From: Bacteroidota bacterium
Lineage (GTDB): Bacteria > Bacteroidota > Bacteroidia > JABDFU01
Reading direction: 5' to 3'
Assembly: GCA_016183775.1 (NCBI GenBank)
Contig: JACPDY010000005.1
Location: 1 to 64,000 of the forward strand
Length of the DNA: 64,000 nucleotides
Shown: positions 1-64,000 of the stretch, in pieces
Layout of the letters: the number at the start of each line of letters is the position of its first letter
Position numbering within the stretch: the first letter of the stretch is position 1
Made by a program: the position numbers and the translations under genes
Notes under the pieces: model-generated
Told to the model about the DNA's origin: nothing
The model's database searches: none
The model's input: the letters and a program-made list of their open reading frames with translations, nothing else

Positions 1-3000
1 GATTTGAGATCTGAGATGTTGTACCTCCATTGCTCCATGCGAATGTATAACCCGGATTTCCTCCGACTCCTGTTGCGGTTGCTGAGCCTGTCGAAGCACC
101 GCTACACGTTATATTTGTTGCAGTTGTTGTTACAGTAACAGGAGGATAAATTGTTACAACCGCGGTTGAAGTGGATGTATTCCCTCCCGCATCTCTTATT
201 GTAACCGTATAAGTTGTTGTTGATACAGGGCATGGACTGATATTTTGTGTTGTCGCACCATTACTCCATGCATACGTATAGGGAGTTGTTCCACCTGCAC
301 CACTTGAGTTTACAGTAGCACAAGTACCAGGGCATACCGAACTGCCGGTAGCAGTTACAGAGGGGCCTGTAGAACAATTTATTACAGTTACCGTACTGTT
401 AACAATAGTATTACACCCATTACCTGCAACAGTATGTTGAATATTGTAGGTACCAGCCGTTAAAAAAGTATAGGAGAAATTTGTAGTGGTACCGCTTACA
501 TTTGCAGGTGTTATGGGAGATATAACCCAGTTATATGTTATTCCGGCCCCGGGAGGAGTACCTGTATTTGTAAAACTCACCATTGTACCTATGCAAACTG
601 TTCCAGTCGGTGACTGAACAAAAGATGCATTGTTACCCGGTGAAGAAGGTACCACAGCAGTTGCAGTCTGAGAGCAGCCGTAATAATCACTAACTAAAAC
701 TGTATAGGTTCCTGCTGCAAGATTTACAATAGTTGCACCGGTCTGTCCTCCAGGGGCCCAGCTATATGTTACTAAACCTGAATTTCCATTGACTGCTACA
801 TTTGCGCGGCCATTTGTATTACCACATGTGGTAGCAACAGAACTTGCAACCAATGTCATCGGTGGAGGCTTGGCAATGCTTACCGCTTGTGTTTGTGTGC
901 AACCTTTCGAATCGGTTACCGTAGCATTATAGCTTCCTTGTGCCAAACCTGTAACTGTTTGTGCCGTTTGGCCCGTACTCCATAAATAAGTATAAGGCGA
1001 GCTTCCATTTGCAACATTTATTGTAGATGTTCCGGAATTAACGGTACATGACCACTGAGTGGAAAACCCCAAAACAATTGCGGGAGGTTGAGTAATGGTC
1101 ACAATTTGTGTGGAAGTACATCCGCTCGCATCAGTGATCGAAGCTGAATAAGTCCCTGCAGCCAAACCCGTTGCGGTTGAAGATGTTTGACTGACCGGAG
1201 ACCATAAATAAGTATAAGGACCCGTTCCTCCGTTTGCATTCACAGTAGCCGTACCGGTACTTTTTCCATTACAATTTATATTATTTTGGCTGACGGAAGT
1301 TGATAATCCACCCGTTGTACCCGTTATGATAACTGAAGCTGTTAATACAGAGAAACATGTACTTGTAGCGGTTACAGTATATGTGCCTGGACATAAATTA
1401 CTAATCGTGTTTGTATTGCTGTTGCTGTTCAGCGTTTGGTTACCATTGCTCCAGGTGTAATTATACAAAGGCAAACCACAAGTTAAGCTTGCTGTTGCCG
1501 TTGCGTTGCAGGAACATCCGGATGTGTTATTAGTGGATTGTGTTGTTAATGTTACCGGTGAAGGTATGAACTTTACAATGCACCCATCATCCGATTGGCC
1601 TGGATTAGGATTATAATAAGCCCCTCCTCCAGGGTTAACAACAGGATAGCCAACGCCACCAACCCATTCCCCTGCCATGAACAAATTATTATTGCCATCC
1701 ACCGCCAGCCCCTGTCGATGGTCACCTCCAGCACCTCCCATGTAAGAATTCCACAACAGTGTTCCGGAATTGGAAAAACAGGTGATTAACACATCATAGA
1801 GCCCACCTAATGTATTGTCAAAATAATTGGCAGGGCAGAAATTTTGAAAGGTAAAATTGGTGGAAAAAGTTTGAATCGCTACATACACATTCCCGCACAG
1901 GTCAATAGCCAGATTATCAGTATCCATATATACCTGAGAAAACGTCTCGAATTTACTTCCCCCATAAAAAGTCGCCCATTGTCGCTGCCCCGCGTTATTA
2001 AATTTCAGAATGAACGCGTCAGAATTGCCAGCGTAAAACTGGTTATAAGCACCAATACTACTCTGAACCGGGAAATTGGCACTACCGGTCATTCCGGTTA
2101 CAAATACATTTCCGGCAGCATCTGTAGCGATGCAATTTCCTTCGTCAAGGCCCTTTCCTCCATAAAAAGTTGCCCACAGCAATGTCCCTGTGTTATTAAA
2201 TTTCAGAATAAATGCATCACGATTTCCACCACCGTAGCCCAACTGATTATAAGTGCCGGCACCACCGTTTTGAACCAGGAAATTGGTGCTACTGGTATAT
2301 CCTGTCACAAACACATTACCCCAAACATCGGTAGTAACAGAACGTCCCTCGTCCAGGTCACTCCCACCATACCATGTTGCCCAAAGCAACCCGCCCGCAT
2401 TGTTAAATTTCAAAATGAAGGCATCCCTTAAAGCATCACCAGGAACCACCTGATTATAACTGCCAACATTGCTCTGAACGGGAAAATTTGGGCTAGCTGT
2501 ATATCCCGTTACAAATATATTACCGACAGCATCTGTAGTGATGCTATATCCTTCGTCAACGCCAAATCCCCCATAAAAAGTTGCCCACAGCCTTGTTCCT
2601 GAGTTATTAAATTTCAGAATGAACGCGTCTTTCGTTCCACCACCGTGGCCCAGCTGATTATAAGCACCAAAGCTGCTCTGAACCGGAAAATTAGGATTGA
2701 CGGTTTGCCCCGTTACCCACACATTCCCGGCAACATCTGTGGTGATGAAACATGCAAGATCATTCATGTTTCCGCTTCCGCCGTAAAAAGTCGCCCAAAG
2801 CCGTACACCCATGTTGTTAAATTTCAGAATAATTACATCCTCGCTGGATGTTGTACTCCCCTGATAATAAGAGCCAATGCTGCTCTGAACCGGAAAATTG
2901 GTGCTACCAGAATATCCGGTTATAAACAGATTGCCGTTGGCATCGGTAGCCGCAGATGTGAACCCATCAGTGCGATCACCGGAATAATAAGTGGCCCAAA

Positions 3001-3868
3001 CAAGTTGCGGGTCTATTATTAAAGTTTTGTATTTTGAGTTTAAAGTTTCAAGTTGGAAAGAAATTTCGACATTGTGTTTGTCAATTATGGTTTTCTTGAA
3101 ATAGCTCTTTACTTTCGCTTTAGTTTCCTTTACGTATGAGTATGGAGCATTTTCGGTGAGTGTACCCAATGGGGTTGGAATATTTATATTACCACTTCTG
3201 TCAATTGTTAAGGGGTTCTCACTTTCATAAATCAGTTTTATTTGTGCAGGGTCGGCTCCGGGATGCACTATAAAATCGTATTTCATGCCGGTTTTACTGC
3301 TGTTGTAAAACACCCAGTCAATACCGGGATATACATCTTGGATTGTTATTTTTTCATATTGTTTTACGTCGTAAATTCCATCAGGGCAATGTGGATAGAA
3401 ATAATTGAAATGCTCTGCGCTTTCACCTTCTTTAATAATATTTTCTTTTTTTATGCTGCCATCTTTCAAATGCATATTTACCCATGCCATTTCGATTTTT
3501 ATGTTTTCTTCCTCATGCCCGCCATTCATTCTTTCTTGTGTCACACAGAGCCCTTCGGCTTTGCTCAGAAAAGGCTTAATCGAAGAGCTTTGCTCTTCTT
3601 CCGCTTTTACAAACACATAAGTTAATCCGTTTTCAGTTATATAAACATCCATGCCCAAACCCGATGTTTTGAACAAAACAAATGGCAGAGGAATGTTGTC
3701 TGTATTCACCATCTGTCCCTTGTTTTCAAGGAAGTGCAATTGTCCGTGCTGAGAAATCAATTCTTCGGCTTTATAAGTCAAATCCGGATCATGACTTTTC
3801 TTTTCAGCGGAGAAACAATTAATGCTTAACATTAACCAAACAGTCGTATATGAGTATACTGGCTTCAT
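1..3868 (-). CDS. Giant SBBP/SprB-repeat surface protein, C-terminus outside window
   Basis: The reading frame stays open from the ATG at 3868 to the window edge, so at least 1289 codons are present and the C-terminus is missing. Residues 1-21 form a signal peptide ending near CFSA. An N-terminal ENKGQM motif follows at about residue 48, then the GLTYVF and DIYPGIDWV-type motifs typical of SBBP proteins. About 3010-1600 encodes SBBP beta-propeller repeats (WATFYGGS, FILKFNN, GNIYVTG-type blades). About 1560-1 encodes SprB/PKD-like repeats with YTWSNG and GTYTVTVTD-type motifs. By family it should be exported and displayed on the cell surface, with a role in adhesion or gliding inferred. It is divergent from the solenoid gene at 4027. 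A palindrome-rich stretch (3547-3598) lies in frame in the N-terminal linker. Confidence 0.88.
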   Translation of the reverse strand, partial: MKPVYSYTTVWLMLSINCFSAEKKSHDPDLTYKAEELISQHGQLHFLENKGQMVNTDNIPLPFVLFKTSGLGMDVYITENGLTYVFVKAEEEQSSSIKPFLSKAEGLCVTQERMNGGHEEENIKIEMAWVNMHLKDGSIKKENIIKEGESAEHFNYFYPHCPDGIYDVKQYEKITIQDVYPGIDWVFYNSSKTGMKYDFIVHPGADPAQIKLIYESENPLTIDRSGNINIPTPLGTLTENAPYSYVKETKAKVKSYFKKTIIDKHNVEISFQLETLNSKYKTLIIDPQLVWATYYSGDRTDGFTSAATDANGNLFITGYSGSTNFPVQSSIGSYYQGSTTSSEDVIILKFNNMGVRLWATFYGGSGNMNDLACFITTDVAGNVWVTGQTVNPNFPVQSSFGAYNQLGHGGGTKDAFILKFNNSGTRLWATFYGGFGVDEGYSITTDAVGNIFVTGYTASPNFPVQSNVGSYNQVVPGDALRDAFILKFNNAGGLLWATWYGGSDLDEGRSVTTDVWGNVFVTGYTSSTNFLVQNGGAGTYNQLGYGGGNRDAFILKFNNTGTLLWATFYGGKGLDEGNCIATDAAGNVFVTGMTGSANFPVQSSIGAYNQFYAGNSDAFILKFNNAGQRQWATFYGGSKFETFSQVYMDTDNLAIDLCGNVYVAIQTFSTNFTFQNFCPANYFDNTLGGLYDVLITCFSNSGTLLWNSYMGGAGGDHRQGLAVDGNNNLFMAGEWVGGVGYPVVNPGGGAYYNPNPGQSDDGCIVKFIPSPVTLTTQSTNNTSGCSCNATATASLTCGLPLYNYTWSNGNQTLNSNSNTNTISNLCPGTYTVTATSTCFSVLTASVIITGTTGGLSTSVSQNNINCNGKSTGTATVNANGGTGPYTYLWSPVSQTSSTATGLAAGTYSASITDASGCTSTQIVTITQPPAIVLGFSTQWSCTVNSGTSTINVANGSSPYTYLWSTGQTAQTVTGLAQGSYNATVTDSKGCTQTQAVSIAKPPPMTLVASSVATTCGNTNGRANVAVNGNSGLVTYSWAPGGQTGATIVNLAAGTYTVLVSDYYGCSQTATAVVPSSPGNNASFVQSPTGTVCIGTMVSFTNTGTPPGAGITYNWVISPITPANVSGTTTNFSYTFLTAGTYNIQHTVAGNGCNTIVNSTVTVINCSTGPSVTATGSSVCPGTCATVNSSGAGGTTPYTYAWSNGATTQNISPCPVSTTTYTVTIRDAGGNTSTSTAVVTIYPPVTVTTTATNITCSGASTGSATATGVGGNPGYTFAWSNGGTTSQISN

Positions 3869-4026
3869 TATCTGACTTTACTTGTTGAAAGATAATACAT
3901 CCACCCACTCAAATCAAACCCAAATGTACAATTAATGTACAATTTCAAAATATGAATAATTTAACTTAATTTCATGTCATATATAGATAATATTAGTAAT
4001 TAAATCAACTTTATCGTACATTTTCA

Positions 4027-5550
4027 ATGAAGCCATCCGACGAACTATTCAGGCTGATCAAATCGTTAAGCAAGGCCGAAAAAAGAGGTTTTAAACTTTA
4101 TGCCGCCCGCTATACCGGCAGCAAAACGTATTTAAAACTATTTGAAGCGATCGATAAACAGAAGGAATACAATGAAGATAAATTGCTGAAGCTTTTCGCG
4201 AAAGAAAAATTCTCACGGCAATTACACAGGTATAAAAACTATTTAACATCGCTTATCCTTCAATCGCTGGAGATGCAATACGCAGCTGATTCTGTTGATT
4301 CCATATTAAAGCATAAAGTACTGCAAATTGGCATACTCTATAAAAAGGGCCTATTTGAACAATGCAGAAAATTAATTTCAAACGCTAAAGAACTCGCCCA
4401 AAAACGAGAAAGTTACCTCATCCTACTGGAATTATCACATTGGGAATTCCGGCTCACAGCAATCCAATCGTATTTGAATGTGGGCGAAAATTATATTGTA
4501 AATTTATTTAACACAGAGTTCAATACGATAGAAGAATATAAAAACTACAGGGAATATTCTGAAATTGAAGGAAGGGTATTTAACATCTTTAAAAAAGAAG
4601 GCTTAATGAGAAACCCCGATTACTTAAAGCAACTTAACAAACTTGCTTCACATCCTCTATTGTCTGATGAAAGAAGTGCCACCAGCTTTATTTCTAAAAT
4701 AAAATTTCATTCCATTCATGTTGCCATTTGTAGTATAACACATAATTTCAAAAAAATCATTCTTCATACGAAACGCGTGGTTGAACTGATCGAAGAAAAT
4801 CCTTACCATATCGGTGACAACAAATCGAATTATATCATTTGTCTGGCCAATCACTTTAACTCCCAGGTGAGCCTGAACCGCTTTAGTGAGGCATTGCAAA
4901 CAGTAAAAAAAATAAAAAGCGTTCCCGTTATTGCGCAGGGCGACAAAGAAATGGCCACGCTGATGACGATCGACAAGGAATTATTTTTGCATTACAAGAT
5001 GGGGGATTTTGAAAAAGGAAAAGCCCTGTTGAATTCAATTGATAGGGAATATTTCGAAGGTATTGTTATAAAATACAAAAGGGAATCCGAAGTTTTTTTC
5101 AAAATTGCCAATATATATTTTGGCATGGGCGAGTTTCAGAAAGCGAGTATCTATTCAAAAAGGATCATCAATACTATATTCACAAATCAAAGAAAAGACA
5201 TTGAATGCTTTTTCCGGATATTCTTGCTGATCATTTATTATGAAATGGGAGAACAGGATCAATTGGAATTTTCGATCAGGTCTGTTTACCGGTTTTTATT
5301 GAAACGTGACCGGCTTTACAAATTTGAAGACGCGATCTTAACCTTTATCCGTAAAAAGATCATCAAATTAAACACACACGAGGAACTCCGAAAAGCCTTT
5401 ATCGAACTGAAGGATCAATTGGAAAAGATCACCAAATACCCGTTTGAGAAAACGGCACTGGATTATTTTGATTTTATCAGCTGGTTGGAGAGTAAAATTG
5501 AGCGACGGCCTTTTGCTCTTGTGGTAAAGGAAAAGGCAAAAGTTGGTTAG
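4027..5550 (+). CDS. Solenoid (TPR-like) protein, LIKSL-EKR / FDFISWL family, copy 1
   Basis: 507 residues with no signal peptide or membrane segment, so probably cytoplasmic. It is the first of four paralogs in the window. Shared landmarks are an N-terminal LFRLIKSLSKAEKRGFK block (residues ~7-23), YLKLFEAIDKQKEYNE (~35-50), a helical middle with TPR-like pairs (GMGEFQKASIYSKRI), a YRFLLKRDRLYKFED block near residue 425, and the C-terminal YFDFISWLESKIERRPF signature (~475-491). The alpha-solenoid fold is inferred from the spacing of helices; no catalytic motif was seen. The gene starts 158 bases from the divergent giant SBBP gene. Function is unknown; a role in controlling or assisting the neighbouring surface protein is suggested only by repeated pairing. 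Confidence 0.85.
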   Translation: MKPSDELFRLIKSLSKAEKRGFKLYAARYTGSKTYLKLFEAIDKQKEYNEDKLLKLFAKEKFSRQLHRYKNYLTSLILQSLEMQYAADSVDSILKHKVLQIGILYKKGLFEQCRKLISNAKELAQKRESYLILLELSHWEFRLTAIQSYLNVGENYIVNLFNTEFNTIEEYKNYREYSEIEGRVFNIFKKEGLMRNPDYLKQLNKLASHPLLSDERSATSFISKIKFHSIHVAICSITHNFKKIILHTKRVVELIEENPYHIGDNKSNYIICLANHFNSQVSLNRFSEALQTVKKIKSVPVIAQGDKEMATLMTIDKELFLHYKMGDFEKGKALLNSIDREYFEGIVIKYKRESEVFFKIANIYFGMGEFQKASIYSKRIINTIFTNQRKDIECFFRIFLLIIYYEMGEQDQLEFSIRSVYRFLLKRDRLYKFEDAILTFIRKKIIKLNTHEELRKAFIELKDQLEKITKYPFEKTALDYFDFISWLESKIERRPFALVVKEKAKVG

Positions 5551-5650
5551 GAGTTGACGGTTGTTGGTTCAACACTTGATCTTCTTGCAAGGAACACTCC
5601 GCCTGACAACTATTTATCAACCGAAGCTTTAGTACAGGTTGAACATCTAC

Positions 5651-8600
5651 TCAAGGTGCACTAAGACTGACATTCACACTGCAACCGTTTTTGTCTTTAA
5701 TATTTATAATGTAATTGCCGGGGCAAAGTTGGTTCTTATACCTGTTAATATATCCATCCGGCCAGGTATATGAATAAGGGCTCGTTCCCCCTGTTGCATT
5801 TATGAGTATCCATTCTTTGCAACCACAGCCTGCACAGTTGGCGGTGCCTTTTGACACTTGCCCAGTTAAAGTCGGCGGTGAAATTATTCCGGCGGTAGAA
5901 GTCGCAACACAACCTTTTGAATCGGTTACTGTAACAGTATAAATTCCTGAAACCAAACCAGAAACTGTTGAACCTGAAACCCCGTTACTCCATACATATA
6001 CATAAGGTGTGCTTCCACCGCCAGGGCTTGCGGTTGCCGAGCCTGTCGAAGTACCGCTGCAGCTTATGTTGGTTGGAATTACGGTTACACTAACCATGGG
6101 ATTAACGGTTACAACAGCTACTGAAGTGGCTGTCAATCCTGCATTGTCGGTAATTGTTACGGTGTAATTGGTTGTACTGGCCGGACAGGGGTTAATACCC
6201 GCTGTTGTTGCGGCTGTACTCCACAAATAAGTATAAGGGGCTGTACCACCTGCTCCTGTTGCTGTTAAGGTGGGACAGGGAGTTACACCGCTGCATATTG
6301 ATGCTGAATTTACGTTGGCGGTAATACCTCCGCATATAGTACCTGTTATAACAAAAGTTGCCGTTTGTATTTGATTACAGCTACTGGCAACTGTTACAGT
6401 ATAGCTACCCGGACATAAACCGGAAATGGTGTTTGTTGTGTTTGTGCTGTTTAAAGTAGTGCTGCCATTACTCCAGGTGTAATTATAATTTGGTTCACTA
6501 CAGGTTAAGTTAATTGTTGCACTGCCGCTACATGGGGTGCAGGTGGTGTTATTGGCCTGTGATTTAGTAATAACAGGAACAACCGGAATAAATTTTGCAA
6601 TAAAAGCATCGTCGTCCAAACCTGCCCCCGGAAGATTTTGAAAGAACACACCTCCTCCGGGATTTATTAAAGGGAGAGTAGATATATTGTAAGTAGCGCT
6701 GCCATAGTGAGGAAACTCTCCCGCAAGAAAAATATTGGATTTATTATCGATAGCCAAAGCTCCGCGAAAATCGTTATCACCATTACCTCCAAAGTAACTA
6801 CACCATAATAGTTTACCCTGGTTAGTGAATTTAGTTATTACTATATCGTCTGAAATACTTAAGCCCGCATATGTCTGCGTCCCCTTAAAGTAGGAGCCAC
6901 AGGAAGGGTTATATACATCTATTCCGGAAGGCGGGGAATTATATGATGTACGCGTATTAAATGAAATATATACATTTCCACACAAGTCAGTTTCTATCCG
7001 GTCATAATCATTAGTTTGTGTATCCTCGTTATTGCCGCCAAAGTAGGTAGCCCACTGCCTGATACCATTCAGATCAAATTTCAATATAAAACCATCTCTT
7101 AAACCACCGATCAAATTATCAAAATAATTGCCGGAATTAAGTAATGGAAAATCAGTTGAATAAGTAATTCCGCTAATGAAAATGTTACCAAAAATATCAG
7201 AAGCGATTCCCATTCCTGACTCACCTTTGCTTCCGCCATAAAACGTTGACCACAAACGATTTCCTGCATTATCGAATTTTAGTATAAAAATATCCCCGGT
7301 TTCAATCGGAAAGAACGCAGTTGGAGCGGTTCCTCCTCCATAACTTCCATCCGAATATGCGGCACCGTTGGTTTGAATCGGAAAATCAGGTGAAGTAGTG
7401 TTACCTGTAACGTATAAGTCATTATTACTGTTGATTGTTAAAGCATTTCCTTCCTCAACAGCGCTGCCGCCATAATAAGTTGCCCATAAACGGGTGCCAA
7501 CATTATTAAACTTCAAAAGAAACGCGTCACTGGCTCCATTGAGCGTCCCATCAAAAAATGTTCCGGAGTTCTGTACAGAAATATCCGCAGAAGTCGTTTT
7601 TCCGGCAATATAAATATTATTTAAAGCATCAGATTTTATACAGCGGCCTTCGTCAACCCCGCTCCCCCCGTAATAGGTGGCCCATAAACGGCCACCGGTA
7701 TTACTGAACTTCAGTATAAAGCAATCACTTACCCCACCAATTGAATTATCAAAATAAGTGCCGGCATCAAAAACGGGAAAATTAGCGGAGTTTGTACCAC
7801 CGGTGAGATAGACGTCCTGATTGGAATCTATTCTTATGGAAACTCCAAAATCATTATTGCTTCCGCCGTAATAGGTACCCCATAGCAACACCCCATTATT
7901 GTCAAACTTAAGAATACCGGCATCGTAATTCCCTCCGTTGACGGCCTGAAAGGCTCCTGGAACAGGGATCCCGGTTGAATAAGTGTATAACGCTGCAAAC
8001 AAATTGCCTGCTGCATCAACATCCAAAGATCTTATTCCGTCCCAACCATTGCCGGCATATAATGTACACCAGGTAAGCTGAGGATCGATTACAATTGTTT
8101 CGGTGTTACTATCGAAAGAAGTAATTTTTTGCAAGCCACCCAATTGAAATGAAACCTCAACATTGTGTTTACTTATTTGTTTACTGCGGAAATGGCTTTC
8201 AATAGGAACACTGCTTGCACGGTAATAAGTATATGGAGCATTTTCGGTTAAGATGCCTAAAGGTGTTGTAACATGAATATTTCCTCCATTATCAATTGAA
8301 AGCGGCTCCTCGCTTTCATATAACATCCGAATAGCCGATGGATCGGCTCCGGGGTTTACGATGAAATCATATTTTACTCCTTTCATACCCGTAGTGTATA
8401 ATACCCAGTCAATACCCGGATACACATCTTTCACTGTTAACTTCTCATATAGCCTTACATCATAAATACCATTTGGACAATGATGGTAAAAAAAGTTGAA
8501 ATGTTCCCTGCTCTCTCCTTGTTTAACAATATTGTTCTTGTTGATTTTTGCTTTAACCAGTCGCATGTGAAACTGAGCCATTGCAAAGGTCTTATTATCC

Positions 8601-8911
8601 TCCGCAGCCATTTCTGTAACAAAATTCCCCCCATCCTTCATATCATTATTGGTCTTACTTTCATTTCCCTGTACAAATACATAGGTAAGACCCTTTTCTG
8701 TGATATATATATCCAATCCTTGTAAACTTGTTTTAAACAGAACATCAGGAACGGTATTACCATTAACATCCGTCATTTGTCCTTTGTTTTCGATGAAGGC
8801 TGGTGTTTTTTGTTTTGAAAGCAAAACGTCAGCACTGGGATGTTGAGCGTAGCAATATCCCATCAAGAGCATAAATACATTAAATATGGATATCTTTTTT
8901 GCTTTACTCAT
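5651..8911 (-). CDS. SBBP/SprB-repeat surface protein with Cys-containing conserved tail
   Basis: 1086 residues. Signal peptide 1-22 (ends GYCYA), FIENKGQM at ~39-46, SBBP beta-propeller blades from ~275 to ~770 (for example WATYYGGSGVDEGRCI, DAFLLKFNNVGTRLWATY), then SprB-like repeats (NYTWSNGS, SGLCPGSYTVTV). It ends in a tail at ~1015-1086 with CAGCGCKEWI, WPDGYINRYKNQLC and NGCSVNVSLSAP. The tail closely matches the C-terminus of the protein at 24989 and is not a recognisable type A or type B T9SS sorting domain. The gene is divergent from the solenoid gene at 9148. Its ATG overlaps the stop of a gene remnant (ATGA). Predicted extracellular; adhesion is an inference. Confidence 0.88.
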   Translation of the reverse strand: MSKAKKISIFNVFMLLMGYCYAQHPSADVLLSKQKTPAFIENKGQMTDVNGNTVPDVLFKTSLQGLDIYITEKGLTYVFVQGNESKTNNDMKDGGNFVTEMAAEDNKTFAMAQFHMRLVKAKINKNNIVKQGESREHFNFFYHHCPNGIYDVRLYEKLTVKDVYPGIDWVLYTTGMKGVKYDFIVNPGADPSAIRMLYESEEPLSIDNGGNIHVTTPLGILTENAPYTYYRASSVPIESHFRSKQISKHNVEVSFQLGGLQKITSFDSNTETIVIDPQLTWCTLYAGNGWDGIRSLDVDAAGNLFAALYTYSTGIPVPGAFQAVNGGNYDAGILKFDNNGVLLWGTYYGGSNNDFGVSIRIDSNQDVYLTGGTNSANFPVFDAGTYFDNSIGGVSDCFILKFSNTGGRLWATYYGGSGVDEGRCIKSDALNNIYIAGKTTSADISVQNSGTFFDGTLNGASDAFLLKFNNVGTRLWATYYGGSAVEEGNALTINSNNDLYVTGNTTSPDFPIQTNGAAYSDGSYGGGTAPTAFFPIETGDIFILKFDNAGNRLWSTFYGGSKGESGMGIASDIFGNIFISGITYSTDFPLLNSGNYFDNLIGGLRDGFILKFDLNGIRQWATYFGGNNEDTQTNDYDRIETDLCGNVYISFNTRTSYNSPPSGIDVYNPSCGSYFKGTQTYAGLSISDDIVITKFTNQGKLLWCSYFGGNGDNDFRGALAIDNKSNIFLAGEFPHYGSATYNISTLPLINPGGGVFFQNLPGAGLDDDAFIAKFIPVVPVITKSQANNTTCTPCSGSATINLTCSEPNYNYTWSNGSTTLNSTNTTNTISGLCPGSYTVTVASSCNQIQTATFVITGTICGGITANVNSASICSGVTPCPTLTATGAGGTAPYTYLWSTAATTAGINPCPASTTNYTVTITDNAGLTATSVAVVTVNPMVSVTVIPTNISCSGTSTGSATASPGGGSTPYVYVWSNGVSGSTVSGLVSGIYTVTVTDSKGCVATSTAGIISPPTLTGQVSKGTANCAGCGCKEWILINATGGTSPYSYTWPDGYINRYKNQLCPGNYIINIKDKNGCSVNVSLSAP

Positions 8912-9027
8912 GGCGCGGTCAGGTTAACATTTACGCTACACCCATTTTTATCTTTAATATTTACTGTGTAATTACAAATATTGAGATTACACAATGACAA
9001 TCTGTATTGATTCTTAAAATTAGAGCG
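8908..9027 (-). pseudogene. Remnant of the C-terminus of another SBBP-family protein
   Basis: Read on the minus strand, about 39 codons before a TGA at 8908-8910 encode FKNQ, then NYTVNIKDKNGCSVNVNLTAP and stop. This is the same tail as in the proteins at 5651 and 24989. The segment corresponding to RYKNQLCPG is altered, and no coding match continues upstream. The stop overlaps the start of the next gene (ATGA). I read it as the 3' scar of a lost tandem copy, left by deletion between paralogs. It is too short to be a functional gene. Confidence 0.75.
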
Positions 9028-9100
9028 ATTTTATCGCCAATACAAACAAGACTTGTAGTATTATTACAATCATTAATCATAAATATAATATATAAATGCC

Positions 9101-9108
9101 TATATTTG
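9101..9108 (+). promoter_or_regulatory. Possible -7 promoter element upstream of solenoid copy 2
   Basis: TATATTTG matches the Bacteroidota -7 consensus TAnnTTTG, 40 bases upstream of the ATG at 9148. No convincing -33 TTG partner was seen at the usual distance, so this is tentative. Confidence 0.3.
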
Positions 9109-9147
9109 ATTGATTTAAGCATATTTTAATGTTTAAATATTACAATC

Positions 9148-10677
9148 ATGAAATTTAATAATTCAAAGGAAACTTTGTTTGACTTGATCAAATCGCTTAC
9201 TCCAAGTGAGAAAAAAAGCCTTACACTTTATATAAATTATTATTCAACCGGGGACAAAAAATACCTCCACCTTTTTGAAATGATTGATTCGACTCATAAT
9301 TACGATGAACGAATTATAGGTCAAAAACTGAAAGACAAAAATATATTAACTCCTTTGCCTAAAATAAAAAACTATCTATTGGCACTGATCCTGAAGGCTT
9401 TACGATTTCATTATTCCGGAAAATCAATTGAAGGAAAAATAAGGGATTATTTTGCAGATATAGAAATTTGTCACAATAAAGGATTGAAAACGTTAAGAAA
9501 TAACATAATAAAAAAAACAAAAAAGCTGACAGGGCAATTTGAAAAACAGGAAGCACGATTACAGGTACTGAATAAAGAATGGGGCTTGGGATTAAATCTG
9601 CAGAAAGACACAGCCCTGCTCATTGAACAAGAGCAAATTTCAGTACAAATAGCATCAGTCAGAACATACAAATCCCTGATCTATTCCGTTCATAAACTAT
9701 TAAAACATGGGGATATCAGGGATAAAATGATAAAAACAGAATGGATAAAAATAATAAAGCATCCATTGATGATTAGTACCAATGAGCCGACTGATTTTGA
9801 ATCAAATTATTATTATCACACAATTTATAATGTGTATTACGAAAAATTAAATGAATTTAAGAAGGGACGAGATCACCTGGAAACATTATTGAAAAACATG
9901 GAATCCCGGCCGGAACTTCTAATGGAGCATGTCGCGAAATACATGAGCGTGCTGAATAATTTTGTGGCCATATTATGTGCGAATAAAGAATTGAACAGGG
10001 CAGAGGACATTTTAAATAAATTATTGCTCATTCAAAACTGGAAATTGGGCCAGGAAGAAAAAAATATACTTACAGATAACATTACAATCGCATACAGTAA
10101 TCTTTTATTTGGATATTTATTAGTAAAGGCGTTTGACGCCGGAGAGCGCATGGCACAAGATGCAATTTTTTTTATGCAAACCCATAATGCGAGGGTGGTA
10201 TACAAAACAGCGCTGTTTGTCAATCTGTCGGGCTTATACTTATACACCGGCAATTATTATCAGGCTCGTATTTGGAATAACAATATACTAAATGAATTAC
10301 CCGGAAATTGCAGAGAAGGTGATTATGTTATTGCAAAAATATTAAACCTGATTATTCATTATGAACTTGAACAAGACGACCTTTTAACCTATATAGTTCG
10401 TTCTACATATCTTTTTTTATTGAAAAGGAAGCGATTATATAAGACAGAAGATGTGCTTCTGCGTTTTATCCGGAACAAATTACCCGGATCAAATTCACGA
10501 AAAGAACTCATTAATTTTTTTAAAGACTTAAAAATGGAACTTCAGGAGATCACCAAAGATCCTTTTGAAGCAAAGGCCCTGGAGTACTTTGATTTCATTT
10601 CCTGGCTAGATAGTAAAATACAAAATCGCCCTTTTATGGAAGTGGTGAAAGAGAAAGCGAGACTGTCCGCAAAATAA
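9148..10677 (+). CDS. Solenoid (TPR-like) protein, LIKSL-EKR / FDFISWL family, copy 2
   Basis: 509 residues, no signal peptide. Family landmarks are LFDLIKSLTPSEKKSLTLY (~10-28), KYLHLFEMIDSTHNYDE (~38-54), YLFLLKRKRLYKTEDVLLRF near residue 430 and YFDFISWLDSKIQNRPF (~480-496). The region between the conserved ends is the most divergent of the four copies. It is transcribed away from the giant gene at 5651-8911, with 236 bases between starts, part of which is the remnant of another giant gene. The ccm genes follow 47 bases downstream on the same strand, but nothing links the functions. No enzyme motif was found; function unknown. Confidence 0.85.
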   Translation: MKFNNSKETLFDLIKSLTPSEKKSLTLYINYYSTGDKKYLHLFEMIDSTHNYDERIIGQKLKDKNILTPLPKIKNYLLALILKALRFHYSGKSIEGKIRDYFADIEICHNKGLKTLRNNIIKKTKKLTGQFEKQEARLQVLNKEWGLGLNLQKDTALLIEQEQISVQIASVRTYKSLIYSVHKLLKHGDIRDKMIKTEWIKIIKHPLMISTNEPTDFESNYYYHTIYNVYYEKLNEFKKGRDHLETLLKNMESRPELLMEHVAKYMSVLNNFVAILCANKELNRAEDILNKLLLIQNWKLGQEEKNILTDNITIAYSNLLFGYLLVKAFDAGERMAQDAIFFMQTHNARVVYKTALFVNLSGLYLYTGNYYQARIWNNNILNELPGNCREGDYVIAKILNLIIHYELEQDDLLTYIVRSTYLFLLKRKRLYKTEDVLLRFIRNKLPGSNSRKELINFFKDLKMELQEITKDPFEAKALEYFDFISWLDSKIQNRPFMEVVKEKARLSAK

Positions 10678-10724
10678 ATGTTAGCTGGCCGGCAGCTGAC
10701 AAAAACAGTATCTTTGAATTGAAA

Positions 10725-11384
10725 ATGTTTATACGAGAGCTAAAAGCCCTGCTGGCAAAAGAAATAAAACTCGAATTCCGCCATAAGTACGCGTTGAACG
10801 GAATACTGTTGTATGTTATTTCAACTGTATTTATAAGCTACCTTTCATTCAAACAAATTGTTGACCCTCCTGCCTGGAACGCCTTGTTCTGGATCATTAT
10901 GCTGTTTGCATCGGTGAATGCCGTATCAAAAAGCTTTATGCAGGATAGCCGCGGACTGCAGCTTTATTATTACACGCTTGCGAGTCCACAAGCTGTTATT
11001 CTTTCAAAAATTATTTACAACGCGTTATTGCTGCTTTGCATATCACTTATATGTTATACGTTTTACTCCTTGTTCATCGGAAACATTGTCCAGAATCAGA
11101 TCTTGTTTCTGACAAGCCTTACATTAGGCAGTTTTGGTATCTCATCTATTCTTACTCTTGTATCAGCTATTGCCGCTAAAACAAACAACAACTTCAGTTT
11201 AATGGCTGTGTTAAGCTTCCCCATAATGGTGCCTTTACTTATTACCCTAATGAAAGTTTCCAAGGACGCAGTCGATGGACTTGCATTTTCGGTAACCTAC
11301 TCTTACCTGCTGGTACTTACCCTGTTAGACCTTATTGTAGTGGCACTTTCCTATATGTTATTTCCGTACCTTTGGAAGGATTAA
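10725..11384 (+). CDS. ccmB: Heme exporter protein CcmB
   Basis: About 219 residues from the ATG at 10725 (a TTG lies six bases upstream in frame). The N-terminal LKALLAKEIKLEFRHKYALNG and six hydrophobic segments match CcmB, the membrane subunit of the CcmAB ABC complex of cytochrome c maturation system I. In studied systems that complex uses ATP to release holo-CcmE from CcmC. The conserved QDSRGLQLYYYTLASP loop is present at ~67-82. It is the first gene of a ccm run. The ATPase gene ccmA is not adjacent and not in this window, so it would have to be encoded elsewhere. Confidence 0.9.
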   Translation: MFIRELKALLAKEIKLEFRHKYALNGILLYVISTVFISYLSFKQIVDPPAWNALFWIIMLFASVNAVSKSFMQDSRGLQLYYYTLASPQAVILSKIIYNALLLLCISLICYTFYSLFIGNIVQNQILFLTSLTLGSFGISSILTLVSAIAAKTNNNFSLMAVLSFPIMVPLLITLMKVSKDAVDGLAFSVTYSYLLVLTLLDLIVVALSYMLFPYLWKD

Positions 11385-11397
11385 TTTAGTTAAAAAA

Positions 11398-11450
11398 GGT
11401 TTCAAGTTTCAGGTTAAACCACTCATGCCAACCTGAAACCTGAAACCCTT
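11398..11450. repeat. Intergenic inverted repeat with 7-bp periodic units
   Basis: Arms 11398-11415 and 11430-11447 are inverted copies (17 of 18 positions). Each arm is built from 7-bp units of the AACCTGA / GGTTTCA type. It sits between ccmB and ccmC and may fold as an RNA hairpin within the transcript. It belongs to the same architectural class as the repeats at 12796, 55931 and 58836, but with a different unit. Confidence 0.75.
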
Positions 11451-11460
11451 AAACCTTAAT

Positions 11461-12126
11461 ATGAAAAACTGGTGGAAAATATTATCTATACTTCTCCTTC
11501 TCTTCACAATTGTGTGGGGCTTTTTAGGTCCTGTTCCACATTTAGCGATCTTGCATGAAACGATCCGTAACCTTTACTTCCATGTTACCATGTGGTTTGG
11601 TATGATGATAATTTTAACCGTTTCACTTTGTTACAGCATTCTCTATCTGGGAAGATCCGATATTAAAAATGATATTATAGCAGTTGAAGCAGCCAATGTA
11701 TCTGTTTTACTCGGTACACTCGGACTGGTAACAGGTTCCTTATGGGCCCGCTATACATGGGGTGCCTGGTGGACCAACGATCCGCAGTTAAACGGAGCTG
11801 CTGTAACAATGCTGGCTTACCTTGCTTATGTATTGCTCCGAAATTCAATTGATGATGAACAAAAGCGGGCACGCATTTCTGCCGTCTACAATATTTTCGC
11901 GTACGTTATGATGGTTGTGTTCATCGGCATCATCCCCAAGTTTACCGGGGTCGATTCGCTTCATCCGGGCAAAGGCGGCAACCCTGGCTTTAATTCATAC
12001 GATCTTGATACTTCTCTTCGGGTAGTGTTTTATCCTGCCATTGTAGGATGGACACTGCTTGCCGTTTGGATCATGAGTCTTCGGATAAGAATAAAAAATA
12101 TTCAACAAATTTTAATCAATAAATGA
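11461..12126 (+). CDS. ccmC: Cytochrome c assembly protein CcmC
   Basis: 221 residues with six predicted membrane helices. The heme-handling loop reads TWGAWWTNDPQLNG (~98-111), a variant of the WGTWWVWDARLT signature of proteobacterial CcmC. A conserved His lies in the first external loop (AILHETIRNLYFH, ~29-41) and another in VDSLHPGKGG. Known role: presents heme at the outer face of the inner membrane and attaches it to CcmE. The 3' end overlaps the next gene by four bases (ATGA), which supports translational coupling with the ccmD-like gene. Confidence 0.92.
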   Translation: MKNWWKILSILLLLFTIVWGFLGPVPHLAILHETIRNLYFHVTMWFGMMIILTVSLCYSILYLGRSDIKNDIIAVEAANVSVLLGTLGLVTGSLWARYTWGAWWTNDPQLNGAAVTMLAYLAYVLLRNSIDDEQKRARISAVYNIFAYVMMVVFIGIIPKFTGVDSLHPGKGGNPGFNSYDLDTSLRVVFYPAIVGWTLLAVWIMSLRIRIKNIQQILINK

Positions 12127-12383
12127 AAAAGGTATTTATGCCGGTGGCTGTTTTGATGGGTCTTAATGCCCTTGCCCAGGAACAAAACAATATTGAAATG
12201 GCGGATGCCCTGCGTTCAAGCGGAAAAATTTATGTTGTGGTTGCAGTACTTGTATTGATTTTTATTGGTATAATTATTTATTTAATCAGCATTGACAGAA
12301 AAATTTCAAAATTAGAAAAGGAAACTAACGCACAACCGGATTCCCTGCATGACGGCGAGACAGGTTCACTTCGTTCAGAATGA
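12123..12383 (+). CDS. CcmD-like small membrane protein
   Basis: 86 residues: a short N-terminal hydrophobic stretch ending LNALAQ, then one strong membrane helix (IYVVVAVLVLIFIGIIIYLI, ~37-56) and a charged Lys/Glu cytoplasmic tail. Size, topology and place between ccmC and ccmE fit CcmD, which in studied systems helps release CcmE from CcmC. Sequence is poorly conserved in this family, so the call rests mainly on context. The last ~11 codons (from GACGGCGAGACAGG on) resemble a dispersed intergenic repeat (TTCACTTCGTTCAGAATGACA type), so the C-terminus and stop may have been created by repeat insertion. Confidence 0.7.
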   Translation: MKKVFMPVAVLMGLNALAQEQNNIEMADALRSSGKIYVVVAVLVLIFIGIIIYLISIDRKISKLEKETNAQPDSLHDGETGSLRSE

Positions 12384-12399
12384 CAAAATTAAAAGTGGA

Positions 12400-12795
12400 A
12401 TGAAAAAGATACACATCATCGGAATTATTATTATTGCCGTCGCGATAGGAACAATACTTGCATCGCTATCCAGTTCCAGCACTTATGCCGACTTCTCTGA
12501 AGCAACCGCGCATCCTGGCTCTGAATACCATGTAGTTGGTAAGTTAAATAAGGAAAAAGAAACCATCTATAACCCTGAATCTGATGCCAACCTCTTCACC
12601 TTTTACATGAAGGACAATAATGGTATCGAGAAAAAAGTGATACTGCATAAAAGCAAACCCCAGGATTTTGAACGCTCCGAACAGATCGTAATCATCGGCA
12701 AATGCGAAGGTGACGAATTTCATGCAAATGATATACTAATGAAATGCCCGTCAAAATATAATGATGGGAAACCGGAGGAAGGCGTGAGCAAATAG
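12400..12795 (+). CDS. ccmE: Heme chaperone CcmE, CXXXY type
   Basis: 131 residues from the ATG at 12400. One N-terminal membrane anchor (IIGIIIIAVAIGTILASL) is followed by an OB-fold beta domain (YHVVGKLNKEKETIYN, LFTFYMKDNNG, IVIIGKCEGDEFHANDILMK). In classic CcmE the heme-binding His sits in a KHDENY-type motif after the last strand. Here the matching place reads KCPSKYND, so Cys replaces His and a Tyr lies four residues on. This is the CXXXY form known from Desulfovibrio and archaeal CcmE. An upstream in-frame ATG at 12349 lies inside the ccmD-like gene and gives no signal-anchor start, so it was not chosen. Confidence 0.88.
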   Translation: MKKIHIIGIIIIAVAIGTILASLSSSSTYADFSEATAHPGSEYHVVGKLNKEKETIYNPESDANLFTFYMKDNNGIEKKVILHKSKPQDFERSEQIVIIGKCEGDEFHANDILMKCPSKYNDGKPEEGVSK

Positions 12796-12899
12796 TTAAT
12801 GGTTGCTAGTTGTCGGTTGTTAGACTAAAAATCACTTCAAACAACCAACAACAACTAACAACTGACAACTGACAACTGACAACTGACAACTGACAACTA
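12796..12899. repeat. Heptameric tandem array with inverted partner
   Basis: About 12853-12898 holds six near-perfect copies of the 7-bp unit CAACTGA. The segment 12796-12824 carries the complementary pattern (GGTTGCT, AGTTGTC, GGTTGTT) in 7-bp steps, so the two can pair. It fills the whole gap between ccmE and ccmF. The array is short-unit and has no spacers, so it is not a CRISPR. Confidence 0.85.
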
Positions 12900-12901
12900 A
12901 A

Positions 12902-14518
12902 ATGGGCATCCAATACACAGGTGAGCGATTATTCCCGGGACAGGCAGGTAACGTATTTGTGATCCTCGCATTTGTTTCCGCCCTTTTCTCAGCTATCGCT
13001 TATTTCAATGCTTCCAAAGAAATCTCTTCGGCTGCATCCTGGAAAAAACTGGCCCGACTTTCTTTCCGTATTCACTCGCTTGCTGTTATTGGCATCGTAG
13101 GCACATTGTTTTATATGCTGCGGAATCATTTGTTTGAATACGAATACGTATGGCATCATTCCAACACCGAAATGCGGATGCGCTATATACTTTCCTGCTT
13201 TTGGGAAGGACAGGAAGGAAGTTTTTTACTCTGGTCCTTCTGGCATGTAGTGATCGGGAATATACTGATCAAAACAGCCAAAGATTGGGAAGCTCCGGTA
13301 ATGGCTACAGTCGCAACGGTACAGATGTTCCTCGGCTCAATGCTGTTGGGCATATATATTTTTGAATATAAGATTGGCAGCAATCCCTTTACCGTTTTGC
13401 TTCGCGAGCATCCCGACTTTGGCAATATTCCCTTGTTCCAAAACCCGAATTACCTGGATAAACTGGATGGACGAGGCCTTAATCCATTGCTGCAGAATTA
13501 TTGGATGACGATCCACCCTCCCACTCTCTTCCTCGGCTTTGCTTTGACACTTGTGCCCTTTGCATACGCCATCGCCGGTTTATGGAAAAAGAAATTTGAT
13601 GAATGGCAGAAACCGGCTTTACCCTGGACCTTTATTTGTATCGCGATCCTTGGTACCGGAATACTTATGGGAGGTGCATGGGCATACGAAGCGCTTAGCT
13701 TTGGCGGCTTCTGGGCCTGGGACCCGGTTGAGAACGCTTCGCTTGTCCCTTGGCTAACACTGGTCGGTTCCGCGCACGTAATGCTTATCCACAAACACAA
13801 AGGTCAGTCACTTTTTACCTCTTTCTTTTTAACGCTTATAACTTTTATCCTCATACTCTATTCCACTTTCCTTACACGCAGCGGAATATTAGGCGAAACT
13901 TCCGTTCATGCCTTTACTGATCTTGGCATGTCAGGACAACTCCTGCTTTACCTGTTCTTTTTTATGGGTTTAGCCATTGTTCTGCTTATTGTAAACAGAA
14001 AGCATTTTCAAAAAGCAAATGAAGAGGAAGCGGTCTGGAGTCGTGAATTCTGGATGTTCCTTGGCGCGCTTGTGCTGTTGATTTCCTCATTCCACATCAT
14101 GTTCAACACTTCCATGCCGGTGTGGAATAAATTATTTAATCTAAAGATTGCACCGCCAACCAATGCAATAAGTTTTTACAATTCCTGGCAGATACCTTTT
14201 GCAATAATCATTACTCTGCTGATCGCAACCGGACAATTTTTAAAATACAAGGACACGGAGATTAAAACAGTTGTTAAAAAACTGATCTTCCCGTTTATTG
14301 GTTCGATACTATTATGCGCCACAATTGCACTTGTAATGAGGCTTGATCAGTTTTTTTATGTTTTGCTGCTGTGGTCATCCATTTTTTGTGTTTGGGCCAA
14401 TGCCCATTACTGGTTAGTTATACTCAGTGGTAAAATTAAAAATGCCGGAGCTTCTATTGCCCATATCGGCTTTGGTTTAATATTAATGGGAGCGCTTATC
14501 TCAACCTCAAAATATTGA
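12902..14518 (+). CDS. ccmF: CcmF, N-terminal part (frame broken near 14510)
   Basis: 538 residues with many membrane helices. Diagnostic motifs: FWEGQEGSFLLWSFWH (~98-113), WMTIHPPTLFLGFAL (~201-215), the WWD-type heme-handling motif GGFWAWDPVENASLVPWL (~268-285) and FLTRSGILGETSVHAF (~321-336). CcmF receives heme from CcmE and ligates it to apocytochrome c. The frame ends at TSKY in an A-run (14510-14513), and the next ORF clearly encodes the rest of CcmF. Either a real single-locus frameshift or a sequencing/assembly error splits the gene. It should be read together with 14583-15287. Confidence 0.88.
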   Translation: MGIQYTGERLFPGQAGNVFVILAFVSALFSAIAYFNASKEISSAASWKKLARLSFRIHSLAVIGIVGTLFYMLRNHLFEYEYVWHHSNTEMRMRYILSCFWEGQEGSFLLWSFWHVVIGNILIKTAKDWEAPVMATVATVQMFLGSMLLGIYIFEYKIGSNPFTVLLREHPDFGNIPLFQNPNYLDKLDGRGLNPLLQNYWMTIHPPTLFLGFALTLVPFAYAIAGLWKKKFDEWQKPALPWTFICIAILGTGILMGGAWAYEALSFGGFWAWDPVENASLVPWLTLVGSAHVMLIHKHKGQSLFTSFFLTLITFILILYSTFLTRSGILGETSVHAFTDLGMSGQLLLYLFFFMGLAIVLLIVNRKHFQKANEEEAVWSREFWMFLGALVLLISSFHIMFNTSMPVWNKLFNLKIAPPTNAISFYNSWQIPFAIIITLLIATGQFLKYKDTEIKTVVKKLIFPFIGSILLCATIALVMRLDQFFYVLLLWSSIFCVWANAHYWLVILSGKIKNAGASIAHIGFGLILMGALISTSKY

Positions 14519-14582
14519 AACACTCGACAAACAGCTCACCAACAGTAAAAATATTCTATTACAGGTTGGCGACACACTCCAA

Positions 14583-15287
14583 ATGGGTGATTACTTTGTT
14601 ACTTATAAAGGCAAATTAAAACAAGGTGTAAATATTTATTTTGAGATAGAATACTATAAGAAGCAGCCCGATGGCAAATTAAAATACGACTTTACGTTAA
14701 AACCAGTAGTTCAAACAAATCCTCGCATGGGTAATGTTGCCGAGCCGGATACGCGTCATTTTTTACACAAGGATATTTACACACACGTAACTTATGCTGA
14801 CCTTGAAACTCTTGAGGAGAAAAAGCAGGATGGAAACGAATACGGCACCTCAAAAAGTTTTACCATAGCCGTCGGCGACACAATTTCATCATCAAACAGT
14901 TTGATCATACTGGAAGGTTTTAACACGAATGTTGACAAAAAGAAATATAGTATCAGCGATTCATCGCTGGCTGTGGAGGCGCTGTTGAAATTAATGGATA
15001 TAGATAAAAAAACATATTCAGCCAGACCAATTTATGTTATCGATCATAACCGGATCCAACCTGTAGAAGCGGAAGTGCCTGAGCTTGGTGTAAAAATCAA
15101 TTTCTGGAAGATCACTCCTGAAACAGGGAAAATTGATATATCGCTGGCCGAAAGACGAACCAACAAACCTGATTTTATTGTAATGGAAGCGATCATCTTT
15201 CCATACATTAACATATTATGGACGGGCTGTATAGTTATGGTCATCGGAACTTTCATCGCTATCTTACAAAGGATAAAACGCTCATAA
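14583..15287 (+). CDS. ccmF: CcmF, C-terminal part (continuation in another frame)
   Basis: 234 residues: MGDYFVTYKGKLKQGVNIYF (a periplasmic beta-rich domain), and a last membrane helix (EAIIFPYINILWTGCIVMVI, ~202-221) typical of the CcmF C-terminus. In the same frame, coding similarity extends upstream of this ATG to about 14511 (NIETLDKQLTNSKNILLQVGDTLQ), which joins the first ORF at TSK. The two together give about 795 residues, near the size of bacteroidotal CcmF proteins. If the frameshift is real, the maturation pathway would depend on two separately translated fragments or be inactive. Confidence 0.82.
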   Translation: MGDYFVTYKGKLKQGVNIYFEIEYYKKQPDGKLKYDFTLKPVVQTNPRMGNVAEPDTRHFLHKDIYTHVTYADLETLEEKKQDGNEYGTSKSFTIAVGDTISSSNSLIILEGFNTNVDKKKYSISDSSLAVEALLKLMDIDKKTYSARPIYVIDHNRIQPVEAEVPELGVKINFWKITPETGKIDISLAERRTNKPDFIVMEAIIFPYINILWTGCIVMVIGTFIAILQRIKRS

Positions 15288-15290
15288 CAC

Positions 15291-16070
15291 ATGTCCGGCA
15301 AAAAACAAAATATAGTACTCATCGGTTCAGGCAATGTTGCCACACAAATGGGACTTGCGCTTAAAAAAACCGGGCACAATATTTTGCAGGTATATAGCCG
15401 GACAAAAAGCTCCGGTCGTGCTTTAGCCCTTAAGCTAAGAGCGCAGCCACTCAATGACCTGAAAAAAATAAGCCAGACTGCCGACTTGTATATTATTGCC
15501 ATTAAAGATGATGTTGTAAATAGTATAGTAAGGCAATTAAACATAAATGGCAAATTAGTTGTCCACACATCCGGAAGCCTGCCTTTGAAGACTTTAAAAA
15601 GTGTGTCTTCCAATTACGGCGTGCTGTACCCCCTTCAAACATTATCTAAAAATAAAATAATAGATTTTTCTTCAGTGCCTCTTTGTATCGAGGCGAATAC
15701 AAAAGTCAATGAAAAAAAACTGCTGGCAATTGCCGGGTCTATTTCAAAACAGGTGCATTTAGTTGATTCCGAAAAAAGAAAAGTATTGCACCTGGCAGCC
15801 GTATTTGCCTGCAATTTTACCAATCACATGTACGCTTTGGCCGAAAAGCTGCTCCGGAAAAATAAACTTCCATTTGAGTTATTGCTTCCATTGATATATG
15901 AAACTGCCGACAAAATAAAACATGCCTCACCGTCAAAAATGCAAACCGGGCCGGCCATTCGAAATGACAAGTTGATCATGAAGGCTCACATGATCCTTCT
16001 TTCTAAACAAAAGAAGATGAAGAAAATTTATAAATTGATAAGCCAAAGCATCATGAAAAATAAAAGTTAA
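15291..16070 (+). CDS. Rossmann-fold DUF2520 domain protein
   Basis: 259 residues. The N-terminal NAD(P)-binding fold begins IVLIGSGNVATQMGLALKKTG (glycine-rich loop at ~10-16), with YIIAIKDDVV and LVVHTSGSLPL strands. The C-terminal helical DUF2520 domain contains HLAAVFACNFTNHMYALAE (~167-185). It resembles the beta-hydroxyacid dehydrogenase/NADP oxidoreductase superfamily, but the substrate is unknown. It begins three bases after ccmF and is probably co-transcribed. In many Bacteroidota this gene lies with the prenyltransferase and Maf genes, as here. Confidence 0.82.
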   Translation: MSGKKQNIVLIGSGNVATQMGLALKKTGHNILQVYSRTKSSGRALALKLRAQPLNDLKKISQTADLYIIAIKDDVVNSIVRQLNINGKLVVHTSGSLPLKTLKSVSSNYGVLYPLQTLSKNKIIDFSSVPLCIEANTKVNEKKLLAIAGSISKQVHLVDSEKRKVLHLAAVFACNFTNHMYALAEKLLRKNKLPFELLLPLIYETADKIKHASPSKMQTGPAIRNDKLIMKAHMILLSKQKKMKKIYKLISQSIMKNKS

Positions 16071-16112
16071 TTTTGTTTTATAGACTAGCGAATAGGCATA
16101 GATAAATGACAC

Positions 16113-16258
16113 TGAGTTACACAGAGTAGGCACAGAGTTACACAAAGAATCGGTGGAAATAATCTTATTAATTTTAATGTAACTCCGCATAAAAAATGAA
16201 CTCAAAAGTTCTAAACTCTGAACTCAGCGAAACTCCGTGCCTACTCTGTGTAACTCTG
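16113..16258. repeat. Intergenic inverted repeat, CACAGAGTTA type
   Basis: Arms 16113-16140 and 16231-16258 are near-perfect inverted copies (about 26 of 28 positions) of ACACAGAGT-rich sequence, separated by ~90 bases. A related ACACAGAG repeat lies at 55094-55202. The element fills the gap between the DUF2520 and prenyltransferase genes and has no coding content. Confidence 0.8.
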
Positions 16259-16270
16259 TGAAACCCATTT

Positions 16271-17284
16271 ATGAATAAACTGACATCCTTTATCAGATTA
16301 ATCCGCTTACCCAACCTGCTTATTATCGCATTGGCGCAATATGCCATGCGCTGGGGAATCATCTATCCCATGTATACCTACCTGAATAAACAATTGATTG
16401 AAGGCTATCCCGACAAAATAACCAATCCAAATATTATCAGTTTCCGTGTAAGCGAAATGGAATTCTTCTTTCTTTCACTCGCCACGGTTATGATTGCCGC
16501 GGCCGGCTATATTATTAACGACTATTTTGATGTGAAGATCGACCGTGTCAACAAACCCGAGCAAATGATCATTGATAAAGGCATAAAGCGCCGGGTAGCA
16601 ATGGGTACTCATTTTGTATTAAGTTCCATCGCCTCATTGATCGCATTAATGGTATCGTATAAACTCGGGCTATGGCAATATGGTTTTATATACATTGCCT
16701 GTGTGTTCGGTCTTTGGTTTTACTCAACGGAATTTAAAAAACAGTTCCTGATCGGGAACCTTATCATCGCCTTGTTCGTGGCCCTTGTACCTTTTACCGT
16801 TGGACTTTATGAATTACACCTCGCAGTTGAAAAATACAGGGTATTGACCTTTCCTCCGTTTGAGGTCAATTTTAAAGTCATTTTCAATTTCATTACCGGC
16901 TTTGCCGCCCTTGCTTTCCTGATCAACCTGGTACGCGAAATAATAAAAGATATGGAGGACATTGAAGGCGACCGGGAATTTGGCTGCCATACAATACCCA
17001 TCGTACTTGGCATTGAGACAACCAAAAATTTTGTATCATTCCTTGTCTTTATAACAATTCTGATACTGGGGTATATACAAAAGGGCCAGTTTGACTCAGG
17101 AGCGACAATTTCATTCTGGTATCTGATGATTTTTATCCAGCTCCCGTTGACAATAATTATTTACCTGTTACAAAGAGCCAAAAATCCTGCCGAATTTAAA
17201 ATTCCGGACAGGCTTAGTAAAGCCATTATGCTTACCGGTATACTTTATACACTTGTGATCTATTACAGCTTTATTCCTTCTTAA
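16271..17284 (+). CDS. UbiA-family prenyltransferase (geranylgeranylglycerol-phosphate geranylgeranyltransferase-like)
   Basis: 337 residues, about eight to nine membrane helices. The two Asp-rich motifs that bind the Mg2+-prenyl diphosphate are visible: NDYFDVKIDRVNKP (~89-102) and KDMEDIEGDREFG (~223-235). Bacteroidota homologs are often annotated as geranylgeranylglycerol-phosphate geranylgeranyltransferase, but the acceptor cannot be read from sequence. It is followed two bases later by maf, consistent with an operon. An inverted repeat lies just upstream. Confidence 0.85.
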   Translation: MNKLTSFIRLIRLPNLLIIALAQYAMRWGIIYPMYTYLNKQLIEGYPDKITNPNIISFRVSEMEFFFLSLATVMIAAAGYIINDYFDVKIDRVNKPEQMIIDKGIKRRVAMGTHFVLSSIASLIALMVSYKLGLWQYGFIYIACVFGLWFYSTEFKKQFLIGNLIIALFVALVPFTVGLYELHLAVEKYRVLTFPPFEVNFKVIFNFITGFAALAFLINLVREIIKDMEDIEGDREFGCHTIPIVLGIETTKNFVSFLVFITILILGYIQKGQFDSGATISFWYLMIFIQLPLTIIIYLLQRAKNPAEFKIPDRLSKAIMLTGILYTLVIYYSFIPS

Positions 17285-17286
17285 TA

Positions 17287-17979
17287 ATGGCTGACAAACT
17301 TAACCTTGCTCAACATCATTTTATTCTTGCTTCAAAATCGCCGCGCAGGCAGTACCTGTTGAAAGAACTTGGACTTGAATTTGAGATCATAACCAAAGAA
17401 GTTGATGAATCCTTTCCGGAAAATTTAAAAGCACAGGAAATCCCTTTATACCTGTGCCGAAAAAAAGCTGATGCTTTTGATGGCTCGTTAAATGACAACA
17501 GTATTGTTATTACCGCAGACACAATAGTTTGGATAAATGATCATGTAATGAACAAACCGGCTGATCATCAGGAAGCGATAAAGATGCTAAGACTGCTGTC
17601 GGGTAATATGCACGAAGTATTTACAGGAGTGTGTTTAAAATCGAAAAAGAAAGAAACAAGTTTCTATTCTGCGTCTAAAGTTTATTTCAAACATCTGTCA
17701 GATAAAGAGATCGATCAATACATTACGACATTTAAACCTTATGATAAAGCAGGCGCTTATGGTGCACAGGAGTGTATGCCCCATGACGTGCCACCATGCT
17801 CAATCGAAGAAGCTGCTTTTTTAGCAAGCATAAATAAACCCGGATTAAATACAATTGACGCCGCAAAAAGTACACAGGAAACAATTGGCACCTATTTCGT
17901 CGAAAAAATTGAAGGGTCGTATTTTAATGTAATGGGACTTCCATTGAAAGAACTTTACGAAGAGTTACTCAAATTTTAA
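17287..17979 (+). CDS. Maf-family nucleoside triphosphate pyrophosphatase
   Basis: 230 residues. N-terminal FILASKSPRRQYLLKELGLE (~12-31) is the Maf nucleotide-binding signature; ITADTIVWIND (~75-85) contains the catalytic-region Asp. Family members hydrolyse dTTP, UTP or modified nucleotides to monophosphates, acting as house-cleaning enzymes. A short insertion with ECMPHDVPPCSIEEAA (~161-176) lies before the C-terminal GTYFVEKIEGSYFNVMGLP block. It is the last gene of the run that starts with ccmB. Confidence 0.9.
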   Translation: MADKLNLAQHHFILASKSPRRQYLLKELGLEFEIITKEVDESFPENLKAQEIPLYLCRKKADAFDGSLNDNSIVITADTIVWINDHVMNKPADHQEAIKMLRLLSGNMHEVFTGVCLKSKKKETSFYSASKVYFKHLSDKEIDQYITTFKPYDKAGAYGAQECMPHDVPPCSIEEAAFLASINKPGLNTIDAAKSTQETIGTYFVEKIEGSYFNVMGLPLKELYEELLKF

Positions 17980-18178
17980 ACTAAACAATAACACCATTGC
18001 AAATTCTCCTGCAAAAGGGTCAAAGTACCGGTAGCCCGGTATAAATGTATATGCAGATCATTTCAACACTTTTCCTTTGCGCCCTTGCGTGAAACAAATA
18101 CGAAAATTGCTTTTGTTACAGACTTTTTAAAACCACAATCCAAATAAATTTATTACTTTCGCAGCCAAACTAATAAAT

Positions 18179-18598
18179 ATGGCAACCAACAGAACATTTA
18201 CGATGATTAAGCCCGATGCGGTAGCCAACAACTATATTGGCCCCATCCTGGCGAAAATAAACGAAGCCGGCTTCCGTATTATTGCAATGAAATATACTAA
18301 ACTCAGCCGTGAATCGGCCGGGCAATTCTACGCCATCCACAAAGAGCGTCCCTTCTTTGGCGAACTTGTCGACTATATGTCATCAGGTTCCATAGTAGCG
18401 GTCATATTGGAAAAAGATAATGCCGTTGCTGATTTCAGAACACTGATCGGCGCAACAGACCCCACTAAAGCAGCACCCGGAACAATACGCGCTCTTTTTG
18501 CCAAATCGATCGCAGCAAACGCAGTACATGGTTCAGACAGTGATGATAACGCTAAAATTGAAGGCGATTTCTTTTTCTCGATGCTGGAAAGGTTTTAG
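18179..18598 (+). CDS. ndk: Nucleoside diphosphate kinase
   Basis: 139 residues, the usual Ndk length. It starts [19 protein letters not shown] and carries the active-site motif [15 protein letters not shown], where the His is the phosphohistidine. It balances nucleoside triphosphate pools in the cytoplasm. A separate transcript is likely: 199 bases of non-coding sequence lie upstream, containing TACTTTCG, a near match to the bacteroidotal -7 box. A hairpin lies just after the stop. Confidence 0.96.
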
Positions 18599-18602
18599 AC
18601 CA

Positions 18603-18738
18603 GCGAATAGCAAATTAATACGAATTATCCACGCCTCAAATTAAGTGATAACCTAATATTGAGGCGTTCGTATATTCATTAAAAATTATTTCTCAGAACC
18701 AGAGTGATTCGTAAATTCGTACTGATTCGTTATTCGTA
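18603..18738. repeat. Nested intergenic inverted repeat; inner hairpin may terminate ndk
   Basis: The inner arms ACGCCTCAA (18631-18639) and TTGAGGCGT (18659-18667) are perfectly complementary. The outer arms 18603-18628 and 18714-18738 carry imperfect inverted ATTCGT/ACGAAT units. There is no U-tract directly after the inner stem, so terminator activity is only suggested. Confidence 0.65.
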
Positions 18739-18743
18739 GATAT

Positions 18744-19610
18744 ATGAAGCTACATGTTATTAACACCGGTTTTTTTAAGTTAGACGGAGGCGCCATGTTC
18801 GGCGTCGTTCCAAAATCGATCTGGAGCAATACCAATATTCCGGACTCCAAAAACATGTGTACATGGGCTATGCGCTGCCTGCTGATCGAAGATGGAAACC
18901 GGCTTATACTTATTGATACAGGCATCGGCAATAAACAATCTGAAAAATTTTTCGGCTTTTACGATCTTCATGGGGACGATACATTGGACAGATCATTGCG
19001 ATCCAAAGGGTTTTCATGTGATGATATAACCGATGTTTTTTTAACTCACCTTCATTTCGACCATTGCGGCGGCAGTGTCCAATGGAATAACACAAAAACA
19101 GGTTATGAACCTGTTTTTAAAAACGCTGTATACTGGAGCAACGCCCAACACTGGGAATGGGCCACTAAACCCAATGCCCGTGAAAAAGCCAGCTTCCTCA
19201 AAGAAAATATTTTACCTATACAGGAAAGCGGGCAATTGAAATTCATTGGCTCTAAAAGTGATGCTAAACAAAAAGTAAGTGAACTGGGAGATTATTTTGA
19301 TATCCTGGTTACCCACGGCCATACTGATGCCATGATGATACCACACATCACCTACAAGGGGAAAACAGTTATATTCATGGCCGACCTTCTTCCTTCCACG
19401 GGACATATTCCACTGTCCTACATCATGGCGTATGACACTCGTCCCTTACTTACGTTGCAGGAAAAAGAAATGTTCATGAATTCAGCCGCACAAAATGACT
19501 ATGTCCTGTTTTTTGAGCATGACCCTATTAATGAATGCTGCACCGTGCAACAAACAGAACGGGGAGTTCGCCTCAAACAAACGTATAACTTTGGTGAATT
19601 GTTTGAATAA
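18744..19610 (+). CDS. MBL-fold metallo-hydrolase
   Basis: 288 residues of a metallo-beta-lactamase fold. Metal ligands: THLHFDHCGG (~99-108, HxHxDH), VTHGHTDAMM near 192-201, a further Asp in FMADLLPSTGH (~213-223), and a late His in FFEHDP. IDTGIGNKQSEKF precedes the first ligand block. Such proteins hydrolyse esters, thioesters or lactones; the substrate is not visible from sequence. It stands alone between ndk and the minus-strand gene at 19699. Confidence 0.85.
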   Translation: MKLHVINTGFFKLDGGAMFGVVPKSIWSNTNIPDSKNMCTWAMRCLLIEDGNRLILIDTGIGNKQSEKFFGFYDLHGDDTLDRSLRSKGFSCDDITDVFLTHLHFDHCGGSVQWNNTKTGYEPVFKNAVYWSNAQHWEWATKPNAREKASFLKENILPIQESGQLKFIGSKSDAKQKVSELGDYFDILVTHGHTDAMMIPHITYKGKTVIFMADLLPSTGHIPLSYIMAYDTRPLLTLQEKEMFMNSAAQNDYVLFFEHDPINECCTVQQTERGVRLKQTYNFGELFE

Positions 19611-19698
19611 GGAATCAGAAAAAAAATTCAAAACAGTGGATGGGATGCCGTAAGCTCGCAAATCTTACAGATGCAGTTGGTAAAAATATTAAATCTCT

Positions 19699-20256
19699 TT
19701 ATCCAGACCACTCACCCGGTCCGTAAAAGACAAATCCTTCAATACCACTTTCTTCTATGGCGTTCTTTACTTTCTCATGAACAACAATGGCGCTGATATT
19801 CTCAGCCATCCGGAATAATAATGCATCACCCGCTTTTGATTCATCGATCACCAGACTCTCAAAGAATGTGGCGCTTGGCCCCATTGTCAGCATATTGACG
19901 GGCTTCGAGGAAGCCATATCAGCGCACGCTACCAACCCAACGATATTATAGGCTTTATAGTTCGTGTATCGCTTACCATCCACAGGGTTTACCAGCACCG
20001 CACCAAAATATTGAATGTTATCGACACCGACACGAACAAGGGCTTCAGCCACGTCGTCACGCATCACCGGAATGGCCTGTTCATAATACATAGGCTTAGG
20101 ATTGCCCGGATAGTCGGTATCGAGTATGTAAACAAGAGGCTGTGGAACCTGTTCAGTAATGATTCTGCCACTACGCCAATTACCATTGAAATCAGGCCCG
20201 CTGGCAATTGGCATAATAGGGTATTTGCCTTCCCCAACCATTACGTAGTAACTCAT
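19699..20256 (-). CDS. Possible Imm11/DUF1629-like immunity protein
   Basis: 185 residues, no signal peptide. The C-terminus reads LLFRMAENISAIVVHEKVKN then GIEGFVFYGPGEWSG, which resembles the C-terminal part of the Imm11 (DUF1629, MXAN_0049-type) family. Those proteins are associated with polymorphic toxin systems, where they neutralise a neighbouring toxin. No toxin gene is adjacent (MBL hydrolase on one side, recQ on the other), so an orphan role or a wrong family call are both possible. The call rests on a short region. Confidence 0.45.
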   Translation of the reverse strand: MSYYVMVGEGKYPIMPIASGPDFNGNWRSGRIITEQVPQPLVYILDTDYPGNPKPMYYEQAIPVMRDDVAEALVRVGVDNIQYFGAVLVNPVDGKRYTNYKAYNIVGLVACADMASSKPVNMLTMGPSATFFESLVIDESKAGDALLFRMAENISAIVVHEKVKNAIEESGIEGFVFYGPGEWSG

Positions 20257-20460
20257 ACTTTACTTCATTTATAGTTTATTTAAACCGAAACAAACTTAAA
20301 GTTTGTAAAAGCAAAAATAACTCTTTGTTTCGATTTTTACTTCATCTCTACAAAATATTCCATTGATCAATCTAAACTTTTCTTAAGCAATAAATTTTTG
20401 TATTATATACTTAAGTTAATTACTACAAACCATCTCAAAAACAGTAACCATAGCGTGCAG

Positions 20461-20533
20461 GGTCATGTTCAGCGCAGTCGAAACATATAGGAAGTCTTTC
20501 CATCGCTACACTTCGGCTACGCTCAGTGTGACC
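20461..20533. repeat. Dispersed palindrome, GCTCAG/TTCGGCT type, in a 431-base gene-free gap
   Basis: Imperfect inverted arms 20461-20482 and 20512-20533 carry the TTCGACTGCGCT / TTCGGCTACGCTCAG motif, commonly seen as a dispersed intergenic palindrome in Bacteroidota. I found nothing else in 20257-20687 beyond the promoter regions of the two divergent genes. TATCTTAG at 20670-20677 is a weak -7 candidate for recQ. Confidence 0.6.
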
Positions 20534-20687
20534 AATCGCACAATTTTTATTTATCATTTCATTTTTTAGACAGCTTCTAATTACTTTGGCCAGGCTCTGC
20601 TTTTATAAAAGTTAAATAATCGATGTATACAGGTAACTATGCATTTTTAGCTCTCTCCGTTTTATCCCTTATCTTAGCATATAAGCA

Positions 20688-22595
20688 ATGGACCATCTCC
20701 ATCAAATACTAAAACAATATTGGGGATTTACTGAATTCAGACCCCTTCAGTTGGATATTATCCATTCCGTAATGCACCACAATGATACCCTGGCCTTAAT
20801 GCCTACCGGTGGCGGGAAATCATTATGCTTCCAGGTTCCCGCTTTAGCGCAAAAGGGGATATGTATCGTCGTATCACCTCTTATCGCATTGATGAACGAC
20901 CAGGTTGAAAAACTGTCACAAAAGGGGATTAAAGCCGTTGCTATTACGTCAGCCATGAACAAACGCGAAGTGGATATTGCACTCGATAATTGTGTATACG
21001 GCGACTTTAAATTCCTTTACCTGTCTCCCGAGCGCCTGAACAGTGATATCGCGCAGGTGCGCATAAAAAAAATGGAGGTCAACCTCATCGCTATTGATGA
21101 GGCACATTGTATATCACAATGGGGCTATGACTTCAGACCAAGCTATCTCAAAGTGGCCGAATTAAGGACACTAAAGCCGGATGTACCGGTGCTTGCACTC
21201 ACAGCCACCGCAACTCCCGGAGTAATAAAGGATATCCAGCAAAAACTGGAATTTAAAAAGCCGAATGTGCTGCAGAAAAGTTTTGCACGAAGCAATCTTG
21301 CATACGTTGTGCTGCACGAAGAAGATAAAAACAGCCGGTTGATCAAGATTTGTAATAATGTTAAAGGAAGCGCAATTATTTACGCCCGCAGCCGGAAAAA
21401 AACACAAGAGATCACTGAACTGCTGAACAGGAATAATATCCTTGCCGACTTTTACCATGCCGGACTTGCCACTCCCCTTCGCAGCAAAAAGCAAAGCGAC
21501 TGGATAAACAGCAACCAACGGGTGATCGTGTGCACAAATGCGTTCGGAATGGGTATTGATAAACCCGATGTCCGCCTGGTGATCCATTATGATCTGCCCG
21601 ATTGCATCGAATCGTATTTCCAGGAAGCAGGCCGGGCGGGCCGTGATGAACATAAAGCTTACGCCATACTGCTTTATAATGATGCGGATATCATTGAACT
21701 TGAGCGAAGGGTCATTAGCGGATTTCCTGATATTAAAGAGATCAGGCAGATCTACCAGGCAATTGCGAACTACTATCAACTGGCCACAGGCAGCGGAGAA
21801 GGGAAAACATTCGATTTTGATATAGCGCAACTTTGCAACCGCTATAACCTGAACGCCGTTACTGTATATAATGCGCTGAAGTTATTGGAAAAAGAAGAGT
21901 ATCTCACAACCACCGAATCCCTGTATCAACCATCACGTCTGCATTTTACAGTCCATAAGGATGAATTATACAAATTCCAGGTCGCGAATAAGGGCTACGA
22001 CAGCTTTATAAAACTGCTGCTGCGTTCCTATACCGGGCTGTTCGAGAATTATGTAAAGTTCAACGAGAACGATCTTGTAATTAAAAGCGGGTTGGGATAC
22101 GAACAGGTTGTACAATTTCTTAATTACCTGGGCAAGGTAGGCTTATTATCGTACCTTCCTCAAACCGAAATGCCGCAACTTACATTCAACTTACCCCGGG
22201 TTGACAGTAATTCCATTAACATTTCAAAAGAACATTTAAAGATACGTAAGGAAAAAGCCCTGGAGCGGATGCGGGCCATTGCAGGTTATGCAACCAACCC
22301 CGATAAATGCCGCAGCCAATTGCTGCTGGCCTATTTCGGTGAAACAAACACCGACCGCTGCGGGATATGTGATTATTGCCTGGAACGCAATAAAAGCGAA
22401 GTGAATAGCCAGGAGTTTGATGATGTATCGGGCGAAATAAAAAGCTTGCTGTTCTCCAATCATTTATCGTTGAAAGAATTGGTGACTGCCGTTACCGGCG
22501 CGAAAGAAAACAAAACACTAAAAGTGATACAATGGTTGCTGGACAATGGCAGGTTATATTATGACAAAAACAATAGGTTACAATGGAAGGATTAG
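20688..22595 (+). CDS. recQ: RecQ-family ATP-dependent DNA helicase
   Basis: 635 residues. Motifs: Walker A MPTGGGKSLCFQVPA (~38-52), DEAH box IDEAHCISQWGYDFRPSY (~136-153), LALTATATP (~169-177), IYARSRKKTQEI and QEAGRAGRDEHKAY (~311-324). The RQC zinc-binding Cys set is in CRSQLLLAYFGE and DRCGICDYC. A C-terminal winged-helix-like segment (LVTAVTGAKENKTLKVIQWL) follows, with no clear HRDC domain. It unwinds DNA 3' to 5' in recombination and repair. The DNA glycosylase gene starts 13 bases downstream, which suggests a small repair operon. Confidence 0.95.
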   Translation: MDHLHQILKQYWGFTEFRPLQLDIIHSVMHHNDTLALMPTGGGKSLCFQVPALAQKGICIVVSPLIALMNDQVEKLSQKGIKAVAITSAMNKREVDIALDNCVYGDFKFLYLSPERLNSDIAQVRIKKMEVNLIAIDEAHCISQWGYDFRPSYLKVAELRTLKPDVPVLALTATATPGVIKDIQQKLEFKKPNVLQKSFARSNLAYVVLHEEDKNSRLIKICNNVKGSAIIYARSRKKTQEITELLNRNNILADFYHAGLATPLRSKKQSDWINSNQRVIVCTNAFGMGIDKPDVRLVIHYDLPDCIESYFQEAGRAGRDEHKAYAILLYNDADIIELERRVISGFPDIKEIRQIYQAIANYYQLATGSGEGKTFDFDIAQLCNRYNLNAVTVYNALKLLEKEEYLTTTESLYQPSRLHFTVHKDELYKFQVANKGYDSFIKLLLRSYTGLFENYVKFNENDLVIKSGLGYEQVVQFLNYLGKVGLLSYLPQTEMPQLTFNLPRVDSNSINISKEHLKIRKEKALERMRAIAGYATNPDKCRSQLLLAYFGETNTDRCGICDYCLERNKSEVNSQEFDDVSGEIKSLLFSNHLSLKELVTAVTGAKENKTLKVIQWLLDNGRLYYDKNNRLQWKD

Positions 22596-22608
22596 GGATT
22601 TAGGATAG

Positions 22609-23193
22609 ATGAGTAAGCTCAAAAAAGATTTCTACCGGCGTGATGATGTAGTGCAAATCAGTAAGGAATTGCTGGGTAAATACCTGTTTACAAAACTGGA
22701 TGACATAGTAACAGCTGGTATCATCACCGAAACGGAAGCATACGCAGGCATTACCGACAAAGCATCGCATGCATGGAACGGACGCAGAACCAGCAGAACA
22801 GAAATAATGTATAGCGAAGGCGGTGTGGCATATGTTTACCTGTGTTATGGTATCCATCACCTCTTCAATATTGTTACGAACAAAAAAGATGTGCCGCATG
22901 CTGTTTTAATACGCGCCATAAAACCTGTTGAAGGAATTCCCTGCATTTTAAAAAGACGGAATAAAACCAACATTGACAAATCAACAGCAGGTGGCCCGGG
23001 CACTGCATCTCAGGCATTAGGACTACTGACAAAACATTCAGGAACAGATCTGACAGGAAATAAAATATGGATTGAGGATAAAGGAATCAGAACAAAAGAA
23101 AAGGAAATTACAGTTGGACCGCGCGTTGGCATTGATTATGCAGGAGAAGATGCCGGATTGCCGTATAGGTTTATTTATAATATTAATTACTAA
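22609..23193 (+). CDS. DNA-3-methyladenine glycosylase (AAG/MPG family)
   Basis: 194 residues, typical for the family. Signature ITETEAYAGITDKASHAWNG (~38-57) carries the catalytic Glu. RTEIMYSEGGVAYVYLCYGI (~64-83) and HAVLIRAIKPVEG (~99-111) are diagnostic. The enzyme excises alkylated and deaminated purines in base excision repair. It follows recQ closely on the same strand and is convergent with the solenoid gene at 23224. Confidence 0.94.
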   Translation: MSKLKKDFYRRDDVVQISKELLGKYLFTKLDDIVTAGIITETEAYAGITDKASHAWNGRRTSRTEIMYSEGGVAYVYLCYGIHHLFNIVTNKKDVPHAVLIRAIKPVEGIPCILKRRNKTNIDKSTAGGPGTASQALGLLTKHSGTDLTGNKIWIEDKGIRTKEKEITVGPRVGIDYAGEDAGLPYRFIYNINY

Positions 23194-23223
23194 GCCGCCC
23201 CATTTATCGATTCCAAATCCAAC

Positions 23224-24786
23224 CTATCTTTCTAACTCTTTCCTCTTAGCGATTTCAACAAAAGGTTTATTCCCGATTTTACTATCAAGCCAGGAAATAT
23301 AATCAAAATACACCGCTGATTTTGCTTCTTCTTTGTCTTTCAGTACTTTTTGCATTTTAACTTTTGTTTCAGAAAAAAGTGATACCAGGTGAGTATTCGT
23401 TTTTGCTTTATGTATTTTCTTTTCAAACAACTCTAACCATACTTCTTCATGTTTATTAATATAGCCCCTTTTTTTATGCAAATAGCGCCGGATTGATTTA
23501 GATTGACTTATCAATAAATCCTCTCGGCCGAGTTCATAATAGACTATAAGGAATATTATTCTGACACTGTGGATCAGATCCTGTTTTATCCAACTATTAT
23601 CATAACTCAACAGCTTATTAAGATGTTTCAGGGCCAGACGAAAGTCAGACAAATAGAAATTTATTAAAACAGCATAGTAATGAAAAAGTATTTGAGTAGA
23701 GGTATCGGGAAGTGTAATATTTTTCATACTTCTTTCAGTGTCACCAGCAATGGCTAAAGCGCGCTCATAATTATGCATTCGGATATAATGCTTCACAGAT
23801 AGAATATTATGCGATAGATATTGAATCAACACCTGATTTGTTTTGTATTTACTATTCAATTCATCCATGAATTTATTCACCTTTTTAAGACAGGCCTCAA
23901 ACTCATCGAACTTTTTCAGCTTATCAATTATGATAAGTAAATTATGAACAGATCTTAAATAATCAAGTACCCGATTGGGCATTTTTAATTTATCCGATTC
24001 GATGAATTCAACATATTTCTTTCGAAACAAATACGAATTTTCCAGATCTCCTGAGATACGGGTAGCGGCGGTAATAATAAGATAATAGGATTTAATCGAT
24101 TCATAGGAGAAATTCTCTGTTCGGAAATTTTGAATAAGGGGGTGAGCAACTACTCTTTTAAACTTACTCTTTAATTCATTGTCATTTTCATTTTTCATCT
24201 TTAACAAAGGCCAGACCCGATGCATTAGCTGTTTATACTCCAATTCATCTTTATATGTGTTCAGACAATTAAAAATTTCTGAAAGCCCCTGTTCTGCACC
24301 GACTTTCAATTTATTCACTTCTTCAGACAAAACGACAAGTTCCCATTCCCGCATCATAAACAACATAACGTATATGGTCTTTTCATGTTCAATCGCCATC
24401 TTTAAAAACCGTTTAACTATTTTCAAGGCCATCGTATGTAGCCCTTTTCCTATAAGAATTTCCGTTTGCTGTAATTTTTGAGCCAGTATTATTTCGATAG
24501 AATCGGTGGAATGATACTTTCCCAAACTCTTTAATATAGCCTCTGAAACATAACTTTTAAATACTTTGAGATGTTTTTTAAGGGTGTTGTCCTTTAGATT
24601 TGCCTTTAACTTCTTTTCATCATATATTTTTAACCGATCGATCGCATTGAATAAAATAATATATTTTTTATCAGGGGATTTGTCAGAATTTTCCGAATGA
24701 ATAGTTGAAAAAACCTTGAAATATCGCTTTTCAACAGGAGTAAGTGACTTAATAAGAATGAATAAATCGTCCGATGGGGTCTTCAT
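23224..24786 (-). CDS. Solenoid (TPR-like) protein, LIKSL-EKR / FDFISWL family, copy 3
   Basis: 520 residues without a signal peptide. Landmarks: LFILIKSLTPVEKRYFKVF (~8-26), KKYIILFNAIDRLKIYDEKK (~40-59), AILKSLGKYHSTDSIE, SIRRYLHKKRGYINKHEE near residue 442, and YFDYISWLDSKIGNKPF (~495-511). The N-terminal block is very close to copy 4 (EKRYFKV). It is divergent from the giant SBBP gene at 24989, with ~200-280 bases between starts depending on the true start of the giant. Its function is unknown; the same pairing occurs at the other three copies. Confidence 0.85.
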   Translation of the reverse strand: MKTPSDDLFILIKSLTPVEKRYFKVFSTIHSENSDKSPDKKYIILFNAIDRLKIYDEKKLKANLKDNTLKKHLKVFKSYVSEAILKSLGKYHSTDSIEIILAQKLQQTEILIGKGLHTMALKIVKRFLKMAIEHEKTIYVMLFMMREWELVVLSEEVNKLKVGAEQGLSEIFNCLNTYKDELEYKQLMHRVWPLLKMKNENDNELKSKFKRVVAHPLIQNFRTENFSYESIKSYYLIITAATRISGDLENSYLFRKKYVEFIESDKLKMPNRVLDYLRSVHNLLIIIDKLKKFDEFEACLKKVNKFMDELNSKYKTNQVLIQYLSHNILSVKHYIRMHNYERALAIAGDTERSMKNITLPDTSTQILFHYYAVLINFYLSDFRLALKHLNKLLSYDNSWIKQDLIHSVRIIFLIVYYELGREDLLISQSKSIRRYLHKKRGYINKHEEVWLELFEKKIHKAKTNTHLVSLFSETKVKMQKVLKDKEEAKSAVYFDYISWLDSKIGNKPFVEIAKRKELER

Positions 24787-25069
24787 TTATATGAGAGGTA
24801 TTCAATAAAAGTAATAAATATAAAAATATTAAATAAGTATTTTTCCGAAACAGGTATATCAATTATGAAAAATAATATTTACTTCTAAATCATTACTTTT
24901 AAATCAACTTGAGTTGCTTTCAGGTTCGCGAAAAACTAACTTTGAAACAATCAGTAATTTAAAAAAATAAGCGCTATCAAGTAACAAATTGACATCTATG
25001 ATATTCGGCAATGTCATAAAAACAATACGTCATGATTCTATTTCATTAACAATGGAGAAATTTGCTTTA

Positions 25070-28000
25070 ATGAACGAACATAAGAAGAAATTGCTGCCTG
25101 TGCTTTTTGTATTCACAGGAATTTTTACATATGCCGGCAATGACAATATCTCTTCCTTTCAAAAAACACAGATGGCTGCTTCTATTCACAGCCAGTCAAT
25201 TCAGTTTACGGAGAACAACGGACAAATGGCAGACATGTCAGATAATCCCATACCACAGGTATTGTTCAAGGTCGAAGTTCCCAAGTTAAATATCTGGTTA
25301 ACCACACAAGGGCTAACCTATCAATTTTTAAAAATTGTGGAAAATGAAGAGGAATTGGAAAAATTAAATACAGGTTCCAACTCTGTTTCCGGAATTTTTG
25401 ATCAAAATTCAAAAATCGAAAAATCCGAATGGCACAGGGTTGATATGATCCTCAAGAATGCCGCTATTAAAAAGGAAAACGTGTTCACAGAAGGTAACGT
25501 AACACAAGGCAAGCACGACTATTTCCTTGGACATTGCCCTGAAGGTATTCTTGATGTAAAATCCTATTCAAAAGTTATAATTAAAGAAGTTTATAATGGC
25601 ATTGATTGGATTTTATATGCGTCCTCAGGAGGAGGCTTGAAATATGATTTTTTTGTACATCCCAACGCTGACCCCAATCAAATAAAACTGATTTATGAGG
25701 GAAGCGGAAAACTAAACGTTGGTACTGATCAAATACACTTTGGTAATGAATTAGGTGAAGTAATCGAGGGAACGCTATTGTGTTATCAGAATAGCGCTTC
25801 ACCCGACATAGAGCATACTGCAATTGAAAGGATAGTGATTGAGTCTGAATACAAAGCGAAAAAAACAATCAATAAAATCAGCAACGGTTTTTCTTATGAA
25901 GTTGCAATTGCTTTAAGGGAGTATGATGTAAATGACACTCTCATTATAGACCCTCAACTATATTGGGGAACGTACTATGGCGGAAATAACCTTGACTCTT
26001 TTCAGGATTGTGATGTTGATGCTCAGGGAAATGTTTTCGTTGTTGGCTATACAGCCTCAACTAATTTTCCTACTGTAGTTTTAGGTGGTGCATATAATCA
26101 GACCTTTTCTCCCGACATGTCTGCGAATATTTATAAATTTTCAAACAATGGTCAGTTGTTATGGGTTACCTGCTATGGACCGGTTGATACTGATATTGGT
26201 GTTTCCCGCAACGTAACTGTTGATATTTTTGGAAATATTTTTGTTGTAGGAGAATTTGGTTCCTATGGAAAAGCAACAAGTTTTCCTTTATTTAATTCGG
26301 GGACATATTTTGAAGCTCCTTCCGGAGTTAGTGACGATTGCACATTTATATTGAAATTTGACAACAATGGAAACCGGCTTTGGGCTACTGGTTTTGCATG
26401 TGGAAATTCGGAAGGAAGGGGGATTGTAACAGATCTATCCGGTAATGTTTTTGTAACAGGAACAACTTGGGGTATAATTCCATTACTTAATCCCGGAGGG
26501 GGAGCATATTACCAGAATACAGTGGGTGGTAATGTAGACGGATACTTTGCTAAATTCACCAACAACGGGACACTACTTTGGTGTACCTATTTTGGAGGAG
26601 ATAATCAGGATGTTCCAAATGAGTTATGTAGAGATAATATTGGAAATATATTTGTGGTAGGAAGTACCAGATCCGCATCTGCTTTTCCGTTATTTAATCC
26701 ATCCAATGGATCTTATTTTGATAATACGCTGGGAGTTTTTGAAAGTTCATTTGTGGCAAAGTTTTCTTCTGTTAACACTAATCTATTGTGGTCAACTTAT
26801 TTCGGTGGTAATAGTTCGGGAGATATATTATATGAAGTGACTTGTGATAACAACAATGCTGTTTATATTGCCGGCTATGTAAGAAGCACAAATCTTCCCG
26901 TAATAAACCCGGGCAATGGTGCATACATTGACAATATGCTTGGTGGTGCCAGTGATGCATACATTGCGAAGTTTAGTCCGGGTGTTCATTCTCTTTTTTG
27001 GAGTACTTACTACGGTAGCACAGGTAATGAGAATTATTTCGCTGTATACGAACGAATGGCGCTTACAACAGATAATTGCGATAATGTTTATATAGGCGGA
27101 CTTACCTATGGCACAAATGATTTTCCAATTTACAATCCCAATTGCAATAATTACTTTGTTGGGCACAATACGGCCGCTGGCGATGGGTTTATTGTAAAAT
27201 TTAATTCAGAAGGTGTAAGGCTTTGGAGCACCCTTTTTGCCGGTGGAACAGATAACTTAAATCATTTTTCGTTCTGCCAATCTATGGTAACAGATAATCA
27301 AAACAATTTATTCGCGGTTGGAGAATGGAAATACGGAGTAGTACTCAATGGGTTAGCAAATCCGGGCGGAGGCGCTTATTATGACAATACATTTAATGGG
27401 GGTGATGATGCCTGTATATTAAAATTTACTCCGGAAGAGCCAGCCATAACTTCCTCATCAACAAGCAACACTTCAGGTTGCTCATGCAATGGCACAGCCA
27501 CTATTACAATCAACTGCGGAAACTCTTCATATAACTACACCTGGAGTAATGGCAGCCGAACCCTTAACTCAGTTAGTGCTTCAAATACTATTAGTGGCTT
27601 ATGTCCGGGAACTTATTCCGTTACTGTTATAGCATGTGATACTTTAACAGCTTCAGTTGTAATAAACGGAAGCACAGGGGGGCTAATTGCTTCAGTTAAT
27701 CAATTTGATGCTACATGTAATGGAGGAAATGATGGTTATGCTACAATAACAGCTTCAGGAGGAAGTCCACCGTATAATTACGTCTGGAACAATGGCCAAA
27801 CCGGGATAACAGCTACCGGGCTATCAGCAGGTTCCTATTCATGCACAATAACTGATGCAAGTGCTTGTACTTCAATACGATTTGTAAATATTAGCCAGCC
27901 TACCCCAATTGCAATGTCCTATTTAACTAAATGGTCATGTGTAACAAACTCCGCAAATGTAACGGCCCTTGTTAGCAATGGCACTTCGCCATATATTTAT

Positions 28001-29278
28001 TTATGGAGTAATGCTCAAAACACTCAAACGGCAACAAATCTTGTCCAAGGAAATTACACTATTACTGTGACAGACTCAATAGGTTGCCTTAAAACAGGTA
28101 CGATTAATATCACTCAACCATTACCTTTAAATTTAACTACCAGTTCCAATAATACCTCCTGTGGAGGTAACAGCATCAGTGTATCCGTAACAGGCGGGAG
28201 CTTCCCTTATTTATATGCATGGAGCAATACTTCTCAAATTACCTCTACCATTCAATCGGTTTCTGCCGGAACTTATACAGTAACTGTTACAGATGCCAGC
28301 GGTTGTACAAAAACTTCAACTGCTAGTGTTGGAGCCTCTCCTGGTACAATTGCTACATTTGAAGTATTTCCGAATGATACAGTTTGCCTTGGTTCTTTGG
28401 TTAATTTTATAAATACCGGCACAATGCCGGGAGTGGGAATTACATATACCTGGACAATTGCACCTGTAAACGTAAGTGGAACAACTACTGATTTTTCATA
28501 TCTCTTTTCATCTGCGGGAACCTATTCTATTACTCACACGGTAGCCAAAGGAGGGTGCCCCTCCAACTCTACAAGAAAGGTTACGGCAATTAACTGTTCC
28601 GGACCTGTTGTTACAACTACAGCTAATTCAATTTGTCCGTCATCCTGTGCAACTGTTACTTCAAGCGTTGCCGGTGGAACCAGTCCATATACTTACAACT
28701 GGAGCAATGGCGCCACAATACAAAACATTAATCCATGTCCTGTTTCAACAACTACTTATACCGTAACAATTAAAGATACCGGGGGAAATACTTCTACCTC
28801 AATTGCAACTATAACCGTTAATCCTGCTGTTATTGTAACTATCCAGCCAACCAATATCACCTGCAGTGGGGTTGCAAATGGAACTGCAATTGCAAATCCA
28901 GGCAATGGAACTCCGGCATATACCTTTAACTGGAGTGGAGGAGTTCCGGGTTCCGGGTTCCAGGTTTCGGGTTTATCTGCCGGAACCTATACTGTTACTG
29001 TAACAGACAGCAAGGGTTGTACTGCCAGTTCTAGTGCTACCATTTTTTCCCCTCCTCCTTTAAGTGGCCGGTTTTCCATGGGAACATCGGATTGTGCGGC
29101 TTGCGGTTGCAAGGAATGGATAATGATTACCGCCAGCGGCGGAACAAGCCCCTACTCCTACTCCTGGCCCGATGGATATATAAACCGGTATAAAAATCAG
29201 CTCTGTCCGGGCACATACACCATAAATATTAAAGACAATAACGGTTGCAGTATAAATGTTAATTTGAGTGCGCCCTGA
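25070..29278 (+). CDS. SBBP/SprB-repeat surface protein with Cys-containing conserved tail
   Basis: The frame is open from an ATG at 24989. I prefer the ATG at 25070 (or 25052) because MNEHKKKLLPVLFVFTGIFT then forms a normal signal peptide; this gives about 1402 residues. An ENNGQM motif (Lys to Asn variant) and GLTYQFLK are followed by SBBP blades (WGTYYGGNNLDSFQ, LLWSTYFGGNSSGD), then SprB-like repeats (YTWSNGSRTLNS, SAGTYTVTVTDASGC). The last ~70 residues (CAACGCKEWIMI, WPDGYINRYKNQLC, NNGCSINVNLSAP) match the protein at 5651. No type A/B sorting domain is visible. It is divergent from solenoid copy 3 and ends at a strong hairpin. Confidence 0.86.
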   Translation: MNEHKKKLLPVLFVFTGIFTYAGNDNISSFQKTQMAASIHSQSIQFTENNGQMADMSDNPIPQVLFKVEVPKLNIWLTTQGLTYQFLKIVENEEELEKLNTGSNSVSGIFDQNSKIEKSEWHRVDMILKNAAIKKENVFTEGNVTQGKHDYFLGHCPEGILDVKSYSKVIIKEVYNGIDWILYASSGGGLKYDFFVHPNADPNQIKLIYEGSGKLNVGTDQIHFGNELGEVIEGTLLCYQNSASPDIEHTAIERIVIESEYKAKKTINKISNGFSYEVAIALREYDVNDTLIIDPQLYWGTYYGGNNLDSFQDCDVDAQGNVFVVGYTASTNFPTVVLGGAYNQTFSPDMSANIYKFSNNGQLLWVTCYGPVDTDIGVSRNVTVDIFGNIFVVGEFGSYGKATSFPLFNSGTYFEAPSGVSDDCTFILKFDNNGNRLWATGFACGNSEGRGIVTDLSGNVFVTGTTWGIIPLLNPGGGAYYQNTVGGNVDGYFAKFTNNGTLLWCTYFGGDNQDVPNELCRDNIGNIFVVGSTRSASAFPLFNPSNGSYFDNTLGVFESSFVAKFSSVNTNLLWSTYFGGNSSGDILYEVTCDNNNAVYIAGYVRSTNLPVINPGNGAYIDNMLGGASDAYIAKFSPGVHSLFWSTYYGSTGNENYFAVYERMALTTDNCDNVYIGGLTYGTNDFPIYNPNCNNYFVGHNTAAGDGFIVKFNSEGVRLWSTLFAGGTDNLNHFSFCQSMVTDNQNNLFAVGEWKYGVVLNGLANPGGGAYYDNTFNGGDDACILKFTPEEPAITSSSTSNTSGCSCNGTATITINCGNSSYNYTWSNGSRTLNSVSASNTISGLCPGTYSVTVIACDTLTASVVINGSTGGLIASVNQFDATCNGGNDGYATITASGGSPPYNYVWNNGQTGITATGLSAGSYSCTITDASACTSIRFVNISQPTPIAMSYLTKWSCVTNSANVTALVSNGTSPYIYLWSNAQNTQTATNLVQGNYTITVTDSIGCLKTGTINITQPLPLNLTTSSNNTSCGGNSISVSVTGGSFPYLYAWSNTSQITSTIQSVSAGTYTVTVTDASGCTKTSTASVGASPGTIATFEVFPNDTVCLGSLVNFINTGTMPGVGITYTWTIAPVNVSGTTTDFSYLFSSAGTYSITHTVAKGGCPSNSTRKVTAINCSGPVVTTTANSICPSSCATVTSSVAGGTSPYTYNWSNGATIQNINPCPVSTTTYTVTIKDTGGNTSTSIATITVNPAVIVTIQPTNITCSGVANGTAIANPGNGTPAYTFNWSGGVPGSGFQVSGLSAGTYTVTVTDSKGCTASSSATIFSPPPLSGRFSMGTSDCAACGCKEWIMITASGGTSPYSYSWPDGYINRYKNQLCPGTYTINIKDNNGCSINVNLSAP

Positions 29279-29280
29279 TA

Positions 29281-29329
29281 ACTTGAATATGGATGACATC
29301 GCTTAAAACGATGTCATCCATATTCAAGT
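29281..29329. terminator. Long perfect hairpin between convergent genes
   Basis: Arms 29281-29301 and 29309-29329 are perfect 21-base complements with a 7-base loop (CTTAAAA). It lies in the gap between the stop of the giant SBBP gene (plus) and the stop of the MATE gene (minus), so it can act in both directions. There is no U-tract on either side; an unusually long stem may suffice. Confidence 0.75.
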
Positions 29330-30666
29330 CACACAACCCTTCTGCTCACAAAATTAAATCGCAAAAATAATAACAAAGCGGCCGCGAACAAACCCGATGA
29401 TAGTCCCCACCAGATACCATACACTCCCATGTCGAATTTAAAGGCCAATAAATAACTTAAAGGCAAACCTATTGCCCAATAAGCGATCAGCGTTATTACA
29501 GTAGGCCATACAGTGTCTTTCAATCCACGCAAAGCGCCAAGCGCCACTACCTGCATGCCATCCCACAACTGAAACAAAGCGGCAATTACAAGCAGGGATG
29601 ATGCAATACTTATCACTTCACTTTCTTTGCTGAAAAACCCGGGAAGCACATTCCTCAATACAATAAAAGTTATTGCGCTGAGGAACATGAAGCACAACAC
29701 CATTATGAAAGCCGAAAATCCTGCCACACGCATGCCATCCCTGTCCTTTAACCCCAGGTAATTTCCAACACGCACCGCCACAGCCGCACTAAGACCGCTC
29801 GCTATCATATAGGTAATTGCCGCGAGACTAAGCGCGATAAGATGCGCCGCCTGCTGTTTCGCACCTATCCAGCCGATCATAAGCACCGCAAAACTGAAGG
29901 CCCCGATCTCAAATACCCATTGCAGTCCTGATGGCACGCCAATAGCAAGTATCTTTTTTGAAATATCCCAGGATGATCTTACCTGATTGAATTTTTTCCA
30001 GTATGGTTTGAAGTCGCTGTTTAAAAACACAAACAAAAACATACCCGCGGCCATTAAACACCTCGCGATAAAACTTGCCCAGCAGGAACCCATCATTCCC
30101 ATTTCGGGAAAGCCCCAATGACCGAACACCAATAAATAATTTAACAGAATATTCAGGAGATTCGCAGACAAACTGATCACCATTGCCGCACGGGTAAATG
30201 AAAGACCTTCCGCAAACTGCTTGAAAGTCGAAAACAAAGCGAGAGGAACCATGGAAAATATCATTACGTTCAGGAAAGGCACAGCAAGTTCTACGACTTC
30301 GTTAGGCTGATCAAAGTGATACAATACAGGAGAAAGAAAGAATAACAAAAGAAACAAAGCAATACTTACAAAAACATTCACGAGTAACCCGTTCTTTAAG
30401 AGGATGCTGTTCTTAAGAATGTCCTTCTCCACATCTGCCTCGGCAACCAGTGGAGTTACACCCATTGAAATGCCCAAACCAAAGACAAGCACCAATACAT
30501 AGAGGCTACCGGAAAGAGAAACAGCCGCCTGTTCATTCGGGCCAATTTTTCCGACAAAATCGGCATCAGCAACACCGACAAACATGTGCCCCAGCTGACT
30601 GACACACACAGGCAGTGCAAGAGTTAAGGTTTTACTGAAATGATCTTTGTACTTTTGGGAAAACAT
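29329..30666 (-). CDS. MATE-family efflux transporter
   Basis: 445 residues from the ATG at 30666; a TTG four codons upstream overlaps the promoter and was rejected. About twelve membrane helices in two similar halves. Diagnostic stretches: MFVGVADADFVGKIGPNEQA (~27-46), SMGVTPLVAEA, GVPSGLQWVFEIGAF and RVGNYLGLKDRDGMRVAG. MATE proteins use Na+ or H+ gradients to export cationic drugs and metabolites; the substrate here is unknown. A near-leaderless transcript is suggested by a -7 box ending ten bases before the ATG. Confidence 0.93.
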   Translation of the reverse strand: MFSQKYKDHFSKTLTLALPVCVSQLGHMFVGVADADFVGKIGPNEQAAVSLSGSLYVLVLVFGLGISMGVTPLVAEADVEKDILKNSILLKNGLLVNVFVSIALFLLLFFLSPVLYHFDQPNEVVELAVPFLNVMIFSMVPLALFSTFKQFAEGLSFTRAAMVISLSANLLNILLNYLLVFGHWGFPEMGMMGSCWASFIARCLMAAGMFLFVFLNSDFKPYWKKFNQVRSSWDISKKILAIGVPSGLQWVFEIGAFSFAVLMIGWIGAKQQAAHLIALSLAAITYMIASGLSAAVAVRVGNYLGLKDRDGMRVAGFSAFIMVLCFMFLSAITFIVLRNVLPGFFSKESEVISIASSLLVIAALFQLWDGMQVVALGALRGLKDTVWPTVITLIAYWAIGLPLSYLLAFKFDMGVYGIWWGLSSGLFAAALLLFLRFNFVSRRVV

Positions 30667-30675
30667 AAACAGTGG

Positions 30676-30683
30676 CAAAGATA
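30676..30683 (-). promoter_or_regulatory. Promoter -7 element of the MATE gene
   Basis: On the minus strand TATCTTTG matches the Bacteroidota consensus TAnnTTTG exactly, with TTG trinucleotides in the TATTGATTGATTGATT stretch 16-24 bases upstream as a candidate -33 element. The ATG follows ten bases later, implying a very short leader. Confidence 0.55.
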
Positions 30684-30842
30684 GAAGGAATCAATCAATC
30701 AATAGCCTAGTTGGCTGCTGGTAGACTGAAAATTATAAACCAGCTATAATTTATGTCACTCCGTCGAAATTACAGAAACGCAGTTCTATAAGATTATGAA
30801 AGGATTTATCTTTATTTCATTAATCAGAAAATTATTTTCATA

Positions 30843-31007
30843 ATGACCGATAATTCTAACCCTGTGGATGATTTTATTCAAAGATCCGGACGAATTGTTA
30901 AAGAGTTGATACAGAAATACAACAGATTCTCTTTTCTCTTGCTTATTTTCACGCTTTGTTTCATCCTGTACAGGATGATCCTGACACTTATCTGGTATTG
31001 CTCATGA
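30843..31007 (+). CDS. Possible small single-pass membrane protein
   Basis: 54 codons from ATG to TGA: a polar N-terminus (MTDNSNPVDDFIQRSGRIVK), then one hydrophobic helix (FSFLLLIFTLCFILYRMIL). It is the only coding-like stretch in the 427-base gap between the MATE gene and the HhH-barrel gene. An amphipathic-to-membrane layout and a clean start and stop argue for a gene; lack of a known family keeps confidence low. Confidence 0.4.
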   Translation: MTDNSNPVDDFIQRSGRIVKELIQKYNRFSFLLLIFTLCFILYRMILTLIWYCS

Positions 31008-31080
31008 GCATGTGTTTTTGTTGTCAATAATTTTCAATTGCAATAAACATTACCAGATAACTGAGAGGCAGAATGAAAAC

Positions 31081-31096
31081 AGCCCGGTCCGGGCTA
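31081..31096 (-). terminator. Rho-independent terminator overlapping the stop of the HhH-barrel gene
   Basis: AGCCCG (31081-31086) pairs with CGGGCT (31090-31095) around a 3-base loop. On the minus strand the hairpin overlaps the TAG stop and is followed by GTTTTC, a short U-run. Confidence 0.65.
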
Positions 31097-33136
31097 AAAA
31101 ACATACCGTAACTCTACTTTAACGTCGCTCCTGGTATTACCACTGATCTCATTCAATGAGCCGGCACTAATTACCTTCTGGTTATCATAAAATGTCTGAG
31201 CGTAACGAAGCCAGACACTCAACCGCTTGTTAACGTCATAATTCAACATACAATAAACACGTGAGCCTTTGTAATAATATGCAGGTATTGAATAGGTGAA
31301 GGGTATATCAGACTCATACGCATATATCCGGCTATTATATGAATCGGTCTCAAATAAGGCATAACGCAGGGTAAGTGTGATCGGAAATTTTGAAGTACCC
31401 AAACGCATTTCCTGGTACATTAAAAAACCTCTCTCCATGAGAATACCTTCCTGCTGCCAGGTTAGCCACTCCACCCTACCTGACAAACGCAGATTATTAT
31501 TCAGTGTATATGAATAATTCACGCGGTAATTATTTTGCTTCACAGGCACAGGTACATCTATCGCGTCGGGAATATTCAGATCGTTCAACTTTCGCTTTAT
31601 CCTGAAACGTCCATAGATCTCCAGTTTTTTATCCGGCGTATAATTCAGTTGGGTGAAATATTCCAACCCCTGTGAAGGACCAGATATCTGGTACCTGAGC
31701 CAGGGAAACGAGAACAGATCCGCATATGAATTAACGGTAATTGACGCAACCGGTTTGATCTGCAATCCAATATACGTGCCCCGTTCATTTGCCGGGGATG
31801 TGCCTTGCGAGAAAGCACTTCCCATTAATGATTGATAGCCTGGCTGATAATTCCGGTTACTAAGTGACAGAGATAGCCGTTTATCCAATGCCAGCAGTAA
31901 ACCATTCAGATAAGCAATACTTCCATTGCCACTGACTGCAGCTTCCCCAAAGAAATTGAAATTATTGAGAAGCATATTATAATGAAGTCCTATATTTAAC
32001 AGTTGCCTCCCTGAAAATTCATACAGACTGTAAGGTTTAACAGTGGGTTTTAATTCAGCGCTCAAATTGGTAAACATGACTGCTGCGCCGACATCAAACT
32101 TACTTGTTTTAAATGAAATATCTCCTCCGGCAATGGTTTGCAGTACACTATGCTTATCCGACAATTCAGAAGGTGTGGCATGCTCGCCTGTAGTTTGTAA
32201 AGAACTTACTGAATTAACTTCCCCATTGGTCAATGTGTCCACAACATTTGCATCCACGCTTTTCCGGGAAACAAAACCGGTAACATATATTTTCTTTAGT
32301 TGTACGGTACCCGCAATTCCCCTGAAGAATAAATTTTCATCCGTCGATGTATGTGGTCTTATGGCGACAGGGCTTCTCTTTACAGCTATCGCGTCGGCAG
32401 TCCGGTTGAACGCAAATCCGCCCCAGCCAATCAACCCCTGACCAAGCTGCAGCTGGTAGTCGCCCAAAGCCAGCATTTTCAATTTCCCAATATCCTTAAC
32501 CAGGACGTGCGCGGAATAAAAATCAAAGCCCTGCTTTTGTTTGCCCGTGAAGAATTGCTCACCCGGATCTTTTTCAGCGGTTAAGCCTGCTATGATCTTT
32601 GAGTTTTCAAATCGATAGCGGGCAAATAATTTGCCGGGATCACCCAGGTAATAGTTACTATTGCCATTAACCGGAGCTGCGTACCCTTTTTGACTTTCGA
32701 GCACACGCTGATAGCGAACAAGCAGCCAACTGTTCTCCTTTTTCAACACTTCGTTCAGTCCAGTCAAGCCATCGGAAATTTTGATGTAAGGAAGCAGGCT
32801 CCGGATCGTTTGCAGGTCAAAGCCATCGATAGCCTGCAGCTCATGCAGATCCAACAAAGTGCCATTTTTAGCGACATAGTTCAACAAATTATTAATCTGA
32901 ATATCATTCAGAATCAGCAGTTGCTGTAATTGCTCAAGGGTTGCGGCATTTATATCCAGTGGATTCTCTTTATAAAACACCAATCTTTCTTCCAACAAAG
33001 TGAGGTCTACATCTTCAGTACTGAGATTCTCCGCAATACTTTCCATCTTCTGCTGCAACAAAGCATCCGAACCGTTAGTTTGCGCGAACAACGTGTATGA
33101 AAAAAGAAAAAGTGCTATAACGCCTGCCCTACTCAT
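31094..33136 (-). CDS. Helix-hairpin-helix protein with predicted outer-membrane barrel
   Basis: About 680 residues from the ATG at 33136, chosen because it overlaps the upstream stop as ATGAGTAG; a longer frame opens at 33154. Signal peptide MSRAGVIALFLFSYTLFAQ. Residues ~45-125 contain ComEA-like HhH repeats (NPLDINAATLEQLQQLLILN, LHELQAIDGFDLQTIRSLLP). The remaining ~530 residues alternate short beta strands (KLEIYGRFRIKRKL, RLSGRVEWLTWQ) and end in VELRYVF, an aromatic barrel-type C-terminus. It is probably an outer-membrane protein; function unknown. Translationally coupled to the PorV-like gene before it. Confidence 0.75.
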   Translation of the reverse strand: MSRAGVIALFLFSYTLFAQTNGSDALLQQKMESIAENLSTEDVDLTLLEERLVFYKENPLDINAATLEQLQQLLILNDIQINNLLNYVAKNGTLLDLHELQAIDGFDLQTIRSLLPYIKISDGLTGLNEVLKKENSWLLVRYQRVLESQKGYAAPVNGNSNYYLGDPGKLFARYRFENSKIIAGLTAEKDPGEQFFTGKQKQGFDFYSAHVLVKDIGKLKMLALGDYQLQLGQGLIGWGGFAFNRTADAIAVKRSPVAIRPHTSTDENLFFRGIAGTVQLKKIYVTGFVSRKSVDANVVDTLTNGEVNSVSSLQTTGEHATPSELSDKHSVLQTIAGGDISFKTSKFDVGAAVMFTNLSAELKPTVKPYSLYEFSGRQLLNIGLHYNMLLNNFNFFGEAAVSGNGSIAYLNGLLLALDKRLSLSLSNRNYQPGYQSLMGSAFSQGTSPANERGTYIGLQIKPVASITVNSYADLFSFPWLRYQISGPSQGLEYFTQLNYTPDKKLEIYGRFRIKRKLNDLNIPDAIDVPVPVKQNNYRVNYSYTLNNNLRLSGRVEWLTWQQEGILMERGFLMYQEMRLGTSKFPITLTLRYALFETDSYNSRIYAYESDIPFTYSIPAYYYKGSRVYCMLNYDVNKRLSVWLRYAQTFYDNQKVISAGSLNEISGNTRSDVKVELRYVF

Positions 33137-33953
33137 GCTTCGGGACATAAACAATTGCTATTTGCGGAGTATAGCCCAACACCTGGTGATACGATGAAGA
33201 CAGGTCGATCTTAACTTGCTTAAGGCTAAGACCAGCTCCAAAACTAATTGATGATGGATTCGTGCCGATACCTGCTCTCAGGTATAAATTTTTCAAAATA
33301 AAATACTCGAGGCCTGTCCTGAATTGCGGCTGCTCATCTGTCCTTTTATTTACTTCAACAGCCAGTAATACCTTTTCTGAAAAAAGATATGATGCCCCGA
33401 TCTTCATGATGGTCGCAACACGCTCATCATTATAATCGTTCAACCTGCTGCGTACGGGATTAAAAACATGAGCCCCGATAATGAGATCCTTTATCGGCTT
33501 AAACAACATACCCATTTCAATGGTCATTATACCTTTACTGCTATAGCCTTCAGCTATCTGTGCCTTGAGATAATCGATCTGCACCCCCGCCGAAATTTTT
33601 TCTCCAAAGGATTTTGCAATTGCCAATCCGTATTTATTCTCTGAATACAAATGATAACCAAGGCTGCTGGCTGAAATGCCGAATGTGGTGGTTCCTTTAA
33701 AAGGTAAAACCGCGGCAACGGATCTTAAACTCAACTCCGATATCAAAAACCTGTTCTCGTAATTTACCCCGGCGGAGATATCCTTAACAAATGCCAGCCC
33801 GGCCTGGTTATTGAAAGCCGACCAGACATCGGAATATATTACGGAAGTATTTCCCAAAGCGCCTGAACGGGCTCCTACAGGGTATGCAAACTGCGCGGCT
33901 TGAAGGAAAAGTGGTGTAAAGAGAGTAAAAAAAATAGAAAAATGAATTCTCAT
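33129..33953 (-). CDS. PorV/PorQ-like outer-membrane barrel protein
   Basis: 274 residues from the ATG at 33953, which gives a clean signal peptide (MRIHFSIFFTLFTPLFLQA); the frame is open to 33998. The mature start (YPVGARSGALGNTSVIYSDV, then AFNNQAGLAF) resembles the GARALGMGGA...NPAGLA signature of PorV/PorQ/UPF0164 barrels. Beta strands continue to LGYTPQIAIVYVP. PorV and PorQ act in T9SS cargo maturation, but this protein is shorter and its role is not fixed by sequence. It is coupled to the HhH-barrel gene downstream. Confidence 0.65.
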   Translation of the reverse strand: MRIHFSIFFTLFTPLFLQAAQFAYPVGARSGALGNTSVIYSDVWSAFNNQAGLAFVKDISAGVNYENRFLISELSLRSVAAVLPFKGTTTFGISASSLGYHLYSENKYGLAIAKSFGEKISAGVQIDYLKAQIAEGYSSKGIMTIEMGMLFKPIKDLIIGAHVFNPVRSRLNDYNDERVATIMKIGASYLFSEKVLLAVEVNKRTDEQPQFRTGLEYFILKNLYLRAGIGTNPSSISFGAGLSLKQVKIDLSSSYHQVLGYTPQIAIVYVPKHE

Positions 33954-34003
33954 AAAATTCAAACAAAAGCATTCTGCATAAACCTTAACAAAAAACACAA
34001 AAC

Positions 34004-34039
34004 TGATTACCGGTTACCGATCACTGATCACCGATCACC
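34004..34039. repeat. Short heptameric array, CGATCAC type
   Basis: Five to six 7-bp units of NGATCAC (TGATTAC, CGGTTAC, CGATCAC, TGATCAC, CGATCAC) lie between purE and the PorV-like gene. No inverted partner was found. Confidence 0.7.
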
Positions 34040-34046
34040 TATTATT

Positions 34047-34559
34047 CTACCCCACCCTGAACTTAAACTTATGTTGCTTAAGCTCTTCGTTGGCCTTTAA
34101 TATTTTTGTCTTTAAATTTTCTTTGAACTTGCTTACTTCAGAAAGCAGCTTATCATCACCGGTTGCAAGTATTTGCACAGCAAGTATTCCTGCGTTCTGT
34201 CCGCCATCCACACCAACTGTGGCTACAGGTATTCCGGGAGGCATCTGTACGATCGACAACAACGAATCCCAGCCATCCAATGAAATTGTTGAACGGCACG
34301 GAACCCCGATAACAGGTATGGGTGTTAGTGCAGCAACCACTCCTGGTAAATGTGCCGCGCCTCCTGCACCTGCTATAACCACACGTATGCCCCGCATGTA
34401 TGCATTCTTCGCAAAATCCATTACCTGTTCAGGCACACGGTGAGCCGACAGCGCGTTGATCTCAAATGGTATTTGAAACTGGTCCAATATTTTAGCAGCC
34501 TCCTGCATTACAGGCATATCGGAAGTGCTGCCCATGATTATACTAACTTTTGCTTGCAT
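34047..34559 (-). CDS. purE: N5-carboxyaminoimidazole ribonucleotide mutase PurE
   Basis: 170 residues. Motifs: IIMGSTSDMPVM (~7-18), INALSAHRVPEQV (~34-46) with the active-site His, and GAGGAAHLPGVVAALT (~63-78). It catalyses N5-CAIR to CAIR in purine synthesis. The other purine genes, including purK, are not nearby. A TATTTTTA sequence about 30 bases upstream of the ATG is a weak -7 candidate. Confidence 0.96.
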   Translation of the reverse strand: MQAKVSIIMGSTSDMPVMQEAAKILDQFQIPFEINALSAHRVPEQVMDFAKNAYMRGIRVVIAGAGGAAHLPGVVAALTPIPVIGVPCRSTISLDGWDSLLSIVQMPPGIPVATVGVDGGQNAGILAVQILATGDDKLLSEVSKFKENLKTKILKANEELKQHKFKFRVG

Positions 34560-34668
34560 ATGATCTTTGTTTGAGGAGATAAAAATAGCACAATTGCATT
34601 AATATACACACCGAAAACCTGCATAACTTTTATGAATGTGAATATATAAAACATCAGGCATATATGAT

Positions 34669-36240
34669 CTAATGAACGGCTTTGCCTGAACTCATTTTTT
34701 GCAGAACCTTATCTCTGGCCACATCAGCAAACTTTCTGTTCTCTATTTTACTCTCCAGCCAGGATATAAAATCAAAATTCGCCAATGCATTCGACTCGAA
34801 TGGGTCCTTTACAATCTCCTCGATCTCGGCTTTAAGCCTGATGAAACTATCTATAATCTCTTTCGGATTATTCAGGTTTGGGGTTTCTTTCCTCAGGTAA
34901 TGGAGTAAAATTGTTTCAAGTTTATAGATCCTGCGGGATTTATATAAATACCGGTAAGTTGATTTGATCGTGTACTCAAGACTGTCGGCATCACCCCTTT
35001 CATATTGAATAATAAGTAAAAGAATATGCGAAAGAGCTTTGACGATAACCTGTCCTTTATTTCCCATTGAAAAGATCCTGTTCAACCAATACAAACTCTT
35101 CCTTTTATTATCAATAATGAACTGTAGTAAGGCAAAGTAATAATAGAAAACACTTACTATATCGCCGGGGATCAGATCTTCATATTGCTTTAATCCGGTA
35201 TCAATAGTATTGATCATTGAACTGGCCTTTTCGTAATTGGCCGTAGTGATATTCATTTCCAATTCCCGCATGTACGACTGCCAGAAAATCCTCATTTGTA
35301 TATTTGTCGAATTTTTGAATGAGGGATATTTTGAAGGAAGGCCACGAAGCTTATTAATAGTAGTGTAAAATCCGGTTGTATCGTACAATCCCTGGTAACA
35401 TACCATTATATTATATAATGCCGATATATAAACCAGGGGATGATCGAGTATACTACCGGGGCTTTGCTCAATCACCTGTATTCTTTTTCCAAAATTCAAC
35501 AAAGCATCTCTGTAATTCATCCTGGAAAATTCATAGGATGCGATTATATTAAAATGAAGTCCCTTTGCTTTATTGCTCAATGCATTTTGTTCGTCAGTCA
35601 ATAAAGGAGATTTCATTATTTCCGTTATGTTGTCTTGTTCTTCCAGACTCCTTGAATGGAGCCCCTGTACTTTTAATGCCGTCGAAATTCTGTCCCACAG
35701 CTGCTTATATTCATGCAAATTGGAAAAATTCTTTATGTATTCCTGTTCTTTAATGTATAATTCACTGTTCCTCTTCTCCAGTGAGCTGCTGTAGGATGAT
35801 GCAATATATATGCGTCTTTCCCAATCAAGAATACGAAAGAGAGAAACAAAATCTTCTTTTGATTCTGCAAGAAATTTTACCCGGCCTAAAAGTTTTAGCG
35901 CTTGTTCGTGAAGAGCCTTATTGAATAATATCTCAACTTTATGAAGGTCCCTATATATGATCACATCTGTGGAACTACCGGCATGAAATTCAGCGAGACT
36001 TTTTAAAACAACTTCATAAAGCCTGCCTTTTAAGGTCGGTAAATGCGTGATGTAATCTTCAGTGGCCAGTATCTTTTTCTCATCGTATTCTTTTTGACGA
36101 TCAATTGCATCAAAAAGTTTTACGTAAAAACTTTCGCCTCCCTCCTTCCCCTGAGAATAATTTACCTTAAAATACCTCTTCTCGGATTTTGTTAAACATT
36201 TTATCAGGTGAAAAATATCCTTACTGGTTTCCTTAGGCAT
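34669..36240 (-). CDS. Solenoid (TPR-like) protein, LIKSL-EKR / FDFISWL family, copy 4
   Basis: 523 residues, no signal peptide. Landmarks: IFHLIKCLTKSEKRYFKVNY (~9-28), YVKLFDAIDRQKEYDEKK (~39-56), VLKSLAEFHAGSSTD, STYRYLYKSRRIYKLETIL near residue 443, NFDFISWLESKIENRKF (~489-505) and a slightly longer Lys-rich end. It is divergent from the type A T9SS cargo at 36534, with 293 bases between starts, and so stands at the head of the T9SS cargo island. Function unknown; predicted cytoplasmic alpha-solenoid. Confidence 0.85.
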   Translation of the reverse strand: MPKETSKDIFHLIKCLTKSEKRYFKVNYSQGKEGGESFYVKLFDAIDRQKEYDEKKILATEDYITHLPTLKGRLYEVVLKSLAEFHAGSSTDVIIYRDLHKVEILFNKALHEQALKLLGRVKFLAESKEDFVSLFRILDWERRIYIASSYSSSLEKRNSELYIKEQEYIKNFSNLHEYKQLWDRISTALKVQGLHSRSLEEQDNITEIMKSPLLTDEQNALSNKAKGLHFNIIASYEFSRMNYRDALLNFGKRIQVIEQSPGSILDHPLVYISALYNIMVCYQGLYDTTGFYTTINKLRGLPSKYPSFKNSTNIQMRIFWQSYMRELEMNITTANYEKASSMINTIDTGLKQYEDLIPGDIVSVFYYYFALLQFIIDNKRKSLYWLNRIFSMGNKGQVIVKALSHILLLIIQYERGDADSLEYTIKSTYRYLYKSRRIYKLETILLHYLRKETPNLNNPKEIIDSFIRLKAEIEEIVKDPFESNALANFDFISWLESKIENRKFADVARDKVLQKMSSGKAVH

Positions 36241-36364
36241 GATATATATGTTCCAATATCAAAATAGGTATCCAAAAATCAAATGTGGTTATTTAATCAA
36301 CTGATAAACAACACATTAATAATATTATTGACAATAAATATATGAATTTATGATGCGAAAAACA

Positions 36365-36424
36365 ACGAATTTGTAATTATTTACCGTATTGGTAATGATA
36401 TTATACAGCAATAATGTTTTGCCC
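36365..36424 (+). promoter_or_regulatory. Upstream element shared with the LamG cargo gene
   Basis: Two boxes, CGAATTTGTAATTATTTACC at 36365-36384 and ATTATAC..AATAATGTTTTGCCC at 36400-36424, recur as close copies at 46503-46525 and 46547-46571. The second box contains TA-n4-TTTG, a spacing variant of the usual -7 box. It lies ~110 bases before the ATG at 36534 and is likely a promoter or regulator site. Confidence 0.45.
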
Positions 36425-36533
36425 TCGAACGACTTTCGATCGAATTTCGCGGTGTAAAAATTATATGCGCCACTTAAATAAAACCGGCGGAACAGATTAA
36501 ATAACTTAAACTTAAAAAAAACATCAAAAAAAA

Positions 36534-37616
36534 ATGAAACAGGTAGTACTTAAACTAGCACTGGTATTGATCACAACATCAACATTGATTTCACACGCAC
36601 AAAATTCAAATGCGGTAACCGTTGACACATCAAATGATACATCGGGATCCTTTGCGGCCGCCAAGAACGACACACAGGGAGCAACTATTCAATCAAGCGG
36701 ATTACGCCCGGCCATCATTTTTAATGATGAACCTCTCAACCATAATATGCACATAACTTCTGACGGAAAATATTACTATACTATAAACGGAGGAAAGGCC
36801 GCGAATGGCCGCATAAATAAATACGACCTGAGCGGTACATTCATTAAATCATTTCCGATTGAAATAGACGGGAGAGGACTTTCTTACAACAAAGCAGACG
36901 GTTACTTCTACGCGTCAACCTACTTGGGTGATATTGTTCAGATAACCGACTTAGAGAAAGGTTTCTACAATGTAGCTTTCCCGGGTATAATGTTGAGCAG
37001 CCAGGCTACATTCGCGATCTCTGCTGACGGAAAAAAATTCTATGATTTTTATCGGGGCACATTGGTAGTACGCGATTTTAATAACGGAAACCTACTGGAA
37101 ACAATTACAGGATTATCATATGGCTTTATCAATAACGGGAATGAGACCACTGTAGCGGCTGATTCAGGCAACATTTATACCTGGGATGCCCTTTCGCAGG
37201 TAGTGTATGCTTATGACCTTTCCGGAAAACTTAAAAAGAAATTCGTAGTTGATTCAGGCTCTTATGGCCGCTCTTTATCAATTGCAAACGGCTACCTGTT
37301 CGTTGCAAAAGATGGAAATTATAAAACCGGCACCTGGTACGGATATAATATTTCCGGACTCACCTCAATATCCGATCTGGCAGCTAAACAGGAATTCAGC
37401 ATCTACCCAAATCCTTCAAGCGGAAAATTTATCGTTAACGGTAACGCGAATGCGATAGAAGTTTACAGCCTATCGGGAGATCAAATTATTTCAGAAACAA
37501 ACCTGCCACAACAAGCTTATAACGAAATCGATCTCAGTAAATACTCAAAGGGAACATATTTATTAAGGGTTTATACAGGAGGTACAATTCACACGGAGAA
37601 AATTGAACTGCAATAA
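36534..37616 (+). CDS. Secreted beta-propeller-like protein with T9SS type A sorting domain
   Basis: 360 residues. Signal peptide (KLALVLITTSTLISHA) at 1-22. The middle has propeller-like strands (YYYTINGGKAANGRINKYDL, GYFYASTYLGDIVQITDLEK). The C-terminal ~75 residues are a type A sorting domain: FSIYPNPSSGKFIV, IEVYSLSGDQI, IDLSKYSKGTYLLRVYTGG, EKIELQ. It is therefore predicted to cross the outer membrane by T9SS and be anchored or released. First gene of the cargo island, divergent from solenoid copy 4, and followed by a terminator. Confidence 0.85.
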   Translation: MKQVVLKLALVLITTSTLISHAQNSNAVTVDTSNDTSGSFAAAKNDTQGATIQSSGLRPAIIFNDEPLNHNMHITSDGKYYYTINGGKAANGRINKYDLSGTFIKSFPIEIDGRGLSYNKADGYFYASTYLGDIVQITDLEKGFYNVAFPGIMLSSQATFAISADGKKFYDFYRGTLVVRDFNNGNLLETITGLSYGFINNGNETTVAADSGNIYTWDALSQVVYAYDLSGKLKKKFVVDSGSYGRSLSIANGYLFVAKDGNYKTGTWYGYNISGLTSISDLAAKQEFSIYPNPSSGKFIVNGNANAIEVYSLSGDQIISETNLPQQAYNEIDLSKYSKGTYLLRVYTGGTIHTEKIELQ

Positions 37617-37646
37617 GATTATTTTTCATAGAGGATCAATTCTGCG

Positions 37647-37677
37647 AAACCCACTCTGTAAAAACAGGATGGGTTTT
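37647..37677 (+). terminator. Terminator hairpin after the type A cargo gene
   Basis: AAACCCA (37647-37653) pairs with TGGGTTT (37670-37676), and CTGT/ACAG extends the stem inside, closing on an A-rich loop. A short TTTT run is part of the 3' arm. It separates the type A gene from the giant gene at 37735. Confidence 0.65.
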
Positions 37678-37734
37678 GCCGGTTGATAAAGGACTTAACA
37701 AGAGCTGACTTTTACACATTTTCAGCATAAATAA

Positions 37735-40700
37735 ATGCAAAAACAAAAGCTGATAAAACACCTGAAAAAAAACTGCCTTGTTTTCATACTGCTTATTTCA
37801 GTTTGCCACATTTTCGCTGCCAGATCAACCGACTCCGGCTTGCTCAAAGAAGCAAAACAACGGATAAAAAATAATGGGATCAGGTTCCGGGAAAACAAGG
37901 GACAGCTGTCTGATATGAATGGGAAACCTGTTCCTTTTGTCCTGTTCAGCGCGAAGACCCCCGGAGTTAATGTTTATGTCACCGAATCAGGGTTAACTTA
38001 TCAAACAATTAAAAAAACAACAGAAGAAAACAGCCCAAAAGAAAACAGTTCCGATCGAATAAATCCTTCCCGTGAACAAACCAATTCAAAAACAGAATGG
38101 GAACGTTTTGATGTAGAATTAAAGGGAGCAAAGATCAGGTCCGAAAATATGATCAGGGAAGGACAAAGTGAAGCGGATCTCAATTTTTTCTATCCGAATT
38201 GCCCTCATGGAGTTTATGGTGTAAAGGAGTATGACAAGATCACCATAAAAGACATTTATCCCGGAATTGATTGGGTATTATACAACTCAACTGAAACCGG
38301 ATTTAAGTATGATTTTGTTGTGCATCCCGGTGCAGACTGCGATCAGATAGCGCTGGTTTATATAACAAAACATCTGTTACAAATAAACAGCAACGGACAG
38401 ATCGAGGTACAGACCGCTTATGGTGAAATAATTGAGAATGCCCCGGTAAGTTATCAACGTAACCGAAATATCGGATCAGCTTTTAAGATTACCGGTCGGT
38501 CTGAGATAAGAAAAAAAGGTGATAATGGTTATGCAACTCAAATAAGCATTGGTCTCAACAAAAATCAAATAGATCCCAAAGAAGAACTTATCATTGATCC
38601 ACAACTGGCGTGGTCTACATTATATGGCGGGGACGATACCGATTTCGGAATGTCGATCGACACCGATCAGAATGGAAATGTATTTATTGCGGGAATGATA
38701 GAATCTAATTTACCGGGTACCTTCCCCTTATACAATTCAGGAAGTTCTTTCTTCCAGGGATCTCATTCAGGAGGAGTTCATGATCTGTTTATTTTAAAAT
38801 TTACAAACACCGGCGCTCTTGCATGGGCCACCTATTATGGTGGTTCTGAACAGGACGAAACGGCATTTATTACAACCGATAATTTCAATAATATTTTTAT
38901 TACCGGCTATACCTATTCCCCTGATTTCCCGGTTCAATCCTCCGCGGGAGCTTATAATCAGCCTGTCAACTCCAATTCACCGGCATCCGCGGATGGTTTT
39001 ATTCTGAAGTTCAATAACTCCGGAACAAGATTATGGGCTACCTTTTACGGGGGAAGCGGTTTTGACTGGACATCGGGAATCGCAGTGAATAATTCGGGTG
39101 ACATTTACATCACCGGTTATACTACTTCCAATAATTTCCCAACCTTCAACCCGCTGAACGGAAGCTATTTCCAGGGAGCCCCCGTTAATACCGGATATTT
39201 ATTTATACTAAAATTTACCAGTAGCGGTGTGCGATCATGGGCAACCTGCTATGGTGGAACTTCATATAATACAGGAGCTTCGATAACCTGTGACAATAGC
39301 GGAAATATTTATGTAACAGGTCGCTCACCGGGTTTTCCGGTAATAAACAACACTTCAAATCCGTCTATCTATTCACAAGCCCCCGGCGGAGGCATGGATG
39401 CATTTATTTTGAAATTCAATTCAGGTGGAAACCTGATGTGGGCTACAAATTACGGCGGCAGCGACGATGAATGGGGCCTTACCATCAAAGCGGATAATTC
39501 AGGGAATGTATTTGTTTGCGGCGAAACCAAATCAGCGGATTTTCCGGTGAAGAACGCGGGAACATTTTACCAGGGCAATAATGCCGGAGGGTACGACGCC
39601 TTTATTTTAAAATTTGACAACAATGGCAATCTCGTATGGGCCAGTTATTTTGGAGGAAACGCGGATGAATCCTGGAGTCTTTTCGGAATATATGACAACC
39701 TTGAAATTGATAATTGCGGGAATGTTTACATGAGCATGATATCGGGATCTTCAAACCTTGTTTTACAGAATAATATATCCGGCTCGTACTTTGACAAATC
39801 ATTTAATGGAAATTTTGACGTTGTTCTACTTATGTTCAGCAACACGGGAAATTTATTGTGGTCTACATTCTGGGGCGGAGCCAATCATGATCTGTGGAGA
39901 GGGGTTGCTTTGGACAACAACGACAATCTTTACATTACGGGCTCCTTTAATCCCTTCAATGTAAGTTCCGCAAGCTACCCTTTGCTTAATCCCGGCGGTA
40001 CTTATTACTTCGATGGCAATTTTGGATCAACTATTTTCAATAGCGAAGATATTTATTTAGCTAAATTCTCAAAATGTGCCCCTCAATATCAGCAATCACA
40101 AACAGACCCCATTTCATGCCAGGTTTGTAACGGGACCGCAAGTGTAACTGTTAATTGTGGCATACCTGATTTTACCTATAAGTGGAGCGATGGTACAATA
40201 CAAAATAATGTAACCACAAATGTAAGTAGTATCAATAATTTGTGCCCGGGCAATTATTGGGTAGAAATCAAAAGCAATTGCTTAATTCAAGATACTGTCT
40301 TTTTTTCAATGTCAGGATTCACACCCGGATTTACCACTACTGCAATTGTAAATAATGCACCAAAATGTAACGGGCAAACAGGCTCAGTAACAGCTTCAAT
40401 TACGGGAAACAGCGGACCTTATACTTATAGCTGGAGTACGGGATCAACAGGAAGCACTTCCTCAACTACAATTATATTAAACAATGTACCGGCAAACAAC
40501 TATGCAATAACTGTAACGGATGCTAATGGATGCAATTTAACAGCAACCGCCGCAATTACAGAACCAACAATGGTTACAGCCACTATTACATCGACAAACA
40601 ATTTATGTGCCGCCTCAGCAAATGCTTCAGTAAATGTATCTGCCGGCGGAGGAACACCCGGATATACATACGCCTGGAGCAACGGCGCAAACACACCAAC

Positions 40701-42030
40701 ATCCGGCAATCTCTTTGCAGGAAATTATATCGTAACAATAACAGACAATAATGGATGTTTCACAACCTCCGGCACTATCTTATCTGACCCGGCTCCTATA
40801 ACTTCCCCCTTACTTACAACAATGAACACTACTTGTGAATTAAACAACGGCAGTATAACTGCGAATGCCTCCGGTGGAACTGGTTTGCTTACCTATTCAT
40901 GGAACACGGGAGCTGCGGGGCAAACTATTTTAAATTTATCTGCAGCCATTTATACTGTTACCATTGTTGATGCCAATTCGTGTACAAGAACTACAACAGT
41001 TGGTTTAACCAATAGCGGAAGTGCTCCTTTGATTACAATGACCTCTTCGGATATACTTTGTAACGGAAGTAATACCGGCTCTATTTCCGTTACATTAGTT
41101 AATGGAAACATACCGTATACCTATAGTTGGAGTAACGGATCAAGTGCAATAACCGGTTCAACGAGTCAACAACTTAGCAATCTGATCGCTGGCAGTTATT
41201 CAACAACGATTACCGACGCGAACGGCTGCAGTTCAATAAGTTCAGTAGCACTTACCCAACCCGCCCCTTTAGCTTTAAATCCTGTGTCTCAAAACATAAC
41301 CTGTGCTAACAGCAACGGGAATGTTACACTATCAATAGCCGGTGGTATACCACCCTATGCATTCAACTGGAGCACGGGACAAACAGGGATCACTGGCGGA
41401 ACCTCAATGGTTTTACCGAACCTCCAGGTTGGAAATTATTCTGTAACAATAACAGATGGAAATGGCTGCGTGAAAACTACATCAGCGGCAATTAATACCA
41501 CCAGTCCGGGAACTATTGATCTTGTTCCTGTGCAGCAAACCATTTCAGAAGGCGGACGAGTCACCTTCAAAGTAAACGGCGGAATAGCATACTCCTGGGC
41601 ACCCGCTGCAGGCTTGTCCTGTACAGATTGTAATAACCCTGAAGCCGCACCAAATATTACCACCACATATACTGTAACAGCAGTCGATGTGAATGGATGT
41701 ACTATAACGGCTATGATTACCATAAACGTCAAGCCTCCCTGCATTGATGATGACGCCTCTGTATTTATTGCAAACATATTCTCTCCCAACAATGACGGAA
41801 AAAACGATATACTTTACATAGAAGGAAACGGGCTAACAAATATTTATTGGGGCATTTATGACCGCTGGGGTAACCTCCTGTTTGAAACCATAGACCAGTC
41901 GCATGGCTGGGATGGAACAAAAAACGGACACCCAATGGAAAATGGCACTTATGTATATTACCTCAAGGGCATCTGTGCCAGAACAAACAGTAAAGTGGAT
42001 CTGAAAGGAAATATAACCATTGTAAAATAA
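37735..42030 (+). CDS. Giant SBBP/SprB-repeat adhesin-like protein with T9SS type B sorting domain
   Basis: 1431 residues. Signal anchor region LVFILLISVCHIFAA at ~15-29. FRENKGQLSDMNGKPVPFVL (~51-70) is the N-terminal ENKGQ domain. About seven SBBP blades follow (WATYYGGSEQDETAFI, LWATFYGGSGFDWTSG, FILKFNNSGTRLW), then six or more SprB-like repeats (YTYSWSTGS, NYAITVTDANGC). The type B sorting domain is at ~1345-1431 (IFSPNNDGKNDILYIEGNGL, IYDRWGNLLFE, GWDGTKNG, GTYVYYLKG). Export by T9SS and surface display are predicted by family. Its C-terminal ~400 residues are nearly duplicated in the next gene. Confidence 0.92.
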   Translation: MQKQKLIKHLKKNCLVFILLISVCHIFAARSTDSGLLKEAKQRIKNNGIRFRENKGQLSDMNGKPVPFVLFSAKTPGVNVYVTESGLTYQTIKKTTEENSPKENSSDRINPSREQTNSKTEWERFDVELKGAKIRSENMIREGQSEADLNFFYPNCPHGVYGVKEYDKITIKDIYPGIDWVLYNSTETGFKYDFVVHPGADCDQIALVYITKHLLQINSNGQIEVQTAYGEIIENAPVSYQRNRNIGSAFKITGRSEIRKKGDNGYATQISIGLNKNQIDPKEELIIDPQLAWSTLYGGDDTDFGMSIDTDQNGNVFIAGMIESNLPGTFPLYNSGSSFFQGSHSGGVHDLFILKFTNTGALAWATYYGGSEQDETAFITTDNFNNIFITGYTYSPDFPVQSSAGAYNQPVNSNSPASADGFILKFNNSGTRLWATFYGGSGFDWTSGIAVNNSGDIYITGYTTSNNFPTFNPLNGSYFQGAPVNTGYLFILKFTSSGVRSWATCYGGTSYNTGASITCDNSGNIYVTGRSPGFPVINNTSNPSIYSQAPGGGMDAFILKFNSGGNLMWATNYGGSDDEWGLTIKADNSGNVFVCGETKSADFPVKNAGTFYQGNNAGGYDAFILKFDNNGNLVWASYFGGNADESWSLFGIYDNLEIDNCGNVYMSMISGSSNLVLQNNISGSYFDKSFNGNFDVVLLMFSNTGNLLWSTFWGGANHDLWRGVALDNNDNLYITGSFNPFNVSSASYPLLNPGGTYYFDGNFGSTIFNSEDIYLAKFSKCAPQYQQSQTDPISCQVCNGTASVTVNCGIPDFTYKWSDGTIQNNVTTNVSSINNLCPGNYWVEIKSNCLIQDTVFFSMSGFTPGFTTTAIVNNAPKCNGQTGSVTASITGNSGPYTYSWSTGSTGSTSSTTIILNNVPANNYAITVTDANGCNLTATAAITEPTMVTATITSTNNLCAASANASVNVSAGGGTPGYTYAWSNGANTPTSGNLFAGNYIVTITDNNGCFTTSGTILSDPAPITSPLLTTMNTTCELNNGSITANASGGTGLLTYSWNTGAAGQTILNLSAAIYTVTIVDANSCTRTTTVGLTNSGSAPLITMTSSDILCNGSNTGSISVTLVNGNIPYTYSWSNGSSAITGSTSQQLSNLIAGSYSTTITDANGCSSISSVALTQPAPLALNPVSQNITCANSNGNVTLSIAGGIPPYAFNWSTGQTGITGGTSMVLPNLQVGNYSVTITDGNGCVKTTSAAINTTSPGTIDLVPVQQTISEGGRVTFKVNGGIAYSWAPAAGLSCTDCNNPEAAPNITTTYTVTAVDVNGCTITAMITINVKPPCIDDDASVFIANIFSPNNDGKNDILYIEGNGLTNIYWGIYDRWGNLLFETIDQSHGWDGTKNGHPMENGTYVYYLKGICARTNSKVDLKGNITIVK

Positions 42031-42048
42031 AACAACGATGACAGAATA

Positions 42049-45000
42049 ATGAAAAAGCTTTTGGGTTCAATCTTTTTTTTAATTTATACCCTGAACAGTC
42101 TGTTTGCCGATTGCGGTGAAGAAAATCATATTCCATCTGAAAAAGGGAAATCACAGGTCACCGGCAGCCTTCGTGGCAGTGGTATGTGTTTTACTCCCAA
42201 CAAGGGACAGATCGCGGATATGAATGGCAAGGCCTGCCCGGATGTATTATACAAAGGGAACGGCGCAGGAGCGGATATTTATTTACGTAAAACAGGGATC
42301 AGCTATGTCTACAGTAACCTGAATGAGGTTATACATGAAGTTGAAGAAGATATCGAAGACCTTATCAAAGCCGGTAAACTTAACGAAACGGATGAAGAAA
42401 AAAAGAAGAATGAGTTACTGCTAAAAGAAAGTGTTAAAGTACACCGTGTAGATATGGATTTCTACAGCGCTAATACGAATATACACACCACAGAACAAGA
42501 GGAGGTTGACGGTTATGTCAACTACTACTATTCATATTGTCCGCAGGAAATAACCAATGTACATCAATACAATAAAGTAACATACAAAAATATTTACGAC
42601 AACATTGACGTAGTTTATTATGGAGATAAAAAGACCGGGGTAAAATACGACATCATTGTTCAACCTCATGCAGACCCAAACCAGATAAAGCTTTACTGGA
42701 AAGGCGCTGAAAGCATTCACCTTAATCGCGAAGGGAATCTGGTGATCAAAACAAGTATAAACGAATTCACCGAATCAATACCCAGAGTATATCAGGTAAT
42801 AAATGGAAAGATTATAGATGTAAAAACAAAATATGTTTTAACTCCGGTTACAGAGAGTGAAGCGATCGTTACTTTTTCATTCTCAACTTACAATTCCTCA
42901 TTTCCATTAATTATCGACCCCTGGGCTACCTATTACGGAGGAAACCATATAGATTATGGTGAGGGCATCACCACAGATAATACCGGCAACGTGCTTGTTA
43001 CCGGCGCTACATATTCGTCTGACTTTCCTGTATTATCCGGTTTCCAAATGGTGATCGGGACCGGCAATCCTGATGCCTTTGTTGTTAAGTTAGACCAGGC
43101 CGGGACACGTATGTGGGCAACGTATTACGGAGGAAGCGCATACGATCGGGGCACCGGGATCAGCTGCGATAATGCCGGAAATATAGCTATTGCCGGACGC
43201 ACCTCGTCACCCGATTTCCCTACAGGCAGCACAACACCTAATTCAGTGTTTCAGTCAATCTACAGTGGCGGAACTGTTTCTGATGCCTTCATTGTGAAGC
43301 TAAATTCAGCCGGAACAAGGCTCTGGGGCACTTACTACGGAGGCACAGGACTGGACAGGGCTGAAGGCGTCGCTATTGACAATTCAAACAATATTCTTAT
43401 CACCGGGTACACAACCGGAAACGATTTCCCGGTCTTTGCCGGATTTCAGATGATAAAATCGGGAACCAACGATGCCTTTGTTGTGAAATTCGATCCGGCG
43501 GGTACGCGACTGTGGGCCACCTTTTATGGCGGGAGCAGTTCAGATTACAGTGCCGCAATTGCAACCGACAATTCGGACAACCTGATCATAACAGGACGCA
43601 CAGCCTCGGTCGATCTGCCTGTACTTGGAGGATTTCAGATGGTCAAAGCGACAGCTAATGATGCTTTTGTCGTAAAATTCAATCCGACAGGAACGCGCCT
43701 CTGGGCCACCTTTTATGGTGGAAACAATGCGGATGTTGGCAATGGAATAACAACTGATAATGCCGACAACATACTATTTACAGGATACACCGGCTCAACC
43801 AATTTCCCCGTTTTGAGCGGATCACAAATGAGCTACCAGGGAGGTACCGCTGATGCCTATGTGGTGAAGCTCAACCCGGCTGGAACACGCCTGTGGGCTA
43901 CCTTTTATGGAGGAACTGATTACGAAACCGGCTGGCGTATAACTACTGATGTCAACAATAATGTTTTCCTGTTAATGGAAGAAGAAGATGTAGCTCAGTC
44001 TACCATGATAGCTGACGCCTGCAGCTATCAGACCTTATTTGGAGGCGTAGAAGATCAGCTGATCGTAAAATTTACTCCGACAGGACAGAAAGTATGCGCA
44101 ACTTTTATAGGCGGTACAGGAGAAGATGATGTGGATGATGGCGGAGGAATTATTATTTATGGAAAATCACTTTATATCACGGGGTCGACAGACGGCGGAT
44201 ATCCTGTAACAGCCGGAGCCTTCCAAACTGTTCTATCCGATGATCCCGACGCCTTCATCACTTCTTTATGCATAAATATTTGTGAAAGCAAAACACTTGA
44301 CCTGAACTTCAGCACCAATGTTGCAAACCCATGTACAAACGAATCAATCACCTTTACACCTGCCGTCAATAACTCTTGCGATACCACTGATTACGAATAC
44401 AAATGGACCTTTATTGGTGGTACTCCGGCTACTTCCACTTCGAAATTTCCAATTGTTACTTATTCAGGTACCGGCACCTACCCTGTTAAACTGGTCATTA
44501 CCACATCATGTAACAAAGATTCAGTTACAAAATCAACAGCGATAATAATAGTTCCCTGCGGCGTTATGGCGCTCGCAACAGGTGCAACAACATGTCGGGG
44601 ACAGTGCGCTGCAATAACCTCTGTTGGTAATAATGGCAGTCCTCCATACACCTATAGCTGGAGCAGCGGTGCTGCTTCACAAAATATAACGGAGTGCCCT
44701 GCATCAACTACCACCTACACTTTAACAATTACTGATTCCGGAGGAGCTACTGCCACTTCAACCGCAGTGATAATAATAAATTCCGCCTTCACAGTAACTG
44801 CAAGTTCAACTGATATTAAATGCTATGCGGGCATGAATGGAAATATTCTTGCAAACGCCGGCAACGGTACATTACCATATACCTATAGCTGGAGCAATGG
44901 ACAAACAACCCAAACCGCCACAGGCCTGACACAAGGCAATTATAGCGTTACAATAACTGACAATAAAGGTTGCTCAACAAGCACAACTGCAATTTTATCC

Positions 45001-46245
45001 GACCCCGCCCCTATTGATTCGCTGACATTTATGACAAAAAACACAACCTGCGGATTAAACAATGGCAGTATAACAGTCAATGCATCGGGTGGGACAGGTT
45101 TGCTTACTTATTCCTGGAACACGGGTGTTGTCGGACAAACTGTTTTAAATTTATCCGCAGCTGTTTATACAATCACCGTTGCTGATGCCAATTCGTGTAC
45201 AAGAACATCAACAGTTGGTTTAACAAACAGCGGCAGCGCTCCTTTAATCACAATGACACCTGCGGATTTGCTTTGTAATGGAAGCAACACGGGTTCAATT
45301 TCTGTTACATTAAGCAGCGGAACTATGCCATTTACTTACAACTGGAGCAACGGCTCCATTGCAATAACCGGCTCAACATCTCAACAACTCAGCAATTTAA
45401 TTGCGGGAATTTATTCAACAACGGTGACTGATGCGAACGGATGCAGTTCAATAAGCTCGGCAGTACTTACCCAGCCCGCCTCGCTTGAATTGAGTCTCGT
45501 TTCACAAAACATTACATGTGCAAACAGCAGCGGCAGTATTACCTTATCAGCTGCGGGCGGCATGCCTTCCTATGCGTTTAACTGGAGCACGGGCCAAACC
45601 GGTATCATTGGAGGAACCGCTATAATATTAACAAACCTTGCTGCCGGAAATTATTCGGTAACACTAACAGACGGGTATGGCTGCATGAAAACTGCATCAG
45701 CAGCAATTAATACTACCGGTCCTGGAACTATTGATATTGTTCCTATTGAACAAAACATTTCAGAAGGCGGGCGGGTAGTTCTTAAGGTAAGCGGCGGCAT
45801 CTCTTATTCCTGGTCGCCGGCTAACGGACTATCGTGTACAAATTGTGATAATCCTGAAGCCAATCCCGCAAAAACAACTACATACACTGTAACAGCTACA
45901 GACATTAATGGATGTGTTATTGAAGCCATGATCACAATAACCGTACTCCCCCCTTGCACTAATGACGAGGACGCCGTATTTATTGCAAATATATTCTCAC
46001 CTAATAATGATGGAAAGAACGATATACTTTATATAGAAGGAAACGGATTGACAAATATTTATTGGGCTATATATGACCGTTGGGGTAACCTCCTGTTTGA
46101 AACCATTGATCAATCACGTGGCTGGGATGGGACCAAAAATGGCATGCCTGTGGAAAATGGAGTATATGTATATTACCTGAAAGGCATTTGCAGGAGAACA
46201 AACAGTGATGTGAATCTTAAAGGGAACGTGAGCATTGTAAAATAA
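42049..46245 (+). CDS. Giant SBBP/PKD/SprB protein with T9SS type B sorting domain
   Basis: 1398 residues starting 18 bases after the previous stop, so probably co-transcribed. Signal peptide MKKLLGSIFFLIYTLNSLFA. FTPNKGQIADMNGKACPDVL is a variant ENKGQ motif. SBBP blades are very regular (TRLWATFYGGSSSDYSAAIA, DAFVVKFNPTGTRLWATFYG). One PKD domain (EYKWTFIGGTPATSTS, YPVKLVITT) lies at ~760-840, then four or five SprB-like repeats and a type B tail nearly identical to that of 37735. The SprB-to-tail portion matches its upstream neighbour closely, which points to tandem duplication or gene conversion. Confidence 0.92.
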   Translation: MKKLLGSIFFLIYTLNSLFADCGEENHIPSEKGKSQVTGSLRGSGMCFTPNKGQIADMNGKACPDVLYKGNGAGADIYLRKTGISYVYSNLNEVIHEVEEDIEDLIKAGKLNETDEEKKKNELLLKESVKVHRVDMDFYSANTNIHTTEQEEVDGYVNYYYSYCPQEITNVHQYNKVTYKNIYDNIDVVYYGDKKTGVKYDIIVQPHADPNQIKLYWKGAESIHLNREGNLVIKTSINEFTESIPRVYQVINGKIIDVKTKYVLTPVTESEAIVTFSFSTYNSSFPLIIDPWATYYGGNHIDYGEGITTDNTGNVLVTGATYSSDFPVLSGFQMVIGTGNPDAFVVKLDQAGTRMWATYYGGSAYDRGTGISCDNAGNIAIAGRTSSPDFPTGSTTPNSVFQSIYSGGTVSDAFIVKLNSAGTRLWGTYYGGTGLDRAEGVAIDNSNNILITGYTTGNDFPVFAGFQMIKSGTNDAFVVKFDPAGTRLWATFYGGSSSDYSAAIATDNSDNLIITGRTASVDLPVLGGFQMVKATANDAFVVKFNPTGTRLWATFYGGNNADVGNGITTDNADNILFTGYTGSTNFPVLSGSQMSYQGGTADAYVVKLNPAGTRLWATFYGGTDYETGWRITTDVNNNVFLLMEEEDVAQSTMIADACSYQTLFGGVEDQLIVKFTPTGQKVCATFIGGTGEDDVDDGGGIIIYGKSLYITGSTDGGYPVTAGAFQTVLSDDPDAFITSLCINICESKTLDLNFSTNVANPCTNESITFTPAVNNSCDTTDYEYKWTFIGGTPATSTSKFPIVTYSGTGTYPVKLVITTSCNKDSVTKSTAIIIVPCGVMALATGATTCRGQCAAITSVGNNGSPPYTYSWSSGAASQNITECPASTTTYTLTITDSGGATATSTAVIIINSAFTVTASSTDIKCYAGMNGNILANAGNGTLPYTYSWSNGQTTQTATGLTQGNYSVTITDNKGCSTSTTAILSDPAPIDSLTFMTKNTTCGLNNGSITVNASGGTGLLTYSWNTGVVGQTVLNLSAAVYTITVADANSCTRTSTVGLTNSGSAPLITMTPADLLCNGSNTGSISVTLSSGTMPFTYNWSNGSIAITGSTSQQLSNLIAGIYSTTVTDANGCSSISSAVLTQPASLELSLVSQNITCANSSGSITLSAAGGMPSYAFNWSTGQTGIIGGTAIILTNLAAGNYSVTLTDGYGCMKTASAAINTTGPGTIDIVPIEQNISEGGRVVLKVSGGISYSWSPANGLSCTNCDNPEANPAKTTTYTVTATDINGCVIEAMITITVLPPCTNDEDAVFIANIFSPNNDGKNDILYIEGNGLTNIYWAIYDRWGNLLFETIDQSRGWDGTKNGMPVENGVYVYYLKGICRRTNSDVNLKGNVSIVK

Positions 46246-46502
46246 ATTTTACTGATCAAACAAAACCTGAATGGGAAAATAAAAAATAGCTTAACTACAT
46301 ATTATTTACCGTCTCAATCACGACAAGGGGTAACCGCTCAATTCACACCTGCAGGTTGCTTTGTTTTTATATTTTCCTGCCATAAAAACACCTAAAAGAC
46401 CTCATTTAGAGATGATATATATTCATTGGCTATCACCATTCATATGTATCATATATATTTGATAATCAATATTTTAATATTAAACTTTTAGACTATTTTA
46501 TT

Positions 46503-46571
46503 CGAATTTATGTATTATTTGTACCAAGCCACATGTTAGCCATGGCATTATACAAAAATAATGATTTGCCC
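46503..46571 (+). promoter_or_regulatory. Upstream element shared with the type A cargo gene
   Basis: Boxes 46503-46525 and 46547-46571 (ATTATAC..AATAATGATTTGCCC) match those at 36365-36424, with box spacing longer by about nine bases. The rest of the 337-base gap 46246-46582 is AT-rich and shows no gene. The element suggests that the LamG gene starts a new transcript inside the island. Confidence 0.45.
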
Positions 46572-46618
46572 ATAAATGATACTTGCCGCATTTTTACCAC
46601 AACAAATACCGAGAGAAA

Positions 46619-48598
46619 ATGAAACGAAAAAAAAGAGGGTTTATTAAACAACTTCTTTTGAAATTCAAGTTTGTGTATTTACATAATCACCAAACCAAAA
46701 CGCTTCATTCCAGGATATTCAAATCAATTCAAATAATTCTGATTTTCACAGCAACTAACATTTCAAAAGCACAAAACATCCCACTCCCTGTTGCTTGTTA
46801 CAACTTTTCAGGAAACCTCAATGAGTTCAGCGGCGGTACATCTTTAACCCCGTTGAGCAATCCCGGAACGTATTCTAACGGCATTAGCCTTTGTCAAACT
46901 GATACATTTTATAATTGGGTTATTGGCAATGGATTAAAACTTTCCATTGGGACACTATTCTCAAAAGATGATTATACCATTGAACTTCTTTTTAAGTTTA
47001 CCACATCTCCCTATCCCAAAAACTGGCAGCGCATTCTCGATTTCAAAAGCAACACTTCCGATGTCGGCCTTTATCTGTATCAGAACAACCTCCAATTTTA
47101 CACGCAATATACCGGCACTTCAAATATGGCTTTACCAAACAAATGGTTCAGATTATTCCTTACCCGTGATGCAAACACAGATAGTGTGAAAGGATATATT
47201 AACAACAATCTTGAAATTGCTTTTAGAGATGTTAGCGGCGCGGCAAAATTCAACACAGACCTGATCCTTTTCAAGGATGACAATGTAGTTGTTGATGAAG
47301 AAAGTGCCGGAACGATTGATTACATGCGGATCTATAACAAACCCCTTACTAAAGCGCAGATACTTAAAATAACCGTTGATTCCATTCCGATCGCATCTGT
47401 TAACGGCAATTTTTCAATATGTAAAGGACAAAGTACTGTGCTCACTGCGTCCGGAGGTCTGAATTACAGCTGGAGTACCGGCGCTTCTGTAAATGCAATT
47501 ACTGTCTCCCCGGCCACTACTACAACCTATTCAGTTTGGGCTGATCTGTTTTGTACATATTCGCATTCGTGTCAGCACAGTCCAACTACTGTAACAGTTA
47601 CTGTCACAAACTGCGCATCTCCAACTATTACAATTTCAAAAACAGATATTACATGCTATGGGGACAATAATGGAACAGCCTCGGTAAATCCCTCGGGCGG
47701 GGTATTTCCCTATACATATTCATGGAGTACCGGAGCAGTAGCCCAAACCATCAACGGTCTTTCAACAGGAACCTACACTGTAACAGTTACAGATGCAGCA
47801 GGCAGCAAACTCATTTCAACTCTGGCTATAATAAGCCCTGCCCTTTTAACTATTATGGCTACAAGTACAAATTCAGAGTGTGGCAGGAATAATGGAACAG
47901 CCTCTGCGTTTGCCTCCGGGGGAAACAAAAGTTATACATATGACTGGGAGTACATTAATCAGAAAATAAGCGGACAAACAATTTCTAATTTATCAGCGGG
48001 GAGTTATACCATTACAGTATCTGATCAAAACGGCTGCTCAACTGTAACATCAGTAAACGTAACAGATACTCTTTTGGTTTCAACAAATGGCACACCCGCC
48101 CGACAAACCATTATTGAAGGAAATAGTGTAGCGTTTTCATTACAAGGTGCTGATACATATTCATGGTCACCATCAACAGGACTTTCATGCACAAATTGCG
48201 CAACCCCGATAGCAACCCCATCCTCTACTACCACCTATACCGTCGTGGCAAAAGATTACTACGGCTGTTCGACATTTGTAATATTTACAATTATTGTGAA
48301 TCCTCCGTGCGTAGGCGATGATTCAGAAGTATTTATTCCAAATGTCTTTTCTCCAAACAACGATGGCCAAAACGACATTCTTTACATAGAAGGAAACGGG
48401 TTGAGTAATATATATTGGGCGATCTATGACCGCTGGGGCAACACAATATTCGAAGGATTTGACCAATCACATGGATGGGATGGGACATGGAAAGGAAACC
48501 AAATGGGAACCGGCACATATGTTTATTATTTAAAAGCTATTTGCACAAAAACCAATAATGAAATAAAATTAAAAGGTAGTGTCAATGTCATGAAATAG
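46619..48598 (+). CDS. LamG-like/SprB-repeat protein with T9SS type B sorting domain
   Basis: 659 residues from the ATG at 46619 (frame open from 46583). The N-terminus is an unusually long basic stretch (MKRKKRGFIKQLLLKFKFVY) before the hydrophobic core SIQIILIFTATNISKA, so the signal peptide is extended. A concanavalin/LamG-like domain follows (DDYTIELLFKFTTSPYP, WQRILDFKSNTSDVGLYLY, IDYMRIYNKPLTKAQI, at ~60-245 in the longer frame). Then come SprB-like repeats (YTYSWSTGAVAQTINGLSTG) and the type B tail (VFSPNNDGQNDILYIEGNGL, IYDRWGNTIFE). It has no SBBP propeller. LamG domains often bind carbohydrate; the ligand is unknown. Confidence 0.86.
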   Translation: MKRKKRGFIKQLLLKFKFVYLHNHQTKTLHSRIFKSIQIILIFTATNISKAQNIPLPVACYNFSGNLNEFSGGTSLTPLSNPGTYSNGISLCQTDTFYNWVIGNGLKLSIGTLFSKDDYTIELLFKFTTSPYPKNWQRILDFKSNTSDVGLYLYQNNLQFYTQYTGTSNMALPNKWFRLFLTRDANTDSVKGYINNNLEIAFRDVSGAAKFNTDLILFKDDNVVVDEESAGTIDYMRIYNKPLTKAQILKITVDSIPIASVNGNFSICKGQSTVLTASGGLNYSWSTGASVNAITVSPATTTTYSVWADLFCTYSHSCQHSPTTVTVTVTNCASPTITISKTDITCYGDNNGTASVNPSGGVFPYTYSWSTGAVAQTINGLSTGTYTVTVTDAAGSKLISTLAIISPALLTIMATSTNSECGRNNGTASAFASGGNKSYTYDWEYINQKISGQTISNLSAGSYTITVSDQNGCSTVTSVNVTDTLLVSTNGTPARQTIIEGNSVAFSLQGADTYSWSPSTGLSCTNCATPIATPSSTTTYTVVAKDYYGCSTFVIFTIIVNPPCVGDDSEVFIPNVFSPNNDGQNDILYIEGNGLSNIYWAIYDRWGNTIFEGFDQSHGWDGTWKGNQMGTGTYVYYLKAICTKTNNEIKLKGSVNVMK

Positions 48599-48626
48599 CC
48601 ATAAACTAGCGCATATTGGCGTATTC

Positions 48627-48643
48627 CCTGTCTGCCCGACAGG
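48627..48643. terminator. Small hairpin after the LamG gene
   Basis: CCTGTC (48627-48632) pairs with GACAGG (48638-48643) over a 5-base loop, between the LamG gene and the next giant gene. There is no clear U-tract. It also resembles a common dispersed palindrome. Confidence 0.35.
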
Positions 48644-48705
48644 CGATCCGAATAAATAAAAATATTTTAAAAGAAATTATCTATCAATACTCACATCACA
48701 ATACC

Positions 48706-51700
48706 ATGAATACAAAAAAGATTTTTCCCTTTTTGATCGCGGGGTTACTTTCCGCAAACTATGTTTTTTGCTTCAAAAAAAACATGATCGGAAAAAATCA
48801 ATCGGAAAACTTAAACAGCACTGTTGGTTTTATTGAAAACAAAGGTCAGATATTGGATCAACATCACAAGCCTGTAAATGAAGTGAAATTTCTTTTGAAT
48901 TCGGTCGGAATCAATACACAAATAAAGACCAATGGATTCAGTTACGATACATATACAGACAACAACGAGGATATACAGGTACTGAACAAATGGTTAAAAC
49001 GGGAACGAAATGATGTCAACACGTCTCATCCCGGATCGATCCGCAGAAATGTTCACCGCATTGATATTGAATTTATAGGAAGCATGCCAAATGTTGAAGT
49101 AACAGGAACGGATGCACTACCTGGTTACTCTGTGTATTATACAAGCGGTGTACGAACACAGGCGCAGATAAAAAGTTACGGAACAGTTACCTATCATGAT
49201 CTTTACCCGCATATTGACATGGTATATAAAACAGGCAGCGGTTCAGAAAAAGGCGCCGAATATTATTTTATTGTACGTCCGGGAGGCGATGCTTCGCAGA
49301 TCAGGATGAGATACAGTGGCGCTAATAATATCATTGCCGGAACGGACAACTTAAAACTTTCTGTTACGCATGGTGTTCTTACAGAACGTATTCCCGCAAG
49401 CTATATATCCGAAACAAAGCAGCAAATGTCAGTAGTTTACAAACAGGCAGCAGAAAATGAATTTTGCTTTTCAATTCCATCGTATGATAAAACGAAAACA
49501 CTTGTTATCGATCCGGGTCCGGGTATTGACTGGGCAACCTATTATGGCGATTCAGGAAATGAGTATGGAATGGATGTAGCGTGGGACAACACAAATTCGA
49601 TGATATGTATGCTTGGATTTACATCATCTCCTTCAAATATCGCCACAACAGGCGCGCATCAAACAACACTTGTGAACGGGGCTGATAATTTTGTATTAAA
49701 AATGAATTCCGGCGGAACACGCCAGTGGTGCACTTATTTTGGCGGCAATGATTGGGAAGGCAACTGGGGAGGAATCAGAACAGACAATAGCGGAAATATT
49801 TACTTTGTGGGAGAAACATCTTCAACAGACCTTTCAACTCCGGGTGTATGGCAAACAGCTTTCAACACTGCTAATTTTGGTATGACGGATGGTTTTGTTG
49901 CCAAATTAAACAGCGCCGGTGCACGTCAATGGTGTACCTACTACGGCGGAGATAAAAGTGATGAAGCCTTAAATGTTGTTCCGGATAACACCACCGGAGA
50001 AGTATATGTTTGCGGACGCACCACATCAACAACTGCAGGCGGCGGTATCGCGAGTGCCGGCGCCTTTCAAACCACCTTTGGCGGCGGTTGTAACGACGCT
50101 TTTGTAGCCAAGTTTAACAGCTCAGCCACCAGCTGTTTGTGGGGCACTTATTTTGGTGACACCAATTGCGATGATGCATGGGACATTGCTATAGATGCAG
50201 CCGCAGCCAATATTTTTATAACGGGTTACACCCAGGGCCCCACTAATACTTTGGCTACAGCAGGTGCATATCTCACTTCGTACCAGGGCGGTCCGAATGA
50301 TGCGTTTATAGCGAAGTTTTCAAGTACCGGCATACGTGTTGCCTGCACCTACTATGGTGGAGACAAAAACGACAACTCGCGCGGATTAGCACTTGACGGT
50401 GCCGGAGATGTTTACATAACCGGCTGGACACAATCTGTTTTACCCGGCCCTAACACCTGCATAGCTTCTCCCGGCTCCTATCAACCTGCACTTAACGGCA
50501 CCAATGATGCTTACCTTGCAAAACTCAACAACTCGCTTACTTCAAGACTTTGGGGTACTTATTACGGGGGTGTTGACGGCGGACAAACAGATATAGGTGA
50601 AGATGTTGCCTGTGACTCCTCAGATAACGTTTATCTCTGCGGATATTCTTCTTACAACTCGGCTTTAAATACCACCGGCTGCCCCTATCGCGGATCGACC
50701 GATATATTCCTTGCTATGTTCGACAGCTCAGGAACACGTCAATGGTCCACCTACTATGGAGGAACCCAATTAGAAATTGAACCTCACATCAAATCCACTC
50801 CCGCAGGCGACATTTATATGTGCGGCTGGACAAGTTCTTCAGATTATATATCAACACCTGGAGCATTCCAGGCAGCGAAAACAAACCCATCAAATTCAAA
50901 TTCTTATGAAGCGTTTTTAGTTAAGTTCGGCGGTACAACTCCATGTATCACAAATGTAACATGTTCAGGTCAGCCGGTGGCGACATTCAGCTATACCGCT
51001 TCTCCATATTGTCAGAACGCGGCTGATCCTTCACCTGTATATAGCGGAGGCGGAACGGCCGGCACATTTACTTCTACTCCAGGGTTAAGTATCAATCCTG
51101 TTACGGGAATAATAAATTTGAACACAAGTACCCCCGGAACCTATACTGTAACAAATTCAATTCCGGCATCAGGCGGATGCTCCGCCGCAACAGCAACATC
51201 CGGTATTATAATAACCGCTCAGCCCGTTGCAACATTCAGCTATACCGGTTCTCCGTATTGCCAGAATGCTACCGATCCTTCACCTGTCTTCTCCGGGGGA
51301 GGTATTGCAGGCACATTCACCTCAACTTCCGGATTAAACATTAATGCGGGTACAGGAACAATAAATTTAACCACAAGCACGCCCGGGACTTATACTGTTA
51401 CAAATACGATTGCAGCCGCAGGCGGTTGTCCACAAGTTTCGTCAACAGCATCAGTTACAATTGATCCTATTCAAAATGCCGCGTTTAACTTCTCATCATC
51501 AACCTATTGTCAATCGGGAGCCAATCCATTACCAAACATTACAGGAGTTACAAGCGGAACTTTCAATTCGTCGCCGGCAGGATTAATTTTTACAAATACA
51601 ACGACAGGAGAAATAAATCTGTCTGCCAGTTCATTAAATACCTATACAGTTACTTATACTACGGCCGGTCCCTGCGCGAACTCAAGTACCGCAACTATTA

Positions 51701-53412
51701 CAATAACAAATGCACCCATTGCTACATTTGGTTATACCGCTTCTCCATATTGTCAGAATGCCGCAGATCCTTCACCTGTTTATAGCGGTGGTGGAACTGC
51801 GGGTTCATTTACTTCAACTCCCGGACTAAGCATTAATTCAGGTACAGGATCAATTAATTTAAACACGAGCACGCCCGGGACTTATACTGTAACAAATACG
51901 ATCGCAGCATCCGGCGGATGTCCTGCTGTTACTGCAACAGCCACCATAACGATCACAACACAACCTATAGCCACGTTTAGCTATACTGGTTCTCCATACT
52001 GTCAGAACTCCACTGATCCTTCGCCTGTTTTCTCAGGAGGAGGTACTGCAGGTACATTCACTTCAACTCCCGGGCTAAATATCAATTCAGTTACAGGAAC
52101 AATTAATTTAAACGCAAGTATTCCGGGGACCTATACTGTTACAAACACGATCGCGGCATCAGGTGGCTGTCCCGCAACTACCGCAACTTCAAGTATCACC
52201 ATCACTGCTCAACCCGTCGCCACGTTCGGTTATACAGCTTCTCCATATTGTCAGAATGCCGCTAACCCTTCACCTGTTTATAGCGGAGGTGGAATTGCCG
52301 GTTCATTCACTTCAACTCCCGGACTAAGCATCAATTCAGGTACCGGAACAATAAACCTGAGCGCAAGTACGCCCGGCACTTATACAGTTACAAATACAAT
52401 TCCCGCATCAAGTGGATGCTCAACCACTACTGCAACATCAACAATTACAATTATAGCTGCGCAATCAGGCACATTTAATTATTCGCTCTCCTCTTTTTGT
52501 AAAGGCAGTGCAAATCCTTTTCCGGTCTTCACCGGCGGAAGTATTGCAGGTATATTCTCATCAACTCCGGGTTTAACTATAAACGGGAACACCGGTGAAA
52601 TTGATTTGTCTACCAGCAGTCCGGGAACATATATTGTGACCAATACCATTCCACCCGCAAATGGATGCCCTGCAACAACAGAAACTTCAAGCATTACCGT
52701 GGTGGCAACACCGGTTATAACCGTATCCTCACTGACCATTTGCAGCGGGCAAACCGGCACGCTGTCTGCGTCCGGAGCCGCTTCTTACACCTGGTCAACG
52801 GGTAATACAACCAACAATATCAGTATTAATCCAACCGCGAGTACAACCTATACTGTCAGTGGAACAACATCAGGCTGTATGGGAAGCTCAACTGTTACAG
52901 TCATTGTAAATCCAAAGCCAATAGCTACAGTTGCATCAACACCTTTGACACCCATTGGAGGAGGTGTGACACTCACTGCTTCCGGCGGAATAGTCTACTC
53001 CTGGAATCCCTCATCCGGGTTAAGTTGCAGCACGTGCGCGGTTACCATCGCATCTCCAATCATCACCACCCAGTATTGTGTAACAGTAAGCGATAGCACA
53101 GGCTGCAGCGACACCTATTGCATAACTGCGGACATTAAATGCGGCGACATATTTGTTCCGAACGCGTTTTCACCTAACAACGATAGTCAAAATGATATCT
53201 TTTACGTCATGGGGCATTGCATCCAGGAATTCAGGTTTTCAGTGTTTGACCGCTGGGGTGAGAATGTGTTTGAGACCACAGATCATACAAAAGGCTGGGA
53301 TGGCACATATAAAGGAGAAAAACTTGACCCCGCCCTATTTGTTTACTACCTGAAAGCAAAAGTGAACGGCTCGGATGTGAACAAACACGGAACAATAACA
53401 TTGGTGAAATAA
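48706..53412 (+). CDS. Giant SBBP/Ig-like-repeat protein with T9SS type B sorting domain
   Basis: The frame opens at 48616, but the ATG at 48706 gives a proper signal peptide (MNTKKIFPFLIAGLLSANYV); about 1568 residues. FIENKGQILDQHHKPVNEVK is the ENKGQ domain. SBBP blades differ in style from the other giants (RQWCTYFGGNDWEG, RLWGTYYGGVDGG). Between 50971 and about 52710 there are seven Ig-like repeats of ~83 residues (ATFSYTASPYCQNAADPSPV, TSTPGTYTVTNTI). A type B tail ends the protein (VPNAFSPNNDSQNDIFYVMG, VFDRWGENVFE). The PorP/SprF gene follows 17 bases later, as sprF follows sprB in Flavobacterium. Confidence 0.9.
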   Translation: MNTKKIFPFLIAGLLSANYVFCFKKNMIGKNQSENLNSTVGFIENKGQILDQHHKPVNEVKFLLNSVGINTQIKTNGFSYDTYTDNNEDIQVLNKWLKRERNDVNTSHPGSIRRNVHRIDIEFIGSMPNVEVTGTDALPGYSVYYTSGVRTQAQIKSYGTVTYHDLYPHIDMVYKTGSGSEKGAEYYFIVRPGGDASQIRMRYSGANNIIAGTDNLKLSVTHGVLTERIPASYISETKQQMSVVYKQAAENEFCFSIPSYDKTKTLVIDPGPGIDWATYYGDSGNEYGMDVAWDNTNSMICMLGFTSSPSNIATTGAHQTTLVNGADNFVLKMNSGGTRQWCTYFGGNDWEGNWGGIRTDNSGNIYFVGETSSTDLSTPGVWQTAFNTANFGMTDGFVAKLNSAGARQWCTYYGGDKSDEALNVVPDNTTGEVYVCGRTTSTTAGGGIASAGAFQTTFGGGCNDAFVAKFNSSATSCLWGTYFGDTNCDDAWDIAIDAAAANIFITGYTQGPTNTLATAGAYLTSYQGGPNDAFIAKFSSTGIRVACTYYGGDKNDNSRGLALDGAGDVYITGWTQSVLPGPNTCIASPGSYQPALNGTNDAYLAKLNNSLTSRLWGTYYGGVDGGQTDIGEDVACDSSDNVYLCGYSSYNSALNTTGCPYRGSTDIFLAMFDSSGTRQWSTYYGGTQLEIEPHIKSTPAGDIYMCGWTSSSDYISTPGAFQAAKTNPSNSNSYEAFLVKFGGTTPCITNVTCSGQPVATFSYTASPYCQNAADPSPVYSGGGTAGTFTSTPGLSINPVTGIINLNTSTPGTYTVTNSIPASGGCSAATATSGIIITAQPVATFSYTGSPYCQNATDPSPVFSGGGIAGTFTSTSGLNINAGTGTINLTTSTPGTYTVTNTIAAAGGCPQVSSTASVTIDPIQNAAFNFSSSTYCQSGANPLPNITGVTSGTFNSSPAGLIFTNTTTGEINLSASSLNTYTVTYTTAGPCANSSTATITITNAPIATFGYTASPYCQNAADPSPVYSGGGTAGSFTSTPGLSINSGTGSINLNTSTPGTYTVTNTIAASGGCPAVTATATITITTQPIATFSYTGSPYCQNSTDPSPVFSGGGTAGTFTSTPGLNINSVTGTINLNASIPGTYTVTNTIAASGGCPATTATSSITITAQPVATFGYTASPYCQNAANPSPVYSGGGIAGSFTSTPGLSINSGTGTINLSASTPGTYTVTNTIPASSGCSTTTATSTITIIAAQSGTFNYSLSSFCKGSANPFPVFTGGSIAGIFSSTPGLTINGNTGEIDLSTSSPGTYIVTNTIPPANGCPATTETSSITVVATPVITVSSLTICSGQTGTLSASGAASYTWSTGNTTNNISINPTASTTYTVSGTTSGCMGSSTVTVIVNPKPIATVASTPLTPIGGGVTLTASGGIVYSWNPSSGLSCSTCAVTIASPIITTQYCVTVSDSTGCSDTYCITADIKCGDIFVPNAFSPNNDSQNDIFYVMGHCIQEFRFSVFDRWGENVFETTDHTKGWDGTYKGEKLDPALFVYYLKAKVNGSDVNKHGTITLVK
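50971..52710 (+). repeat. Seven tandem ~83-residue Ig-like repeats inside a T9SS giant
   Basis: Units begin with ATFSYTASPYCQNAADPSPV-type sequence and end with a Thr-rich strand. Copies 1, 2, 4, 5 and 6 are very similar; copies 3 (FNFSSSTYCQSGANPLPN) and 7 (FNYSLSSFCKGSANPFPV) are divergent. The unit is about 248 bases. Confidence 0.85.
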
Positions 53413-53429
53413 TTTTATAACAAAAAAAA

Positions 53430-54488
53430 ATGAAACGATCCGGATCCAAATGCCGCCAATTGATGAAAGCAGTTGCATGCCTTATGACAAGTACTTTTGT
53501 ACAATTTTCTGCAAATGCACAGGATATACATTTTTCCCAGTTCGATGAAACACCTTTGCAATTGAATCCGGCAAATACCGGAGTGCACCATGATATCCGT
53601 ATCATTACGAACTATAAAAATCAATGGCAGTCTATTAACTCTCCTTACAAAACATTCGCCCTTTCGGGCGACCTAAAACTATTAAAAGGTAAGGCGCATC
53701 AGTTAGGGTTAGGCCTGGATTTCTTTAACGATAAAGCCGGTGAAGCAAATCTGACCTCTAACCAGGCAAACATATCATTATCAGCAATCATTAATATTAA
53801 CTCTAAAAGTCTGCTATCAGCCGGTTTGATGGGAGGTTTTGCGCAACGAAGCCTATCAGCCAGTAACCTCATATGGGGAAATCAATACAATGGTATGACT
53901 TATGACGCGGGGATCTCATCCGGAGAATCAGGAAAGGTAAACGATTTTAAATATGTCGACCTTGGCGCCGGTATACAATATAGCTATGGAACTGACCAAT
54001 CATATATTTCCGGGAACAATTCAAGAAAAGTAAATATAGGCGCTTCCGTATTTCACCCCCATAAACCTTCCTATTCATTTTATGACGATAGTCCCCAACG
54101 ATTGAACATGAAAATTATATTGCATGGGGACGCGGCAATTGGTATTGCAAACTCAAACCTGATTCTAAAACCCTCTTATATCGTGTTCATGCAAGGACCA
54201 TTAAAAGAAATAACACCGGGAATGATGTTTCAATATATTATCCAGGAAGGATCAAAATATACAGGTTTCAAATTGCCTTCCGCATTTTCACTTGGTGGTT
54301 ATTACCGGATGAAAGACGCATTTATCGCTATCGCACGGTTTGAATATGCGAATTATTCGATCGGGTTCAGTTATGATATCAACTTATCGGATCTCAGAAC
54401 AGTCACACACACACGCGGCGGCATGGAATTGTCTCTCCGATATATTTCTCCTGATGCATTCGGCAAAACTACAAGAGCACAGTTTTAA
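53430..54488 (+). CDS. PorP/SprF-family T9SS membrane protein
   Basis: 352 residues. Signal peptide ends FSANA, then QDIHFSQFDETPLQLNPANT (~31-50), the signature start of the PorP/SprF family, and YKNQWQSI. The rest is a beta-barrel pattern (GLGLDFFNDKAGEANL, KVNIGASVFHPHKPSY, FALGGYYR-like strands). In Flavobacterium SprF is required for secretion or anchoring of the SprB adhesin, and sprF-like genes sit next to their cargo. Here it closes the type B cargo island, so it is a likely anchor partner for one or more of these giants. Confidence 0.9.
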   Translation: MKRSGSKCRQLMKAVACLMTSTFVQFSANAQDIHFSQFDETPLQLNPANTGVHHDIRIITNYKNQWQSINSPYKTFALSGDLKLLKGKAHQLGLGLDFFNDKAGEANLTSNQANISLSAIININSKSLLSAGLMGGFAQRSLSASNLIWGNQYNGMTYDAGISSGESGKVNDFKYVDLGAGIQYSYGTDQSYISGNNSRKVNIGASVFHPHKPSYSFYDDSPQRLNMKIILHGDAAIGIANSNLILKPSYIVFMQGPLKEITPGMMFQYIIQEGSKYTGFKLPSAFSLGGYYRMKDAFIAIARFEYANYSIGFSYDINLSDLRTVTHTRGGMELSLRYISPDAFGKTTRAQF

Positions 54489-54551
54489 TACGCTTTGAAT
54501 TCTAAATGACGCGTTACCCGAACCTGTCGTTCTGTATAATAACTCCCGGTC

Positions 54552-54567
54552 GGCAAATAAATTTGCC
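54552..54567 (+). terminator. Possible terminator hairpin after the PorP/SprF gene
   Basis: GGCAAAT and ATTTGCC form an inverted repeat at 54552-54567 with a tiny loop, 64 bases after the stop. No U-tract follows, so the call is weak. Confidence 0.3.
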
Positions 54568-54615
54568 TGATTAGCAATTCCATTTTATCTTTATCAACGC
54601 ACCTGTCTGAATATT

Positions 54616-55086
54616 ATGATAAAAGTAGTTATGGTTTGCCTTGGCAACATTTGCCGATCTCCTTTGGCAGAAGGCATTTTAAGGCACAAAGCCGGACAAA
54701 AATCTTTAAATATTATTGTTGATTCAGCCGGAACCGCCAATTACCACATGGGCGAGCATCCCGACCACCGTTCCGTGAAAAAAGCGAAGGAATATGGCAT
54801 TAACATCAGCAAACTAAAGGGAAGGCAGTTTACCGTTATTGATTTCGACAACTTTGACCATATTTACGTAATGGATCAAAGTAATTACCGGGATGTTACA
54901 AAACTGGCAAGGAATGAGAATGACAAAAGAAAAGTGAAACTTATTCTTAATATGGCTTTTCCGAAATTAAACATGGAAGTTCCCGATCCTTATTACGGAG
55001 GAGATGAAGGCTTTGAACATGTATTCCAATTGCTGGATAAGGCTTGTGAAAGTATTGTGAATGAAATTGAAGAGAAGAATTTTTAG
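54616..55086 (+). CDS. Low-molecular-weight protein-tyrosine phosphatase
   Basis: 156 residues. The P-loop CLGNICRS at ~8-15 fits C-X5-R-S, with Cys8 as nucleophile and Arg14 binding phosphate. The general-acid loop is VPDPYYGG (~122-129). It removes phosphate from tyrosine and may act with bacterial tyrosine kinases in polysaccharide control, but no partner kinase is nearby. Soluble and cytoplasmic. An ACACAGAG-type repeat separates it from the next gene. Confidence 0.94.
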   Translation: MIKVVMVCLGNICRSPLAEGILRHKAGQKSLNIIVDSAGTANYHMGEHPDHRSVKKAKEYGINISKLKGRQFTVIDFDNFDHIYVMDQSNYRDVTKLARNENDKRKVKLILNMAFPKLNMEVPDPYYGGDEGFEHVFQLLDKACESIVNEIEEKNF

Positions 55087-55093
55087 ATTTTAA

Positions 55094-55202
55094 ATTACAC
55101 AGAGAACCACGGAGCAGACACAGAGTTTCACAGAGAAAAAATCTACAGCATGAACGCGTTCTCTGTGGCTCCCTGTAACTTCTCTGTGTAACTCCGTGAA
55201 AC
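55094..55202. repeat. Intergenic inverted repeat, ACACAGAG type
   Basis: Arms 55094-55135 and 55160-55202 carry ACACAGAG/CTCTGTGT units in imperfect inverted order. The same motif builds the repeat at 16113-16258, making this a dispersed family within the window. Confidence 0.75.
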
Positions 55203-55221
55203 GCTTTTTTGATATAATAAA

Positions 55222-55932
55222 ATGATAAAAGGAAAACTATATTTAATCCCCGTTGCACTTGGTGAAAACACCGAACTGGCACATACCATGCCCCCCTATG
55301 TTCAGCAAGTCATTAATGGTATTGATGAATACATTGTGGAAAACGAAAAAACAGCGCGCAGGAATCTGAAACAAATGGGACGCACCAGGCCCTTGCAGGA
55401 AATCATCCTGCATACACTTAATGAACAAACACCCGTAGAAAATATTCTAAATTACCTTGACGCGATTGACAGAGGAAAAGACATGGGCTTAATGTCGGAA
55501 GCGGGATGCCCCGGAGTAGCCGATCCCGGCGCTGAACTGGTCCGGCTCGCCCATAGCAAAAACATCCAGGTAATGCCACTTGTAGGTCCCAGCTCTATAT
55601 TACTTGCCTTAATGGCCTCAGGAATGAACGGACAAAATTTTTGCTTCAATGGCTATTTACCAAAAGAACAAAAAGAAAGGATCAATAAACTCAAAGAACT
55701 CGAACGGTTGGTTTTAAGAAATGATCAGACTCAATTATTCATTGAAACTCCTTACCGGAACAATCATATTATTGAAGATGTGTTGAACACCTGCTCCAAC
55801 GAATTACGCTTTTGCATAGCCTGCGATATTACTTTACCAACTGAGCTGATTAAAACTCAAACCATTGCCCAATGGAAAAAACAAAAACCGGATATTAATA
55901 AAAGGCCGGCAATGTTTATTATTGGAAGGTGA
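55222..55932 (+). CDS. RsmI/tetrapyrrole-methylase family SAM-dependent methyltransferase
   Basis: 236 residues. KLYLIPVALGENTELAHTMP replaces the usual LYLVPTPIGN start. KDMGLMSEAGCPGVADPGAE (~91-110) and VGPSSILLALMASGMNGQNF (~120-139) match the SAM-binding core. FNGYLPKEQKER and TQLFIETPYRNN continue the pattern. RsmI proper 2'-O-methylates C1402 of 16S rRNA; this shorter, divergent form may be a paralog with another target. It is convergent with the FAD oxidase gene, and a heptameric array follows its stop. Confidence 0.82.
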   Translation: MIKGKLYLIPVALGENTELAHTMPPYVQQVINGIDEYIVENEKTARRNLKQMGRTRPLQEIILHTLNEQTPVENILNYLDAIDRGKDMGLMSEAGCPGVADPGAELVRLAHSKNIQVMPLVGPSSILLALMASGMNGQNFCFNGYLPKEQKERINKLKELERLVLRNDQTQLFIETPYRNNHIIEDVLNTCSNELRFCIACDITLPTELIKTQTIAQWKKQKPDINKRPAMFIIGR

Positions 55933-56023
55933 GGTCGGAAGTCGGAAGTCGGAAGCCGGGAGTTGGAAGTTGGAAGATGGAAGATGGAAGATGGAAGTCG
56001 GAAGACGGAAGACAGAAGTTCGG
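55931..56023. repeat. Thirteen-unit heptameric array, GGAAGNN type
   Basis: About thirteen consecutive 7-bp units of GGAAGTC, GGAAGTT, GGAAGAT or GGAAGAC lie between convergent genes. The fixed part is GGAAG, while the last two bases vary. It starts at the stop codon of the methyltransferase gene. Confidence 0.92.
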
Positions 56024-56029
56024 TTAAAA

Positions 56030-56046
56030 CTCCCCTCTGCGGGGAG
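56030..56046. terminator. GC-rich hairpin between convergent genes
   Basis: CTCCCC (56030-56035) pairs with GGGGAG (56041-56046) across a 5-base loop. It is followed by a G-rich stretch up to the stop of the minus-strand oxidase. It may act as a terminator; it also resembles a dispersed CTCCCCTCT-type repeat. Confidence 0.4.
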
Positions 56047-56100
56047 CAAGTGTGCATGGGAGAGGGGGTGCGGGTGCAGGTGTGAATGCGGGGGTGTGTC

Positions 56101-57504
56101 CTAAACAAAGATCTTCCCGGGATTCAATATATTATTCGGATCGAACAATTGCTTAATTCCCTTCTGCAGCTCAATAGATTTTGGGGTAAAGGCAATATCC
56201 ATATAAGATTTTTGTACCCAGCCAATTCCGTGTTCACCCGAAATAGTTCCGCCTAGCTTCACACACAATTCAAACAGTTCACGTATTCCCTTTGGCAGCT
56301 CATTGTTCCATTTAGCATCACTCATATCGCCTTTAATGATGTTCACATGTAAATTACCATCGCCTGCGTGCCCGTAACAAACCGACTTAAAACCGTATTT
56401 CGATCCTATCGCTTTTACACCTCTTAAAAGTTCGGGCAACTCAGCTCTTGGAACAACTGTATCTTCTTCTTTATATACCGAGTTTGATTTTACGGCCTCC
56501 CCCACTTTCCTGCGCAGCTTCCATAAATTTTGCTTCTGTTCCTCAGTATCCGCGAACAGGATATCATCACATTCATGCCGGGTCATTATCTCACTTATTT
56601 TTTCAGCATCCCGCATCATTACATCCAACTCGTTGCCATCCAACTCAATGAGCAGATGAGCCTGCACTTCAGGTTTAATTGAAACAGAAACTCCGTCCAC
56701 ATATTTTAATGCCCAGTCGATCGCATCCCGTTCCATGAATTCCATACCGCTCGGCACAATTCCTGCCCGGAACACTGCCGATACAGACTCGCAGGCTTTC
56801 TCAGCTGAGAAGAAGGGCACCAGCATTACAATAGTTTTCGTTGGATAAGGAATAAGCTTAAATACTATTTTAGTTATTACACCCAATGTACCTTCACTTC
56901 CAACCATTAACTGGGTAAGATTATATCCTGTAGAATTTTTCAAAACGTTCGCACCTGTCCATATAATTTCACCGGTTGGCAGTACCACTTCCAGGTTAAG
57001 CACATATTCCTTTGTAACACCGTATTTCACAGCCTTCGGGCCGCCTGATGACATGGCCAGGTTGCCACCCAAAAAGCAACTGCCTTTGCTGGCCGGATCC
57101 GGAGGATAGAACAAACCTTTTTCTTTTACTGCGTTCTGAAAAACTTCATTGATCACACCCGGCTCAACTGTTGCCTGCAAATTGCGCTCGTCTATTTGTA
57201 AAATTTTATTGAAACGCTCCATTGAAAGTACAACACCTCCAAATACGGGTAAAGCAGCACCACTCAACCCCGTTCCGGCCCCGCGCGGAGTCACAGGAAT
57301 TTTTTCAGCATTACACAGCTTCAATATTTCCGATATTTCCTTCGCTGTACGTGGCTTCAAAACAACTTCCGGTAAATATTTCAGGTCCTCGGTTTCATCG
57401 TGAGAATAATTCCCTAGTGCATCTTTGCTCGTCAACACATTAGCTTCGCCAACAATCCTCTGTAATTGCGAAACCATTAAAGGAGTTATTTTATTATAGT
57501 CCAT
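56101..57504 (-). CDS. FAD-linked oxidase (GlcD/lactate dehydrogenase-like)
   Basis: 467 residues. The N-terminal FAD-binding PCMH domain includes PVTPRGAGTGLSGAALPVFG (~55-74) and GTLGVITKIVFKL. The C-terminal FAD-oxidase domain carries YGHAGDGNLHVNI (~378-390) and SGEHGIGWVQKSYM, with conserved His residues near the active site. The family oxidises D-2-hydroxy acids such as glycolate or D-lactate. No GlcE/GlcF partner is adjacent, so a single-subunit D-lactate dehydrogenase is as likely as glycolate oxidase. Soluble, no signal peptide. Confidence 0.9.
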   Translation of the reverse strand: MDYNKITPLMVSQLQRIVGEANVLTSKDALGNYSHDETEDLKYLPEVVLKPRTAKEISEILKLCNAEKIPVTPRGAGTGLSGAALPVFGGVVLSMERFNKILQIDERNLQATVEPGVINEVFQNAVKEKGLFYPPDPASKGSCFLGGNLAMSSGGPKAVKYGVTKEYVLNLEVVLPTGEIIWTGANVLKNSTGYNLTQLMVGSEGTLGVITKIVFKLIPYPTKTIVMLVPFFSAEKACESVSAVFRAGIVPSGMEFMERDAIDWALKYVDGVSVSIKPEVQAHLLIELDGNELDVMMRDAEKISEIMTRHECDDILFADTEEQKQNLWKLRRKVGEAVKSNSVYKEEDTVVPRAELPELLRGVKAIGSKYGFKSVCYGHAGDGNLHVNIIKGDMSDAKWNNELPKGIRELFELCVKLGGTISGEHGIGWVQKSYMDIAFTPKSIELQKGIKQLFDPNNILNPGKIFV

Positions 57505-57548
57505 TTAGATTGTCATTTATACAGATCAAAAGATCGATAATTCAATTA

Positions 57549-57758
57549 GCCACCAAAGCACAAAAACACCAAATACCACCAAACTACACTTTTATAGCGG
57601 TTCTTTAGTCAATTTAAGGATTATTCATCCGCCAAATTGGCTTAGAACAGTATATGCCCGAGTCTCAAAATCCTTAAAATCAAGTTACCTCGGTATAATT
57701 ATTTAGACCTTATTCACATGCCCTTTCGTGGAATTTGGTGTTTTTGTGCTTTGGTGGC
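57549..57758. repeat. Perfect 26-bp intergenic inverted repeat
   Basis: Arms 57549-57574 and 57733-57758 are exact inverted copies of an ACCAAAGCACAAAAACACCA-type sequence, 158 bases apart. The 291-base gap 57505-57795 between the FAD oxidase and pyrD holds no ORF. The arms could pair in RNA or serve as ends of a small non-autonomous element; no target duplication was recognised. Confidence 0.85.
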
Positions 57759-57795
57759 ATTTCCCAATTTATTAAATTGACTTGCAACTATTGAT

Positions 57796-58827
57796 TTACA
57801 TTTTTAATAAAGCCTGGTTGATCCGCTTCACGATTCCCGGTCCTTCATACACAAAACCGGTATACACCTGCACAAGGCTCGCTCCTGCCTTTATCATTTC
57901 CACAGCATCTTCTGCAGAATGAATCCCTCCTACCCCGATTATAGGGAATGATTTATTTGAACGCTGAGATAAATAACGTATTACTTCAACACTCCGCTTC
58001 AATAAGGGCTTTCCGCTCATACCTCCTGCTCCGATCTTTTCGAGTTCCTGTTTCGGTGTTCTCAGGTTACTCCGGTCAATTGTTGTGTTCGTCGCTATCA
58101 ATCCGTCAATTTTTGTTTCGGCAACTATAGAAACAATATCATCCAGTTGTTCGTTAGTAAGGTCGGGCGCGATCTTTAACAAGATCGGTTTAGGTGTTTT
58201 CTTTTTTGCATTAAGAGCTTTTAATGACAACAATAGTTTTGTAAGCGGTTCTTTATCCTGCAAAGCGCGCAGGTTAGGAGTATTGGGAGAACTTACATTC
58301 ACCACAAAAAAATCCACGTACTCAAACAAAGTTTCAAAACACTTTTCATAGTCACTTCCGGCATCTTCATTAGGAGTCAACTTATTTTTGCCAATATTAC
58401 CGCCAATAATGACATTCGCCTCTCTGTCCTTCAATCGTGTGGCGGCAGCGGCGGCGCCCTCGTTATTAAATCCCATCCTGTTGATCAACGCTTCGTCTTC
58501 TGTCAAACGAAACATACGGGGCTTATCATTTCCCGGTTGAGCTTTGGGTGTAACAGTACCTATTTCAATAAAACCAAAACCAAAACATGATAATTCATCG
58601 AACAGCTTTGCGTCCTTATCAAAACCAGCCGCGAGGCCGACAGGATTACTGAACGTCAGCCCGAATAAATTGCGCTTCAGCTTTTCATCATTCACAACGT
58701 GAAAAGCCCTTATAATTTGCTTCACGCCCGGGATCACAAAAGTTATTTTTAAAATCTTAAAAACAAGATGATGAATTGTTTCGGGAGCGAATAAAAAAAA
58801 GATGGGTTTTATTAAATACTTATACAT
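57796..58827 (-). CDS. pyrD: Dihydroorotate dehydrogenase (quinone), class 2
   Basis: 343 residues from the ATG at 58827. A longer frame opens at 58881, but its extra codons lie in heptameric repeat sequence and were rejected. The N-terminal membrane-association helices ([20 protein letters not shown]) are typical of class 2 enzymes. FMN and active-site motifs: [34 protein letters not shown] (catalytic Ser), [18 protein letters not shown] and [20 protein letters not shown]. It oxidises dihydroorotate to orotate with a quinone as acceptor, in pyrimidine synthesis at the inner membrane. Confidence 0.96.
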
Positions 58828-58835
58828 GGGCGAAT

Positions 58836-58904
58836 TGTTGTTGGTTGCTGGTTGTAAGTTGTCGGGTATCATAACCGGCAACCAACAACCGAGAACTATT
58901 AACC
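58836..58904. repeat. Intergenic inverted repeat with 7-bp periodic units
   Basis: Arms 58836-58869 and 58871-58904 are built of TTGTTGG/TTGCTGG and ACCAACA/ACCGAGA-type heptamers and can pair (about 15 of 16 in the core). The element lies between pyrD and the small secreted protein gene. Confidence 0.8.
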
Positions 58905-58908
58905 ACCT

Positions 58909-59493
58909 TCATTCCTTCGGTGAAATATTGAGTGTAACAACAGCATGCTTGGTATCCGTTTCAATGAGATAGCTGACCACAATATATACATCGTAAAGAC
59001 GCTTATCGGAACCGGGTTTAACTTTATCTGTCCAGAATTCGAAACGTTTCATATCGGGCATATCCTTACTTACACTTGGAGTAAACTCGCAACAGGCCCT
59101 GGGGACACACGCCTTCACCTTTTCGATCAACTCATTATATTTTTCAACTCCCGTTTGTGTATCCCAATCATTGTAATAAGTGGCTGTAAAATAATTCTTC
59201 TCCGTTACTGTTACCTTTATCTTACTATCGATGAATCCCGGCACCTGATATTTCGACATCCATGAATATTCCGAATACAAACCGATCTTCACTTGCTTTT
59301 CAGCTTCTTTGATGGATTCAAACTTATCGAACGAAAATTTCATCACTTTGTTGATTGCTGTGCAGAGGTCATCGGGCTGGGCAGGAGCGACAGCTTGCTG
59401 TGTCTTACCTGTGTTTACCAGCTTCTGGGCAATAACCGGAAAAGCCAGCACACATAATGCGGCAGTTGTAAATAGTATTTTAATTTTTTTCAT
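58909..59493 (-). CDS. Small secreted protein of unknown function
   Basis: 194 residues. Signal peptide 1-22 (KILFTTAALCVLAFPVIA). The mature part is mixed alpha/beta (CTAINKVMKFSFDKFESIKE, VTEKNYFTATYYNDWDTQTG) with three Cys, two of them in ACVPRACCEF, and ends TKHAVVTLNISPKE. I do not recognise the family. It is on the same strand as and just downstream of the TPR-PD40 gene (18 bases), so the two may be co-transcribed and act in the periplasm together. Confidence 0.7.
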   Translation of the reverse strand: MKKIKILFTTAALCVLAFPVIAQKLVNTGKTQQAVAPAQPDDLCTAINKVMKFSFDKFESIKEAEKQVKIGLYSEYSWMSKYQVPGFIDSKIKVTVTEKNYFTATYYNDWDTQTGVEKYNELIEKVKACVPRACCEFTPSVSKDMPDMKRFEFWTDKVKPGSDKRLYDVYIVVSYLIETDTKHAVVTLNISPKE

Positions 59494-59511
59494 ATTTTTG
59501 ATCTTATGTGT

Positions 59512-61167
59512 TTATTTCAGCTTGTTCTTATTTAATTGATCGGGCTCCGTCCCCGATTCTTCAGGTTGTCCCGTTTCCTTTGGCAAAAGAATAATGTTCT
59601 TATCTATTTCCTGGCGGACACCGATCTTATCGGCCACAACAAATTTTTCCGAATATTTTTCAAAAGCGTCCGCGTCGAGCTCAATGGTATAATTTCCGGG
59701 AGGAAGTATCATGACATATTTACCTGAAACCGGATTGGGAACATACTGTCCGAATTTTTTATTTGTAACATTATTGATCGCTACAATTGAAACCTGGTTG
59801 TTGTTGTAATTAAGCTTTCGTGAGGTATCCGCAGATAGTACCTGGCCTTTTATCAATGAATAATTCGGTTCCACATCATTAAAATCCACACGATAAATGT
59901 CAAAGTCCCCGATCCCCCCATCACGCAAAGCCGAGATATATCCGTATTTTCCGCTTGATGAAAGCCGGAGGTTCATATCATCATCTGTGGTATTTATGGG
60001 ATACCCGAAGTTTTTGATATTGGTCCATTGATTCGTTGTTTCGCTCCATGTCGCTTTAAAAATATCGTAACCTCCCATGCTGGTATGTCCTGTTGAACTG
60101 AAGTATAGGGTTTTTCCGTCAGGAGATATGTTAGGAAAATCTTCATCCGCCTCCGTATTTATTTCGGGACCCAAATTCCGGGCCAGGGCCCAGGTTCCAT
60201 TGGGTAGTTTATGCGTTACATAAACATCGCTGCCGCCGAAACCTCCTGAACGTGTACTGGTAAAATACAGTGTGTTCCCGTCAGGTGAAATGGATGCCGA
60301 TATTTCCTGGGCGCTTGAGTTGATATTCTTATCCAGCAATGTGGCTTTTTTGAAATTCATTTTTTTATCCGCGTACGCGATGAACAGGTCGGCAAAGCTC
60401 ACCAGGTTATCATAAACCAGTATCATAATGTCGCCCGACAAAGACAAACCAACCACTTCTTCATCACCATCACCGGTATTTATCGGCGGACCGATGCTTC
60501 TCGCTTTTCCAAACTCACCGTTCAGCACTTTTGAAATAAATACAGAGGCGGTAAACACTCCGTCCTCGGATTGCATGGCTCCTTCCTTTCTGCGTGTTGT
60601 GAATACGAGGTAAGATTCATCTTCGGGCACAAAAGGCTGATAATCCGCATAGGAAGAATTGACATTCTTTCCCAGGTTATTGAATGTTACTTTAAGCGGG
60701 AATTTGACAAGCTCTTTCGCGTTATAACAATACTGTATGTATCGGTCAACCTGCTTTTTGTTGTCAGAACTTCCTTTCGCGAGTTCCTTGTATTTTGTGA
60801 ACATCTGAACGGCTTCATCAAAACGATAGGCATAATGATAGGCCTTGGCAAGGTAAAACCAGCTGTCATAATCAGGCTTCTCGGTTTTTGTCTCCGCTTC
60901 AAGGTATGGGATAGCTTTTGCCTTGTTTATATTGGTGTTAAGGAAACAAAGACCTGCGCGGTAAGAATACATTAAATTCTTCGGGTCTTTCTTTAACAGG
61001 AACAGGTAATCCTTCAGCGCGGCTGTAAAATTATTCGCATTAAATTTTTCATCAGCAAGCCCGGGGTCGGCATTGGCAGGAAGTTTAAAATCACTTTGAG
61101 CAATTACTGTGAACGAAGCCATTAAAAAAGAAATGACTAAAATATTTCGCCTTAATACACCTGCCAT
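59512..61167 (-). CDS. TPR-PD40 periplasmic protein, PorE-like but without OmpA domain
   Basis: 551 residues from the ATG at 61167, which gives signal peptide MAGVLRRNILVISFLMASFT (longer frame from 61185). TPR-like helices occupy ~30-140 (FTAALKDYLFLLKKDPKNLM, SWFYLAKAYHYAYRFDEAVQ). WD40-like PD40 blades follow (SISPDGNTLYFTSTRSGG, NISPDGKTLYFSSTGHTS). Then comes a carboxypeptidase-regulatory-like beta domain (LIKGQVLSADTSRKLN, ILPPGNYTIELDADAFEKYS). The order matches PorE-type proteins, but the C-terminal OmpA peptidoglycan-binding domain is missing; a Glu/Pro-rich end replaces it. Location periplasmic or outer membrane; function inferred only. Confidence 0.8.
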   Translation of the reverse strand: MAGVLRRNILVISFLMASFTVIAQSDFKLPANADPGLADEKFNANNFTAALKDYLFLLKKDPKNLMYSYRAGLCFLNTNINKAKAIPYLEAETKTEKPDYDSWFYLAKAYHYAYRFDEAVQMFTKYKELAKGSSDNKKQVDRYIQYCYNAKELVKFPLKVTFNNLGKNVNSSYADYQPFVPEDESYLVFTTRRKEGAMQSEDGVFTASVFISKVLNGEFGKARSIGPPINTGDGDEEVVGLSLSGDIMILVYDNLVSFADLFIAYADKKMNFKKATLLDKNINSSAQEISASISPDGNTLYFTSTRSGGFGGSDVYVTHKLPNGTWALARNLGPEINTEADEDFPNISPDGKTLYFSSTGHTSMGGYDIFKATWSETTNQWTNIKNFGYPINTTDDDMNLRLSSSGKYGYISALRDGGIGDFDIYRVDFNDVEPNYSLIKGQVLSADTSRKLNYNNNQVSIVAINNVTNKKFGQYVPNPVSGKYVMILPPGNYTIELDADAFEKYSEKFVVADKIGVRQEIDKNIILLPKETGQPEESGTEPDQLNKNKLK

Positions 61168-61258
61168 AGTATATGATATATTCAAAACTATACAGACTAA
61201 AGATACGTGTATTAGAACTCATCTCAAAAATGAAAGCTCAGTGAAAATTGAACAAGTT

Positions 61259-62527
61259 TTACCGCTCCACAATCACCTTTTGGCTGGAATACCCTTTGCT
61301 AGTCAATATTTTTACAAAATATACTCCTGCCGGCTTATCGCTCAGATCAACATCAATTGGCTGAGCCTGGTACTGTCCGGGACTGAAGTAAAAAACGGAT
61401 TCACCGATCACATTATATACAGCCAGTTCTTTTACAGGATCCATAGAGGATAATGTGATGACACCATTCGCGGGATTAGGATAAACTGAAAAAACAGATC
61501 GGCTTTGATATCCGTCATCGGGAACGGAAGACGGACCCGAACAAATAGTTGTATTAAGTATAGCAGAACGCGTGGTGTTAAGAGTATTGATCATTCGTGT
61601 CGCCTGATCCTTTGTGAACATCACAAGGCACTGATCATCGCCATAGTCCATATAATTCATGAACATTATACCGGGAGCTGTTGGCGAACAGGCATCCGTG
61701 TATGGATAGGTAAGTGTACATCCGTAATGCGCCGAAGCCTGGTTGGGAGTATCATTGATAAAATCATCTTCTGTGCATCCGCCACCGTCATCACCCCAAA
61801 TATGATACAGGTCAAGCCAGTGAGCTATTTCATGTGTGGCTGTGCGACCCTTATTTGAAGGAGCTTTTGCAGCACCGGAAGTACCAAAGGCCGTGTAATT
61901 AATAACAACACCATCCGTGGAAGGACTTGTTCCGAAATCGGAAGGGAATTGGGCGAAACCATAAAGTGAGGTACCCAGGTTGCAGACCCACAGATTAAGG
62001 TATTTTGTGGGATCCCAGGCATCCTGTCCTTTTGTGCTCGTTTTCTTCACCTGGTTGTCGTAATTGAATTGAGTAACGATAGTTGATGTTCTCGTAATTC
62101 CATTTGTATCATTTCCGGCGGGATCCTTTTTTGCAAGACAGAATTCAATGCCCACATCTCCCGCCACTGTTCTCCATGGCATGGGAATAAGCGTTGTGTC
62201 GGCATTCAGTTTCCTGTAATCGTTGTTCAAAACCGCGATCTGCGATTGTATCTGTGCATCCGAAATGTTTTGCAGGGAAGTATTATAAACTATATGCACC
62301 ACCACCGGTATAGTTATCACAGTTGTGGATAATTTCTGAAATGAAGGAATCTTAGGGTTTTCACGGATCTCAATCCGCGCTTGTTTACGGATGGCGGCAA
62401 GCTGAGGATACTGGCTCAGCATATACTGATCATAAAGCATAGTTCCGCATCTATCGCCCTGGGCCTGCACAACAACACCCGGCAACAACAACACCAAACC
62501 TATAACTATAGGTAAACGCATCTTCAT
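61259..62527 (-). CDS. M43-family zinc metalloprotease with T9SS type A sorting domain
   Basis: 422 residues. Signal peptide 1-22 (PIVIGLVLLLPGVVVQA). IPVVVHIVYNTSLQNISDAQ (~73-92) and the zinc motif HEIAHWLDLYHIWGD (HExxHxxxxxH) mark the pappalysin/cytophagalysin family. A Met-turn GIMFMNYMDYGDD follows, with a Cys-rich CTEDDFIND segment. The last ~75 residues are a type A sorting domain (VFSVYPNPANGVITL, ELAVYNVIGESVF, PAGVYFVKILTSKG, QKVIVER). It is a predicted secreted or surface endopeptidase exported by T9SS. Confidence 0.92.
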   Translation of the reverse strand: MKMRLPIVIGLVLLLPGVVVQAQGDRCGTMLYDQYMLSQYPQLAAIRKQARIEIRENPKIPSFQKLSTTVITIPVVVHIVYNTSLQNISDAQIQSQIAVLNNDYRKLNADTTLIPMPWRTVAGDVGIEFCLAKKDPAGNDTNGITRTSTIVTQFNYDNQVKKTSTKGQDAWDPTKYLNLWVCNLGTSLYGFAQFPSDFGTSPSTDGVVINYTAFGTSGAAKAPSNKGRTATHEIAHWLDLYHIWGDDGGGCTEDDFINDTPNQASAHYGCTLTYPYTDACSPTAPGIMFMNYMDYGDDQCLVMFTKDQATRMINTLNTTRSAILNTTICSGPSSVPDDGYQSRSVFSVYPNPANGVITLSSMDPVKELAVYNVIGESVFYFSPGQYQAQPIDVDLSDKPAGVYFVKILTSKGYSSQKVIVER

Positions 62528-62640
62528 ATGGTGAAAACATTACGTTTAAATATAATGAAATTTACCCTCTTTATCAAGCTTGAAACATCTTGGGGCAAGC
62601 TCATTACGTCGTAAATCAATTATTTATCCTGATTCCGCAA

Positions 62641-63537
62641 TTAATTATACGGATAGGTCCAGGAAATATTTCCGGGGTTCTCGACAGGTTTAAAACTTAA
62701 AACCGGCACCCATGAATGATTCACAACCTGTTGCGCGTACGGTCCGAGAAAAGATCCCGTGAAATTCTCTTCCTGGTCGGTCATTATTACAATTAATTCC
62801 GCATTGTGTTTCTTGGCGTAATCAATTGTGTTTTTTGCCTGGTTTCCTCCTACCTGTATATCAACGACAGATGGTATCTCACATTTTTCAACAAAATCCT
62901 TTACCTGCTGAATCTTGATTTTGAATTTATCCAGGTCCTGCGAATCATCCTCATCCAACAATCCTAATATGTGTATCCTCGAACCGTAATGTTTCGCGAG
63001 CTCAACAGTATACCCCACCTTTTGACGGGAATGACCCGAGTTATCGATCGGCAATAATATTTCTGAAAAACCGATACGACGGGAATGACTTTGTACGGTA
63101 AGTATAGGACATTGAGCAAGTGTAACGACTTTATATGAGTTACTTCCCATGAATACCTCTTGCAAACCCGATGCCCCCTGGGTTCCCATCACAATAATAT
63201 CCGCCTTTTCGGTATTCACCAATTCGACGATCTCTCCGCATATATTTCCCTGGGAACTGATGGCAGTGGCAGTCACCCCATAGTCCTTCCTGATCTTTGA
63301 AGCCACTTCTTTCAGTTTTGCTTCAGCCAGGCTGAGAATATTTTCGGGCAGCTCAAATTTTATTTCGGGTGCCACAATACTGAACTTTTGCCAGCTGTGT
63401 TCAACCACATGCACCAATATAACATCGGCTTTATACAGCTTGGCCATGAATGCTCCATGCTCAATGGCCAGCATCGAGGTCTCGGAAAAATCGATCGGGA
63501 TAAGTACTTTTCTAATGTCAAGTGCCTTTGTTTTCAT
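62641..63537 (-). CDS. Universal stress protein, tandem UspA domains
   Basis: 298 residues. The first UspA domain (~8-148) starts VLIPIDFSETSMLAIEHGA and has the ATP-loop pattern G-x2-G-x9-GS in GTQGASGLQEVFMGSNSYKV. The second domain (~157-285) starts ILLPIDNSGHSRQKVGYTVE, but its loop (TDQEENFTGSFLGPYAQQ) lacks the glycine pattern and probably does not bind ATP. It is a paralog of the partial gene at 63622 and separated from it by a terminator. Confidence 0.92.
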   Translation of the reverse strand: MKTKALDIRKVLIPIDFSETSMLAIEHGAFMAKLYKADVILVHVVEHSWQKFSIVAPEIKFELPENILSLAEAKLKEVASKIRKDYGVTATAISSQGNICGEIVELVNTEKADIIVMGTQGASGLQEVFMGSNSYKVVTLAQCPILTVQSHSRRIGFSEILLPIDNSGHSRQKVGYTVELAKHYGSRIHILGLLDEDDSQDLDKFKIKIQQVKDFVEKCEIPSVVDIQVGGNQAKNTIDYAKKHNAELIVIMTDQEENFTGSFLGPYAQQVVNHSWVPVLSFKPVENPGNISWTYPYN

Positions 63538-63566
63538 AGATCAGGTGTATTAATTATTATAAAAAA

Positions 63567-63599
63567 ATCCCGGCTAAGTTAGAAATTTTTAGCCGGGAT
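63567..63599 (-). terminator. Strong rho-independent terminator of the upstream usp gene
   Basis: ATCCCGGCTAA (63567-63577) and TTAGCCGGGAT (63589-63599) form a perfect 11-base stem with an 11-base loop. On the minus strand it is followed by seven T residues. It lies downstream of the stop at 63622. Confidence 0.9.
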
Positions 63600-63621
63600 C
63601 TTAATATGCATTTGAATGCTA

Positions 63622-64000
63622 TTAATATGGTGTTACAGATACAATATTCCGTTTCATCGACGGAATGATGCTGATAACAGGTATATCAGATGTATTGATG
63701 ATCTCCTGTGCGGAAGAGCCAACGAAACGATACGTGAAATCCTGCTCCTGCTGGGTCATTATCATGATCAGGTCACCTTCCACTTTATGGGCATAATTGA
63801 TAATGCTCTGCGCAAGTGTTTCTTCCTTCTTAACTCCTTTGATGATCTCGGCGGAACATACTAGTCCTTCTTTTTCAATGAACTGCTTCACCTGCTGCAA
63901 CTGGCGTGTCAGACGGTTCACCACAAATTCATCGGTGGTAAATAACACCGACACTATGCGGATAGCGGAACCATCTCCTAACTTCCCCAACTCTATAGCG
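63622..64000 (-). CDS. Universal stress protein, N-terminus outside window
   Basis: About 126 residues of the C-terminal part are visible; the frame runs through the right window edge (AIELGKLGDGSAIRI). It matches the second, degenerate UspA domain of the protein at 62641 (IMTQQEQDFTYRFVGSSAQE against IMTDQEENFTGSFLGPYAQQ), so the two genes form a tandem duplicate pair. A TTG at 63990 could be read as a start, but the frame stays open and homology continues past it. Confidence 0.85.
   Translation of the reverse strand, partial: AIELGKLGDGSAIRIVSVLFTTDEFVVNRLTRQLQQVKQFIEKEGLVCSAEIIKGVKKEETLAQSIINYAHKVEGDLIMIMTQQEQDFTYRFVGSSAQEIINTSDIPVISIIPSMKRNIVSVTPY

Follow-up and report, generated by a model that had tools for sequence, protein, structure and literature searches.

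Surface-type proteins of the Bacteroidota are known that combine DUF7948, SBBP and SprB repeats. This domain content is common to two giant genes, giant1 and a giant at 25070-29278 (24989-29278 in another delimitation), in the window analysed here, which is the whole stretch of 64,000 nucleotides (G000:C5:1-64000) from a genome of 4.54 Mb in 164 contigs (G000). The type B sorting domain TIGR04131 is present in the window proteins at 37735 and 42049 and absent from these two giants, both of which end in a 65-aa tail of the family's own. The genes divergent from the giants resemble the BT_2802 family (NCBIfam NF058569): A and B align across nearly the whole model, but score 194 and 131 bits, below the curated whole-protein cut-off of 550, and to our knowledge the definition of that family does not include pairing with giants. 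Among the literature titles seen, none concerns this giant-gene family. The closest likeness for the feature described below is pseudogene debris in tandem arrays of paralogs, in which a truncated 3' end is left between genes and parallel cases vary in length and stage of decay. The present locus (Table 1) differs in that the scar occupies precisely the leader of the following paralog, with its stop overlapping the start of that gene, and in that a single genome holds four tail scars in equivalent positions.

Table 1. Features of the locus and of related loci; gene order in the window is giant0 (-), A (+), giant1 (-), scar, B (+), ccmB (+)
Feature	Location	Strand	Remarks
giant0, further giant	2..3868	-	open at window edge; divergent from A
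Gene A, BT_2802-like paralog	4027..5550	+	ortholog of the gene preceding ccmB in G002
giant1	5651..8911	-	DUF7948, SBBP propeller repeats, SprB repeat, conserved 65-aa tail
Scar of the probably lost giantX (locus C5:8908)	8908..8974	-	last 21 codons and stop; TGA overlaps giant1 ATG
Possible further 12-13 tail codons, not secure	8975..9012	-	with 3-codon insertion
Remaining intergenic region	8975..9147		presumed promoter region of B and of the probably lost giantX, now upstream of giant1
Gene B, BT_2802-like paralog (under curated cut-off)	9148..10677	+	divergent partner
3' end of B	10555..10677	+	matches 3' end of the A ortholog of G002, with ccmB behind; module recombination border near last 70-130 bp
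ccmB	10719..11384	+	syntenic anchor
Other scar loci	C5:90055; C133:22314; C60:2555		
36-bp block, G000	C144:75344-75375; C144:87372-87403; C118:5295-5326	-	
36-bp block, G002	C263:1500; C408:7216; C419:1414; C150:3315; C333:810		

The 66-67 nt of the scar correspond to the 3' end of the giant-gene family, that is, 21 residues (NYTVNIKDKNGCSVNVNLTAP) and a stop. Minus-strand positions 8973-8908, in the frame ending at 8908, translate to NYTVNIKDKNGCSVNVNLTAP, and the C-terminus of giant1 is NYIINIKDKNGCSVNVSLSAP. The overlap with the giant1 start at 8911, claimed in the initial annotation, is confirmed: the scar TGA (8910-8908) and the giant1 ATG (8911-8909) share bases as ATGA. The match was assessed with a DNA profile of 126 family tails, with the scar excluded (140 were found, of which 14 were dropped for length or lack of a stop). 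This profile was run on 1.06 Mb, comprising 59 blocks made up of 76 stretches around tail and BT_2802-like matches together with the window, and recovered 8908-8974 at an E value of 4.2e-13 (48.1 bits). When 8908-9147 was set against 5000 dinucleotide shuffles of itself, the real sequence scored 47.6 bits and the best shuffle 4.4 bits. Likewise, a protein alignment scored 105, as against 44 or less in 3000 shuffles, and a repeat finder given no hint paired 5648-5716 with 8905-8973 at 75%. The shuffles rule out a chance match as the origin of the scar.

How far the match extends is a separate matter. The initial annotation put the remaining tail at about 39 codons; the tail end is indeed present, but the secure match is 21-22 codons and the rest is not secure. 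With the 19 residues upstream of the last 21 included, the protein profile scored 41.8 bits instead of 38.0, a gain equalled by 85 of 3000 shuffles of that added part. A narrower test of this upstream part, in its own frame only, gave 0.4% of 3000 shuffles, while a wider one, taking the best of three frames over 173 bp, gave 18% of 3000. An extension of the tail to about 9012, through a 3-residue gap and with N.Y...LC-like letters, is possible. As that annotation also held, nothing matches further upstream: no giant match was found in 8912-9147 beyond the tail end, and the sequence preceding the scar holds neither an intact reading frame nor a gene body. No start remnant of a lost giant is recognisable at the locus, and a 53-codon frame at 9122-8961 did not match the N-terminus of any giant. 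Each of the 21 scar residues occurs at the same position among the 126 intact tails, and the scar preserves D, C and P, the three residues that never vary in those tails. Because these residues are kept even though third positions in the family are near random, the scar is little decayed and the probable loss was fairly recent.

The family to which the scar belongs is large. A whole-genome search with the 65-aa tail gave at least 150 scored candidates, and at least 140 tails, counted from alignments of 60 residues or longer with an identity of at least 55%, lie in the 1.06 Mb, where their open reading frames sum to 427 kb; the 5' end is closed in 124 of 140, and among these 124 a length of at least 800 residues is reached by 107. 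BT_2802-like partners or pieces number 71-93 in the genome, and the giants are arranged in tandem and head-to-head with them. Two tandem junctions show a 4-nt overlap, resting on GTG starts that may be miscalled. In a tail search of 60 genomes, this one included, 18 gave some match at 1e-10, and counts above 13 were seen only in G000 (at least 103), G002 (52) and G003 (18); G001, G004 and G005, of the same genus and all incomplete, gave no tail match. The expansion of giants and BT_2802-like genes is thus seen in three of six genomes of the genus. Across the 126 tails residues are 74% shared on average, whereas four-fold sites are 0.39 identical, against 0.26-0.34 from codon usage. Conserved residues with near-random third positions point to protein-level selection on an old family and fit it better than gene conversion, which we rejected as the main cause of tail conservation.

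The conserved tail is not a curated T9SS type A or B sorting domain. Among four giant C-termini scanned, TIGR04183 reached 19.2 and 19.7 bits in two (cut-off, 23) and was weaker or absent in the others, the matches below cut-off sitting on the repeat that precedes the tail and not on the tail; TIGR04131 was not listed for any of the four. Because it is strictly conserved at the C-terminus, the tail may be a candidate surface-sorting or anchoring signal. A model of the last 160 residues (mean pLDDT, 81) contains strands only, and a fold search with the tail model returned generic Ig-like beta-sandwich matches, of which the best was GhpA of Aureispira. The N-terminus of giant1 has a signal-peptide-like stretch, judged by eye.

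Similar scars exist elsewhere in the genome. Seventy-one BT_2802-like genes have their N-terminus present, and 44 of these face an intact giant head-to-head within 600 bp. A tail scar lies between the two genes in 4 of the 44 pairs, the window locus included (E values, 2e-17 to 2e-7), always in the order BT_2802-like gene, gap, tail scar and giant start; three weaker matches, all with E above 1 and one lying between genes 617 bp apart, were left out. At C133:22314-22451 an in-frame start and about 28 signal-peptide-like residues are joined directly to 42 tail-side residues and a stop. At C5, about 89.87-90.2k, a start with a signal-peptide-like run, containing one stop, precedes the tail. These start remnants look like giant starts from their place and appearance, their signal-peptide character being judged by eye; no particular giant was matched in a short-peptide search. 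A 168-bp insert interrupts the tail scar of the second locus. This insert (C5, about 89.87-90.1k, beyond the window) has terminal inverted repeats (GAATTAGGCACTTA), shows what looks like a 10-bp target duplication and is single copy in the blocks. The giants that follow the other scars are not the ones closest to giant1, and the loss events therefore look separate.

We consider it probable that the scar is a remnant of gene loss, in which a giant at the head of a tandem pair (giantX) was deleted between giant1 and B. giantX would once have lain between these genes on the strand of giant1, heading a tandem pair (giantX, giant1) that would have shared the B/giantX divergent promoter region. The deletion, which we infer to have been a single one, would have begun at or near the start of giantX and spared only about its last 22 codons. 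The promoter region would then have abutted the old tail and giant1 would have become the neighbour of B, as the anatomy and the parallel loci suggest. The remnant of giantX would now form the 5' leader of giant1, the start codon of which overlaps the dead stop, and giant1 would use the promoter of giantX. Loss of a head giant explains the tail, its position, the normal gap and the parallel loci. The view of the initial annotation that a tandem paralog was lost is well supported, since short-spaced tandems are common (33 of 78 consecutive same-strand giant pairs lie less than 200 nt apart) and three other scars exist, two with a start-like remnant.

With the scar subtracted, the gap to B is 173 bp (8975-9147), which is normal for the family: 37 scar-free divergent gaps span 121-457 bp (median, 197), and 12 of the 37 are 173 bp or shorter. 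This stretch has no similarity to the giants or to other sequence in the 1.06 Mb (best other E value, 0.53). The proposal that the regulatory region lies inside old coding sequence therefore holds for the 66-67 nt adjoining the giant1 start, that is, the giant1 leader, and not for 8975-9147, with its normal length and lack of a homolog. A sigma-70-like scan of 8975-9147 found no promoter. Of 41 pairs, 14 have the Bacteroidota -7 motif TAnnTTTG directed towards the BT_2802-like gene and 10 have it directed towards the giant, with no fixed place; these are raw counts, from which no shared promoter motif can be read. Upstream regions of the nearest paralogs of B gave no alignment, a result of little weight as the start positions taken for C43 and C93 were wrong. 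A weak stem-loop (9024-9038, minus strand) followed by a T-rich run lies just upstream of the scar in the giant1 leader (one found, against 0.1 expected in shuffles).

The main rival to deletion is replacement by exchange with another array, which we regard as unlikely. giant1 would have been copied from another tandem array, bringing along the final codons of the gene that preceded it there, and would have ousted the resident head giant next to B; the scar would then be the tail of that preceding gene, and this place would never have lost a giant with such a tail. Such an event would fit the mobility of the giant1-scar-B module at the genus scale. The whole module is absent at the syntenic place in the sister species G002, where the order (L103) is giant (-), A' (+), ccmB and ccmC, with A', 86% identical to A, directly before ccmB. 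Over the final 70-130 bp of the gene and the gap to ccmB, B is closer to A' and its gap than A is, and this resemblance indicates that exchange at conserved 3' ends does happen. The difference from G002 could have arisen through insertion of the module where A ends, or through A/B recombination that removed it in G002, and no outgroup decides. However, the C133 and C5:90k loci keep an apparent gene start before the tail, and plain deletion is the simpler account. Nor is there a donor array with the 5' flank of giant1 in the 1.06 Mb, where exact matches to 8881-9010 stop at 28 nt.

A comparison of the locus in close relatives, suggested by the initial annotation as a source of an intact extra copy, yielded none: no relative among the genomes examined has an intact giantX between giant1 and B. 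The genus's five other genomes gave no close match to B, the best in G002 and G003 being 32% identical and A' itself, and at L077, L078 and L079 ccmB is present with no match to A or B. In G002 an open reading frame (L103, 9538-9942), which we take to resemble a four-helix S23-type protein, lies between ccmB and ccmC and has no counterpart in the window between 11384 and 11461.

It is very improbable, in our judgement, that the scar has been retained for a leader function, in which a short frame of about 30 codons, starting at TTG, would be translated and its stop overlap would couple the translation of giant1. The ATGA overlap, the open frame with two upstream TTG codons and the slight decay are what such a leader would show, but youth explains the slight decay equally well, there is no in-frame ATG, and the arrangement is not general, the few pairs with a tail fragment having different 5' ends. 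Least credible of all is an assembly artefact, a false join at one of many tail repeats, because even in a fragmented assembly of which a number of contigs end near tails, a longest exact match of 28 nt is short for a false join and three further scars exist.

Deletion of a head giant leaves an ordinary gene-loss scar within an unusual, fast-turning gene family. The scar alone is a small record of gene loss; as a marker, it indicates that turnover in the very large family of paired giants and BT_2802-like genes takes place at the promoter-proximal ends, and this turnover can be measured by counting tail scars. That recurrent head-gene loss acts as a switching device, each deletion handing the promoter to the next giant in the array, seems to us rather improbable. 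If it were so, a one-way advance of cassettes would change the surface protein and the tail scars would record past heads; if head losses change the expressed giant, the array would be a slow surface-variation system.

A second kind of tail-end change was observed. Eight giants from two species carry, at one and the same codon of the conserved tail, a near-identical 36-bp block that folds as a hairpin. In all eight, the block re-creates the last codons of the tail and the stop, and the native tail end, now displaced, follows it immediately. Pairwise identity averages 93% for the blocks, against 75% for the preceding 51 bp and 54% for the displaced ends, the last from an ungapped comparison with one row one base out of register. 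The block was not found elsewhere in six genus genomes or, by exact search, in viral contigs, and it has the look of a mini-insertion that is site-specific, or of a DNA site under constraint. It was rejected as the source of the scar, since at those loci the giant immediately in front of the displaced end is intact. In G000, C19:74-171 and C56:12705-12809 also show a displaced tail end following an intact giant, from which it is separated by a hairpin-like insert of about 55-70 bp.

Follow-up and report, generated by a model that had tools for sequence, protein, structure and literature searches.

The DNA analyzed here, which we refer to as the window, is a stretch of 64,000 nt from a Bacteroidota genome in which several giant genes are encoded. 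The giant at 25070–29278 on the forward strand is made up of a signal peptide, a DUF7948 domain (PF25778), an SBBP propeller, SprB repeats, and a terminal domain of 76 aa, hereafter the tail (29048–29278, + strand, stop codon at 29276–29278), whose five cysteine codons start at 29093, 29102, 29108, 29204, and 29246. A second giant on the reverse strand (5651–8911) has the same domain order and also ends in a tail of 76 aa (5651–5881, − strand), with the stop directly after it. A preliminary description of this DNA had proposed that these two giants end almost identically and lack the type A and type B sorting domains of T9SS substrates. Both proposals hold: the tails share 78% identity as protein and 74% as DNA, each is followed directly by a stop, and neither protein reaches the type A or type B cut-off. 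A third DUF7948 giant (2–3868, − strand) is truncated by the contig end ahead of its C-terminus, so that tail or type B domain is unreadable.

The window also contains a PorP-linked island whose giants had all been described as ending in type B C-terminal domains (CTDs). We find the same, with PF13585 at the end of the DUF7948 giants at 37735–42030, 42049–46245, and 48616–53412 (all + strand) and of the giant starting at 46583; a PorP gene at about 53472–54443 adjoins the giant at 48616. Three further genes (4027–5550, +; 9148–10677, +; 23224–24786, −) encode all-helical, TPR-like solenoid proteins of about 510 aa that have no obvious signal peptide and belong to no Pfam family. AlphaFold2 models the solenoid with a pLDDT of 88, and among PDB folds it comes closest to the TPR domains of LGN and MalT. 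There are about 89 solenoid matches in the source genome, and a divergent solenoid gene, at a median distance of 186 bp, is found at 49 of 109 full tail giants versus 1 of 10 type B giants (p = 0.04). With an association at 49 of 109 tail giants, and with solenoids also sitting beside type B giants in a sister species (G001), we rejected the solenoid as an obligatory partner of the tail.

The two tails in the window belong to a family some 70 times larger than the pair first noticed. The source genome (G000; 4.54 Mb, 164 contigs) holds about 146 tail copies with 58–100% identity, a number that rules out a chance origin. Reading the frames on 77 fetched stretches, we examined 147 matches and found that 140 finish exactly at a stop, while in six the end is damaged or extended and the sole internal match is an ordinary SprB repeat with 36% identity. 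Together, the tail-bearing open frames sum to 433 kb, or 9.5% of the assembly. The preliminary description had also suggested looking for signal peptides: by a simple hydrophobicity rule, 101 of 116 tail carriers have an N-terminal Sec signal peptide, and the rest are mostly proteins with doubtful starts or incomplete ones. The type A sorting domains of the same genome number at least 150 and those of type B about 50, which together with the 146 tails amounts to an exceptionally rich complement of surface and secreted proteins.

The tail is an Ig-like domain derived from the SprB repeat. The Pfam model of that repeat (PF13573) weakly matches seven of nine tails, with a best E of 8e-6 that falls under the curated cut-off (21.6 bits for the window tail against a cut-off of 28), and hhalign relates the tail to the internal SprB repeats of the same proteins with 99.5% probability. 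Fold modeling, proposed in the preliminary description, yields a six-stranded Ig-like sandwich (AlphaFold2, mean pLDDT 92.9), the fold of SprB repeats, and comes closest to the structures predicted for SprB repeats in phage proteins; Foldseek against the PDB returned generic Ig, PKD, and intimin domains, none at an E of 0.001 or better. While homologous to SprB repeats, the tail departs from them in several respects. Exactly five cysteines are present in all 138 intact tails of the source genome and in all nine distant tails, in the pattern CxxCxC (or CxCxC)…LC…DxxGC, whereas the internal SprB units that we found by pattern search mostly have two. The CxxCxC cluster, a (R)YKNQLC motif, a score below the curated cut-off, and an always terminal position set the tail apart as well.

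The tail is also better conserved than the repeats that precede it, as the preliminary description had stated. In a registered comparison within the same 85 proteins, median amino acid identity is 74% for the tail and 50% for the last internal repeat. Across 120 copies from the source genome, pN is 0.157 in the tail, compared with 0.456 in DUF7948 and 0.40–0.58 in the three preceding segments of 76 residues, which are fixed windows in only rough register. The median synonymous difference (pS) is near saturation throughout, at 0.73 in the tail and 0.73–0.76 elsewhere. The tail is under purifying selection.

We built an HMM of the tail and counted matches of at least 78 bits in other genomes as strong. 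All 12 strong matches, three of which had gone into the HMM, are terminal, versus 2 of 1377 weaker SprB matches, and no high-scoring internal copy was found in the genomes searched. In a wider search of 395 genomes of the class with a broader model, in which the best loci were read, matches of at least 78 bits end 0–4 residues before a stop and those scoring about 70 bits or lower lie inside their proteins. The terminal form was found in the genus of the window (G000, G002, and G003), in six genomes of one other family (f23), and in one genome of another (f24), where its carriers are lamin-tail-like proteins and SprB-array proteins; several of the genomes compared are incomplete MAGs. Within f23 (L209, L210, L211, and L214; genomes G070, G137, G167, and G195), two kinds of protein carry the terminal form. 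One is a long SprB-array protein of about 1190 aa with a tail that finishes in forms such as ITN; the other is a lamin-tail-like protein that measures about 430 aa and has LP at the end of its tail. Every one of the ten carrier genomes has SprA, so that no carrier lacks this T9SS component; co-occurrence was scored in carriers, with SprA-negative genomes sampled unsystematically, and as evidence it is weak, since a T9SS is probably encoded by most of the relatives sampled. Neither outcome that the preliminary description had named as refuting, a tail mainly inside proteins or in genomes without T9SS, was observed.

Tails are not confined to one type of protein. In at least eight carriers the N-terminal part is not DUF7948 (domains named by eye); these include a Kelch-PKD protein and a propeller-PKD protein (C2:53472) in which the tail directly follows the PKD domain without an SprB array, and some carriers have merely one or two SprB repeats. 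On the DUF7948 family itself, the tail and type B domains take each other's place. Of 140 DUF7948 matches in the source genome, 104 are in frames with a tail, 10 are in frames with a type B domain, and none is in a frame with both; the other 26 mostly run off contig ends or lie in broken genes, several with a tail in the next piece. Six such genes are split into a pair of frames, of which the second carries the tail (C7, C118, C19, C56, C27, and C26; L307–L312). Apart from an (AT)6 run in C26, most of these junctions have no simple repeats, so assembly error or pseudogenization is likelier than phase variation, which we set aside. In two sister species that lack the tail (G001 and G004), the complete giants on our DUF7948 tree comprise 27 with type B and one with type A. 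This maximum-likelihood tree of 131 DUF7948 domains, whose bootstrap is not fully settled, requires 13 changes between tail and type B, at least nine of which are forced by well-supported branches. Two island giants of the window illustrate the exchange: the one at 37735 is nested among tail proteins, and the sister of the one at 42049 is the tail protein C135:4801, a swap of the C-terminus. Thus, the tail is strictly terminal, modular, and mutually exclusive with type B, and it has been exchanged with type B many times on the same family.

Three types of T9SS CTD, A, B, and C, have been described (PMC10202324). The tail resembles each of them in some way and belongs to none, as NCBIfam models of the three types do not match any of nine tails and hhalign gives a probability of 0.8% for a relation to the local type B domains. 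Like the tail, type B CTDs (TIGR04131/PF13585, both unmatched by the tail) are terminal on DUF7948 passengers, but they differ from the tail, with its five cysteines and about 76 residues, in being about 95 residues long and in often being encoded beside a PorP/SprF-family gene. Such a gene is no more than 5 kb away from 11 of 47 type B domains but from 0 of 146 tails. Type A CTDs (TIGR04183/PF18962) are terminal, of similar length, and fold as an Ig-like sandwich (PMC10202324), as is predicted for the tail. Known type A motifs were not found in the tail, however, and the weak whole-protein type A match in P0001 (1294–1316) lies before the tail and below cut-off. The type C CTD of ChiA is, like the tail, terminal and distinct from types A and B; NF033708, which we take to be the type C model, is absent from the NCBIfam matches of the nine tails up to an E of 10. 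In the open-access literature that we searched, we found no earlier report of a fourth CTD class or of this tail.

Taken together, these observations suggest that the tail is probably a CTD derived from an SprB repeat and acting as a fourth class of T9SS sorting or anchoring domain. Sequence, phylogeny, and architecture support the proposal of a new export or anchoring signal: the tail is terminal, modular, exclusive of type B yet exchanged with it, and subject to purifying selection, and all the genomes in which we found it are SprA-positive. Counting against a sorting domain are its homology to SprB repeats, which are passenger domains, and to no known CTD; the possibility that the tail travels by recombination among SprB arrays and has no signal role; and the 385 of 395 genomes of the class that have no terminal form. 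On a rival reading, the tail would be a structural cap or ligand-binding last repeat of an adhesin stalk whose export depends on another part of the protein. SprB ancestry and fold, and the SprB arrays immediately before the tail in most carriers, are in line with such a cap, but we consider it rather unlikely given the carriers with one or two repeats or, in C2:53472, no array at all. Moreover, the tail alternates with type B on the same passengers, and a cap would leave the tail proteins without any other recognizable signal.

It is less likely again that the tail serves surface attachment only, for instance through a disulfide to a neighbor or the matrix, with export encoded in an unrecognized feature elsewhere. 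Five fixed cysteines, an odd number, would suit such a role, and disulfide anchoring has been published for SprF and PorG (PMC12635249). Yet tail proteins with differing N-terminal parts have no other conserved part in common, and the CTDs of known T9SS substrates hold secretion and targeting information together, as in Flavobacterium johnsoniae (PMC12618676). That the tail is a label for a different secretion system, not T9SS, seems very improbable: the link to T9SS consists of co-occurrence and exchange with type B, but SprA is present in every carrier genome and the exchange partners are T9SS CTDs. Finally, the preliminary description had offered a terminal SprB-like repeat held by gene conversion, of which the SprB ancestry stands; an origin of the conservation in gene conversion, or in 3' ends that were recently duplicated, with no selection acting on the tail, has next to no probability, for although the paralogues are many and often clustered on contigs, synonymous sites are as saturated in the tail as in the rest of the genes while its amino acids are held, and 0.01% of pairs have a pS below 0.3.

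How might a CTD of this kind work? On our best reading, the tail stands in for type B CTDs with no PorP/SprF gene beside it, and we infer that its carriers are secreted. Tail proteins would reach the periplasm by Sec, the folded tail would then be recognized by the T9SS, and the passenger would exit through SprA. Type B substrates of F. johnsoniae use PorP/SprF shuttles (PMC12618676). The absence of PorP/SprF genes near tails argues against such a protein as the linked partner, and no other carrier gene was found. We suggest that the tail would keep its passenger at the surface through a carrier that is not a neighboring PorP/SprF protein. More tentatively, an odd number of cysteines, invariant and including a CxC, may mean that one thiol remains unpaired and can form a disulfide with this carrier. 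A mixed disulfide is conceivable by analogy with the CxC of SprF, which forms a disulfide with GldK (PMC12635249). SprF and PorG, like the tail, have an invariant CxC in an outer-membrane-associated context, but there the motif sits on the periplasmic tail of the carrier and here on the last domain of the substrate, so the likeness is analogy only. In the full scenario, a fourth, Cys-rich CTD class arose from an SprB stalk repeat, took the place of type B again and again within a large family of adhesins, and anchors its substrates by an intermolecular disulfide with a carrier rather than by a cognate PorP/SprF barrel; we hold this to be possible, with the odds against it.

With three T9SS CTD classes named so far, a fourth that is homologous to a passenger repeat would show how a sorting signal can arise. 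If this is true, annotation could pick out about 146 proteins of this genome that at present seem to have no signal. The sister species provide a natural domain-swap series, with tail versus type B on the same passengers, for finding what a CTD must encode. For the organism itself, having about a tenth of the genome length in the tail family points to a very large surface repertoire.
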